From Ascidia mentula (taxonomy: Eukaryota; Chordata; Ascidiacea; Phlebobranchia; Ascidiidae), in NCBI GenBank assembly GCA_947561715.1, contig OX387202.1:3720001-3784000 (forward strand): a stretch of DNA of 64,000 nucleotides. Reading direction: 5' to 3'. The position numbers and the translations under genes are program-made. Below are positions 1 to 64,000 of this stretch, in pieces; within the stretch, counting starts at the first letter, position 1; each line of letters opens with the position of its first letter. Under the pieces are notes generated by a model, which saw only the letters and a program-made list of their open reading frames with translations, was not told the origin of the DNA and did not search any database.

Positions 1-3000
1 AAAAAAGTTTCTTTTACGTCTAAAACCTGACGTCACGTGCTTTGACACACGAAGAAACCGTTCTCAGAAACATTTTTATTTGAAAAATGCCTATTTGATG
101 GTTGATTTAATAAAAATGTTGTTTTGTTTTGCGTTGGTTTATTTTTCTGTCAAATTTAAACATAGAAACAACATAACATGTGAAGATTTCTATGCTTTCC
201 GCCTAATTTCGGATGTAGTTCGAAGCCTTATCCGAAAATTTTTCGTCGTGTTTTTGTCCTTTCATGTTTAACTTGTTTAGGTAAAATAAGGACTGTACTT
301 TTGTAAAAATATCAATATAATTTTGCTAAATTTTACCAGGACCTTTTTTGTACGTTAAGCAACATTATAGTAAAACCTGTTCTGTGTAACATTTTACACC
401 TGACCTATGGACATCATTGGTGCAAGCTAAGTAACATGTGCATTAGTTTCCAAGTAGCTAATTCTACGGGTAAATGTGGTGTAATATAACGAACTTCTTG
501 CCAAAAGTATTTAGTTTATAAAAAAAATCTTAAAGGCTAATTACAAACAGTGGTTTTTGTATTTGTGTATGACCATTCCAAGTTGTAGTTTATGCATTGA
601 GTAGTTATAAATTTTGGTTTTAACATGTGGTTGCTAAAAGTACCATTGGTTATTAAGCGCAGTGCACAAATCTACATAACCGCTACAGGATGTGGCATTG
701 ATTCTGGCAAGTCAATAGAATGTCCAGGCCGGAATCTATTTAGAAAATTGGTGACAATGTCAAATTTCGTAATCCATCATCCTTTTATGTATAATGCAGT
801 TATTTTCCTATATATTAAGTAATATTGGTATTAATGATATTGGTCTTAAATACAGCAATTTAGCAATAGGCAAATGATTGGTGTAACAACTGGTGCTAAT
901 TTGTCTAGTCTGGTAGGAATTTCATATGGATCTGTTGATTTATTTATATCAAATTGTGCAATGGTGTTAAAAATTATATTTGCGCAGTGCACAAAAGGGA
1001 TGCTGATGGACTGTTTGTGAGGTAGTGTATTGGTTGTGTGGCAGATGGCAGAACAAGTAGTGCCATATTTTTTCCCTTGTTGGTGAAAAAGATGTTAATT
1101 TTGCTTGCAATGTGTGTTGGATCTTTAACTGTGCTTTTTGGTGTGGTAATTTGTGATATGGGTGTTTTCTTTTTGGTGTTGCTTGTGGTTATTTTGTTGA
1201 TAAGTTTCCAAGTTTGCTTTGGATTTGCCTTGTTGACATTAAATACTTTCCTGTAATGATTTTGCTTGGCTTCTCTAGTAACTAATTTTGTTTATTTGAT
1301 TATGGTTTAAGTTGATCTCGAGATTTTTTTTTAATAAGTTTTGCGTGTTTGTTCTTGTCTGTTTTTGTGTTAATTATTATTTTTAGGATGGCTTTAGTAA
1401 TTCAAAGCTATGCCATGCACCTACTGTGCGGGACTGTATATTTGGAGTATGCGCTTTATGGTCTGAAAAATCTGGTATATATATGTATTGATATTATACA
1501 TGTCATTTTTACCACAAGCCAGTAGTCTTTTAATATACACACCCACAGTACCAACGTATGGTGGGGAGTTTTCTCGATTTCCCAAGAGAAACTCCTCAAC
1601 ATATGCTATTATATATTTGCCAAAAATGTTTCTGTTTTTTGCATTAATGGGTTGTACCAATTTATTTTTTGGTTTGTCTGTTGTATTGCTGCAACAAATT
1701 CTTGCATACAATAAAAACATGTTTACTTAACATGGATATTAAACATATCATGAACATTGAACACAAATAGCCAGATTACATTATTAAAGTTCGTGACCTC
1801 TCAAATTCGGATTGTAAATAGGGATGCGCATTCGTTGGTGAACTCATATCTTGATTTATGGTAGAATTGTGTTCTTTGCACATGTGGTCATTAAGTGACC
1901 AGTTTTTGTGCTCCCATGTGATCTCTACACGAACCGTCCAGTCATTGTTTGAAGAGTGTTCACTTCTCACGTATTTGTTGTAATGCATGACATGTCCCGT
2001 TTTAGTTTTTCAAGTACTTGTTTTGTCAAGAAAATGGGTTGCTATCCATCAGATAACATAAAAGCTTTTGTTATGGTAATTTCGAATCGACTTTCCATCG
2101 TTGTGGTAACTTGGAACTGACTTTTATCTTGGTGTATATATGTGCATGCTTCTGATTCATTCTTACTCAGTCTACGAGTAATTCAACCATGCTCTGCTTG
2201 TAATCAGTTTACTCAACCAATATAATCGTGTATCCTTAATATAGTAAATGGTACAGTAACTTTAAATCAGGTTTTCAATTGAAATCAGGTCAGGAAACAC
2301 AAAAGTTAGAACTCATGTGTGGCCTTATGTCAAGTGATTTAGTCAAATAGGATTTATTTATCACTGGTTAATCTATATTGTTAATACCCCGTGTTAAGTT
2401 AACAACGTTCGGCATATAGGTCGCAACATTGGGGATGTTCGTTTATGGCTTTATGCATAACTGTTGCCTTTGTTGCTTTGTCCAATTCTTGATATGAACT
2501 TTGCTATTAAAGTTGCTGATTGCTGATTATTGTGCTTTTGCATTGGTAGTGAGTGGGATATACTGACATAATTTTTGTTTATGATCAATTCCAGTTCCAG
2601 TTGTTTTTGCAATAGAGATGAGAATGTCTTTCAGACTCTAGACAATCAAGCCTCCCATACTGTTACTATCAGAACAGACAGACATTTCAATTGTTAATTG
2701 TTTGATGTTTTCCTTTAATTTTAACATTTAAAATTGAATTGAAGGTCAACTTGTGTCACATGAAAGAAGTTTTGCTGGTTAGGTAGATTTCATAAGGTAA
2801 AAACATTTTAATGCTATGTTTTCCTTTAGTTCCATATTTTGTTTTGTAAGTGCTTTTTGTTCTTCTCGAGTTTGATTCAGTTTTTTTCCAGTGTATAAAA
2901 TTTTGTGACATGAAATTTTGACATTGTTCAGTTACTTCAAGTAACTTGTAAATCCAATGCTAAGTTTAGTTTGTTAGATACCTGTTTTTTGTTCTGGTGC

Positions 3001-3236
3001 TTAATTAAAATATCCACTTTTGCAAAAGAGGCTTTTTTCAGTTATTTTTGTGATTGGCAACATAACAGGGTTTTAATTAGGACTTGTTAAGTGTATTACA
3101 ACTTTAACAAAGCTCTAACATCTTTTTTAAATGTGGTTTCATGTAGTGGTTAGAAATTTTTTTACACAATGCATTACATCGCTTTTTAGACACGCTTGCA
3201 ACTTTGGTATTGAGTTATTAAAATAAAATTGTCGTC
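1..3236. other. Non-coding stretch, no gene recognised
   Basis: About 3.2 kb, T-rich on the plus strand, with only short ORFs that show no recognisable domain. It contains a composite CRE/E-box-like motif TGACGTCACGTG at 28-39 and one arm of a diverged inverted repeat at about 1740-2065. It could be UTR, intron or intergenic DNA of a gene lying to the left; I cannot tell. Confidence 0.5.
1740..2065 (-). repeat. Left arm of a diverged long inverted repeat
   Basis: Read on the minus strand this segment matches 5745-5945 over several blocks, for example GTCCAGTCATTGTTTG and ACAAAACAAGTACTTGAAAA. The left arm carries about 120 bp (near 1795-1915) that the right arm lacks. The two arms face each other about 3.7 kb apart and enclose the zinc-finger gene and the integrase relic. 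They may be ends of an old element or two independent insertions. Confidence 0.6.
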
Positions 3237-3794
3237 ATGGGAAAGAGTCAAGACACACTGGTACGGAAACAGAAAAAAGAGAAATCTTTCAAATGTTCAT
3301 TTTGTTCAAAATTGTTTACCTTAAAATATAATTTAGTCGAACACGTTCGAATACATACTGGGGAAAAGCCTTTCAGATGTGAAATTTGTGAAAAGTGCTT
3401 CAAAGGCGCAGGTGAAGTCAAGATGCACAGACGAATTCATACTGGAGAGAAACCATACAAGTGCTCATTTTGTTCAAAAAGCTTCTGCTCTAGTGGCGGT
3501 CTAAACAAACACGTCCGAATTCATACCGGAGAGAAACCATACAAGTGCACATTTTGCTTGAAAGCATTCAGAAATAAAGGTCATCTAACCACACACGTCC
3601 GAATTCACACTGGAGAAAAGCCTTTCAGATGTGAAATTTGCGAAAAGTGTTTCAAAAGCGCAGGAGAAATCCAAATGCACAGGCGATTTCATACCGGAGA
3701 GAAACCATACAAGTGCACAATTTGTTCAAAAAGCTTCAGGTCTAGTAGCGGTCTAAACAGACACGTCCGAAAAAATTACTTCGTAATTATTTAA
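3237..3794 (+). CDS. Single-exon C2H2 zinc-finger protein, six fingers
   Basis: The 185-residue ORF holds six tandem C2H2 fingers joined by canonical TGEKP linkers, starting near residue 19; a short basic N-terminus precedes them. The family binds DNA in the nucleus, usually as transcription factors; the target here is unknown. Fingers 2 and 5 are nearly identical and fingers 3 and 6 are very similar, so the array grew by duplication of a three-finger block. The sixth finger is incomplete: after its first histidine (NRHVRK) the protein ends in a short unrelated tail, so its second zinc histidine is missing. No KRAB, SCAN or BTB domain is seen. The ATG at 3237 is the first in frame. Being intronless between repeat arms, it could be a retrocopy or a truncated gene. 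Confidence 0.85.
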   Translation: MGKSQDTLVRKQKKEKSFKCSFCSKLFTLKYNLVEHVRIHTGEKPFRCEICEKCFKGAGEVKMHRRIHTGEKPYKCSFCSKSFCSSGGLNKHVRIHTGEKPYKCTFCLKAFRNKGHLTTHVRIHTGEKPFRCEICEKCFKSAGEIQMHRRFHTGEKPYKCTICSKSFRSSSGLNRHVRKNYFVII

Positions 3795-4262
3795 CTTAAA
3801 GCATATAGCGCGCTACATTGCTCATAGAGCAGTCGGGTGCGTTGTGGTCACGTCAGTGCGTTTAAATATGCCATGTTGGCTGGTTGTTCCTTTATCTCTC
3901 GCTCTCTTTCTGTGTGTGTGTGAATTTAACCGGCGCGGATCAGAAAGATTGCTCGGGCCAATCAAACTTGGGCTTTCAACACTGCTTGATGGACGTACAA
4001 CGGACATTGCACGCTGTGTGGATCGGTTTGTAACGAACAAAGTTGGAACACACGCTGCTTTGAGACGCAGGCGTTCGTACTAATCATATTTGTTGCTTTT
4101 AGAATACTGATGATGCCGTGTAAGCGAAAAATATATAATCTGTAAACCAGTATCTTGGCTGATTTGGTAATAATCCAGGTCAGTCCTAGCAATCACTTTT
4201 TATATGACTGAGGTCTGTATTTTTGGACACTCGTTCAATCATAAAAATCATTTAAAGTACGA
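3795..4262. other. Intergenic, nothing recognised
   Basis: No coding or RNA feature supported. Overlapping short ORFs occur on both strands without domains. A short TCTCTC/GTGTGT low-complexity run lies near 3894-3922. Confidence 0.4.
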
Positions 4263-4660
4263 ATGAAGCGTTCTACGACCGGGACTTTAGTTTCATTGTT
4301 GACAGTTGTAAAAAAACTCGATACTGTGTTTTCGCAACCAATCTTGAAAATGTTTATAGACAAACTCTGTGCAGTTTCTTTGGTCTACGTGTGGTGCCTC
4401 CAAAGATCGCCTCGAACGCACGTACAAGTGCTTTCTGATTTTGAACGACCCAAGCGAATTTCGATAAAACATCGATCATGGTTTGCAACTTCTTAAAACC
4501 ATTGTTGTGCGAGCTCAGTTTCGGACAAGTTGACAAGGTCTACTTCTTGTTGGCTGTCGATGGTCCCCACCACAATCTGCATAAGTTTAAACTTTCGACG
4601 TGGAGGCCTGTGAAGCGTATAAGTCCGGTTTTTGCAGCCACTCTTTGACCTCACCTCTTC
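4263..4660 (-). pseudogene. Relic of a transposon integrase (DDE, retroviral-like fold)
   Basis: On the minus strand, fragments in more than one frame follow the order of a transposon integrase core of the kind found in Polinton/Ginger-like elements: a WLQKPDLYA-like segment, then a GTIDSQQEVDLVNL-like segment, then MIDVLSKFAWVV, then AFEAIFGGTTRRPKKL. The family inserts element DNA into the genome. The frames are broken by stops (for example after the PKKLHRVCL stretch) and by shifts, and no intact element surrounds it. It is therefore a dead fragment. The family call rests on motif order, not on a search. Confidence 0.6.
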
Positions 4661-4886
4661 CGTCGGGTGGCGCCAGCGAGTCTACTGACACCACCGAAAG
4701 TACAGCGATGTAAAGGGGAAAATTATTCATTTGAAAGGTCTAGTGATTAATTGTTGGGTTCCTTTTTTTTTACCCAAACATGATTGTTGGTACTTTCTTC
4801 AACGCCGAAATGAAAGCAGTGGATTAAGAATGGACAAATTACTTGTTGGTTTCTGTTGTTTAGTTTGGGTTTACGAATTGTAATTC

Positions 4887-5021
4887 AGAAATGGAAGTTA
4901 ATATGCATCAGATAATTTTCAAAACTTAATTTGCTTGAAAAAGTTAAAGTTAATTTAGAAATGGAAGTTACAATGCATCAGATAATTTTCAAAACTTAAT
5001 TGCTTGAAAAAGTTCAAGTCA
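4887..5021 (+). repeat. Two-copy tandem duplication, period about 70 bp
   Basis: The segment starting AGAAATGGAAGTTA at 4887 is repeated at 4957, including GCATCAGATAATTTTCAAAA, with a few differences. A local duplication without coding content. Confidence 0.85.
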
Positions 5022-5744
5022 ACCTTTGTTTGTGGTATCTGACTTCAAAAATTGAAATATTGGGATCTACCCAAAACTGCAGATGCAGGCCTAGCGATCA
5101 CTGCAACTTATCACCGCAACGATGCCCATGGGGCGAAATATATATTCCTGATTTATAAGCCAGGCTGATCCTGTATAAAAAGCTACTGCTTTTTTTAGTT
5201 GTTTGTGGTATTTCATGACTTTTCTAACTTTAATTTCCAAAAAAATTCGACAAAAACATGTAGTTTAAAGTGGTACAGTATTTCCAAACCACACATCTTG
5301 TGTAATTTAAATTTCGTGTCGAGTTGCTGTGATTTTGCACAACAAGCCGTTTATCAACGTTTTTTCGACGGTGCAGAGATAAATGGCAGAGACGAGATAT
5401 GAGATAAATTTGTGTTGCTCATGTTTCGCAAAAAATCAATGTCATTAATCTATGGTTTGTAATTTGATTTTATAATGTTATTTGTAACATCATTACTTTA
5501 CGAAGTCACTACGTTTGAGGCAATGTCTAAGGGATTGGTGTCAGATAAACCACCACGCCAAGCAAATATTTTCATCTCATCTTAGGGCCGTGGCAGACTA
5601 ATATCTGGACGCCACATCGGCCACACATGACCTTTTTTGTTGATTTTCAACAAGAAACACCTGACAAGCCTCGTCTAAGAGTAGTGCGCACAAACATTTG
5701 ACACAAGAGCGCCCTGGAGGATTTCTATCCTCTGTTTTCAAAAA

Positions 5745-5945
5745 CTATTATCTTATCTGATGGACAGCAACTCATTCTCTTCACAAAACAAGTACTTGAA
5801 AACCAAACCAGAACAATTGATGCATTACAACAATTACGTGAGAAGCGAACCTTCTGCAAACAATGACTGGACAGATCGCGTAGAGATCGAACTTTAATGA
5901 CGTAATTTGGCTATTTGTGATCAATGTTCATGATATGTGTATATG
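5745..5945 (+). repeat. Right arm of a diverged long inverted repeat
   Basis: Inverted counterpart of 1740-2065, sharing for example CTGATGGACAGCAACTCATT-like and TTGTGATCAATGTTCATGAT-like blocks. It lacks the ~120 bp found inside the left arm. Confidence 0.6.
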
Positions 5946-7312
5946 TGCAACGTCCATTGTCCATGTCACGTATAGCCTACATTTAAACGTAACACTCAAG
6001 AGTGCACAGTTTGTTTGAATGAATCGCCATCACGTTATATTATACGAAACACAAGCGCAAAATAGTTTTGGGTCGGGAGAGTAATTCGAAATACAGACAT
6101 TCAGTATTGAAATTCTTCACCAACAGCCAAGAAGTTGAATCCTGCTTTAGTGCGGTTTATGAAATGAAACTTTAACTCCAACGAAAGGGTTTAGGGCCCG
6201 GCTATTGGTCAATTGCAATCACGTGAGTCGATAAAATTAGCCACACCAATGACATAAAAATCAATGTACAGCTGCAGATGCGTTCGAAACTAACAATTCT
6301 AAATTAACACACCACAAAGAGAACATTGCTATAAAATAAGGAATGTGTCCTTGTTAAACGACGTAATTGTGCTACTCAATTCATTATAGAAACGCCAAAG
6401 CTAGAATGCTGTTCAACTCATTATTTCGTACTAAAACACACAAATTGGCAAAAAGAAACATTTAAATGGGAGTTACCTCCTGTAAAATGCGACAAATAAG
6501 GAAAAAGTGGGGCAACTGATAATTAAAAAAAATTTAAATCAAGTGATTTAAAAAGAATGTGGCAAATAGATGATCAATGCAAAATTGCGCAATGCAATTA
6601 GTGACCGCTGGGATATTTTCCATACATGCGGTAACATCTTGGACTTTTGGATGTTGCCGGGTAGGGAATACGAAGTTGTTACAGTAAACTCTATTATATC
6701 CGAACAATTGTACGACTTGACTTTCGGCAGCAGATTAATGTTTGTTTGTAAGGGTCGTGCATAGCTGCTCTGCTCTGCCTGCCTGAGATTTTACAAATGA
6801 ATCACCTACTTATTAACAAAATAACTTTGTAGCCCAAACATATAGAGTAAATTTACAACAACCTGTAATTTTAAATTTACTGTATTTTTTGAGTTTTTCT
6901 TCTGCATCAAACCATTTCTGTTCGACGGCCAGAAACAATTTATTAACGGTCAGTAATGCTTATGCATAAAAATTCCTGATAAATTTTGACGAAGATAGGA
7001 TAACACCGCGACTTATCCAAATGTACACTACGATCACCACAAAAAACAAATCACAGAAATTACTTTGAAAATTTTATACACAACGATAAAATGATGCAGA
7101 AACAACGCGTAATTGTCAATATAAAAAAGAACTAAGTTGCAAGAAAAGGATTTATCTCAAAAATACCGCATTTATAAACAACTATGACTGCATTCTTATG
7201 AGCATGCTTATTAGGGAACATGTTTTTAGTATAGACTGCTTAAAAATGAATTAACAATATTAGCCCTTTAAAAATTTTGCGTGGGTAAACAACATAGAGT
7301 GGCTGATTAATA
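5946..7312. other. Intergenic, nothing recognised
   Basis: AT-rich sequence downstream (in minus-strand sense) of the PARP gene that ends at 7313. No domain-bearing ORF, repeat or RNA seen. Confidence 0.5.
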
Positions 7313-10147
7313 TTACTGGTAAGTGATGATGTACTTCGGATAAGCTTGCGTGTCCCTAAAAATTACGTACATTGTCGGGTTATTGGAGTCGTCCACTGCA
7401 CTATTGGCTCCAGGGTCATAACGTGAGTGATCTTTCATGCCCTGATAACCCTCGCAATAGCGGCCTGTAACAACTTCTGCCAAAATCATTCGACGTGTTT
7501 CATGCTCGTCTGGAACCGCAAAAATGTGGGAGTAATTGGATGTGGTAGCAAAGTAATCTCCTTCCCCCATTCTGATTGATTCCCTCTCACCTATTAAAAA
7601 GATGTCGGTAAGAACTATTATTGTTCACCGAAAACCAGATAAAAAGTTTTAGCGTATCTATCTAACTGTATACAATATTATGAAAACATCGCTATGTAGG
7701 CAAAAATAAAACCAGACTATGCCGTTTTGGTTTTTAAGGTATGGATAAATAAACATGTTGCACCCAAACAAGGAAACGTAGGCCAGTACTGAAAAATAAC
7801 AGCTAATAAGACGCATTAGTGCAATTTTTCCTTACCACTAGTGCCGCAATAACTTTTGTCAAAGCCTTCGCTACATATGCTCACGACAGCCCTTTTCGAT
7901 GTTCCATGAAATAATTCTTTTGTTACCGGAAAACGTTGTAGATTTTCACGTTGTAACTGCGTTTGCACGGAATGCTTCTCAACCAGAAATTTCTGATACA
8001 ACCGATTGTTGTCAACTCGTTGAATCTGTGTACACGAAAAACTTCGAACGTGAATCAATTTGCCGAAGCACACAACTGGAGTTATTTTACTAATTTTTAC
8101 CGAAAAGACATAAAACGCGCTGGACTGACCTGTAAACCAAACATAGTCACAAAAATCACAGATGAGACTTTAAAGCATTATATGCAATAACAAAGAAATA
8201 TATAGTTGTTAGTCAATACGTTAAATAAACCAATAACAACAAATATGCTGATAAAAAAACGATGAACTACACCTGATCGATGAACCAAGTCATCCTGGTA
8301 GGCTGTCCATCGGTACCGTGTCTATAGTTGCTCAGTAAAACTTTTTAGTCATTTCATTTCTTACATATCCAGATTTTTATTTGTCTATTTTTAATTTTTA
8401 TTAAGGTTACTTTCCCTTGTGTGGGAGACCTTCGCTCGTACTTAGTTATTTTTCGTTACTTTTGTGTTTTACTCTTGGCAGAATCTGGTGATGCCCTTTT
8501 CAGAGCGAAATATATTTTTCTGCTAATAATAAAAACACATTTAAAAGAGCTGTCTGACAGATTGACTTAAAAGTTTTACTCAGCAACTACCAACAAATGT
8601 TTTACACATTCTCTCCAATGTTCTTGACTTACACTTATAATTTTTTGATTATGCGAGCACTTAAACTTGCGAAGAACATCCAAAAATTCTTGGCTACCAT
8701 CCCTGACTTCTACAAATCCCCATTTATCAGTTTTTATTTTCGATGATTCATTTGCTGGAATTTTTGCTGTACACAAAATGGTTTCTTTTTTGGCTCAAGG
8801 TTTACAATTTATTGAATAAACTTCTTACCTATTTGTTGTTGTTGACATAGCTTTTGTATCAAGTCATTTTGTAGTTGAATCTGTTTTTTCATGTGTCGAA
8901 TTTCCCTTTTGTGTTGCACTGATTGGTCTGATAAAATCTTTCTCAATTTTTGTATTTCTTTTTCGTGTATCTCTTTTTCATGCTCTACATTTTGTTGTGC
9001 CACATTTTCATCCACCAGTAGTTGCCATTGTTGTTTGGTATTATTGTCCATTAGTAACTGTACATTATTTCCTATCAAAATCACAAAAAAACACTCTTAT
9101 GTTTGGCAGAACTCCAGCGGCATTTATGGCATAGTTTTCTCTTTGTTTGTGGATTTTATGGATGATAAACAGCATAAAGACTATATTGGAAAGAAAGTAA
9201 TTTAAGTGCATATTGCTAAAAGATTTATATTATCATTTTTCCAAATAATCAGTGTACTTACGATTACTATCTGTGCTGCTTGAAGCACTGGAATCTATAA
9301 TAAAGTATAATATTATCTGAAATATTGCAGTAGGATTACGATTCAGACTATGTATGAACAAAAAATTTAAATTTGATATCATATGAAATAAAAAAAAGTC
9401 CAACATAATATAAGCAATTTGAAATTGAACCTACCAGCCACCAGATGAAGATGAAATATAACTGTATTGCCCTGAAGACCAACTTGGCTTTTCTCAATTT
9501 TTGCTGATGTTGCATTAATGTTTTGTGACTGATCTGTAATTAAACAATCAAAATTTGTGTCAATAAGTCAGATATATTAGGGTTGCATTTTTATAACTAA
9601 ATAAAAACTATCATATATTGATTACTCAAGTTTTCATTCTGGCAAAAACCTTATCTGCTAATACCACTAAGTGCATGAATGATATTTGCTACAAAATGGC
9701 ATGAACATATAAATAATGGTGACAAAATGTATTGCCAATATTATTTTGGAGCATGGATAATGAATCGTTACCAAATTGATTAGTTATTGCTATAAACAAC
9801 TTTCGAGGTTTCCGTAAAAAAATCACATACTGTTGCCTGGTTTCTGGTCTCCCATTTGTGTTTATATCATTCACAAAGCAATGCTTGAAGACATTGTTAG
9901 TTTTTAAAGCTACAAATAATACAACTTTAGAAGGCAATGCAACAAAGTTAGATTTTTTATGACTATTTCCTAGCAGAGCAATACATAACACATTATTTAC
10001 ATTTACACAGCATTCATATCCTTTGCGGTACAAATATTGAAAATAGCAACTTTGTGATAACTTATTTATAAACTTGGAAGACAAAGCTTGACAATTTTTC
10101 ACAACTGAATGCTTGCTGATTACTATGGTAATAGACCACTGATACAA
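7313..10147 (-). CDS. PARP14/15-type mono-ADP-ribosyltransferase with unknown N-terminal domain
   Basis: Spliced model, exons in minus order: 9772-10147, 9435-9533, 9262-9294, 8829-9071, 8633-8766, 7836-8025, 7313-7590; frames join to about 450 residues. The C-terminal ~200 residues are a PARP catalytic domain: an F-L-D-V-L-[RK]-K-F lead-in, IQRVDNNRLY, LFHGT (NAD-binding histidine), GDYFA (tyrosine) and YPKYIITYQ at the end. A hydrophobic residue replaces the PARP1 catalytic glutamate, as in mono-ADP-ribosyltransferases of the PARP10/14/15 group. Before it lies a Gln-rich coiled coil (exon 8829-9071). The first ~125 residues match no family I recognise. There is no claudin-like unit, unlike the paralogues to the right. 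The first exon and start are the weakest part; the last five exons are firm. Confidence 0.8.
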
Positions 10148-10586
10148 ACTGTTTTTGCTTCATTAATAAAGCAGCTGAAATATCCTGGTCCAGTCACATA
10201 CAAAACAGTGCAAACATATAACCAGTGATTGGTAGGGCTCAAAACTCGCATTTATTTAAAGTAATGCTGTGTTTCATACATGTAGCCTACCTTAAAAAGG
10301 CTCCAGTAAGTACAAATAGTTCCTCTTTCACATAATTTAGTTCCGCTCTGTCAGTTTGTTTGCATAACACAAGGCAGACAAACAAAGATAAAAATTATTA
10401 ACCAGAACGGAACAAAGTTAATGTGATTGATCGAATTAATAACCCAAGTTGTGGTTGAAAAATTGGTTGATATAAATTACTTGGTCTAATGACTCCATTT
10501 ACTCTTTTCTGAAAATACAACAACAAAATGTGGTTGTGTGTAAGGGGATGTCCCTTTCCTGAAGGTTATGAGTGTGTGGTTTCGGG
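10148..10586. other. Intergenic, nothing recognised
   Basis: Short AT-rich spacer between the PARP gene (upstream side) and the foldback element. It would contain the promoter of the minus-strand PARP gene; no specific site identified. Confidence 0.4.
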
Positions 10587-10607
10587 TGCTTCTAAAACGT
10601 GCTCGTG

Positions 10608-10975
10608 CAACTAGGTGGAGCTATGTGTAACTTTGTGGAACTATGTGTCGCTATGTGCAACTAGGTGGAGCTATGTGTAACTTTGTGGAACTATGTGAAG
10701 CTATGTGCAACTATGAGGAGCTATGTGCAAGTGGAGCTATGCGCAACTATGTGTCGCTATGTGTCGCTATGTGGAGCTATGTGCAACTATGTGAAGCTAT
10801 GTGCAACTATGTGGAGCTATGGGCAACTATGTGTAGCTATGTGCAACTATGTGGAGCTGTGTGCAACTATGTGAAGCTATGTGGAGATATGTGAAGCTAT
10901 GTGAAGCTATGTGCAACTATGTGGAGCTATGTGTGACTATATGTAACTATGTGGAGCTATGTGTCGCTATGTGAT
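10608..10975 (+). repeat. Decamer tandem array, GTGNNNCTAT unit (left arm)
   Basis: About 36 units of a 10-bp monomer of form GTG-NNN-CTAT; the variable triplet alternates among CAA, GAG, AAG and TCG, giving 20- and 30-bp higher-order patterns. Overlapping ORFs here (repeats of CNYVELCA type) come from the period and are not genes. Confidence 0.9.
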
Positions 10976-11115
10976 CGACCCAAACCACCTGCAACTTATT
11001 ATCCAAAACAAGCACGAGGCGAAAAGTATTGAAAATATGTCAAAGTAACGTTATATACGCCTTGGTTATGCTATGTCTTCCAACGCGTTTATAAACCGCC
11101 TTTTGCCAAGGTTAC

Positions 11116-11520
11116 TCAATTGCCAATTAGCCCCATACACCTTTCCTTGCAAAATAGCTTGCAAACACTAGTAATGAAACAAATTTTTGTTCGTGATGTA
11201 ACCGAAGAATACACGTTGTTGAAGCAGCGATGACACAATAGCAATACTAAGGAGAACAATGCAAGACAATGCCAAAATAAAGACTTCTGTTCATTAACAA
11301 AACTAGGCAAATATACGTTGAAGTACAGTAACAACATATACACATGCATATAACAGGGTTCGCCAAACACTTTTCCAAGCGCCGCACACATGCGAGTGTA
11401 AGGATGATCGGAGGGCGGACAACTGTTTAAAACTGTTTTCTTGTATGCAGGGAATTCAAAAGCAATAATTCCAATTTCATACAGTGTCAAAAAAGCAGAA
11501 TCTATAAACAAGATGTCCAA
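11116..11520 (-). other. 134-codon ORF in the foldback spacer, doubtful
   Basis: An uninterrupted ORF lies in the unique centre of the foldback element. It contains hydrophobic stretches (for example MLLLYFNVYL and LALFSLVLLL) and several cysteines but resembles no family I know. It could be chance, captured host sequence or an element protein. No splice or promoter evidence supports it. Confidence 0.2.
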
Positions 11521-11624
11521 AATGTAAAATGTAGTGACGTATAGAGTAAAACCAAGATTTAACGTGCAGTATTCAATTATATTTCTTGCTATGGGCGTCT
11601 AAGCTTTGCGGGCCTTGATGACCT

Positions 11625-12362
11625 ATGGCACATAGCTCCACATACTTGCACTAGCTTCACAAAGTTGCACATAGCTCCACGCAGCGACACATAGCTTCAC
11701 ATAGTTGCACATAGCTTCACACCGTTGCACATAGCTGCACATAGCGACACATAGCTTCACGTAGCGACACATAGCTTCACATAGTTGCACATAGCTCCAC
11801 ATAGTTGCACATAGCTACACATGGCTCCACATAGTTGCACATAGCGGCACATAGCTCCACACAGTTGCACATGGCGACACATAGCTCCACACAGTTGCAC
11901 ATAGCTCCACATAGTTGCACATAGCGACACATAGCTCCACATAGTTGCACATGGCGACACATAGCTCCACACAGTTGCACATAGCGACACATAGCTCCAC
12001 ACAGTTGCACATAGCTCCACATAGTTGCACATAGCGGCACATAGCTCCACACAGTTGCACATGGCGACACATAGCTCACACAGTTGCACATAGCTCCACA
12101 TAGTTGCACATAGCGACACATAGCTCCACATAGTTGCACATGGCGACACATAGCTCCACACAGTTGCACATAGCTCCACATAGTTGCACATAGCGAAACA
12201 TAGCTCCACATAGTTGCACATGGCGACACATAGCTCCACACAGTTGCACATAGCGACACATAGCTCCACACAGTTGCACATAGCTCCACATAGTTGCACA
12301 TAGCGACACATAGCTCCACATAGTTGCACATAACGACACATAGCTCCACATAGTTGCACGAG
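11625..12362 (-). repeat. Decamer tandem array (right arm, inverted)
   Basis: About 70 units of the same decamer as the left array, read on the minus strand. It is about twice as long as the left arm and more regular, with higher-order units such as GTGGAGCTAT plus GTGCAACTAT plus GTGTCGCTAT, so it probably expanded more recently. The ~200-codon minus-strand ORFs within it are products of the repeat. Confidence 0.9.
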
Positions 12363-12411
12363 CACATTTTAGAAGGACCGTGTGGGTTCTGTAAGATTAT
12401 AATTTTTGTGT

Positions 12412-12870
12412 AAGCTGCAGACAGATGGCTACTGTTTTTACCTAAAAGGTCTTATCAGTGCAGCTGGTGTGACTATCAGACGACTTTGCTGACCAAACGG
12501 CCAAGCAAAGACTTCCACTTTGCGGTGACTATACAAATACCGTCATCAGTTGGGCACCAAACTAGGTACAACCTAACGGAGAAAACAAAGTGGAAACACT
12601 ATGACCAAGCAAAGCTCAACCAATAGTGCCGCCAGGCCCCATGTCACAGGAATCATAAGATAAGCAAGGTGGAGCCACCTTGTTTTCTCCATAAGGTTGC
12701 ACCTAGTTTAGTGCCCAACGGATGACGGTGATTGTATAGTCACCACAAAGTGGAAGTCTTTGCTTGGCCGTTTGGTCAGCAAAGTCGTCTGAAAGTCACA
12801 TCAGCAGCACTGATGAGACAGACCTTTTAGGTCGAAACAGTGGCCATCTGGCCTCAGCTTACACAATTCA
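12412..12870. mobile_element. Long-inverted-repeat MITE, full copy
   Basis: Two arms of roughly 180 bp (12414-12596 and 12665-12855) are near-perfect reverse complements; both carry GCCAAGCAAAGACTTCCACT and the CTGATRAGAYNNACCTTTTA region. They are separated by about 70 bp. No coding capacity. Related half-copies lie near 36515, 47405, 56276 and 63930, so this is a dispersed family. It abuts the foldback element directly. Confidence 0.8.
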
Positions 12871-13043
12871 TATTATTGGCTCCACTGTCCTTATGTTATA
12901 ATTTCACGTATGCAAACGTTTAACTGCTGTGTGTGTGACGATGACCGCAATGAGTAGCGCTTAACTTCCATTGTTAGTTGTTGAGGTTAACTCTATTCAA
13001 GAGTTGTCAAGAGTTGGTTTGTGTTGCAGAAGTGTAAACTAAT

Positions 13044-13112
13044 ATGGATCTGTTGAAAGCAAAGTACCCTGACGCTGTCGATCGCGCACCGCATCACAAT
13101 CTGTATTTATAT
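13044..13112 (+). CDS. Possible first coding exon of an unassigned gene
   Basis: An ATG opens 23 codons (MDLLKAKYPDAVDR and on) that run straight into a strong donor, TAT|GTAAGTAC. The exon ends in phase 0. I could not find a matching downstream exon before the minus-strand ZP gene, so the rest of the gene is unknown or this is chance. Confidence 0.3.
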
Positions 13113-14206
13113 GTAAGTACGAGACAACGATTACCAGTTGCTTTAGTTTTTATTGTGCGAATGCTCACTTCGGTGTCATAGCAAGGGAGTTTTGACGGGA
13201 CTCGAGGTTTACTTTAAAAGACATCGCCCACAAAGAGTAAAGCAAGACGATCACCTCAAATGCTTACTTAATAAATGTGTAAAAAGTATAAATAAAAAAT
13301 TACACTGATACAAATGTACAAACGTGGTGTAAACCAAACATGTGTTCTCGCCCTCAAATTGATTTCGGTCATTACTCCAGTTTTAGCTAAATCACCCTAA
13401 CCGCTTTCGAACTAGCTTAGCCTGTGATGCATGACGGTTTTTCTAGTAATGACAAAAATCAAGTAGGAATCATGACGCGAACCTGCTATTGACGCTCATG
13501 TCACATCCGTATGCCGACTTCCACGTTGCTATGCATTTCACTCACTGATGAAAGAACTTGATTGTTTTTTGTTGATTGTGTTAAATAGAATTAAACAGAT
13601 TGAAAACTTTTGCCTCTCAACTTATCCAGCAAATTGATAAAAAATAATTCTAGATTCATTTACCATAAGAATGCGCCACAGTAATGCAACTTAAATAAAC
13701 TGTGAATGTCTATATAAGCTTAAAGAGCTCCGTTCAAGTTGAGAGACAGTCATTGGCCGTTTTGGTTAAACCTGATTAATGATTTAAATTGATCTCATAA
13801 TAACAATTTGTCATGACACAATTGACAGAAATTTTTGGTCAATTTGGAAAAGCGTACAACATCAGCGGCTTACACATAAACCCATTCAGTTAATTTGATT
13901 TGATTTAAAAAGCTTCAAATGGACGAAACGCCAACAAAATATGAAAAAAAGATAAAAGATTGAAATTTATTCTCGATAAACATACTTTTTATTAAATTTG
14001 TTGAAATTTTTTTTTTATGTTTGTGCACTATTCTTCTGTCAATCCGAATAATAATAAACTGTTAAACATCGTTAAAATTCTTTTACAAAAGATAATCATT
14101 TTCTATCGTTTTGAGTTAAACAGTGAAGGAAGTTGAAATTTTGCAATCATTTTTTACAATCCAAACAAACTAGTTTGTTGGTGTGTGCCTGCCCTCGTGT
14201 GGTTTA
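13113..14206. other. Intergenic, nothing recognised
   Basis: AT-rich sequence holding presumably the 3' UTR of the minus-strand CUB/ZP gene that stops at 14207. No other feature supported. Confidence 0.4.
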
Positions 14207-17200
14207 TTATATAACGTTGTATGCAGAAGGTTTTTTGCGGATGAAATGCAGAATCACTCCCACGGTAAGGACAAGAAACCCGACAGCAAGTAGAGTAAAT
14301 GTAAAGTTGATGTTATGTGTTGTTTCCTTTTCCACATCTAAAGACACGAAAGCATATTTTATCGTTTCTTTGCATTCAGAGCTTCTTAAAATCGCTGTGG
14401 ATTTCATTACCTGTGCACATTTTGCCGCCTCTAGTAAGTTTTCTTCCCTCGAAACACGAACACTCAGCTTTTCCCTCAACAATTTCACACACGTCCGAAC
14501 ACATTCCCTTCAACAATACACGCAATCTATGAAGATTTACCGATATTTTAAAACTATTATTTCTTACGTTGTAACACTTCTCAGCTTGTACGATTTTAAT
14601 GGGACCGAATGTTAGCTGTCTGTGGTGGTCTGGATTAACAGAACGGCGTTTCCTCATACAACCCTGGAAAAGAATGTCAGACTCATGAAGTTGTTGTCGC
14701 CTAGGACGGTATGAAGTATTATGTTTTGCATACTTACAGGGTCAACACAGGCTCCAGTTGAATTCTGGCAAATGGTTGAATAACAATGGACGAAAATCAT
14801 TTGTTCCACGTCACTAACGTTGGTCCACACAAAGGTCTGAAACCTGAAGGTTGAATTATCGGCCTGGAAGTTTCTCAACACCTCCCTGGTTCCAGTTGGT
14901 TCATCACCACTTGTATCGGCACAACTGTAACGTATCGGTAAAGTGTTAGTTGTACCGATCGATGCGCCGTCAAAATGTTAGTGGTAAAACAATAATGGCT
15001 GGTGCTAAATACATTTATTTCCCAGGGGGAATTTTTCTTATATAACATGTCTAAAGAAAACAGATAGCAAGTCATTGTTGCTTCTGAGACAGTTTTATTC
15101 TGAGACAGTTTTACTTCTACTTTACGCGGGTTTTCGTCTATTTCAGATACTCCTGCCACAAAACTGCAAACAAATATGAGTGTTTCTGTCAACAACTTAC
15201 TGTCCAGATATGATGGGGTATGACGGTTCTGTGTTCGGGTCTAAGGTCTGCGTCGCCCAACACGTTTCAAGCTTAAATGAAAGAAGGCATTACACACGTT
15301 TTTATTTGGTTTGAGTTGCTTTAGCCGTGATTACCTCAATGATAAATTCCCCGTCAGTAACTTGATCAAGAGCAACCTTTCCATACAAGAAGTCGGGAAC
15401 GGCGACGGAAGCGTCCGCAGGCAGAGCAGAAGAAAAGGCATCGCTGTCGTAAAGTTGGAGGGACATTTCGAATTCCCCGGAAACTGGATTCAGAGCAGTT
15501 ATAACTTCACTGAGATCAAACACATATAGTTGGATCTTCAAATTCGAGTTAAAATATGTAACTAGAGCTTATGTACTTTATCTGCGGCAGAATGTTGACG
15601 GATGTCAACTCAACTGTGGCGTTGAACATACAAGTAATGTTTAAGGCGTATCGGATGTAACGTTGCACTGGGTCGGAGAGATCCAATTGTTTTTGGTTCC
15701 ATATGGTGTACGTCATCTCAATCACATCAGAACCTCCAGGCTGTAAAAAACACGTCGGTTGCACAGCAAGAGAGTCGGAAAATAAAACATGAAGAAAATG
15801 ACCAAAGTAATATTACGACCAGTATATCGTGATTTTAAATGTTAGTTTAGCAAAATAAGAGTTAGTATGCCGAAAACCTGTAGTGAGATCATAGGAGGCA
15901 GACTTCTTATATACATTATGAAGTAATCGAAACGCGATGAGAGCATGACTGACAAGTGTCGAAAAATTAACAATGGCGGTGCTCTATCGCCACATGGTGG
16001 ATAATTTAAACATGAAATTCCGACTATGAATTGTTACGATAGCTGCTTCCTTGATGGCATGTTTTGAAACAAAATTTTCATTGTTTTGCTTAGTTAAATA
16101 CGATGCATTGTTTGTTGCCTCTTGTACATTTCTTATAGCGGGACATTTGGTGATGTTGAACTTAAAGAAGGCGTCGTCGACAGTGGAGCGGCATTCAGGG
16201 TCAAGCTCGTCCAGGTTTTCAACTGAATGTGTTGAGATGTAAAGGTGGTCGCCTGAGGTCGCATTTAGTGAAATCAGATCCTCGTTGAAAAGTCTGAATG
16301 TTACAAAGATATGAGATTACAGAAAAACATCCCATACTTCAGTGATCTGCAAAATGCTTCTACATCTTATACGATGTTTTTTTTCTCACTTTGCATTTTA
16401 CGAACAGCTTTACGTTGACACAAACAAACAAAACAAATGTTAATTCATTGCAACTTACGGTAATTCTATTCCGGCTATGCTGCAGATCCTTTCCGGAGGA
16501 ACTACGAAAATATTAAGTTTCAGTTAAATATGCATGAAATTATTTTTACGCAAGTTATTACTTATCCCCAGAAGTGCGGAAAATCGTTCCGAAGTTGCCG
16601 AATTTATGTAGTAGATACTAAAACTTGTGGTTTGCATGAGTTCAGTGACCGTTAAATTAAAGCTGGTTGGTCCCTTCCAGTGAATTGTTGGTTCATCCGG
16701 TTGATTTGGTTTAATCTGAGTTTCATGCACTGTTGAAGTGACGAAGAATCCTAAGTGTTTTTACATCAATGGGATCACTTACACTCAGCAAAGCTCCTGG
16801 TGAAAGTGTGATTGGTTGAGCTGTTACACGAACGTCGGCTGCACCCATGCTAATGCTGGTGCCAGTCCATACGCAGACGTAGTCCTGTGTGGAATTGCCA
16901 CCATCTTGAACGGTTGCAGGAAAATCAGAGAAAACTAAGTTTTGGCGACAACCTGGCGTTTCTGTGGAATGACGGGAGACATTATTCGCAATCGGACGAA
17001 AAACCTGCATTTAGTACAATATGACTTGAATACAATTATTCTGTTTTTTAATTAATATATTTACATTTCTACGTTCCATGGTCTGTTGCCACAAATTAGT
17101 TTTAAAAATTAAGATAAAATTTATTTTTCGCTTTCTTTCTTACGTGTTTCGACTTGAAAAATAACTGGCTCTCCAGACCGTGGCTGTCTAAACGAGCAGG

Positions 17201-19784
17201 ATAATAATACACCCCCATCTCCCGGTACAGGATGTACTTCACCCGATATGCCGGTGAAAGTCGTGAAATTTGCTCCTCCTTGATGAGTCTAAACTTATAA
17301 ATTAGTTACTAAAACAGGACAGAATAATGTTGGCCAAGGAGAAAAGCTTCAAGAAATATAGGTTGTTTATATTGCAAATAATTCTTCTTTAACCAAAAGT
17401 CCGACAGCGGTTATTGCATCCTTTTAAGGATTAAATAAATTGAACAGTTGAAGACTTCTTGCAATATTTCCAATTACACCAAGTGTGCAAATACTCACCC
17501 AACACGTATTTTCTTCAATGTCTCCACTCTTGTGATACAACAACAAACTACCGCCTCTGCTCACTCTTACTTTTATGGATAAACATGTGTTATCGATGAT
17601 CAGTTTTCCATCAATATCGAATGCGGCGAGGTTGCCACACGATTCCACAGGTCCTGGAGAGAGAATAAGTTGACGTAATTTTAACAATCCCAACACAAAC
17701 AACTGTATCTGAATGTGATAATTGATCATTAGCGTTATTTGCGAGGTTATTTAACGTCACAAATGTAAGATTACTTTCGGTTAAGTTTATCCACAGCATT
17801 GCTTCAAAATTTTCATTATCTTTCATCATGACATAAGATTGCAAACTCAAACATAATAATAACAATTGCAAACTGTTTTGAAATAATCTTTGAAATAATT
17901 TCTTCAGTCCACCTTATTTAATGAAACATATAATTCCCAAATTACCGTCTGTCACCTTAAAGGCGACCCTTGCTGTGGTGTAAGGTGATATCAGAAAAAT
18001 CTCGAAGCTATTGTTGAAGTGCATTTCAAAGTTGAAATCGTCATACCCCCCTTCAAAGTGCTTTACGGTGTCATCATCCTGTATCTAAATTCACAAAACA
18101 ACAATACTTCTTTGAATCTTTGACCAACCAATATATCATCTGGGCCTGATATTGAATTCTCAGTGTTTTGTTGTAATTCAACCGCAACAACTTATCGGGG
18201 TTGGAAATATGCCTGACTTGGAGTTGTTGATATGATGTATCCTTTATAACCGGAAGTTGTGGAATTTAAAGCAATTGATTTCTCGTTTTGGTTATGAAAT
18301 AAAGCACAAAACTCATCCGAAAGAACGGGTTTTGCCACTCAGGCGAGTTTACATTGGCTTGTTTACAGTGCAGCGACGTTGCTGTATGCAAAACCTCAAT
18401 CCGTACTTCTAGTGTTAGGCATTGTGCGTGTGTGCTCGTACGTTAGTCACAATGAATATCAGAACAATACGAGACCACGAGTTTCCGCTCTGCGTCGCTG
18501 TAGCCACATATGTTGTTACCCAATTGGCGTTGTTTAGCCGCTTGCCCATTCAGTTGACTCGTGTATAAAGTACTAGTTTCACGTCGATGCAAATTGTTTT
18601 GGTCGATTCCTGGTAATCTTAATTATCGTCCTAATATGAAATGTACTCACAAACACACGAGCACCGGGTACAAGAAACATGGGTCTAAAAACAAGTCGAT
18701 GAATGAAGTTGTTCGTGGGAGAAGGCAAGTTAACCACCCAACTACAGATGTCTTTCGGTCTTGCTGCTGTCGCTGGTTTTTCGGCTTGAACAGGAAAACC
18801 AGTGAAAATTTGATTGCATGCAGGAGTCACTACAGAGAAATATAACAAATTTGAGAAACGTTATTTCTGTAAGTGTACATTAAACAGTGGTTGCGTAGTC
18901 ACAGTATTGCAATTGTTTTTGTCCGTTGATGCGAAACGTTTGTTGGAAGCGCTTCACTAATGTGGACAAACATTTCTTACCGGGTTGTAGAGAGAAGCCC
19001 ACTGGAGTTCCGGTTCGATCTTGTGTCAGAACGCATTCTAGAAAACGGTTTCCAGTCACCCTGTTGAAACCCGACGACTTGCCGTCTCCTGTAAAGCTCC
19101 TCAGAACAGATCCTGATGCAGAAGTTCCATCATAAAGCTGCATAATAACCCTCAGTTGAATTTTACACGTAATTTAGCAAGGATTAAGTTTGAAATCATA
19201 AAAATGGTTTGTGTACTAACATGCTTGAAGTTATCAAAAAGGTGTAAGGTGCGCAGATCATAAAAAAATCATGTTATTACCTCCATGCTTATTTATATGT
19301 TGTTAAAAGTGTTTGCAGATTTAACGCATTTATTAAAACATTATCAGTAATTTTACAACCGTGCAGATGTCGTTGAGAAGATCTCCGTTTTCCATGAAAA
19401 ACATTTTTGGGCCAGAAATTGTTGCATCGAATGTAAGAGAAAATTGGCGACAGGTATTGTTAACGAAAACTGAACTGAGGCTTCCAAAGCTAAGGTTGGA
19501 ACCGCAATCAGCTCTGACGCCTAATTTAAACAACCCCTGTTTAGTACTTTATTGTTGTTTGCGTAACGACGCAAAACCAATAAAAAGAACTCACCATTTT
19601 GTTTGTAACAGAATAAAGCGGCGAAAAAACACAAAACAACATGATTTCCCTTCATAATAATTGGTCTCAGTAACACAGCTCCCGTTTCTTCAACTAACTG
19701 GCACTACCTATAGCGACTGAATATTGTATATCAAAGAAGTGCCCATTGTTTGCTTGATCCGGAAATGTAGCAGGTGTAACGGCT
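14207..19784 (-). CDS. CUB-ZP-EGF type I membrane protein
   Basis: Multi-exon minus-strand gene; exons identified near 19708-19784, 19360-19520, 18981-19137, 18651-18829, 17946-18084, 17499-17653, 17144-17288, 16783-17004, 16562-16715, ~16100-16290, 15549-15760, ~15324-15545, 14738-14924, 14411-14663 and 14207-14337. The N-terminal part has CUB half-domains (LYDGTSASGSVLRSF; GPVESCGNLAAFDIDG). Next come the two halves of a zona pellucida domain (DPECRSTV...FNITKCPA; then GEFEMSLQLYDSDAF, DFLYGKVALDQ, MIFVHCYSTIC). A furin-like RKRR site follows the last ZP cysteine, then an EGF-like CSDVCEIVEGKAECSC and one transmembrane helix (FTFTLLAVGFLVLTVGVIL) with a short basic tail. ZP domains polymerise into extracellular matrices or gamete coats after cleavage. 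The join between the two ZP-C exons near 15000-15330 is unresolved, and the signal-peptide exon is not found. Confidence 0.82.
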
Positions 19785-21705
19785 CTAGAAGCAGTGACGT
19801 ATTACCATTGTCTTCTCGTACGTCGCGCGGGATGACACAATTAAGCGGCAAAAGAAAATAGTTTGTTTTTAACGACACTGGGATTCCAACCCAAGATACC
19901 CTGGTTAGTCTGAATTGATGCGCGTTGCCGGCGTGGGAGTTGACAAAGTTACCATAGTAAACACACTAATAAGAGCAATACAACGTGTTCTGAAATTCGA
20001 TGATATTAATTTAATTTTCTTTGTTGTAGGCCTAATCGGTGTCAGTTGCAAGTAACATGTTTTTGCTTTGTTTATTTTCTTAACTGTGCTTCGAAATTTA
20101 TGTTCAAAGATCACCATATCACATTATTCATTTTTGTTACTACCAGGCAACACTATAACGGTCACAGACGAACCCAGACTGGAACGAAACCATTCAATTA
20201 CGAGATATGTAATAAAAATCTTGGTCAATCAGACTCTCTTATCCTCCATAATCAATACGTCCTAGGCAGAATAAGTTAAAAAGTATTTGTACAGAAAACC
20301 CAATAACTTTAGATACAATCAGGCATAATGAGTCGTAGTCCTATAGGACTATAAAGACTGTGGTCTTTCCTCGCTTAAATATGATATATCAGTATCATAT
20401 CTCGTTACTCAATCGAATCGGTAACAGAAACGTCAATTACCCTGAAGGTTTGTTAAGATTTTTTTGCATCATTGCATCATTTTTGCATTTTTTTTTCAAG
20501 TCGTTCACAATTGTAAAGACCTTAAAATAATGACTGATTAAAGACCGACTCCATCACACTATCAAAGAAGTGTCTGTTGCACCTTCTTTTGCCAAACATC
20601 AAACTTAAGGGTTCATGGTTATAAACAAGACAGAACGAATGTCTCTGAATATAACACAAACACGGTAAAAAATGCCCATGGGTATTTTAAATACCTCGCC
20701 GGTATGTAAAGAATGTACACAACGTTTTGTAGTGTACGATGTAAAAAACATACCAAGGTATCTACATCGTCCATCTCGACCGATTGGAGCGTGATTTAGT
20801 TCCCAGTGTGGCTTAAAACTCGGGTGTTGCAACACCAACCAAGCTAACGTGTTTGCTCACAGTTACGTTTGATGTCTTCGCAAACAAAAGGCATCAACCG
20901 AGCCGACTGTGCATACCAACCTACTGTATGTAGTATGAAGTGGGTAGGTTGTTGCAGCGCCAATGCAATAGGCAATGAAATGGATTTTGTAGCTCCGACA
21001 TTGTATTCAGGTTATTGTGTGTCATTAGTAAGCACTATTTACTTGCATCAGTTGAAAGTTCCATGTGTCAGATTTGATGGTGCAGAACTAATCGAATGGC
21101 TTGGAAATGCAGCGACAACTTTGGGAAAATAAGTCACTTAAAATTGTTAACTGGTAATCGTATCAATCAATTAATCTAACCGAAGGGAACTTGACAAAGA
21201 AGCAACAAATAAATTCACACATGAACAAAGACATATCACAGGCAATGAATGACAAACAGCAGATAAGGTAGTATTTAAGTATAGGAAACTAGTGACGTGA
21301 CAGTCTGGTGAGGAAAGTAAACAAGATTGTTTGCATTGGATGGATGAAACTTTCCTTTTCGAGCTATGCATGTCTCGTCTATCTTATTTTGTAACAATAG
21401 AAATGCGGATAATTTTATGTTTTCTAGGTACGCATTGGATCCTTAGTGTATTTGCTCTATGTATGTTCCTGGGAAAATAGTATCGCGAAAACGGAAGTAC
21501 CCGTAGCGCACGAATTATTTGTATGTTACAACTTTATTTACTTCAAAGCTATTATGTTGGTTTAATTTGAGGGATATTTAAAACTCCACATTAGTACACG
21601 GATAACTTTTCCAGTCAAACAGCAATTTACATCCACACATAAAACATTCTTAATGATTAACCTTTCCTGATGTAATGTCATGTGATTTGTGTAGGTTGTG
21701 ATGTC
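19785..21705. other. Intergenic, with a zinc-finger relic
   Basis: No intact gene seen. The missing 5' exon(s) of the CUB/ZP gene may lie here. A small hairpin (CAACCTACT facing AAGTGGGTAGGTTG) lies at about 20918-20952. The 87-codon plus-strand ORF at 20869 has no recognisable domain. Confidence 0.4.
20150..20265 (+). pseudogene. Degenerate C2H2 zinc-finger fragment
   Basis: A linker-like RTQTGTKPF is followed by a finger-like block (NYEICNKNLGQSDSLILHNQ) in which the first zinc cysteine has become tyrosine and the second histidine is lost. Only one finger-length is visible. It is best read as a fragment of a zinc-finger gene related in style to the one at 3237. Confidence 0.45.
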
Positions 21706-24177
21706 ATGTCGGCCCCCCGCCAGCAAAACGATCTTAACCGACCCCCACCCTTTAACCCCTATATAACCCCGACCGCCCCCATACCAGACGATGACGTCAC
21801 GGCTCCATCTTTAAATGGGGTTCCATCAGTGATATTCCCTCCTCAGCAACTCTACCCAGATTTAACCCCGCATTTAATGCTACACGTAAACGGTGCTCAG
21901 TGCCCCCCAAACAAGGTAAACCACCCTCCGGGCAAACACCCAACGAGAGAAGCCAACCGTGTCCTACCCGGACGAGGAGAAGTTGAGAGGAAAATATTAC
22001 GTGATCAACACACAGTGACCAGTTCGGGGAATCACCCACAAAACGAGCATGTAAAGCGCAACGGGAATGACAAACCTGAGTGTTCGCAGAAAGTGGACAG
22101 TTCAAACAAAGGTAGGCTTAATGACATGATTCGTCCCACCGAAAAAGTTGCACTACTGCTTTATTGACAAGACAGATGTTGTGTCAGTAATCGGGTTTTA
22201 AATCATTTCTGCATTACATTTCTTGGGAGGTAACTAAATTCTATTCGTTTTATTTGTGGTACAGTGAGCTCTGACAACTATTTAGCTGACAATATCTTTG
22301 TACGTCACACGATAGCTGAACTGATGAGATCTATTGGGACGAAACTGGGCCCATGTCTGCAGCTCACTACAATAAAACATTATTCGCTCTCTTGCTTATA
22401 CATGATTTTTTGTAAAGCGAAGCCTGACGGCACTGCTGGTTTGAGCTTTGTCACCATGTATAAACCTGTATATAAAACATTATTAGCTTTGTGGTTTATA
22501 AATTATATTTACTTCTCGATTAAAAACTCCTGGTGCTTTTGACTGAAACATATGTTGCAGATGCTCTTCTTATAGTTTTGTTTCCAACAGGTTGTGTGTA
22601 TTAAGTAGCCTATATGTGATCAAATAACGGTTGTAATTATTTTTAAGCCCGTGGTTATAGCTTTCATTAATCGCAAGTTTTATTTAAGTAACAATTACAG
22701 AATTAAAAAAGAATGCCCCGATTATAATTTGGGAGGAGCAAAGCATAGATTGTCATGGATGGCAGATGCTGGGAGGTTGTCTGTGTGAACAACTAGAAGC
22801 AGCTTTCCAAAACTATCTTAAAAAGCCGGATGAGCGAACAGTCAGTTTACGTCACCAAGCGTACGACTTCAAAAACTACGAACATGTCGACGCCTTCGGT
22901 AAGAAACTAAGTCCATTCATGATAAATTTGTTCGACGTTGAAGACATCACCCAAAAAAATAAAGATATAATAAATTTTATAACAATTAACCATGATTGTC
23001 TCATGTTTCAAAACGATGTTGAAGTAAGACTTGCTTTAGGATGTGTGTATCCGATCAGGCGAGTAGAACATCCGGGTGACTGCGCTCTAGCGAATGACGT
23101 AGTTTGGTTGTGGGATGACAGCGATGACGTTTCGGGGAATTACCACGATTGGAAACCATACAGCGCGGAGATTTTAAATTTGCTGGAGAGAAAGTTTTCG
23201 GCGAATATTTTGGTTGTAGATTTGCAACAAGAATTCCCAGACATGGATATGGAATATGTGATTGACCTCAAAATTATGGTCCAGGTGAGATTAAAGGCAA
23301 ACTTCACATTCTTTTTTAACAAATTACGTTTTAGTTTTGGTCATGAATAAAGTTAGTAACAATGACTAAATGTCATGGAGAAGATCGTTGTTGGTAAATC
23401 GGATGAAACTGTTACAGGCTATACGCACAAACGAAAAAGTAACATTGCATTGGGAACAGAAAAAACATTTGATACCGCATGTGATGTAAATTGAATCTTT
23501 ACAGACTCACAAGCGAACAAAGACTCAACGACGATTGAAGAGAGACAAGTTGAATCAACCTTTCCCAAGAGTTAAGCTCAACAAAGTAAGAGATTACTTT
23601 CTGATTCAACTTCACTTGTTAAATATGTTACATAACAAATTACATCAAGATTTGACAAATAAATGCGAACGTATGTTTGCAGGGTCATCCACGACAAGAT
23701 GATCAGGCTAGCAAAATTCATATCCCTGTGAAAAGTGGTAAGCTATCGGCGATATGCTGATTGCAGCATAGCCAATAAAGTGCACGAAAAGACTGCTCTG
23801 TAGTTTTTACTTGAAGTGTGTTTTTCGGTCATTTTCTTTTGCACAATCCTCGACAAATCCCTTAAAGTCCAAATTGATACATTGCTCACAAAAGGTTCAC
23901 TCATTGCAAACAACAAGTTATTGATTAACGTAAACTGTATAATACATTTCGTCAGGCAATTCAACCCGTTCTGTTTAAAGTTGGTGCAGATTCTTCGCAA
24001 ACTCCACAATACGCAAAAGACGAAGATCGTAGTTGCAAGATTTGCATGGAACAGAAAGCTGTGTTTGCGTTTGTTCCGTGTGGTCACGTTTGTTGCTGTG
24101 GTATCTGCACACTTACTGTGAAGGATTGTCCAATTTGCAGAAAAACCATCGAAAAAACATTGCGGGTATATATGTAG
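21706..24177 (+). CDS. WWE-WWE-RING E3 ubiquitin ligase-like protein (copy 1)
   Basis: Spliced model: 21706-22111, 22701-23284, 23505-23585, 23683-23737, 23990-24177 (acceptor at 23981 also keeps frame); about 437 residues. Exon 1 encodes a proline-rich N-terminus (~1-135) of different, C-rich base composition; its link rests on frame continuity only. Next is a degenerate first WWE (IIWEEQ, GWQMLGG, LEAAFQNY), then a clear WWE (VVWLWDDSD, WKPYSAEILNLLE, YVIDLKIMVQ, ending in the basic THKRTKTQRRLKR). The C-terminus is an IAP-like C3HC4 RING: CKICME, FVPCGHVCCCGIC, CPIC, ending in RVYM. WWE domains of RNF146 and Deltex bind poly-ADP-ribose; RINGs recruit E2s. An AATAAA signal lies at about 24267. 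A paralogue is at 43182. The second WWE and RING are secure. Confidence 0.8.
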
Positions 24178-24899
24178 CTTGTAGCGGATCTAAAAAAACA
24201 TAATCCTCCATTCCAGGATATTCCCTTGCACCTTTTGGCCTGATCAACACTTTAAAACAAACCTGAAATAAACATTTATGTTATCAAAAAAATCGTCACA
24301 ATTTCTGTAAAATTTCCGGATAGTTGGTTATGGTTTGCTTTATTCCATTGGCTGTGATTCTTCCACTGCTGGTGGATGTTCTTTGCGACCGTACTGTGTA
24401 AATTTGTTTATGAGCTCTTAAGTGTTACATTCGTTGCGATTAATTTTAACAAAAGCCAAATGTTACTTTTTTTCTTGGCATATTAATGTGATGCAACTTA
24501 CCCGTGTCTGTAACGACATTTATGCGTTGTGAATACATGCAAAATGAAGTGCTTTGCGTCAAAATGCTTCCTGTAGAATTTTTTAGGGGATCCCTCATGG
24601 TGTTAAAATTTCGACAGTGTTTTCTTGTATGTGTTATTAGGGTAATTCAAGATTTGTTTTCAACAAAGTCACTTTAGCGCCTGTAAATGCGACTTGTATT
24701 GTGCATGCAAGAGTGCACGGAGGATTGCATTGATCATAGAATCTGTACGAACGAATTGAATTAGTGGTTGTAGCCTTTCTTGATGTGCTAATGTCTAAAA
24801 TATTCCAGTAAACAAAGTTGTTTGATTAATGCTGATAAATTCAGGCCTTTAAACAGGCTTAGCGTCAATCCTATAACATTGAAGATCTGCGTTTTAATC

Positions 24900-25025
24900 G
24901 TTGTTAAACAACCAACAAAACGGTAATAATACCGACTGTTAGATAAACTTTCATCCAGCCAATGTAAACAGTCTCGTTTGCTTTCCGCACGTGACTGCTA
25001 CGTCACTAGTGTCGTGTAACGACAC
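24900..25025 (+). promoter_or_regulatory. Promoter-like module, copy 1 (E-box + CRE-like)
   Basis: Contains CACGTGACTGCTACGTCAC at 24988-25006 followed by TAGTGTCGTGTAAC. The core joins an E-box (CACGTG) and a CRE half-site context (ACGTCAC). Alignable with 25860-25985, 37540-37630 and 40270-40380. Regulatory role is inference from motif content and position. Confidence 0.4.
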
Positions 25026-25859
25026 AACTCCAACTTTATCTGTTGTCGATATTTCAGCGCCTATGATATGTTTGACATATTAATTTGATAGTGGCTGCTT
25101 TGTCAGGTTCAGTAAGGGTTATGAAGCTGCCAAGTTGATGCATGAAACAGTAATGCTAGCCAAACACAGTTCTTGATAATAATGTTTCCTGGTAATCAAT
25201 AAATGTGCAATATTTTCTGAAATCAATACAACCACACTACTTTACTGATATATGAACTATTTGACGAAGATAAAAAACACCATCGTTTATTTTGATTTCA
25301 AACTTTCAAAATCCAAGAAATGCCTGCATTAAAACCATTTGAATGAAATAGCTGCAATACAAAAAATAGGACATCGTCATTTAAACGATTCTGGATGCTT
25401 AAATGCACAAGCAATTTACAAACTCTGCTTGGAAACAAGAAATGGAATTTTATGGAATTGAAGAAATCACATAGTTAAAAATCCAGTTGTGCATTTAACC
25501 ACCCAGAATCGTTTGAATGGAAAAAAATAGAATTTCTTGGAATTGAAGAAATCAAATGATTACATTACTCAAGTTTAGTTTGCCGGAAAATCTTAAAAAC
25601 TTCCAATTGTAAACGAGGCCGTTTGCAATCATTGACAGCAACGAGTATTTGAACAACAGACAGGTGGGCTAGTTTACGACAGACCTGTGCGCCAAGCAAG
25701 GGAGTTTGCTTTGAGGGGAACATATTGGTATTAATGGTAGGTTAAAGCTTCCTATACCTAGTGTGAAGTGGGTACGTTAAAGGGGTAAGGTAAAAGAGAG
25801 TTCGTATAAAGGTAAATCAGTGTGATAATATTTATATCAGGTAATACTGCTGTATGTGT

Positions 25860-25985
25860 TGCTTAAACAACCAACAAAACCATCAAATTTAATCTGTTGG
25901 CTAAACTTTTATTCAGTTAATGCAAACAATTGCGTTTACTTTAGGCTCGTGACTGCTATGTCACTAGTTTCGTGTAACAATACAT
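25860..25985 (+). promoter_or_regulatory. Promoter-like module, copy 2
   Basis: Carries CTCGTGACTGCTATGTCAC at 25946-25964, then TAGTTTCGTGTAAC. Shares with copy 1 the lead-in AAACAACCAACAAAAC. Lies about 150 bp upstream of the ATG at 26128, a plausible promoter position. Confidence 0.4.
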
Positions 25986-26127
25986 TGGAAAGTTAATTTT
26001 TAAACATGCAACTGATGCAAACCAAACAAACTTATTGCTACAAATGTTTTAACAACGATTGAAAAAAGCGGATTTTTAATGTTTTCGAATTCAACCTAAG
26101 TCTGTTTCAGGTCCTGAATTGATCATC

Positions 26128-29100
26128 ATGAATCGAACAACTATAATTACTGGATTGCTTTTAACATTATCACTCGTGTTTGCAATGACAAGTGTCATCT
26201 TACCTCACTGGGCGGATGGTGGTGGATTATTTTGTAAGAAATCCAACTAGTAGTAGACCTGTAACAATTCAGTGACATAATAAACAGTTCCAGATAAAAA
26301 AAATCGGTTTAGAAAACTCAAAATCTTTTCGTGGAAGGGTTTTAACGTAATTTTATTCTCCATAAATCTTAGATTTCGAACATTTGTTCCTTCAGATATG
26401 TCATACCCAGCAAAGAAAGCCACCGCCGCGATGTTAATACTTGGAATTCTTTGTCATTTCGTTTCTGTATTTCTTTTCATTACTTCCATTATGTGTGAAT
26501 CCCAGGAGTCAATGGTGGCAAACCTGTTTACAACAGTTGGTGCAAGTAAGTTTTTTCATTTGGAAATAAATACTAATTACTTATCAACAGTAACCATTCA
26601 ATATAATTTTGCATCCAATGTAACCAAATGGTAAAACTGTGTAGACATAACCTACTAGAAAACAAGTATAAAAATGTTGTTTGCAGCTGTGTTTTACATG
26701 ATTGCGGTTGCTGTGTTCGGGAGTCCCAGAGGTTTAGATGGAGACGGAGGAAATCGCGGACCAAGTTATGCTTTGCTTTGCATCGCATTTGCCCTTAGCT
26801 TTTGTTGCCTCTTTGGCATCTGTGGTGTTTTACATGAGAATGAGGGTAACCGTTATCAGTTATAACTGTTGGTTTATCTCAAATTATTTGTCAGTTGGTA
26901 TTCATAATTCGATTGTCACTATGAAAATTTCATTATTTCATATAATCATGGGGTTTGCAGGCTTGGCAGCCCAGGCAACGCAGCCCAGCTGGATCAACCA
27001 CTTTTTCCTGACAAGTCGGAGCAAGATTTAAACAATCAAGCTCCCGGTGAGGTTTGAACTCACGACCCTGGGCTAACCAGGCCCAACGCTCTACCAACTA
27101 CAGGAGCTCAGTGGTTTACCGGGGTATATTGTGGTCAAGGTACACTGGTGTGCAAGCTCACAACTTGCCAGGCATTCTTCACACATACGTAGGGGATCTC
27201 TACCACCGTATCAGATAACGCAGTAATATTTCATGCAATGGCATGATAGGCAGGATCGCCCATCGCGATACTTTAGCTGTGATCGCCAAGCAAGGACCTG
27301 CGCAGTGGGGCGATGCTGTCTATCATGCCATTTCATGAAATATTACTGCGTTAGTTTTTACTTTCTTTGCTTGATTTAAATTTGCATCGCGACGTAGTTC
27401 CCGATGATAGTGCACAAAATAAGTTTTCCAAGACGAGATTTACTTGCATTAGTTTAACTGCACTGCGGAAGGTACTTGATTTGCACAAGTATTTAAGCCA
27501 TGATAGGTAATCTCTGCTTGGTTTTTGTTTACTGAAGAGGGTGACGAAACAAAACGTAATAAAATGTCGGATCATTTTGTTTTTAAAAATGATTGTTCTG
27601 TATTAACCAAGCCATTGGGACAATGCAAGCACCACAGGTGGGTTTAACTTACAATGACATTTGTTCGTCCACACAGGAAATCGACAAGATGAAAGTCGAA
27701 GAAGATTGCTGGCCGAAAACGTCCAAGAACAACAACATCGACAACAAGAACCACAAAGGAATCGACAACGGGAACAACTAGAAAATCATAGACAGCCACG
27801 AACAAGACAAGAAGACAGAATAAGACAACAACAAGAAGAAAGGGAGAGAGAGCAACTGCCAAGACAGAGGGAAGTACAACAACAACAACAACTGAATGAA
27901 GCATATTTATATGAACAATATCAAAACGAACCGAATCTTCAGCAATATGAAGACGAAGAAGAGATTGGTCAACAACAAGAAAGGTTACAACAGCAGCAGA
28001 ACTCTACAGGTAAGTGCATTACCCTCACCTTTGCGCTAAGTTTAAATGTAATTAATCGTTTTCTTAGTTTATCCGGACACATGGTCACCAATGGAAACCT
28101 ATATAGAGTTCGTTGTGCTTGAGGAAGGTTGTGATGAGTTCGTGGACGTGTACAAAAAGTTTCAGTGCGGCTATCAACAAGAGCTTATTACGGTAAAAGG
28201 AATGTTGCAGCGAAAATAAGGTTGTTCCACTGGATGCATACTACTCGTTTCTGTTATGAGTTGCAGAGGTTTTCAAGCGCCTTTCTGCGTTCGGTCTGTA
28301 TTCTTATGTGAGAACGCGGTAGCTAACTGATTGTTTTATGAAATTCCATGAATTTAATTCTGCGTTAGCCGTTGTGTTTTATTGATCGCTCAAAATGCTG
28401 ATAGGCCGTTTTAGGAGATTTACGTAAACGATATCACCGCTAACAATATTTCCAACAGATTGAACGAGTTCAGAACAAGAGTCTGTATGCCCAGTTCCAA
28501 ACGCAGAAGACGTTCGTTGCAGAAGAACTCTATCACTACGGATTAGAGCACATTCCTGTTACAAGGGAACTTTTCCACGGAACCAAAAAAGATTCTTTGG
28601 AAAGTATCTGCCAGAGCGGATTCGACAGAAGTTACAGTGGTGACAACGGTAAGCAGAAACGAAATTAAACAGCTACAAATTTAAATAAGCTTTCTGGTTC
28701 GATAAAAACGCATCTGATAGTTCTTGTATAAAGTTGAAAAAAGAGTTGTCATGAAATAAATATAATTCAAATGTCCGTCATCAAGTTGGTTTGACAAAGA
28801 CGAATGTACAAAAACCAAAAAAATATAACGAAGTTAATTATTAATGCCTCCGTTTTGTTTGTTGGTCAGCTGCTGCATATGGAGATGGAGTTTACTTTGC
28901 AACAACTTCTGATTATTCCGATCAATTTGCACAAGAAGATGAACATGGAATTCGACGAATGCTGTTTGTTGAAGTGATTACTGGTCTTTACTGCCTAGGT
29001 TATGAAGGCATGCGCCATCTTCTTACAGTTAAGAATGAAGCTCCGTACCACAGTGCAGTCGACAATATTAGCAACCCTACTAAATACATTGTGTTTCGAG

Positions 29101-29141
29101 ACGCTGGAGCGTATCCCAGTTACGTCATCACTTATAGATGA
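26128..29141 (+). CDS. Claudin-like four-helix unit fused to coiled coil and PARP14/15-type domain
   Basis: Model: 26128-26233, 26396-26545, 26687-26845, 26975-27046, 27677-28009, 28068-28192, 28459-28648, 28870-29141; all junctions keep frame, about 468 residues. Residues 1-138 form a claudin/PMP22-like unit with four hydrophobic helices (LLLTLSLVFAMTSVILPHW; MLILGILCHFVSVFLF; VFYMIAVAVFGS; LLCIAFALSFCCLFGICGV); its first loop is short and lacks the claudin cysteine pair. Residues ~163-273 are a Gln/Arg/Glu-rich coiled coil. Residues ~274-468 are the catalytic domain: YPDTWSPME lead-in, IERVQNKSLY, LFHGT, GDGVYFA, YPSYVITYR. Claudin topology would put coil and enzyme in the cytosol. The reading frame stays open upstream of the ATG to an acceptor, so an earlier exon may exist. 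Exon 26975-27046 is doubtful: its donor lies in a tRNA-like repeat. AATAAA at about 29165. Confidence 0.82.
27040..27107 (-). repeat. tRNA-derived SINE head or tRNA pseudogene
   Basis: On the minus strand the segment folds as a tRNA lacking the 5' half of the D-arm: acceptor GCTCCTG pairs with CGGGAGC, an anticodon stem TGGGC/GCCCA has a seven-base loop whose triplet would be GGT (Thr), and a perfect T-arm GTGAG-TTCAAAC-CTCAC follows. The truncated D-arm and its intronic location argue for a SINE head, not a working tRNA gene. Confidence 0.6.
27216..27353. mobile_element. Short palindromic MITE (138 bp)
   Basis: Terminal inverted repeats of about 45-50 bp start TAACGCAGTAATATTTCATG at the left and mirror this at the right end (CATGAAATATTACTGCGTTA); the middle is GC-richer. 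It lies in the intron before the coiled-coil exon of the claudin-PARP gene. The TAA/TTA ends could be the target duplication. Confidence 0.8.
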
Positions 29142-30630
29142 ATTTTAGGCCTTTTATTTTCTGAAATAAATCAGCCTAGACGGGAGCAGGGGTAATGAGA
29201 CTATTTCTATGTAGGCTTAACTTGTTTTTGAACAAACCAATGTATTTTGATTCGTCTTAAAAATGAGCATAAATCACATGTAAGTTATTTTTGTTTGATG
29301 GTCATACAATGGTCATTTTCCGAATATTAAAAGATATTAAAAAGATGATTCGTTGTATATAGTTGTTTCAGTATAGTTTCCATCATCGCTTTTAACGCGA
29401 TGAACTCGATGCCTAAATTCGCGACATTTCTTGCATACATGAAATTTCTTTGAGCGATGTTTGAATAATTTAAATTGTGTTATAAGCGGACAGTCAACCA
29501 CTATCAGAATCCATGCTGATTTGCAACGCTTCAATGTATCAAGCTTGCGAGAATCGCTCTCGGTGGAGTTTGGTCAGACAAGTAAACACGCCGACTGTGC
29601 CAATGTGCAGTCACATATTATTAAGCGAGTTATTTGTATGAGGTTTTACATATTCCTCGCCCTTTGTCTTCAAAAACTAACATTGTTTTAATCACACACA
29701 TATCACCCAAGTTAAACTATGATATGCCATGTATAGTGATTCAACACAAGTACAGTATCATAAATATTTGATGAAACAAATAACGTAGCAGTCACATGCG
29801 GTAAGTAAAAACGATGTTTTGGATTGTTATTCTGTTCAGGTCTGGATTATGAACCTTCAGTTCAGGTCCGGATATTAAATCCTATTTATTGCTGGAATAT
29901 GACGTGTTTAATGTTTTTTAAAATTGATTTGTTTCTTTGGTATTTTCCAAATTACTGGGTATGAATTCACCAATTTGGTTTACTTCTAATATAAGCAAAA
30001 AGTGCCATCTTGTCACATTTGGCCGACGAAAATTCGCGTGGAATTTTTTCCGAATTTGCATTGCTGCAAAATGACTCGAGTATAAACCGAAGTATAATCA
30101 CAAACTAATCGGTGATACTCGTCATAATGCGAAACGTCCACGTCTAAAATTGTTGAATTTGTTGCAGTTTTGGCAACGTTAAAATCCTGGATGAGGTTCA
30201 CCATGTCGGCACACCATCTTGTTCGGTGAGAATCCACGAGCAATTAAATTGCACCAATTATGGTATATATGTGGTAATTTCCATAATATGCCATGATAAA
30301 TATGTGGGACAAACATCAAAATAAAATAAGTTTTTCACCAGTATCAAGTGAAACTAACAGAAGTTTCGAATTGAAGTCAGCTGATTTGTTAGCAATATTG
30401 AAAAATCGATTTCGCCTGAACGGGCAGTTTTCCACCAGTTGACAAACTCCTTTCTCCTGGTTTTGAAGTAATTCAATCCTTCAATTGATTTCATTAGGAT
30501 TGCAGGGTTCGCAGGCCAAGCATTGTAGCCTAACTGGTCCTTGCAACTTGCATCTTGTATGCGGGAAATGGCTGCTGCATATGATATAAAGGAAATTTTG
30601 AATATAAAATATCATCCTACTAGCTCAGCG
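29142..30630. other. Intergenic, little recognised
   Basis: No intact gene. At 30495-30540 a ~45-bp segment (GGTTCGCAGGCCAAGCATTG) resembles the sequence at 26960-27000 beside the tRNA-like repeat, which suggests a shared SINE body or a relic of the same exon. Confidence 0.4.
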
Positions 30631-30931
30631 TTAGGCTCTACAAACACCTGTATAAGCTTGAAGATTGGCTTCCATTGCTTTCATCTTTGCTTCAAATCGC
30701 CTGAATTCATCTTCCCAGGTGTTACTGGCACCGGGCTCTCCTTTCGGTCTCTAGACACCACGAGATCCAACAGCTCCCGGTGGACTCCGTTTTCCAGGAG
30801 GACACGGTGGTCCTGGTATCGGATCTTCGTTGCTTCCTCCACAAGTAAGGATGACCTGATTCGCTGCACAAGCCGAGAGTCAAACAATTTAACAAAATCA
30901 AAGCAATGTTTGTGAATTCTGATTTTACCAT
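30631..30931 (-). pseudogene. Broken secreted collagen-like (collectin/ficolin-type) gene fragment
   Basis: From 30931 the minus strand encodes a signal-peptide-like start (MVKSEFTNIALILLNCLTLG and on). After a one-base frame change the same strand reads a Gly-X-Y run (PGPPCPPGKRSPPGAVGSRG), then a TAG stop near 30754, then PKGEPGA and an amphipathic stretch (FRRFEAKMKAMEANL) before the next stop at 30631. Two glycine positions are mutated (to Cys and Ser). Signal peptide, collagen stem and coiled neck in this order are typical of soluble pattern-recognition lectins; the lectin head is absent. Frame change, stop and Gly losses mark it as non-functional, unless an unseen splice resolves the shift. 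Confidence 0.6.
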
Positions 30932-31849
30932 TTTTTATATTTTAAGTTTTGAATGTAGAAACGAAAAGTTCGACTACGATTCTTCCCAGACGCGTTTTTG
31001 TAGCGTGAAGGCCGTGACAGACGAACGGGTGAATAATCTAAAGTCGTACTTCTATCACGACATGCTTTGATTTGAAGTTATCGGTAGACTGATCGATTAT
31101 TAAGCTGTCCCGTAAAACACTCTCCGCCTTAGAACGAAGGCTGAAACAGATTAAGACGCTTGCTTTTTCTCTTCGCCGAAAACGAGTCGGATCGGCGAGT
31201 CAGCTTCGAAGCTGTCTTAAACTGTAATGTAAACGGGGGAAAAAGTTTCATCGCAACACCTTTCTCAGTTGCCTTGTAGCATTTTCCTTGCAAAAAAATA
31301 CAACATCTCTATTTTATTAAATCAATAGAATCTTTCTTACATTACGTCCTGCAAAGAAAAGACTGTGTTCGGTAACATGGTAGTTTCATCAATTAATCTA
31401 TCAACAGCTTGACCAATAGTGGAAGTACTTTGTTTTGCTTCGTCCGATCTTTCGCAAAAAGAAAACAGTTGCTGTAGTCCCCACACAAAGTTCATACAAT
31501 GATCTTAAAACCAAATTTTTTTCGCAGTGTTGGCATTGATGTCAGAAGGTTCTTCTTTTGGTGTGGTTTTCATATCTTCACAACATGACTAAAGAATTAA
31601 GTTTTGTTTTTTATTTAACCAATTATATGTTATCTCAGTCTTTTTGCAGATTTCCAGCGCCCCGCATTTGTTGATTGTCGATAGTCGTCACGTCGCCTGT
31701 CTGAGTTTCTGTGTCCGCGAATTTTGGCTGCAGTTTTTGTTGATGTCGCAACTTGGTAAAATTTTTCGTGACACTTCAAGTTGTTCTTGGTTCTAAAGCA
31801 GAAACTGCTGTAACTTCCATGAACAAATTACACTTCTTATTTAAAATGT

Positions 31850-32110
31850 CTTTGTTCTAGGAAATATAGTAATCACAACTTCAGCAACATCTGTATTAAG
31901 TTAACTGCTACAGTAATCTATGACTTACATGTTCACTTTATACTGCTCAAAGCCAGCTGTAATCTGTGTAATTTCGTAGCGGTACTTCTTGTTAGCTTGG
32001 AATATTAAAACACAAAGGAAAGCAATCGTTGCTGGCGCGGTCGTTAACTGTAATACCTGTTTAAGTGTGTTTCTCTGCGCTGCAAAGAAAGACTTCCTGT
32101 TCAACCTGAA
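31850..32110 (+). repeat. Duplicated non-coding block, copy 1
   Basis: Aligns directly with 37860-38120: both contain ACTTCAGCAACATCTGTATT, TAGCTTGGAATATTAAAAC and GGAAAGCAATCGTT. The two copies flank the minus-strand claudin-PARP gene, one on each side, in the same orientation. A weaker third copy lies at about 40730-41040. Confidence 0.75.
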
Positions 32111-32606
32111 AAATTTAATTTTGGCTCTTGCCAGAGGAGCTTTAAATTATTGAGTAATATGCCTGGTAGAATCAGCAATAAGCTTTTCAAACCTGGTTGA
32201 AGTGATTTGACCTGTATTTTTGTATTATGGACAAACAACAAAAGTTGTTTTTCGAGAATAATCAAAGCACGTATAAATCACAGAAAGATAAGTTGCACAC
32301 TAGTATGAACAAAAATATGACGAATTATTGTAAAATATACTTTGAAAGATTGAATTTTGTATTAAAAAATGCACATTAGCTTTCGCGAGAACCTCTCGCT
32401 TCATCAAGTGTACATAAACACCATGCTATACAACAAACAAGTGCAAGACGGTCAAAGAAAAAGGCCTGAGGAAAGCGAGAGGTACGTGAGAAAGCTTGTT
32501 TGCATTTTTTTTTAGTACAAAAGTCAGACTTCTCAAAAAGAGTGCCAATATAAGACATGCCATTGCATTATTTTTTAGTAGCACAATTACTATAATTAGC
32601 GAAAAC

Positions 32607-35600
32607 TCATCGATAAGTGATAATGTAAGTTGGATACGCTCCAGCGTCTTGGAACACAATGTACTTAGTGGGGTTGCTGATGTTGTCAACTGCACTGTGG
32701 TACGGAGCTTCATTCTTGACTGTAGGAAGGAGGCGCATGCCTTCATAACCTAAGCAGTAATGACCAGTAACAACTTCAGCAAAGAGCATTCGGCGAATTC
32801 CATTTTCATCTTCGTGTGCAAATTGATCGGAATAATCAGAAGTTGTTGCAAAGTAAGATCCATCTCCATATGCAGCAGCTGACCAACAAAACAATTGGAA
32901 ATATTATTAATTTAATAACGTTCTAAATAATGAAGTTTAAAACCAACATTTAAAACAAATGACTATTAAACTTTAAATAAAACTTCTGGTAAAACTTAAT
33001 TTACTTTTGCAATCCACCTTCATATGGACAAAGAGTAAATGCGTACACCAAGGAAGATATAAGACAGTTGCTCCCGTGGTGTTTTTTTACTTTCAGATAA
33101 ATAATATGAACAGTGTGTAATTAAATAGAGCCATCAGATATGATAGAGGCAACCTTGAAATAACATTTTGATTTGTAGATTGCGTTATAATTTAGTTACT
33201 TACCGTTTGCACCACTGTAACTTCTGTTAAATCCGTTCTTGCATATACTTTCCAAAGAATCTTTTTTGGTACCGTGAAAAAGTTCCTTTGTAACAGGAAT
33301 GTGCTTTAATCCGTAGCGATAGAGTTGATCTTTCACAAACTTCTTCTGTACTTTAAATTGGGCATACAGCCGCGTGTTTTGAACTCGTTCAATCTGTTGA
33401 GTTAAAGATGTTTTTTTTTTCGAACAACCGCTTTACTTTTTACTTTTGCTTACGGGGATTTACTTTAAATAAAGCCACCACAGTTCACAGTTCACAGGAC
33501 CTTAACAAAACAACTTTCATTACCGTGATGAGTTGTTGAAGGTAAGAACACCTAAACTTGCTTTTCACATCCAAGAACTCCTGGGAATATTCCTCTACCT
33601 TCTCGAACTTTAAATAGTAACCGCTTTTCATTGACGACCAGTTGTGTGGAAACTCTGCTTAAAAAATATAACAAAACGTTTTAAGATATTGCCTCTGGCA
33701 TGAGTGTAATCCACTTACCTGTTGAGTGTCGCAGACTTAGCTGCTGTAACCCTTCTTGTTGCAGGCGCGCCTGTTGTGCTTGTTGCTGTTGATGCTCACG
33801 CTTTATTTTTTCTATTTGCTGTACTTGATGTATTCGTTGTTGTTCTTGTTCCCATTGAAGTTGACGCAGTTGTCGTTCTTGTTCTTCCTGTTTTATTTCT
33901 TGTTCTCGTTGCTTTCGTCGCAGACGTTTTACTTCTTTGTCGTGTTGTAGTTTTTGGTTTTGTTGTTCTTGTAAGAGTTGGTCAATTCCTTCTTCGTATT
34001 CCATTTCTTGAAGATCCAGTTCGATTTGATATTGTTCATGTAAATATGTTTCATTAATTTGTTGTTGTTGTAATTCCCATTGTCTTTGCTGTTCTTCTCT
34101 CTCCCTTTCTTCTTCTTGTCTTCGTCTTTCTCTTTCTTCTCTTCTTTTTTTCTCTTGTTTCTTACGTTGTTTTCTCTCTATCTCTTGTTGTTGTTGTTGC
34201 ATATTTTGTTGTTGGAGCCGTCGTATATCTTCATCTCGTTGTCGTTGTTGTTCTAGGTGATCATTGTCCATTAATCTTTCATCACTTTGATTTTCTGTTT
34301 GCAAGAAGAATGTTATATTAGAGTCCAATTGTAAGTTCAGGTATTTCATTAACTAAACATCACATTATCAAGAAAGTTTAACATTTAGAAACACACTCGG
34401 TATTAAGGCAAATTTATGTCGACGTTTTATTAATAGCTAAGTACGTCGTTGCAGGTGAAATTGCCATACAAAATGTTTGAAAGGCTCATTTCGTAAATTG
34501 CAATTCTTATGGTGCGCAAACTACTATCGAAAATGGCTTGATGATGATTGAATGTCTTCAGAAAAAAACCTGGGTTGACTGGTCCAAGTTTAACAACATT
34601 TTGTGACTTGAAATCATAAACAAATTAACAATGTTATAATATGCGTTGTTGTTGATCTCTCTGTTTTAAAAGAAAAGTAAGACTACCAGCAAGATTTCCT
34701 TTAAATCCACAATAACAAGCAAGGAGGCTTGCAACGAAAGCAATGCAGAGTTGAGTGTAACACGACCCTCTTGAAAAGCCATCACTCCAATCCATTGCCA
34801 GGGGACTACCGAACACAGCAACAGCAATCATATAAAAGATGACTGCAAATAAACATGTAAAATATAACACGTTCGCCGTTTGGTTGAATTGATTTCACAA
34901 ATGCAATTTATAAATCCAGGTGTAAAATTTGACAAGGACCATTACGGATCCAAATTTATGCGCTTGTTACGCTTTTGCTTGCAAATTTATCTGGATTTTC
35001 TCAATAAAGCAAAGAGATCTTAAACAAATACTGTTTGACTTTACAAATAGGTTGGTTATACGTGCGCTTTTCACAGGAAAGTTTGCAAACTCACCAGTTA
35101 ACACATTAGTGACTCTCATTGTTATCAGCGTACATTCGTCCTCACAGCAACAATAAAAGCTAAAAGAGATGAGTGAAATGGACTGGAAAATTATTCCAAT
35201 TATCAACATGGCAGCTGTTGCTTTGCTTGCAGGGTTTTGTTCGCCTGTTGAAACGGAAGGGTTTTGTTCGCCTGTCTAACGGAAGACCATTAGGCTACAT
35301 CCCAAAACATATTTCATTTAGATTTCAAAATACCGAATAATTAAAATACGTTAAAGGTCGCCTCAATAAATACACTGTTTTTTTTAAAATGTTTTGCAAG
35401 TTATTGTGAAGGAACCAACCTCTTGAAAATAGTCCAGTGGCATCAGTAGACCAGTATGGTAAGATTATCGCCGTCATTGCCAGAGTTAGTGACAAAGCCA
35501 TCAACATTCCTGCATATGCGAAATGATTTTCGGAGAATTTATTATGTCCATTGTGTGCTGCAGAATGAAAAACCGTCAAAAATTCTTGTAGCTTAAAACT

Positions 35601-37452
35601 AAGTACGTTATTTGCAAAGTAGCCATTTAGAAGGGAAAAAAGTGTGTCGATGGTTTATTTAAGTTACTATTTGACTTGACAGAAGTTTTTTTAATTTACA
35701 ACTAGTCAGTGCTACCTTCGTCATCTTCCCAAGCACTGCAGATACCAACGAGACAGAAAAAGTAAAAGGCGAATGCAATGCACAGCAGAATATAACTTGA
35801 TCCGCGATTCCATTCATATGCGCCAGAATTTTCTTCTAATCCTTCTAAACCTTTCGAACTTCCAAAAACAGCAACGGCAATCATATAAAATACAACTGAA
35901 AACAAACAGTTTATATTTCTTCTTAGGAATGCCTCCCCCATGCCACGCATAGAAATAATGTGTTTACATTTTGTTTTGTTTCAGGCAAGTAAACAAATAA
36001 CACAGTTTTAACACAGTTTCACAAAACAACAATTAGGAACCCAACGGATCGATGATTGTCCCGAAGGTTCTGCAGCAAAACGTTATGTCATTTTATGTTA
36101 AATTGTGAAATTTACTTACTTCGCGTACGTGCGCATATGATATTTTGGGTCAATCGCTTCGTTTCTATCCGACATATGGGTTAATCTCTGACATATGTGC
36201 AAATCGGCTTTGGGTTTTAATTTCACATCGACATTTTTAATAATCCTCTCGAATTCATTGTTTTATGTAATCTCAATAACCGTATATATTTTGATGGCCG
36301 TAAGCCACAAAAGTACGAAGCGAGAAAACTCACTATGCGAGAGAACGAAGACAAAAAGACAAAAGCAATTGAAACATAACTCTCGTCGCTGCATTTTAAC
36401 GTTGTATGTTGTGAACCAAGGTATGTTTCTTTATCGTTTTCAATTTTGATTAAAAAGTCGCAAAGGCAGTTCTTGGCAGATGTTTTTAATAGTCTTAGGA
36501 GTCAGATAAATGGCGAGTGTTCTCTCTACACACCCGGTCCCTGCAGTTCCACAAAGTGGAAATCTGTGTGCCAGCTAGTTCAAAAGCTAGCGCAGTGCCA
36601 GAGTCAACACCTGCACTGATGAGAGCTTATAGGCCGAAACAGTGTCTAACAGCAGTCTGCAGCTCATAATTCATATCGTGTTTATTTTTCCCCATTGTAA
36701 GCTGAATCAACGGAATGCTTGGAGAGAAATAATCAACAAATCATTTCAAATAATGTGATTCACACACTTTACGAACGATGCTGTTTATATTAAAATGCAA
36801 ATTATATCGTATTGTTTATTAAACTCACTTGCTCCAATTGAAGTGAACAAGTTAACTACCATGACATCCTTTTCTCGACAAAAAACATAACCAATGAACA
36901 GAAACGTAGAAACCAAGTGAAGTATAATTCCAAGTATCACCATACCGGCTATGGCTCTCCTTGCTGGGCTTAACATATCTAAAAAATTAAATATCAAGAT
37001 TTCTAGAGATAAAAAGCTACCTCAAAGCTACATGCATTATGGTACAACAGTATCACATCAATTTGTGGAAGGGAATTGTTGTTATAAAAACTTGTTTTAG
37101 TAAGACACACCGCGATGGCGACGCATTAATTATGATAAGAAGCACATACACTTTTATTTGAAATTAACGTCGGAATTGACCTAGCTTAATTGCTGCTCTA
37201 ACAGATTGTTACGCGGCGCCTTTAAAACACGTTAAACGCCACACCAGGACGAATGAACGTTTGGAAACACTGGGTTAGTAGGTTCTTACGTTTTGGTGCA
37301 GCGCTGCACGTATTATTTCCACAGTAGAGAAACAATCCGAGAAAATTTCCACTCGACGATTCCTCAGCCCAGTGTGGCAAGATAGCACTTGTCATTGCAA
37401 GGACGAGGGCTGAGGTTAGAAATATTCCGGTGAAATATGTTGGTGAATTCAT
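32607..37452 (-). CDS. Double claudin-like (eight-helix) coiled-coil PARP protein
   Basis: Exons in minus order: 37290-37452, 36829-36978, 35716-35895, 35420-35557, 35095-35244, 34687-34842, 33719-34294, 33524-33654, 33204-33393, 32607-32878; every junction keeps frame, giving about 701 residues. Unit 1 (1-164) has claudin hallmarks: W before GLFLYC and a paired cysteine (YCGNNTC), then helices and FYMIAVAVFGS. Unit 2 (165-312) repeats the plan (LTLAMTAIILPYW; FYMIAVAVFGS) without the cysteine pair. Residues 313-504 are a long Gln/Glu/Arg coiled coil. The PARP domain (505-701) shows NWSSMKS, IERVQNTRLY, LFHGT, GDGSYFA and YPTYIITYR, so H-Y-hydrophobic, the mono-ADP-ribosyltransferase pattern. 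Exon 3 reads through its donor into a stop after GSTD, so a stand-alone four-helix isoform is possible. The donor after exon 4 (GTTGGT) is weak. Same architecture as the gene at 54100. Confidence 0.85.
36515..36672. mobile_element. MITE half-copy (12.4-kb family)
   Basis: Contains CCACAAAGTGGAAATCTGTG and, toward the end, CACTGATGAG...GGCCGAAACAGTGT and CTGCAGCTC, matching the outer-arm motifs of the element at 12412. It lies in the intron between the second and third exons of the minus-strand claudin-PARP gene. Confidence 0.65.
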
Positions 37453-37539
37453 TATTTTAGCGAGACAAGCAACAGGTGCAACACTAATTCTAAAGCATTA
37501 AAAATATAACTGAGAAACCACTTATAACAGTTAACCCTA

Positions 37540-38190
37540 CCTGATACTGAATCGTTTAGCTTTTAATACAAACATTGTTGTTTGTTGTCTGCCACATGAC
37601 TTCTGTACGTCACCCATTTAATGTAACAATGCTTTAACTCCACTTCAGTGTGTCAAAGCTGTAATATCAAGTATTTGGGATGGTTTTATTTCTTGCCCTG
37701 GCCAGAAAGTTTTAGTATATATGCTGATAGTAACTTTCACGTGTTAGATATAAGGCGTTATTGTCCTTCTTACTACTTAATTGATTTGGATTTTCATACT
37801 GCGACTGTCATGTATTGACACATAACATTTTACCGACTTAAGCAAATTACACTTCTTATCAAAAAAAATCTATGTTCGAGAAAATATCGCAATCGTAACT
37901 TCAGCAACATCTGTATTGAATTCATTATACTGGCACAGCTTTAATTAAAGATGTATTTTACTAACTGCTACAGTAGTCTGTGACTAACATGTTCACTTAA
38001 TACTGCGAAAAGCGTACTGTAATCTGTGTTCATCTCGTAGCGGTACTTGTTGTTAGCTTGGAATATTAAAACTCAGAGGAAAGCAATCGTTACTGGCGCT
38101 GTGCACCGTTGGTCGTAAACTATAAACCAGCGTGGGCGGCTGATGTCTGTTGTTTTAAAGCTCGTTATCTACCTGAAGCTGAAACAAGAT
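37540..38190 (+). repeat. Duplicated non-coding block, copy 2, with E-box/CRE-like module
   Basis: The first part (37540-37630) carries CACATGACTTCTGTACGTCAC at 37593 and aligns with modules at 24900, 25860 and 40270. The later part (37860-38190) aligns with 31850-32110. The whole stretch aligns loosely with 40290-41040, including a shared CTGGCCAGA. It lies just upstream of the minus-strand gene starting at 37452, and may act as its promoter in reverse orientation. Confidence 0.55.
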
Positions 38191-39235
38191 TAGGTTCGTA
38201 ATTCCGGACACAATCGTCAGGGATGGGTGAACTTCCGTTTAATTTACGGTTCACCAAAAGGTTGTTGTTGATTTCCACCATCTGAGATTTAAAATTGAGT
38301 GGAGGCGAATAGATTTATTAGAGTTAAAATGTTGGGTTTTTGTCATTGTTTTGTAAAACTAAATTATTTTAACTTCAAAGTTTATAGATTACCCCATTTT
38401 TTGTGCGTTGTTTATATTGTTCAAACAGTTCTGTGCACAAATTTAAACTTTCGGAAGCACATAGAAATCTTATGCAAGACTTTATGTAACTTTTCATATC
38501 ACAAATATCATTTTACGAATGGGCGTTACGTCTGAGAAAAGGTTATTTCAGCAACGTCAAAGTAGTTTGCCACGAAAAAGTTTAATATTTACTTGTTACC
38601 TTATTCGTTTCCAGATATCTTACCGAGCAACTGTGTGCGTAGGTGTTCCGAGAAAGGAGAAAATAACTGTTTCAATATTTGTTTACGGAGCTGGGTGCGT
38701 AAAGCGAGGTTTGCTTGTGGGAAATGAAGCAACCTAAAAGTTTTGGTTGTGGCACAGTAGGTATGCTTGTATTGAGCTTTTTTTTTCTAAATCATCAAAA
38801 CATTTTGTATTCACTTATATATCCTAAAACAAATAGCATTTTCTTACATAAAATACTGTCAGGAAATTCGTTAAACTCTAGGTTTTGCTCGTCCATTGCT
38901 TTAACCAATGAAGGCATATGCAATGCCTGCTAGACTATCAGCTGTGACACAGCTTCGTGCCACAGTCACCAACTGTACTGGTGGGACCTTACAGATCAAA
39001 ACAGAAGTGTGTTCACTCTGTCTGCATCTCTCATTGATTTTAAGGCCCTTTCGCACATATAACATATCAATTATATTTACAACTTTCTTTTCTTTGATCC
39101 GAGCTTGAAGCTGTTGCTCTTGCAAGACGCTGCTTTTGGAAAATGTTTTTTCGTCAACATGATCTTAGGTAAAAATTCAATTTGTTGTGAACTTTAGATA
39201 ATGTTCGCTTCCTTGAAAAAAACGTCAGTTCTAAC

Positions 39236-39342
39236 AGTCAATCGACTCACATTTGAACACACATTGGAGAAAACCCGTTCATGTTCAATTTATTCGGGCG
39301 TAAACTATACGACAAGGAATCGAACGAGAACATACAATGAAA
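39236..39342 (+). pseudogene. Degenerate C2H2 zinc-finger fragment
   Basis: In one frame it reads THI, a stop, THIGENPF, then MFNLFGRKLYDKESNENIQ. This keeps the spacing of a linker plus one finger but has lost both cysteines and the final histidine and carries a stop. A decayed zinc-finger fragment. Confidence 0.4.
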
Positions 39343-40269
39343 AATAACCTATGTGCGTTTCCTTACTCTTACAGAAACGTGGTCAAAAAAGAACAGGATG
39401 TCTTTCAATAAACTCACAAGCTTTTGCAAAAACAATTTGCTTGGTCGTCGTTTCGGTCGTTATGAAATCGACAAAGTACTTAAGTAGGACGGGTCCATCT
39501 CACATTCTTCACAGTTTATACCACACCCCTGGCATCTCCTGCGCCTTTGGGATTCGAGATTACGGTGAGTTGTGTGACTGACGGGCGTTCAAATACCCGA
39601 TTGGAGAAATCGTCCAGCAGTCACTTCAAGGTCTCAGAAAGCCCTGAAAGGGAAGGAAACCCAACCACACCTGCGTTGGGGGAGTTTTGCCACATTTAGA
39701 TGAGGATGCACGCGGCCTTCAATGGAAAGGAACGAGGGTAACCACTTGCTACTTTGCACATCACAAATCTCGTCTGTAGACCGCAGATTCTCCGCTCTGG
39801 TAAAAACTTGTGCACTTCACCTCGGCTCGCTTGTGGAAGATGGAATGCGTCGATCGGAACGGCAGATACCTGTCAAAATGTGTTGGTTTTCGGAACACGC
39901 TTGTGCGCAGGGTCCCCCGGAATCAAACATCTAAAAACGACATAACCTCACCAGCACACTCAAATTGTATGGTGAACTTGATGCTCGTTAGAGTCGGGCT
40001 GTTCGAACAGCGATTCCACGCTGTCGCAATGCACATTTGAAATAGTACCATCAACGTAACGTCGGCAAAGACGCAGAGGATTTATAAATGTTGATAATGC
40101 TCTTCGTTTAACGGACTTCATGGCAATGTTGGCGGCCACAACTAAATGCGAAGACCTCACGATGTTCCAAAATTGTGCTTATAAAATTCCTAAGTGAAAC
40201 ACCATTTACGCACTGTCTACATTGTAACTTCAATTCTGAAACATTAAAGAAAAAGACAATAAGAACCCC

Positions 40270-41040
40270 CGAAAACGACAATAAACCCGGCACGGTACTG
40301 AATCGTTCCATCTTTCCAATGCAAATAATCCTGTTTACTTTCTGTCACGTGACTTTTACGTCACCAGTTTGGTGAAACAGTGTTCATACTCTGATCTTTC
40401 TACTACTTCTGTTTCAATGTATGTAAAATATTTGTCTTTTAAGTTAAAGTGACATAGTTGATGTCAAGTTCAACGGATCAATCATAGGATTTATGTTAGA
40501 ATTAATCAAGTATTTGCAAGTGGTGGGACGTTATTGGCATTCTGGCCAGACGCTTGACTTCAGCTTTTGTATTCCAGGTGCTCTCATCGCGTTCTTTGGC
40601 ATATTGAAATGATGCTAACCACTTACTAATGAAAAACGTGTTGTTACAAACGCGGTACTAACTATATACAGAACAGCATTTTATTTATTAAACTTATCAC
40701 ACATACAGAGATATAATCCTAAGTATTGTTATATTAGCTGCTACTGTAGGCCATGTCAGCATACTCAACTCATACTATGGCAAGGTGGTAAACAAGGAAC
40801 ACTAGTATAGGAAAGCCAAAGCTATACTGCTGACCAAACACGGGTGTTCTCGTCATCAGTGCTATGAACTAAAAGTACACCAGATATCATAACTTGTTGT
40901 TGGAATAATTAACTCAGTACATGTTGTTCGCTGGGAAAATTAAACGGATCAGTAAACAAACCTCGCTCGCCAGGTACACGTCGTAAACCGTTGCTAGCTG
41001 TTGTCTGTTGTTTAACTTCATCTGCCTCGAAGTCCACAAA
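40270..41040 (+). repeat. Duplicated non-coding block, copy 3, with E-box/CRE-like module
   Basis: Contains CACGTGACTTTTACGTCAC at 40346-40364, preceded by a TACTGAATCGTT-like lead-in shared with 37540. Later parts share CTACTGTAGGCCATGT-like and TGTCTGTTGTTTAA-like segments with copy 2. More diverged than the other copies. Confidence 0.5.
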
Positions 41041-42622
41041 AGCCGCTACCGTGATTTGATTTGTGTTGCAATTGATCTTGTAGATCGTGTGAGCAGATGT
41101 TTCTCCTGCGCGTTCCGTGAGATCACTTTCCTACACACAGTTTGTTACCTGACGTTGGACAATCGTACCAACACACGAAACTGAAACACATGATGCAATA
41201 AACTAAGATTGAGCTATTGGTGAATGGAAAGTTTTGTGCGTGTTTCAACTGCAAATATTGACAATATACTGACCGATTTTTAAAAGTACAAACCCGTAAT
41301 GTATATATTTACTGTGAGACGTTATATCGAATTGCCGTAGGAATTGTGACGTACATCCAGATCAGAATTGTGAACTGGGTTTCTGGGAAGGCAAATCCGG
41401 CCGATTCTAGAAATTATTATCCAACAGTTTTGTCCAACTGTCTGCCTGATATAATTCCTTGGTTCGTCGCGTAACAGCAGACTGATGTCAATGTTTTATA
41501 TTTTCAATATTTTGTCCTTCTTTCACTTCTAGTGTTTAAAAAAGTTTATCTAATCACCCATGGTTGTATCAATATGTTCCAATATAGTTAAATGATTGCC
41601 TTTTTGCTCTGTTATGCCCCACACTGGTAAATAACGTATACCGAGGTAGGTAGATTCATACGTCAAGATTTTTTATATCAGCTGTGCACGTGTCACGCTT
41701 ATAAAATATTGTGCCCTGCATAGCGATTGCAAAGCAACAATGATCAGGGAAACAAAATGCATCGTCAGCCTGATTTTATTTTCATATAATATTGTGGCGG
41801 GAACGGCATTTTTAAACCATTATTTACCCTTTCATTGTCAGCACGTATGGTATGTAAAAACATAAGAAGAAGGTTGTTTAAAATTGTGGCTTGAAAAAGT
41901 TTTCGTTAAATGTGTGTGGTTAATCGCAAAAAAAAACAATACTTAAACCTACAATGGGTAACCCTAAGGACCTAAGAAAGATATGATAGATACCAACAGA
42001 TGGATTGGTTGCAGATGTGTATGCGTAATGATTTATCAGTTATCCAGTTGGCTTGCTTACAAAATAATGTAAATAATCGACCGGTACTGTTGGTTCATGC
42101 AGAAATTATCCAACCGGCAATGTTAATTTGAGTAGCTTGTACATGTTATTTTTTGCATTAGTCCTTTGTGTTATTTACGCCACTGGATTTCATAGTATTT
42201 TTTAGGTACTAAATTTTAGTTATCTGAAACACAACAAGGGTGATATTACTTTTTACTCTTTGTGGTTGAACGAGCAAACGAGCAATCGAGCTGCTTATTA
42301 TGCTTCACGCATGACTGCATCTGACTGAGAAACTTTGGTTCCTGTTTGTGATTGTCAAACTGGTCGACGCTTACAGTTAGATAAAAGCTGCAGGGTTAAT
42401 TGAGATGGTGCTGAAACCCAGTGTATATTATCTTACAACGTCAACGTTCAGTTATTATTTAGACAAAAGTAATTGCATACGTATGAAATTAGCTGCAGCT
42501 TGATTGTGGTATCACTCAACTTCAAATCGGAAAACTTTTTCTCATGAGTGTGTTTCATATTCTACATTACAATTATTTATCGGTATATCAGACCTTCAAA
42601 TATAGCAAAATAGTTTCATTTG

Positions 42623-42624
<2 letters not shown>

Positions 42625-42695
<71 letters not shown>
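42625..42695 (+). repeat. (CA)n microsatellite, about 35 units
   Basis: Uninterrupted CA dinucleotide run of about 71 bp. The (TH)n ORF over it is an artefact. Confidence 0.98.
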
Positions 42696-42697
<2 letters not shown>

Positions 42698-43181
42698 ATA
42701 TCACTGGTAAGACCCAAATGTGTGGGATAAAGGAAGGTAAAAAGCTTGCTGGATTGAAAGACAGTCTGTTAATTAACTCCATTTCTAACCAAGCTCCTGT
42801 GTCTTTTTAACCACAAACCTGTGTAGCTTCACCTCTATTAAAGCTTGTGATCAAACTCAGGCGCCGATGTGAATGATTAACCGTTACTCAGTACTCATCG
42901 AGTAGGTAAGTCTAGAACGTTGTATAAATGTTTGTTTGCAGCGTTAAATTACCTCCCGTTTCAACCTTTTTACAAACAGTCACAGCAGAGGAGATACGGT
43001 AGCTTTCACGCTATTCGTTTACACCAAATGAGGGGGTTTAATTCGATAACGTCATAAACTACCAAGTTAAAGTGTGTGCCACTACAATAATTCTTTTCAG
43101 CCATTGTCCAGAAAGCCTAAGTTGGTTTCATTCGTTGAGCTAAAAGGTTATGTAAGCTTGTGCATGTAAAGGTGTGGGAGT

Positions 43182-44648
43182 ATGGAATATATTGCTGTGT
43201 GGGAATCTCGTCGAGCTCATAACAAAGGATGGGAAACTTATGAAGGCGATGTTTGCAACTTACTGGAGAAGGCATTTGAAAACTTCGCCAAAAACCCAAT
43301 GCAAAACAACTTGCTACAAATATCACAAAACCGAACGTTCGATTTCTCAAAAAGTGAAGAAGCCAACAGTTCAACAAGTGAGGCACTTGCATTACTTTAT
43401 ACGTTAGTCCAAGCCTTTTTCTATCAACTTCACACTAGCGACCCACGTGGCAAAATTGGTAATTTCGTAAAACAAATCACAAATGCTTGAAATCGCAATG
43501 GATTGGAGTCTATTTAGTTTTACGTTGCTTGGTGGGAAATTGCTCATTAATCACTTTCCTAATTGACAGGGCGCGTTTACCCTATACGCCGGTTAGAATT
43601 GCCGGGCGAGAGTGCTGTGGCCAAGCAAATAACTTGGAGGTGGGACAGCAGCAATGACAACTCTCTGAATTGGAGACCGTACAGTGCGAACGTTGTGAAC
43701 CTACTTGAGATGAAATTTCAAAACTCGCCAACTGTTGAAATCACCCAAGACTTGACTCAAGTCGATTTTGATTACGTCATTGATTTTCAAAACATGACTC
43801 AGGTAAGAGCGCTGCCCTTCCAGTGTTGCAATAGTGCATGTTTAACAGCACATCATGTTAAACGAGATACAAATGTGCTGGTGCGAGTACCATTATCTTA
43901 GAAATCAACAGATTTTAGGAGGGAGTCCAGTAAGCCTTTGCGAAGAGAAATCTTACAGTTTCACAACAAATAATCACATCCATGCCCCTGGCTGTCAAGC
44001 GCTGACTGCACAACCTCTCATGGGCCAGACATGAGACCGGTCGTCGTCTTGGGCGTATAAACAAGAAGCTTTTCCACTTTACAATTGCTTGACGTCATCA
44101 TTGCAAATACTTTCCAGACAAACAAACAAACAAAAAAACGCCGCCTCATATCACGTGACAAGGTGCAGCATCCGTATCCTCGTGTAACCAAGGTACGAAA
44201 TTTGCTCAAACAAAACAATTTAATTAACATGTTAATTTATTCCTAATATTTTTATTAGTGATCAAATTTAATCAAAATTCTGCAACTGATCACAGCAAAT
44301 ATGTATGGTGTGCTTCTAAACCGTCAATTCGCTGTTCCAACGTCACATGTAGTTTTCAACATGCTCGCGCGGACGCCATTGTAACAAACAAAACACAAAA
44401 TCATTCCACGATTTCTTTTATTGCAAGTGAACGTTCCTTCCCAGGTTCCAACACCAGCTGTTCCCCAGCAAAGACAACAACCATCATCAGAAGATCGAAC
44501 ATGTCGAGTTTGTTTGGATCAACGAGCTGAGATGGCGTTCGTTCCGTGTGGACATCTTTGCTGCTGCCCAAGATGTTGCGCATCTGTGAGAAACACTTGT
44601 CCAATATGCAGGGTCAGATTCACCAACACTGTTCGAATTTATATGTAG
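43182..44648 (+). CDS. WWE-WWE-RING E3 ubiquitin ligase-like protein (copy 2)
   Basis: Exons 43182-43458, 43570-43802, 44118-44192, 44445-44648; frames join to about 262 residues. The start ATG leads directly into a degenerate first WWE (MEYIAVWESRR, GWETYEGD, LLEKAFENF). The second WWE is canonical: ITWRWDSSND, NWRPYSANVVNLLE, YVIDFQNMTQ, then the basic TNKQTKKRRLISRDK. The RING at the C-terminus shows CRVCLD, FVPCGHLCCCPRC, CPIC and ends RIYM; the gap before the last CPIC pair has one more residue than in copy 1. Compared with copy 1 it lacks the proline-rich exon, has an extra intron inside the GRVYPIRR region and lacks the small GHPRQDD exon. Family knowledge: WWE binds ADP-ribose polymers or iso-ADP-ribose, RING transfers ubiquitin. 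Context among PARP genes supports an ADP-ribose-linked role. Confidence 0.87.
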
Positions 44649-45117
44649 AGGTTGATAATCGCACGATGTACTTATTTTGTTTTTACCATCCAAAAGTAAA
44701 ACTACAAACGTTAATATTGAGAACTCGACCTATTCGTTTAGTTATAATTATAATCACAAGTTGCCTGATGGTTGAGGCCTCGGTAAAGAAAATTTAAACG
44801 TGAACTTTCAGTCGTTTAGCTAAAATGTCTGGAACAATTACGTTGATTTCGCCCTGTCCGGATTTTTATATGGTGTTATATTTTTTTTTCGTCTTTTCAA
44901 TAAAAAATCCGTCAATTTTTTTGTTGTTGTTGTCTCGGTGACTTTTACCAAACTAGTTTGAAAACATTCACATAACAGGCAAACTTTCACTCGTATTAAC
45001 AACATACATTTTGTCACAATTTCCACAGCTATATTAATTTTCGCCAGGTGGCGCTGTAAACAACATTCGGGCAAATTTGAGGTGAGCATCGGTTAAAGAC
45101 CAAAGAGGGGCTAGTCT

Positions 45118-45283
45118 ACAAAACTTTTTTTCCAGTCGACAAAACTTCATATTAATATGCGCTACAAAATTCGTTCGAAATTTTGTGTCAATCTATGCAT
45201 CGTGCCAAAACATTATCGGAATCCATTGAGAAACAGCAGAGTTATGTGCGTTTGAAGTTTTGTCGACTGGAAAAAAAGTTTTG
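45118..45283. repeat. Inverted repeat with 28-bp near-perfect arms
   Basis: AACTTTTTTTCCAGTCGACA near 45122 is mirrored by TGTCGACTGGAAAAAAAGTT near 45258-45280; about 105 bp lie between the arms. It immediately precedes a tRNA-like segment, so it may mark one end of a composite non-autonomous element. Confidence 0.8.
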
Positions 45284-45392
45284 TCGACAAGCGTCACTTT
45301 GGTGGTTAAAGCGCCCGACCCGCATACCTAGCAGAAATCTGGATTCCTGTCCAGAAAATTCTGGGTTCAAATCCTGGTGTGGTAAAAAATAT
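45284..45392 (+). repeat. tRNA-derived SINE-like segment
   Basis: A box A-like stretch (TGGTGGTTAAAGCG) and a box B (GGTTCAAATCC) are about 75 bp apart, ending in GGTGTGGTA. The T-arm forms with two wobble pairs; the acceptor stem has mismatches and the anticodon arm is unclear. It looks like a polymerase III-derived SINE head, not a tRNA gene. Confidence 0.5.
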
Positions 45393-46956
45393 ATGATCAG
45401 GACAAAAATAACTTGTCTGGAAAACCTACATTTTTAATTTTCACGATTATTATTGTTTGGCACTAATCGTGGAATTCAACGAAATCAACTGTTATTTAGA
45501 GTTGGAAGTAACACCACCTAAAATACCTGGAAACACTTCAAGACAATAATTGATGTGCAAAACATAGCACGGTGATGTATTACAAAAAAATGTGAACAAA
45601 CTTGACAGAAATTACCAAACTCAAAATACTTATTGCTGGCGTCAAACAATATTTTGCACGACAAACTTTGCGACACATAGATACTGCAGCTGGTGCTAAA
45701 CTACAAACTGATCACATTTTTCCAAGGAGAATATTTGTTAGTCAGTCACATTCTGCTGTGCTTACTGCACTTATTGCGACCTAAAAACATGGATGCAATG
45801 TTACAAAAGCAGGGAAAAAGTAATTTTTTTCACCATAGTATAAAACGATGCAGAAAAACGGCTGGCAAACAACTTTACTTTTCTTACAAAACTATGAAAA
45901 ATATGAGAGAGTTTTAAAGTTCAAGCACTTTTCGATGAAAGACAAGACTGGCAGGGTAACAGGATTCATAAAAATAAAAACAACAAACTTCATTTTGTGC
46001 CATAGATTTTTATGCTTGTTGCAACAATGAAACAAGCATTGAAGCATAAACAAGAAGTGGTTTGACTTCAAAAGCATAAAAATGACGGATTCAAAAGGTT
46101 TCCACCAATATTCCAGAAAAAAACAGTTACCCAGGAAAGAGTTTTGATAAAATACGGCCACAGAGATTTTTTATCGAGATAATGCATCAAAGAAGTTTCA
46201 TTAAGAAATATTTTCTGCGAAAAAAACAGCACCTGAAAAATGTTCAATAGATTTCAATGCGACTCAAAAGCATAAAACGTCTTTTTGGCTAAAATTTTGG
46301 GCTAGAGGTAGCTTTTGTGAGTCTTTGAACAACCAAAATCAAATATTGTTGATATTGACATTAAATTTTCTGGTAACCTCAACATGAATTGAAATTGTCA
46401 CACAAACATGCTTTTCAATGGGACTTACAATACTGACATTTGAAGGAGAAACTTTTTCAGATATGTTTGTAACTATGCAAAAAAGTTGTGGGACACTGGA
46501 ATTTCTTCAATGGGAAAGGGGTACAGTTCAAATTATGAATACAGTCACAAAGAATTTAGATGAGAGTGAAATAAAATGGTCCCGGCATAAATTTCTTGGC
46601 ATGAAAAGGTTGCAGCAGATCCATACATTTATCCATGCTGAGAACCAGATAAGTACATCCCTAACAATTAAAACACATTTTTAATCTAATTAAACCTGAA
46701 ATTTTTCAGAAAATACTATAATTTGGAGATTCTATTGTTATTGTGCCTTGGGCAAGTTCTAGATGCATGTGATATCCTCTTTGAATACAAAAAAACATTC
46801 TACAGAATTTTGTACAGTTTTAGATCCTATTTCAAATTGTAAACATACACATACAAAAAATAAACACACTTTACATAATGGCAACAATACGGGTGACATA
46901 AAATCCCGACGCAGTTCGTGGCATAGGGCATATTTAAGGGTAGGGATCAGACGGCT

Positions 46957-49900
46957 TTAAAAACCAGAAAACATGCCTTTCAGGTGTTTTGATAACTCAT
47001 TGTCTCTCTCCTTTTGTCGGACAGCAAGTTGTTTCAGTTCCTTCTCCACAGCTGCCTTTACTGACGGGTCAAGCTTCAAAGCTCTCTCAAAGTCCAAGCG
47101 ACATTCTTTTTCGTTGAGCACAAAAGCATGTGCTTTTCCACGCTTAAAAAGTGCTTTAACATTTTCCTGACGAAATAATTATTACATGTTAAAACATGCC
47201 AGATACAAAATACTTAACAAAACTACATTTGTATGGTAGGTGTGTCGACAAAGGGTGATAATACAAGTTTTTAAAGGCAAAGATCAACTTTTCAAACTGC
47301 TTTTCACTTTACAAACCACAAAGGTGTTCATAAGCCATGCTGTTAACATTAGTTGCTTTAACCTGCTTTAAAAACTGGACCCTTAATGAAACACATCATA
47401 TTTTATAGTGAGATGCAGACAGGGACAATGTTTCTACCTAATAAGTCTCATCAATATGGCTATGGTGTGATTTACAACAAACCAGTCAGATATACAACTA
47501 AGCAAGACTTCACTTTGTGGTGACTATACAGTTGCTGTTATCTGCCATTGGTACCAAACCAGGTAAAACCAATCAGAAACAAACCACACAACATTTGTGG
47601 CTCCATCGCACACAACCACAAAGTTGCACCACAATGGGTGATGTTCATTACTTAAACAGTTTATGCACAAACCACATATATATACTTACACTGCCATCAA
47701 TCTTCTCAAGAACTTCTGTACAATGAGTGATGCACATCTGATATTCACCCAAGCTAAGTTTACACTGAGAGAAGTTGAGTAGAAGTGGAATCTGTTGGTT
47801 ATCGAGATCAACCCATGTTTCTGTGCCTGGTCTCTCCTACAAACAACAAGGATGTGAAACCTGTATGTTTGTTGCGAATGCGACCAAAAATTTGAAATAA
47901 TGTGAAAAAACTGTTGCCATGGTACCCACTCAGGCATATAATTAATGTTTATTCTCTTAATTAGAAAAACTTTAGTTGAGCGAAACGTTCACAATACAAA
48001 ACAGTTTATAAAGATAACAGACAAAAGGTGGACAAGATATTCTGTAATTGTGCATATGGATACTTTGTAAAATAATAATGCTTTACAGCTGGCTTGGTAG
48101 ACAGCAACGACTTTAATACTGATAAATTACCTTCTAGTTAATTGTTTTAGTTATTTAAATTGGCATGTATTCTGTAAGCATTTTACATAGTTACCAGTTA
48201 GCTTGTTCATAAATTTGAGCTTTTCTTCAGTAATAAACGGATTAAAGGAATGGGGTATGATATGTTGGATTAGGGTTAAATACTGTGTATTAGAGGACAA
48301 ACCTTAATCTGCAAATGCTTGAGACAACCAATGGCATTGGCGTATTTCTTTTCCGCTTCATTTATTTTGCCTTCATTGAACAACTTATTCCCTTCTTCAT
48401 GATATCTAGAAAGCAAATAATGACTGTTTTTTTGACTTGAGGCAACATACTGCTATTTCAATCCCATTTTTGAATTTGTTTGCAAATCAGAAAAGAAAGT
48501 AAAATTATGAACCACATTTTGCTTTTAACATCTTTATGCTTTCTGTGCTCGAACAAGTTTCAAGTAAATTTATTACAACATCAAATCCTGTTAAAAAAAT
48601 TTCCCTTTTCCTACCTTGGTACGTTAGCTAACATTTCTTCTGGGTTCATTTGCCAGAGTTCTTTTTCATATGTGTTCACTCCTTCCATCTAAACAAATGT
48701 ACTGTTCTTTAGCAAGTGGATGGAAAAAATATTTCATAGGTATGCAGACCTGATGCTTGCTCAGCAATGCTGGAATACCATTAAACCTTAATATTTGACA
48801 AATGTATACATCATAACATGCAATGAATGTTTTCATGCAGTCTTGAAACATGAAATACTTAAGGTCATTATATGTGCAATCACATTATAAATATGACTAT
48901 TTGTGATGATGATATATGTGCCTTCCAAACATGCAACATACAAGTTAGCTTTCAACAATGATAACAGAGTATTAGGATTATGTAATCAAATACAACTGCA
49001 ACATATGCTAAAAATCAATTGAGCAACTAGTCGACAACTGAATTGTTGGCAGTGTCGATAGGGGCCAATTTTACATCAGTTTTAACACCGTATGCCACAA
49101 TGCTGGAAATTTTCTTATACCTTAATCAGCTCAAACTCAAAGTCAAGTGGTCTCATGTTTTTCTGAAGGTCGTTAAGGTCTGGGTAGCCAAGCCCATTCT
49201 CTACAGCATGAAGTCCACAAGAATGTGAAGTATTATCACGACCTGTAACAATAATATCAACGACATTGTTATGGTTACCATACCCGAGGGCATATCAACG
49301 CTCAATTAAGATGATTCTTTCATTTACTTGAGATAATAATATCCTTTTGCTTGAAATTATTAAACTTAGTTGGAAAGCTTCTCATGACATAAGATAGTTC
49401 ACATGTTGTGCAAATAAATAATACAAACTGGTTCTCAATTAATTAATATATATATATACTTGTGATTAAACATAAAAAATTTTAACATGTAAACATTAAC
49501 TCTCAAACGCTATTGAGTCGTTTTAAAGGTTTCATTCAAACAATGTGGACTTTATATTTTCTATTTAGAAATCCCACATTTAATATGTTTGCACAAACTG
49601 AGCTTACACATTTCAGCTAACTGATAACATTGGCTGGTAAAAAAATTACTTTGAACAATGATGGTATTTAGGGTGCAAAACAGGTGTTTGTCGCCTAATT
49701 GTGTATCACATATCTGCACAAAAACTAACACAGAATCAACAAATGCCATATGATTGTTCATTGACTTTTGTAACAATGAAAACGACAACGATTATTTTTG
49801 TGATGATGCTGTTTGTGGTGAACACATCTTAGGATTTAAGGTTGCTAATGTCATATCTTTCAACAATGAAATTGTAGGGTCAACAAGTGTTCATTGAAGC

Positions 49901-52037
49901 ATTATCGTTATGTCAACACCCTCTATAATATCAGTATATAATTAATTTGAAAGCTACCAATGACCAAAGAACTAATGTAATATTAGAACACAACTATCCT
50001 GTTGTAGTTTGAACTGTCTATACACACATGGAACTACTTATATCAAAAGCATAGTGTATGTCATCAAAAACAATTCGGTTGATGTTAAGCAGGTAAAGTT
50101 TTTCACTGAAAACATTATGCTAAATGTCCTAAATGCCTGCAGGTTTTTTCATTTCAAATTTTTTGGCCGTTATACATGAACAATTTTTAGCGATCAATAA
50201 CTATAAAGACTGCTGGACATTTTACATATGTATACACATATATATTTTAAACCAAATATAAATACATATACATTCAAACTAATTCTCTACTCAAAAATTA
50301 AGGTTTTAAATCCAAAACTATTTGTCCATAACCAAATTAAGGCATTTTAATATCAAATTGCAGGAAACAAAAAAACAATAAAAAATCATTTGATATGTTC
50401 TAGCCATAAGGTAAAGCTAATAGTTCAACAGCTATGCCGCACAAGAACAAAATTGTGCAACAAAAAAAATAAAGATTCAAAATCTGTCTGCAAAACAATT
50501 TTATGATTAGTAACTTTTGATAAACTGTGGTTCAAACATAGAAGGTTTGAACATGTTGAGTTAGCAGGTACGTAACTCCCTGACCTTTTTTGGACCAATT
50601 GGAATAAAATTTTAAATGTGTGATCATTTGCTAGGTTTCATCTAAATCCAAGAGATAAGAGTTTAGAATGTCGTTTTTTGGTGATTTGAGTCAGAACAAT
50701 TTATTTCACAAATTACTGAAAAAATGGTATATACAAAGCACAGGTGCCTAGTTTTCATTTTTCCAGGGGGGGCGGCTATATTATGATGTCATAATTTGTT
50801 ACTATGATGTCATCAAGTATCGAAAAACTGTTTTTGAATTTCAATGCATAAGGCGTATTAGCCAAAAGGGCGGCATTAAATATGAACACACGAGATCGAC
50901 AAAGTACCTGTTGCTGTTGGCATATTATACTGCGAGACTGACGTTACAACAACCGATGTCAGCTACGCAAGCGAAACTAGGTGAACATATTTTGTGTGCG
51001 TCGTGTAAGAAACACATTGTTTTTAGGTGTTTTTTCATCGAACGTTACGTATGCGACGAGTTACATGGTGTGGGCAGCCGCGCGTAATAGCCACTCGTTT
51101 TTTTTTAAATAGCCACCCCCTGTCCCCCGGACTAGGCGCCTATGATACAAAGACATATCTTACAGGCACAACATTTTTTTTCGATCTGGCAAATATATAT
51201 ATATACCACTTATTTTAAATGAATCGATTTTATTTTGTATATACAAACTTTACTGTGTTTTTACATTTAAGAATGATGCAAATCTTAATACATAAAAAAA
51301 ATATTTACCATGATGCAAATCTCTGAGACTTCTGGAAATTACTGGATAATCCACGACGCACTTAATGGGGCATGAAAACCTTGCAATCTCCCCAGGGACC
51401 ATGGTGCTAACACACAGCTCCCAACATTCCAGCTTGAAGCTTCGTCCAATCAGAAGTTCAAATGGTTTCTCAAACTCCCTCGAATCGTCTATTACACTGC
51501 TTTTATCCTGTAAAACCAATCGAACTATAAAAGCTGTTGGAATTGACTTCAACAAGTAATGCATATGCACATATATACATTTTTAGCCAATCTGTACCTG
51601 AGGCATTGTGACATCAGACCTATTGATGATGTCAAGTGTGAACCCAGATAGGAAAGTTTGTTTTTCGCGCAGATGATGTTTTTCCGCAATCGTAAATTGT
51701 GTGGACAATTGCAACGTTTAATCATATGTCAATGCATTAGCTAATTAATATTGCACAGATTATCGGTAAATTTTCGCAAAAAGTGTGACATTATTTCCAA
51801 TCTGGGCAGGAACCATGAATTATTGTTAACGTTACATGATTTTCAGCAAAAAGCACAAATGTTTACGTTAAATACAATCATAAGTAAATGGAAAATCACT
51901 AATTGTACCTCAGCGGATGGATCGATTGTCCTAAAGTGAAAAGTTGCTTTGGCTCCAGCTTCTATCTTGGGTTTACTTCCATTTCCCTGCTTTACAATCG
52001 TCTTCTTAATTTTGTCTTTTCCAATAACCTCAGCCAT
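46957..52037 (-). CDS. AIP: AH receptor-interacting protein (AIP/XAP2) orthologue
   Basis: Exons in minus order: 51909-52037, 51309-51507, 49121-49242, 48615-48688, 48303-48405, 47690-47836, 46957-47166; all phases agree, giving 327 residues, the family's usual size. Residues 1-~150 are the FKBP-like domain (MAEVIGKDKIKK, ATFHFRT, DDSREFEKPFELLIG, MVPGEIARFSCP). Residues ~165-310 are three TPR motifs (YHEEGNKLFNEGK, LLLNFSQCKLS, NVKALFKRGKAH), and the tail ends in HLKGMFSGF, similar to vertebrate AIP. AIP is a cytosolic Hsp90 co-chaperone that holds the aryl hydrocarbon receptor and other clients; its FKBP-like domain is generally not an active prolyl isomerase. I chose the ATG at 52037 because MAEVI aligns with the vertebrate start; an in-frame ATG lies 10 codons earlier. 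Introns carry MITEs. It appears intact and unrelated to the PARP cluster. Confidence 0.95.
47405..47640. mobile_element. MITE half-copy (12.4-kb family) in an AIP intron
   Basis: Shares GCAGACAG, TACCTAATAAGTCTCATCA, AAGCAAGACTTCACTTTGTG and GGTGACTATACA with the arm of the element at 12412, in the same order. Lies in the last AIP intron. Confidence 0.65.
50743..51143. mobile_element. MITE with GGYGCCTAG termini in an AIP intron
   Basis: Left end GGTGCCTAGTTTTC...CCAGGGGGGG and right end CCCCCGGACTAGGCGCC are inverted copies, both next to a GGCTAT/ATAGCC motif. About 400 bp long, no coding capacity. Confidence 0.6.
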
Positions 52038-52479
52038 CACGACCATTACGCTCGTTCTTGATGTCACTAATTGATTTTATTCAATTTGCTTGCGCCATGC
52101 GGTAAACTGCTTTAAATATAAAATAATTAGTAAAGCAAGCACATTATATGCAGCAAAGTATGGCTTAACGCCATTCTTGTTCGGTTATTTAACTTTGACG
52201 TCATATTAAAGCAGCGACGTTTCAAAAACAATGTTTGTAAAACTCAATGAAAATTTTTTCTGTTTAAGATAAGTCAACACCGACAATAGAACGTAAGTGA
52301 AATGGAACAAACAACAAATCCTTACTACAGTCATTAAGGCAGAATCCAAAATTAATTTTTCGCTAAATCAGTTCTGCATCGTTAGGCACGATTGCACAAG
52401 AAGATTTGACTTATACAATCAAGTTTATTCTGGGTTTATAACATACCAGTAACATTACTTGACAAAACATTTCACTTGC

Positions 52480-52850
52480 CAATTATTTCGCATTGATATC
52501 TCTATAGAAGCCCCTGGTTTATCATCAGAATGAGTTCAAACAAGGGCCTTTTTACGCTTTCTGCTTTGTCGGTGACGTCACAAAAACGCAAAAAGACCCG
52601 TGTTTCAAGTCATTCTGATGGAATACGTGTCATCTCCACCAATTTTTATTACTTTTACGCTATTCTGCAGCCAATGCTTGATAGATGCAGAGATTTAAAA
52701 AAATCTCTGGAGGGATAAGTGGTTTGGCACTTGATTGAAAGTGACGTCACCGACGAAAGCAAAATGGCGCAAAAAGATCCGTGTTTCAGGTCATTCTGAT
52801 GGGATACGTGGGGCTTTTGTGGTGGTATTAATGCGAAATAGTTGTCAAAT
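52480..52850. mobile_element. Foldback MITE with CRE-containing arms upstream of AIP
   Basis: Left arm ATTATTTCGCATTGATA...CATCAGAATGA and GGTGACGTCAC are mirrored at the right by GTGACGTCACC...TCATTCTGATGGGATACGTG...TATTAATGCGAAATAG. About 370 bp. Each arm carries a consensus TGACGTCA. It lies about 440 bp upstream of the AIP start and could influence transcription; that part is inference. Confidence 0.7.
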
Positions 52851-54099
52851 CAAATGCTTTAAAAATAATGTAACCTGCTATGATATAAAGCAAAAAAACT
52901 CAATTGTATAGTATAAACTTTGTGGAAAAATGTTGCTCAGTGATGCAGAATGTATTTCACAAAAATAAACATTGTATTTTGCCAGAATGACAACAATCAA
53001 ATACAATGGTAAACAAATCTTTCCAGGTTGAAAAAAATAGTTCATCCAATGAGCAAACCGTTATTATTTTTTTTCAAGCAACATTTTTTTTGCTTTATTT
53101 ACAAAATATTTTTTATAATTATCCTTTCCGTGTTTTGCGATCGCGAATAGATACAACTGATTTCAGTGCTTAGCCTTCAACGTTCATGTGGTCTTCTGGA
53201 AAATTTTATGGCGACACGACCCATGTTGTAGAAATACCGGTAAGAAAGTTAAATGATTGACTTTTGGTTTATTGCCGCGGAGAGGTCACTCTTGGTGAAG
53301 CACCCGAAGCAAAAGTTTATTCACGCCGACAATCGCGTGATGTAATTAAGCAGGTTTTGTCTTTGTGAATGTTTGACAGAAGTGAAATGCTGTGTCAGTG
53401 GATACACTCTATTTGTACGCATTGCATTGCTTGTTGCCAATGCTCACGTATGTTGGCCATAAGTCAGGGCATTGTTAGCTGCGCACAACCAAACGAAATA
53501 AAAAAAGGAATTTTCGAACAGATGTTCCTTTAATGATCCTGGTCGATGAGTGGATGAGAGTAACAGAATGATAAGAATTTATTTATTATCTATTTTGTAT
53601 AAAATCAAAGCTAGTGCTGGCTCCCGCATAGCCATTCGTTATAAGACTTTTTCTTATTTTGGACAATTTGCTATTGCCCCAGGAAAACATTTAGAAAAAG
53701 TTTCGTTTTGTACCTTATTTCTTACAAGATATATAAATATATGTGCTGAACGGCTTCGCGAATGCGAGGTGGTCATTATCACTTCGTGGTATAATACGAA
53801 TAGAAATACGTTGCTGTGGGTAAATAACTGTGCAGTTTCTATCTTTCAGGTTCCTGTTTTTGGGACCTGTGTTAAGAAATCAGCTTGTAATTACCAGCAA
53901 ACATTACCCTGCAGACTCTTACTTCTCCAGTCAGACCCATAGTTGTTTGAGCAGGGGTCGTGCTTAGTTTCTCGCTTCGGGGACCGGAAGGCCTTTCACA
54001 TCATTCGTTCAAACACAAGCATGTGAAATATTTAAGAAGAAAATTCTGCATTTAGACAAGTACTCTCATAAAAAAATTTTCCTGCACTAGACAACAACA
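52851..54099. other. Intergenic, presumed promoter region of the double-claudin PARP gene
   Basis: No recognised gene. A 130-codon plus-strand ORF at 53550-53942 has no domain and ATT-rich composition; I do not call it. No copy of the E-box/CRE-like module is evident here. Confidence 0.4.
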
Positions 54100-56975
54100 A
54101 TGGAAAGTCCGAAAAATTTAGTATGGATTGGGTCTTTTCTTACTGTGGCATTAGTCCTGGCGATGACGAGTGCCATTTCTCCCCACTGGGCCGAAGATAG
54201 ATCAACGGGAAATTCTTTTGGATTATTTCGTTACTGCGAAAATAACACCTGCATTGGAGTCCCAAAAAGTATGAAGAAAAAACATTTAAATATTCCCCTA
54301 ACGCTTTGACGTTTCGGTTTCAGGTATGCTCAATTCTGGAAGACAAGCCACAGCAGCCATGCTAGTGATTGGTTTGGTGATACATTTTATGTCATTAATT
54401 GCCTTTGCCTTAAACGCATCGATAGGTTCAAAATCCGCAAAATTGTGTTTCTGCATGTCTGTGGCATCAGGTAATTTTCCGTGTTTAGTAGTTTACAAAA
54501 CCAAAGTGTATTGCAGATAAAATATCTTTTCTCCCAACAAATCGGCAAACAATAAAGTTAACACTGATCTGCTCATTTTATGTTTTAGCTGCGTTTTATC
54601 TAATTGCTGTTGCCATATTTGGAAGTCCGCTTGGACTGGCTGGAAAAATGCAAGGTTGGAAACGCGGATCAAGTTACATTGAACTTGTTTTTGCAATTCT
54701 TGGAATACTTCTTTCTTGTTTCAAACTATGGCGACATATTCCCATCAAGCAGAGTAGGCTATGAATGACCTTGAATGACATTGTCCGACTAAAACATATC
54801 ATTTTCACGATAAACATAATGGCCGATTTGTTAAAAGCAGGGGTTCTTAACCTGGGGTCCATGAACCCCCAAGGGGTGCGAGAAGATGCATTAAGGGGTC
54901 CATGAAACGAAATACAATTATTCCGAAAATCAACGGATTTTCCTCTGTCCATAAGGTTTCGCTGTCCATGAATTTTAATTTTTCGACATTTGCAATGTGT
55001 TTCTTGCAAAGGGGTCCATAGCTTTTCAAAGAATGTTTTAGAGGTTCGTGATCCAAAAAAGGTTAAGAAACATTGGTTTAAAGGATGCTTTCATGCTGAA
55101 GCGATGATTAATTGTAACCTAGGAGTTTCATTTTCTGACAACAGGTCTAAAATAACATCGGGTTAAAAGTAAAGCCTTTATGTCTGATTTTCTTTCGTTG
55201 TTTCAAGAAAAATTTGCAAATTATTTTTTTTAATTTTCCGAGTCACGACAAAATCATGTGATAAAAATTAAAAAAAAAATTGAATTCCCTTTTAAGGTGG
55301 TTCGCAAAAGAGTTTGGCTGTTTCTGGAATAAGCCTGATCACTTCGTTTGTCACGGCGATAATCGGATTGTCACTTCCATACTGGGCTCTCCACAAATCA
55401 TCTCCACAAACACTTGGACTCTTCACCTACTGCAACCAAAGCTATTGCGGGGCAATTCCGAACAGTGAGAACATGTGTCTACAGTAAATTGTCACAATTT
55501 TATTAAATAACCCGGGTACAGATATAGTTGTCCTAGTAGATTTCGCAACACAACCTTCAAACTAAAACTAAAGATGCCTGCGTGCACGTCACAGCCAAAA
55601 ACTCTTTGGGGCGACGGCCTGGGTGCCACGAGAACCCACACTGATTTCGTAATATTTTAAAATGTTGTGTCCTTTTTTTGCTAACTATCTGTGTTTCACG
55701 AAAATGAAAAAAAAAATTCAAAAAAATTTCCATCTATTTTTGTCACTATTTGAGATCAACAACTTGCTTAGCGTTGATGTGTTTGTTTGTAAATTGATTC
55801 CTACACATGTAAATTGTAACATCGTTTTGTAAAAGTAGTGATGAAGCCAAAGTATTCACAACCCCAACTAATGAAAAAAAATCAATTACTTTTTTTAGAC
55901 CTAAGGAGCTCTTCCCGGGATAATACTGCAGCCATGTTACTGATAGCTGTCTTTGTTCAATTTGTTTCAATCATGTTCTTTGTTTACTTCCTCTGGAAAG
56001 AGGTTGAAAGAGCTGGAAATTTTATGAGAATTGCCACACTGGTAGCAAGTAAGTATACGTTAATAAGAGATTCTCATTTTGTTCTGTTGTAGTGCTTTCC
56101 ACTTTGCATCCACTCTGTAATAAATTGTATGCTTGTGGTTGGTAGGTATTAAGGTGGATTTACTTTACGCAATATTAGTTACGAAACTGTGTTACAAATT
56201 TCAGTCAACGCATTTATGTGAAAATGCAGGGCAAATATTAGGGTTCTGAAAAATACATACATATCTTTGAGAGCTGCAGACAGAATGTACACACTGTTTC
56301 GGCCTGTAAGATCTAATCAGTGCAGCTGGTTGACTATGGCACTGTGCTAGATTTTTCACTAGCAGGAACACAGATTTCCACTTTGTGGTACCTTTCGGTC
56401 AATCGTCGAACCGTTGGGAACCAAACCACCGTGGAGCGCAATATGGTCAAACGACTGCTTGGTAATCAATAGTGCTACCGGCTCAGGTTAACCCAATTCA
56501 TAATTCATTATACATACTAATTTCAGACACATGCTTTAAACTACAACACTCCAAGATAATGTGAGGCGCTATTTCTTTTGTAGCTGCGTTTTATATCATC
56601 GCCGTCTCTGTATTTGGGAGGCATAGTGGATTGAATGGATTGCGAGAAGGGAGTTACAACAATTGGAAACGAGGTTCTTGCTACACAGCATTGTGGATCG
56701 CCCTTTTAGCCAGTCTTGTCTCTGCCTACGCCGGATGGAATGCGGATCTTAAAAGTATTTCGGCGTTTTTTAAAAATTATCCATAATTCTTATGTCTCGT
56801 CTCAAAAGCCGACTAAATGATTTATTGCTTACGCAGTTGGTTTCAAAGATGATGAACGATCTAGACTCCTGGAAAATGACCCAGAACAAAGTTACCATCA
56901 AGGAGATATACAAGAACAACACGAACAAGAAAGATACGTAGAGCAAGAACGGGAAAATCAACTACGAAGTGAAGC

Positions 56976-57006
<31 letters not shown>

Positions 57007-58402
57007 AAAGAGCTTCTAAAACAGCAACAATTAAATGAGAAATACTTGCAGAAACAGTATCAAAATCATTTGGATCATCAACAACAACAGCATAAGCAAA
57101 AACTTGCTCAACTTTTACAGGAGCAGCAGAATCTAAAACTACAAAACGAATACGAAGTAAAGCGTCTGCGACGAATTCAAATGGACCAAAAATTAAAAGA
57201 AGAAAAACAACATCTACAAGTTAGACAACAAAAGTTAAAAAAGGAACAACACGATTTGCATCAAAAACAAGAGATCGAGAGAAAAAAGCAAGAAATCGAA
57301 CAACTAGAGGAAAAACTACATCAGCTCAGTCAAGAACAGATAATTAGTAAGTAGATTTTTCCCAACCACAAGTGAATACAACGCTTTTGTTAGATACAAA
57401 CCATGCCACATAGAAATCCCCGATTATTGGTCCCCAATGAAAAGTGGTTACCATTTGAAGTTCGTTCAATTAGACGAAGAATCAATGGAATTTCAACATG
57501 TTGTCAGCAAGTTTAACTGTCGGGACCTCAAGGAAATTATAACGGTAGTGTTTTGTGTGTATTGTTGTGCTTCAGTACTCCACAGTTGTGCAAAAATAGA
57601 TTCATAAATGTTTCACCAACTTAGTAAATAGTGAAGATATTCATGTTTGCCTTCTGTGCGACAGATTGAACGAATTCAAAACACTCGCCTGTATTATCAG
57701 TTCATGATTCAGAAGAAGAGTGTGGAAACCCAACTGCAGAGCCTCGGATTAGAACATATTCCTGTCACCAAAGAGTTATTTCATGGAACCAGAAAACGTC
57801 CAATGCCCCACATCGCCAGAAACGGGTTCGACAGAAGTTTCTGCCGCGAAGACAGTTGAGTGTTTATTGTACTCTGGGATGTTTTTTTCAATACATTGCA
57901 GTATTTTGTAACGTTACATTATTGTTTTTGTTTTGACAAAAAGTTTTGTTAAGCGTTTCTGGGGTGTAAAAAAAAGCTTTTTGAAAAAACAAATTTGAAA
58001 GGCCTTCTGGAGACTGGGTCATGAATCCAAAATTAGGGTTTTACTGGCTTTCCTAACTACCTGCACGTGTTTAAAACTCTTTTTTTGTTCCTGAATTGTG
58101 ACATTTTATTGTGTTTTTCAGAACATGCTTTTGGAGACGGAGTTTACTTCGCACCATCGGCAAATTACTCAAAAAAGTTCTCCTTCATGGATGAATATGG
58201 GATTCGTCGAATGTTTCTTGCTGAGGTTATTACAGGTCATTACTGCAAGGCAAAGAAAAACATGCGTCATCTTCCTATGGTTAAGGACGGTCCTCTCTTT
58301 CACAGCGCTGTAAACAAACTTGTCAATCCAACTGAGTACATTATATTCAATGATGCTGGTGCTTATCCCAACTACATAATAACCTTTATGTTAGACGATT
58401 AG
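54100..58402 (+). CDS. Double claudin-like (eight-helix) coiled-coil PARP protein
   Basis: Exons: 54100-54268, 54324-54470, 54589-54753, 55297-55464, 55899-56048, 56584-56754, 56837-57346, 57414-57544, 57665-57854, 58122-58402; all ten join in frame to about 693 residues. Unit 1 (1-160): LVLAMTSAISPHWAE, GLFRYCENNTC (the claudin W-GLx-C-C signature), MLVIGLVIHFMSLIAF, FYLIAVAIFGS and a fourth helix. Unit 2 (161-323): IGLSLPYWAL, GLFTYCNQSYC, MLLIAVFVQFVSIMFFVYF, FYIIAVSVFG and a last helix. Residues 324-493 form a Gln-rich coiled coil. The PARP domain (~494-693) has DYWSPMKSG, IERIQNTRLY, LFHGT (His ~577), GDGVYFA (Tyr ~609) and YPNYIITF. Lack of the catalytic Glu predicts mono-ADP-ribosylation. 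Even helix number predicts a cytosolic enzyme. Exon 3 runs past its donor to a stop after KQSRL, so a shorter claudin-like isoform could exist. Confidence 0.87.
54838..55075. mobile_element. Non-autonomous hAT-type element
   Basis: Starts CAGGGGTTCTTAACCTGGGG and ends GGTTAAGAAACATTG, imperfect inverted repeats of hAT style, with repeated GGGTCCATGAA motifs inside. It is flanked by near-identical 8-bp copies (GTTAAAAG / GTTTAAAG), the hAT target duplication length. It sits in the intron that joins the two claudin units. Confidence 0.8.
56270..56495. mobile_element. MITE half-copy (12.4-kb family)
   Basis: GCTGCAGACAGAATG, TGTTTCGGCCTGTAAGATCT, AATCAGTGCAGCTGGT and ATTTCCACTTTGTGGT follow the order of one arm of the element at 12412. 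Located in the intron between exons 5 and 6 of the double-claudin PARP gene. Confidence 0.7.
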
Positions 58403-59199
58403 GACAATTACATAGCGCGTTGTAGATTTACATGAAAATTAATGTAGCTAAAATATCCTCTGTCACACTAATTAAATTTTTGAGCAACATCACAATCAGT
58501 TTGTTGCAACATTGTAATCAAATTTTATTATCTCGAACATTATGCGTCAGCATCACAGAAGTTGTAGCCACAGCGAACAAATTGTTTGTCCTGTTCAAGT
58601 TTCATCTGTAATTAGTTTCGCAAGTTTGTTTGAAAATAAAATGCGCTATTTAAAGACTAATAATACGAGGAATTATTGTAATTGTTCGAACGTTTTTGGA
58701 AAATTTAGGGCAAAGAAACGCCACACACCAGGCTGTGTTACATGAAAGAAACATTCACAGTCTTCGATTTATTTGAATTTTCGTTGTGAAAACTTATACA
58801 AACCTACGCTTAACTGTCACGTTGAGGGTTAACTAATCAATCCATAACCCTATATTGAAAATAAAAATTTTATCAAAAATGAAATAAGGAACCGAAGTAT
58901 TCAAAAGCAAGTGGAGGTGTATAAACAATGTAATAGTTGTCAATTGTTTTGTTCTTGTTGCACTCGGGGTTGACCCATGATGTGTAGTTTTACATCTCCC
59001 TCTAATTGTCAAACTGTTGCCGCCGCTGCGACTGATTTAAAATATCAAAGGTGACATTTCACGTATTGTTATTGGCCTGCTTCCATATGATTTTGAGACA
59101 TCATACCGGCAACATGCTGATTTTACAAGCAGGTGTTGAGAGCGAGTGTGCTCCGCTTTGGTTTGCCAGTCTTGTGATCCACAGATTATTAAATAGCAA
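58403..59199. other. Spacer between PARP gene and its decayed copy
   Basis: No gene seen. The 67-codon ORF at 58542 has a few Cys and His residues but no recognised zinc-binding pattern. Confidence 0.4.
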
Positions 59200-61313
59200 A
59201 TGAAAAGTGATTGTCTACCTGTGCTGAGATTGACGAACCTCCCTCAGCCCGCTGTAAACAATATTAGTAATAGGAAAAACTGTGTCACTGTTGGAGACGA
59301 TTTTTTTGCAGATTACATCGATAATAGTAATAATAATATCAAAGAAGATGCAAAGCGTTCTAAACCACAGAAATGCGACCCTAAACATAAGTGCGAACAA
59401 CAAAGAAAACGACAGCATCAACTACAAAGGTACAATCAAGAAGAACTACACAGCACACAATAACATCAACACCAAGAAATAGAATGTAACGTGGCAAAAC
59501 AACGGGAAAATCAACTGCAGCACTTTTCGGAACAACGACAACAAATGAACAAGGAATACTTTCTGATAGAATGTCAACTGCGACGTCAGCAAAGAAAATA
59601 CAACGAACAAAAAAAGGAATTGCAACGCATCCTAAAACGACAACAAGAAGAAGAAATACAACGCAATATTAAACGACAACAAGAAAAAGAAATACAACGC
59701 AATATTAAACGACAACAAGAAAAAGAAATACAACGCAATGTTGAACGACAACAAGAAAAAGAAATACAACGCAATGTTGAACGACAACAAGAAAAAGAAA
59801 TACAACGCAATGTTGAACGACAACAAGAACATGAAATACAACGGAACCTAAAACGACAACAGGAGCGCGAAATACAACGGATTCAAAAACGACAGCAAGA
59901 ACGCGAAACACAACGGATCCAAAAACGACAGCAAGAACGCGAAATACAACGGATTCAAAAACGACAGCAAGAACGCGAAACACAACGGATCCAAAAACGA
60001 CAGCAAGAACGCGAAATACAACGGATTCAAAAACGACAGCAAGAACGCGAAATACAGCGTCTGCTTCAAAAGCTACAGGATCAAAAACAAGTATACAAAG
60101 ACAAGCACAAACGACGAATACAACAACTGCAATTTGAACAAGAAAGCCGACAGTTACAACATGAAATGGACATCGGATGGATAAAGCGCAAACACGAGCA
60201 ACAGCTGGAAAAGTTAGACGAACTAGGTGAGTACATTACACGAATGAATTTGCAAATTATAGAAGCATTTCTTGCAAATAACAAATGCAAATAAAACAGA
60301 AATTCCCGACTATTGGTCCCCAATGAAAAGTGGTTGTCAATTGAAGTTCGTTCAATTAGACGGAGATTTGCAGGAATTTCAACATGTTGTCAGCAAGTTT
60401 AACTGTCGGGGTAACAAAGAAATTCTTAAGGAAAAGCGAGTTGCTGTTTATTCTTTGAACGCGTGTTGGGTTCTTATGCAAACCCGTGACAAGTAACACA
60501 AAGCCAGAGAATGAGAACGGCAAATTATCAGCAATATCGTTGCGTTTAAAGTCAGGCATGCTCTATATTCTCCACTATGGTATCGCATATAAATGCATTC
60601 TAATTTTCTTTCACGATCATCAACACTTTATGTTTAATTTTTTGCGACAGATTGAACGAGTTCAAAACACTCGCCTGTATTATCGGTTCATGATTCAGAA
60701 GAGCGTGGAGACTCAGCTGCAGAGCTTCGGATTAGAACATATTCCTGTCACCAAAGAGTTATTTCATGGAACCAGAAAACGTCCAATGCCCCACATCGCC
60801 AGAAACGGCTTCGACAGAAGTTTCTGCCGCTAAGACAGTTGAGTGTTAAAAAAAAAGTAGAAAAGCCTTCTGGAGACTGGGTCGTGAATCCGAAATTAGG
60901 GTTTCACTGGCTTTTCTAACTACCTACACGTGTTTAAAACTCTTTTTTAGTTCCCGAATTGTGCAATTATAGCCTTTTCCTCCTGTCGCATTTATCTTTT
61001 ATTATTTTTTTCAGAACATGCTTTAGGAGACGGAGTTTACTTCGCACCATCAGCAAATTACTCAAAAAAGTTCTCTTTCATGGATGAATGTCGAATGTTT
61101 CTTGCTGAGGTTATTACAGGTCATTACTGCAAGGCAACGAAAAACATGCGTCATCTTCCCATGGTTAAGGACGGTCCTCCCTTTCACAGCGCTGTCAACA
61201 AACTTGTCAATCCAACTGAATACATTATATTCAATGATGCTGGTGCTTATCCCAACTACATCACAACCTTTAGTTTAGGTGATCTCAGTGACTTGGTTTA
61301 CCGCGAACCTTAA
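59200..61313 (+). pseudogene. Decayed duplicate of a coiled-coil PARP14/15-type gene
   Basis: Exon equivalents: 59200-60226 (coiled coil), 60300-~60430, 60651-60837, 61015-61313. Exons and introns are close copies of those at 57414-58402, for example CTTCTGGAGACTGGGTC in the last intron, so the duplication is young. Lesions: an in-frame TAA at 59461 within the coil (a CAA codon position); loss of the donor after the WSPMK exon (AAG|GAAAAG where the parent has ACG|GTAGTG); a TAA at 60831 where the parent has GAA; a 9-bp deletion removing three residues in DECRMFLAE; one lysine codon lost in IQKSVE; and an altered C-terminus. FHGT, GDGVYFA and YPNYITTF remain. No claudin unit precedes it. A shorter coil-only product from 59491 onward cannot be excluded. 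Confidence 0.75.
59620..60060 (+). repeat. 36-bp in-frame tandem repeat (12-residue unit)
   Basis: About 12 units of RNIKRQQEKEIQ type repeat in frame inside the coiled-coil exon. Early units read RN[IV][KE]RQQEKEIQ, later ones RIQKRQQERE[TI]Q; the T/I alternation gives a 72-bp higher-order period. The alternating charge pattern predicts one long, very polar helix. Confidence 0.92.
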
Positions 61314-62846
<1,533 letters not shown>

Positions 62847-62990
62847 TTTTCAACGTTAACTTTGTTTTTTACGATTTTAACACAGAAATTGCCGATACAC
62901 AAGAAACTTGACATTTATGTCCCCCCAAACAATCATAAATATGTTTTCCAGATATAATAGGAAATATTTTTAAAGTATTTAAGAGTTCCC

Positions 62991-63878
62991 ATGGGTCAAG
63001 CAGCATTAGGATGCGTTACAGCCTTATTTGACTTCATTGCGTGTCTGAATTTTCCCAAACAAGAAGTATTAGTTGATCATTGTTACCAGAGCGAAAAAAA
63101 TGAGACAATTAATCGACATCAACATAAACAATGGGAGAACGAAAAGCAGGAATACCAACGAGAAATTGATGGTTTAAAAAATTGTTTGGCCAAAACACGG
63201 TGGAAAGTATCTGAAGGATTGCGGTTTCGACAAAAAGACAACGAGGTTTTCGGAAAGAACTTGCAACTTTTAAACAGGATTAGGGCATATGAACAAATGC
63301 AAAAGTACGATGAAGAAATTCAATTATCAGCTCAAAAGAATCACCAATATAAGATAGATAAATTGAAAGAAAGCCTTGATAATGAACGAAAGGACTTACA
63401 ACAAATGAAAATGAAAAATCAAACATTGGAAGAAAAACAGGAGGTTGATGAAATAAACTTAAAAAGATTGAATCAAACAGTGATCGATCAACAACAACAA
63501 TATGAAACATGTCTGCAACAACTTATAGGTGAAAAAAATCAGCAGGAACATAGATATCGTATGATGATGGAAAACTTGGATATGATGCTGAATGATCAAA
63601 GACAAACGCTGTGCGCAGTTCAACAAGAACACGAAGTGTTAAAGCAGCAATATGAACAAGAAGTGCTTTTTTTAAGGTTTAAATACGAAGAAGCCGTACA
63701 GTTGCTACAACAACATCGTGAGTTCGTAAATCACCAGATTTTAAAATATTTAGCTCTTCCAAGTTCTTGGCGTCCGATGGAGGGGGATTACCAAGTTGTA
63801 AGTTTGGACGAAGGATCTAATGAATTTGATCGGGTTTCTGTTCAATTTCGTTTGACTTGTCAAAAAAATATCATTAAG
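62991..63878 (+). CDS. Coiled-coil PARP-type gene, 5' part (cut by window end)
   Basis: One long exon encodes about 296 residues and runs into a donor (AAG|GTAAAT). After a hydrophobic N-terminus (MGQAALGCVTALFDFIACL), residues ~35-250 are a long coiled coil rich in Gln, Glu and Lys. The end of the exon is the PARP14/15 lead-in: SSWRPMEGDYQVVSLDEGS, NEFDRVSVQF and NIIK at the donor, exactly where the paralogues continue with IERxQN and the catalytic exons. Here coil and lead-in are in one exon; in paralogues an intron separates them, so an intron was lost or gained. The remaining exons lie beyond the window. The start at 62991 is the first in-frame ATG but an upstream exon is possible. Confidence 0.7.
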
Positions 63879-63924
63879 GTAAATATATAGAGCAGTAAAA
63901 TGTGTTCATAAGTTGTGTTAAATG

Positions 63925-64000
63925 TGTTCGGCGCAGCACTATTTCACCTTGTGGTGACCTGGCCAAACTCATACTTGGTAACTTATGTTATCGCCTCTGT
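63925..64000. mobile_element. MITE fragment (12.4-kb family), cut by window end
   Basis: GGCGCAGCACTATTTCACCTTGTGGTGACCTGGCC-like sequence (read in parts: TTCACCTTGTGGTGACC; CTTGGTAACTTATG) resembles the inner arm of the family. Weak, because truncated. Confidence 0.35.

Follow-up and report, generated by a model that had tools for sequence, protein, structure and literature searches.

Claudin-like membrane units joined to a PARP14-type catalytic domain in a candidate gene family of the ascidian Ascidia mentula

Gene A and its neighbours in the window

The window analysed here is a stretch of 64,000 nucleotides of Ascidia mentula (GCA_947561715.1, contig OX387202.1, positions 3,720,001 to 3,784,000), along which all window positions below are counted. 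On its forward strand gene A (54100-58402) consists of ten exons separated by GT-AG introns throughout, which join without a break, as a sequence-only reading had proposed, into one frame of 693 aa plus stop. The introns are in phase 1 at eight of the nine junctions and in phase 0 at that between exons 8 and 9. The encoded order is two four-helix units of the claudin/PMP22 superfamily, a Q-rich linker and a complete catalytic domain of the PARP10/14/15 type. A spliced aligner fed with the protein of gene A itself returned the same exons, which is a consistency check and not independent evidence.

The first claudin unit begins in exon 1 (54100-54268), which carries the ATG, TM1 and the first extracellular loop (W, GLF, C-x4-C) and ends at a GT-AG intron in phase 1. 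Exon 2 (54324-54470) holds TM2 and the beginning of TM3 as judged by hydropathy, and exon 3 (54589-54753) the remainder of TM3 and TM4, its phase-1 donor lying shortly 5' of an alternative stop after KQSRL. Unit 2 is entered in phase 1 at exon 4 (55297-55464), where the stretch from the upstream stop to TM5 contains no in-frame Met, and continues through exon 5 (55899-56048; TM6 and the beginning of TM7, by hydropathy) and exon 6 (56584-56754; the remainder of TM7, TM8 and a phase-1 donor), which is followed by an intron of 82 nt. Exon 7 (56837-57346) encodes a Q/E/L/K-rich linker of 170 codons. The catalytic domain is divided between exon 8 (57414-57544), with its N-terminal part (PDYWSPM...), exon 9 (57665-57854), with the catalytic His (LFHGT), and exon 10 (58122-58402), with GDGVYFA (catalytic Tyr), NPTEYIIF (Glu at the third position) and the stop.

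Two further intact genes in the window share this order. Gene B (32607-37452, reverse strand) encodes two claudin units, a linker and a PARP domain in ten exons, which give 681 aa before the stop and have introns in phases 1,1,1,1,1,1,1,0,1. Gene C (26128-29141, forward strand) encodes a single unit, a linker and a PARP domain in seven exons, giving 444 aa before the stop, with introns in phases 1,1,1,1,0,1. The boundaries of exons 3-5 of gene B were set by hand, the automatic model differing there with a phase 0 at residue 217, as were claudin exons 1-3 and the linker start of gene C; the agreement in phase at these sites is partly by construction, because they were chosen to keep phase 1. 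A degenerate tandem copy of the linker and PARP part of gene A lies at 59197-61313 on the forward strand, interrupted by stops at 59461-59463 and where its equivalent of exon 9 ends, and no claudin unit was found in it. Gene D (7319-9057, reverse strand) is of the PARP14 type and belongs to the claudin-bearing side of the tree described below; it has a coil, and no claudin unit was found upstream of it in the window. The claudin-linker-PARP order is real in gene A; since it recurs in the two intact genes, and claudin exon matches precede PARP exons in nine other loci, a chance joining of open frames is rejected.

Membrane units, linker and catalytic domain

Hydropathy analysis gives eight TM-like segments in gene A, in keeping with the eight helices first read from the sequence, eight in gene B and four in gene C. 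The loops of gene A contain glycosylation sequons at residues 48 and 207. On the full gene A model both PMP22_Claudin (PF00822, 31.1 bits, cut-off 26.7) and PARP (PF00644, 52.1 bits, cut-off 26.7) exceed their Pfam thresholds, as does L_HMGIC_fpl (PF10242, 29.1 bits, cut-off 25.2). Scored singly, the two claudin units of gene A fall below the cut-offs (22.9 bits to PF00822 for unit 2, unit 1 being unlisted). The whole protein of gene B reaches 37.7 bits with PF00822 (cut-off 26.7), a search of gene C at E up to 0.01 returned no claudin match, and PF00822 is matched at E<=0.01 by 8 of 14 claudin units. The claudin signature is a W-GLW/GLF-C-C loop with an Arg ahead of TM2, and W, GLF, C, C and R are invariant in all 14 units of our claudin-unit alignment, both gene A units among them; the loop cysteines are absent from unit 2 of gene B and from the gene C unit, neither of which is in that alignment. 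Against the PDB, the claudin-unit profile matches best LHFPL5 (1.5e-4) and then MOSMO (1.6e-3). The earlier description of the units as claudin/PMP22-like thus stands at the level of the superfamily, whereas among proteins of solved structure the profile places them nearest to LHFPL5 and MOSMO; a classical claudin identity is rejected on the cysteine spacing together with these best matches.

In a protein database, residues 1-340 of gene A found no relative at E 0.001 among a capped set of 7,998 candidates (length 0.55-1.75 times 693 aa), and the claudin-unit alignment none at E 0.01 among 7,419 candidates, in searches whose sensitivity is restricted to shared short words. The database includes tunicate proteins (Clavelina lepadiformis), and therefore these misses for the claudin part have some weight. 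As the number of helices is even, the PARP domain would lie in the cytosol, and it is on that side of the membrane that we infer it to be placed in gene A.

The Q-rich linker is probably helical. The first in-frame Met of the linker exon is residue 116 in gene A and residue 18 in gene B, and there is none in gene C. In the part of the gene A linker ahead of that Met, frame 0 has no stops and a pN/pS of 0.49 in the comparison of A with B (Fisher 6.5e-7), the other two frames containing 6 and 11 stops with ratios of 1.34 and 1.70. Such constraint ahead of the first Met implies that the linker is translated from upstream, and the sequence argues against coding that starts at the coil exon.

The PARP exons of gene A on their own raise the PF00644 score to 64.3 bits, and a profile built from 11 PARP domains of the family matches PARP14 (4.2e-44), PARP15 (2.3e-43), PARP12 (1.2e-41) and PARP10 (1.7e-41) ahead of tankyrase-2 (3.1e-15) and PARP1 (6.8e-5), PARP16 being absent among the best 60 of its 88 matches. 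The domain is complete, as had been claimed, with PARP14 as its best profile match, and by this match it is assigned to the PARP10/14/15 type (Clade 3). Macro or WWE domains are common N-terminal parts of Clade 3 PARPs, if not of all members; Pfam searches gave no match to either in gene A (E up to 10) or in genes B and C (E up to 0.01). The catalytic His and Tyr are invariant in the 11 aligned domains. At the third catalytic position Glu occurs in 3 of 54 rows, namely gene A, its degenerate copy and locus C70_3858; the others have Ile (33), Lys (5, including genes B and C), Met (5), Gln (3), Leu (3), Val (1) or Ser (1). Mono-transferase PARPs have Ile, Leu, Tyr or Val at this position, a set to which the Glu of gene A does not belong. 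The PARP14/15-type domain initially read is borne out by the sequence, but because of this Glu the term mono is uncertain for gene A.

Distribution, module phases and selection

Two genome queries, once their matches were clustered, define 57 PARP14-type loci; PF00644 matches missed by both, such as those around 10.7 and 12.5 Mb of C73, were set aside as PARPs of other types without phylogenetic analysis. Claudin exons lie upstream on the same strand in 12 of the 57, spread over three chromosomes, and were not found there in the remaining 45. Gene A is thus not isolated, being one member of a multi-gene family. Beyond genes A, B and C, nine loci have claudin exon matches that precede the PARP exons in the same orientation, although C1 4412 has a single such match and C2 7188 three; by a crude length estimate the chance of such a placement is about 0.12% per claudin match. 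All other loci were modelled automatically, and their models are of poor quality in the linker, where several read through stops.

In a tree of the PARP domains of 54 of the 57 loci (the small fragments C1 3777334, 3817816 and 4403818 were left out), a branch with 99/97 support separates 23 rows, which include all 12 claudin-bearing loci, from 31 rows with none. The claudin label changes 5 times on this tree, against a mean of 11.1 when labels are shuffled, and 0 of 500 shuffles were as low. In a tree of the claudin units, from which C70 3858 unit 2 and C2 7188 unit 1 were omitted, the units cluster mostly by position in the protein and not by locus (label changes 3, shuffled means 7.7 and 7.6, 0 of 500 shuffles as low); the two units of C2 7214 pair together (89/81). 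On C70 there are also two double claudins, at 3786668-3788456 and 3851213-3853093, with no PARP found downstream in the stretch examined, and the single unit of C1 4413 is a bad fit (score 181) with an internal stop.

The intron phases of gene A recur in the automatic models of 13 other loci. Of the 13, phase 1 was placed in 12 at residue 267, in 11 at residue 601, in 10 each at residues 57 and 217 and in 9 at residue 106, and phase 0 in 8 at residue 538; nearly all of the remaining placements at these six residues are cases in which no intron was placed. Residue 161 is in phase 1 in four loci, in phase 2 in one and without an intron in eight. Because the linkers diverge, only 3 of the 13 models have an intron at residue 324, where claudin and linker meet, each time in phase 1. 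The claudin units behave as phase-1 modules, a feature that is new beyond the fusion itself, as is the Glu at the third catalytic position of gene A.

Claudin, linker and PARP parts are under purifying selection. Between genes A and B dN/dS is 0.19 for unit 1, 0.20 for unit 2, 0.23 for the linker and 0.18 for the PARP part (rough values, at dS of 1.6 to 3.1), and for the claudin exons of gene A and the C70 3787 locus it is 0.40 at a dS of 0.71. Constraint is weak in young claudin pairs (0.47, 0.79 and 0.79, with unit 1 of 3787/3851 alone at 1.41), and the PARP exons of gene A and C70 3858 give 0.59.

Proposed mechanism, alternatives and comparison with known systems

Taken together, we consider it likely that gene A is a true fusion and belongs to a family of such genes, and that its product is most probably a membrane-anchored ADP-ribosyltransferase. 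Read from a single transcript, two tandem claudin-superfamily modules (eight helices) with both ends in the cytosol would hold the PARP domain against a membrane on its cytosolic side, where the enzyme, possibly clustered by the linker, may modify targets near the membrane. The membrane might be that of a junction or a vesicle, as initially proposed. The modules are symmetric phase-1 sets of exons and therefore can be duplicated, dropped and recombined with the frame kept; they may have been gained, most simply once, by the ancestor of one PARP group, later copies having lost or exchanged them. PARP14-type ADP-ribosyltransferases act in antiviral defence and the vertebrate antiviral PARPs show fast family turnover; because this family turns over fast as well, the enzyme may perhaps have a defence role. 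A more elaborate version of the proposal, which we regard as unlikely, is that of a lineage-specific family of membrane receptor-enzymes, in which the extracellular claudin-type loops would recognise a pathogen, a neighbouring cell or a symbiont, clustering by the linker would activate the cytosolic ADP-ribosyltransferase, the modules would be reshuffled between loci in the manner of an immune repertoire, and one branch (gene A and C70_3858) would have gained an H-Y-E triad that could allow chain formation.

Whether the claudin and PARP parts belong to one protein can be questioned in two ways. They might be two cistrons that share a pre-mRNA and are parted by spliced-leader trans-splicing, so that the joined model would be an artefact: in Ciona, 2,909 genes are reported in 1,310 candidate operons, whose members abut directly and are often wrongly fused by programs (PMC2760879). 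The gap of just 82 nt between exons 6 and 7 of gene A, a read-through from exon 6 that reaches a stop at 56784-56786, and an in-frame Met upstream of unit 2 in 4 of 11 loci (3791, 3858, 6518 and 4387) would fit such an arrangement. However, the 82-nt stretch contains neither AATAAA nor ATTAAA, in the other 7 of these 11 loci, A and B included, the stretch from the upstream stop to the first helix of unit 2 lacks an in-frame Met, and the late or missing Met in the linker exons of A and C, together with the frame-0 constraint that precedes it in A, argues against an operon; the out-of-frame ATGs found early in the linker exons of A and C would moreover hinder starts further down. We consequently hold the operon to be very unlikely. 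The other way, alternative isoforms, would yield from the same locus proteins made of claudin alone that stop after KQSRL, and PARP proteins that lack some or all of the units, the full fusion being a minor product. An in-frame stop does lie directly 3' of the exon 3 donor, double-claudin loci without a PARP found exist, and all introns of the claudin region of gene A are in phase 1, so that skipping of whole exons keeps the frame; yet both units are constrained in the comparison of A with B, and unit 2 of A and of B has no start of its own, which makes a mainly unfused output quite improbable.

The constraint bears also on the idea that gene A is a recent product of shuffling, decaying under no constraint. 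The degenerate copy adjoining it, the apparently broken unit 2 exon of C70 3858 and the ratio of 0.59 for the PARP exons against that locus would suit decay, whereas the ten exons of gene A are intact without internal stop and comparisons with distant paralogues give each of its parts a dN/dS far under 1, so that we find decay extremely improbable. On the preferred reading of a membrane-anchored enzyme, the combination of claudin and PARP in a gene family suggests an unusual way to fix an ADP-ribosylating enzyme to a membrane; to our knowledge membrane tethering of PARP14-type transferases has hardly been described. The replicated architecture, if true, would be a new route for placing ADP-ribosylation chemistry at the membrane, a clear chordate example of phase-1 module shuffling and, with the 57 PARP14-type loci obtained by clustering, evidence of a large expansion of PARPs in an invertebrate related to the vertebrates. 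Directly testable through it are the notions that junction-type modules carry signalling enzymes and that an H-Y-E triad in a PARP14-type domain permits polymerisation.

With the claudin/PMP22/LHFPL/MOSMO superfamily the units share four helices and the W-GLF-C-C-R pattern, but they have only four residues between the loop cysteines, and the fusion proteins combine tandem units with an attached enzyme. PARP16 is a tail-anchored membrane PARP with its enzyme in the cytosol, the side predicted for gene A. In contrast to it, gene A has eight N-terminal TM-like segments and a domain matching PARP10/12/14/15. PARP16 belongs to Clade 6 and has a C-terminal TM region (PMC4245714). The initial reading knew of no claudin-PARP fusion. 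No claudin-PARP protein was found in titles and abstract beginnings from searches of open-licence PMC papers, which is not proof of absence, and the word claudin is absent from the main text of two evolution papers (PMC4245714, PMC2964712). A membrane PARP of Clade 3 has some precedent, since one is reported from the sponge A. queenslandica; there too a transmembrane part precedes the PARP domain, but it is described just as an N-terminal transmembrane domain (PMC4245714). Tunicate relatives of the catalytic domain are four PARP14-like proteins of Clavelina lepadiformis, among seven proteins found, with 35-42% identity; a precomputed Pfam list gives no claudin family for any of the seven and, unlike in the fusion genes, macro domains for three of the four. 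In PARP10, PARP14 and PARP15 the non-catalytic parts are macro, WWE, KH or RRM domains. The family profile matches PARP14 and PARP15 over nearly the full length of the catalytic domain, with His and Tyr kept; the fusion has claudin units and a Q-rich linker in place of those parts, and the third catalytic residue of gene A is Glu where theirs is Leu or Ile.

Architecture of gene A and of its relatives in the window

Ten exons, all with GT-AG sites, were joined in gene A (54100-58402, + strand) to an open frame of 693 codons followed by a stop, as the sequence-only reading had proposed. That reading saw two claudin-like units, a Gln-rich coil and a PARP domain in the frame and proposed a mono-ADP-ribosyltransferase anchored to a membrane. 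Its claim that claudin-like units and a PARP domain share this frame was borne out by Pfam, where PARP (52.1 bits in the whole protein, 64.3 for the isolated domain) and PMP22_Claudin (31.1 bits) both exceed their cut-offs, 26.7 in either case, in the whole gene A model, both claudin units being under the cut-offs when taken one by one. The eight helices that it had counted were found again by hydropathy as eight TM-like segments. Eight of the nine introns are in phase 1; the exception is a phase-0 intron that interrupts the PARP domain. One glycosylation sequon per unit of gene A (residues 48 and 207) lies between the loop cysteines, which is compatible with an outside position of the loop, and two further sequons (87 and 615) lie within parts predicted inside.

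The analysis of 14 aligned units reveals a tryptophan, GLF, two cysteines and an arginine common to all of them, the loop pattern of the claudin superfamily (W-GLF-C-C-R). Among solved structures the unit profile matched LHFPL5 (1.5e-4) and MOSMO (1.6e-3) best and then LHFPL4 (0.045); CACNG1 was weak (0.29), ranked under ribosomal L32 chains (0.049 and on) that were dismissed as noise. The membrane unit is accordingly termed claudin-superfamily here rather than claudin.

For a profile of 11 family PARP domains the best solved structure was PARP14 (4.2e-44), followed by PARP15, PARP12 and PARP10. The catalytic His (in LFHG) and Tyr (in GxYF) are conserved without exception in the 11 aligned domains, and the third catalytic position is occupied, in 54 rows, by Ile (33), Lys (5), Met (5), Gln (3), Leu (3), Glu (3), Val (1) and Ser (1). 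Lys is found in genes B and C and at the paralogous loci C2_7188, C1_3763 and C1_3718. Glu is found in one small branch of the PARP tree (3 of the 54 rows), formed by gene A (NPTEYIIF; codon 58334-58336, + strand, exon 10), its degenerate tandem copy and the C70_3858 locus. Chain-forming PARPs have the triad H-Y-E, the presence of which is no proof of chain formation. The tandem copy (59197-61313, +) duplicates the linker and PARP parts of gene A; it contains long, nearly identical Q/E/R repeats and is interrupted by in-frame stops.

Gene B (32607-37452, - strand; ten exons, 681 residues) and gene C (26128-29141, + strand; seven exons, one claudin unit, 444 residues) are both intact, no internal stop preceding their own stop codons. 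Splice sites of exons 3-5 of gene B, and of exons 1-3 and the linker start of gene C, were placed by hand by choosing phase-1 sites, and the automatic model disagreed with them. Gene B exceeds the Pfam cut-off for PMP22_Claudin (37.7 bits; best stretch, unit 1), and is 52% identical to gene A over the aligned codons of unit 1, 36% over those of unit 2, 41% over the linker and 57% over exons 8-10. The loop is shortened and the cysteine pair absent in both unit 2 of gene B and the unit of gene C. Over exons 2 and 3 the latter matches unit 1 of gene B (60%) better than unit 2 (47%); gene C looks like the product of a unit loss.

Other features were observed in the window. A long coiled open frame (62961-63890, +) ends in a PARP exon-8-like stretch (LPSSWRPM...), its catalytic exons lying just beyond the window (C70:3784101-3784620), and the genome search found no claudin exon match at this locus. 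Exons of an AIP-like FKBP protein lie at about 51330-52061 (-; PF23322, 54.4 bits for a hand-joined piece) and a C2H2 zinc-finger exon at 3222-3794 (+). Two open frames at 22688-23350 (+) and 43563-43901 (+) are similar to each other by eye, the former containing a WWE domain (39.4 bits), which occurs in ADP-ribosylation proteins.

One gene or two spliced-leader cistrons

Spliced-leader operons occur in ascidians and often lead to wrongly fused gene models in Ciona (PMC2760879, in excerpt). For this reason we considered whether the claudin units and the linker-PARP part are separate cistrons and the joined model a wrong fusion, which we regard as improbable. An in-frame Met follows the upstream stop in the first exon of unit 1 at all 12 loci tested. 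Unit 2 is likewise preceded by an in-frame Met at four of 11 loci (3791, 3858, 6518 and 4387), as separate cistrons would allow; however, at the other seven, genes A and B among them, there is none between the upstream stop and the first helix. Moreover, the last claudin unit of each of the three genes (unit 2 in A and B, the only unit in C) closes with a phase-1 donor. The first in-frame Met of the linker exon stands at residue 116 in gene A and 18 in gene B, and is missing in gene C, whereas the linker ahead of gene A's first Met is constrained between A and B (pN/pS 0.49, Fisher 6.5e-7) and free of stops in frame, the other two frames having 6 and 11 stops and ratios of 1.34 and 1.70. The frame is similarly constrained between B and C (pN/pS 0.57, p 0.0037) and between A and C (0.50, p 3.8e-6). 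The linker is rich in Gln, which may accentuate the ratios; given the frame controls, composition by itself is an unlikely cause. A stretch that codes ahead of any start codon has to be joined to some upstream exon, the nearest in gene A being claudin exon 6, 82 nt off; an unseen first exon of non-claudin type is a possible partner instead.

The joined gene was further compared by automatic alignment of the gene A protein to 13 other loci. This put phase-1 introns at residues 57 (10 loci), 106 (9), 217 (10), 267 (12) and 601 (11), and a phase-0 intron at residue 538 (8); at these six positions the remaining loci had no intron placed, apart from gene B, with phase 0 at 217. Residue 494 gave phase 1 in three loci and phase 0 in one. 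At the junction of the units (residue 161) phase 1 was placed in four loci, phase 2 in one and no intron in eight, and at the claudin-linker junction (residue 324) phase 1 in three and none in ten. Thus, the exon patterns of the claudin and PARP parts recur well across the loci, and the linker junction was recovered independently at few of them.

Spread, possible module exchange and selection

The search covered 195.8 Mb in 79 contigs; the kaAscMent1.1 assembly is given as 197.0 Mb in 95 scaffolds in the excerpted text of PMC11109543, and the window lies on its chromosome 6 at 3,720,001-3,784,000. Three single-unit queries (E up to 1, own locus counted in each) gave 41, 58 and 63 claudin exon matches, of which 30, 44 and 43 had a same-strand PARP exon within 8 kb downstream, against a chance expectation, by a crude length estimate, of about 0.12% per match. 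Matches without a downstream PARP (C70 3786-3788, 3851-3853 and 3869.8; C1 4377-4379 and 4352-4359) are all in or near PARP clusters, and one query gave two weak matches away from them, on C71 and C67. PARP matches cluster into 57 loci, 12 with upstream claudin exon matches (1 to 6 each); at the other 45, mostly covered by genome search only, in which diverged units may escape, no upstream claudin exon was found.

In a PARP tree of 54 of these loci, rooted at the midpoint only, a branch with 99/97 support divides the rows into 23, comprising all 12 claudin-bearing loci and 11 rows without claudins, and 31, none of them claudin-bearing. The claudin label needs five changes, of which well-supported branches force three or more; a single gain followed by losses would fit this, and is not proven. 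Unit gain or loss is made possible by the phase-1 symmetry. Gene D (7319-9057, -), PARP14-type with a coil, lies on the claudin-bearing side; no claudin unit was found at its locus, and it is likely a case of claudin loss.

The tree of 24 claudin units has a weak backbone and pairs both units of C2 7214 together, with units 1 and 2 mostly grouped by position (3 label changes, where shuffling gave means of 7.7 and 7.6 and never so low a value in 500 trials), so that the tandem pair probably predates the spread of the loci. The claudin part of gene A is closest in this tree to the C70 3787 and 3851 loci, and its PARP part is closest in the PARP tree to its own tandem copy and C70 3858; these differing relatives suggest that modules were exchanged between loci. 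The former two are double-claudin loci (C70:3786668-3788456 and 3851213-3853093, +), in which, by eye, unit 2 is followed by a GT donor; no PARP was found downstream within the stretch examined. The C70 3858 locus (3858362-3861766, -) combines a PARP part near that of gene A with a unit 1 almost identical to its counterpart at 3791, and one exon of its unit 2 is apparently broken, a sign of exchange and decay. At the 3791 locus itself (C70:3791365-3798762, -) the automatic model separates two claudin units from the PARP exons by a run of about 150 Gln codons, of unsure exon status.

Between A and B, dN/dS is 0.19 for unit 1 and 0.20 for unit 2 (dS 2.3 and 3.1, hence rough), and 0.18 for PARP exons 8-10. 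The claudin part of gene A against the 3787 locus gives 0.40 (dS 0.71). Younger claudin pairs show weaker constraint (0.79 for 3787/3851, 0.79 for 4380/4387 and 0.47 for 3791/3858), 3787/3851 unit 1 by itself reaching 1.41; the pair 4370/4380 is at 0.40. PARP exons 9-10 range from 0.21 to 0.59 in six pairs.

Possible role and known membrane PARPs

At the level of sequence, these data demonstrate a repeated gene structure in which membrane modules and a linker are combined with an intact-looking ADP-ribosyltransferase domain under selection. The claudin units would anchor the enzyme to the plasma membrane, to a junctional membrane or to that of a vesicle, on the cytosolic side because the number of helices is even; the linker may cluster it, and its targets would lie close to the membrane. 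In its size, its tandem arrangement and its degenerate copies the family is reminiscent of defence gene families, by analogy only.

To our knowledge, the membrane PARPs described are PARP16 and a sponge Clade 3 PARP, and a text search of open-licence literature, covering titles and the openings of abstracts, found no claudin-PARP protein. The transmembrane segment is C-terminal in PARP16 and N-terminal in the sponge protein, according to the excerpt of PMC4245714. The tunicate PARP14-like database proteins found come from Clavelina, and three of four have PARP and macro domains in a precomputed Pfam list; the present family is PARP14-type with a membrane module new to it.
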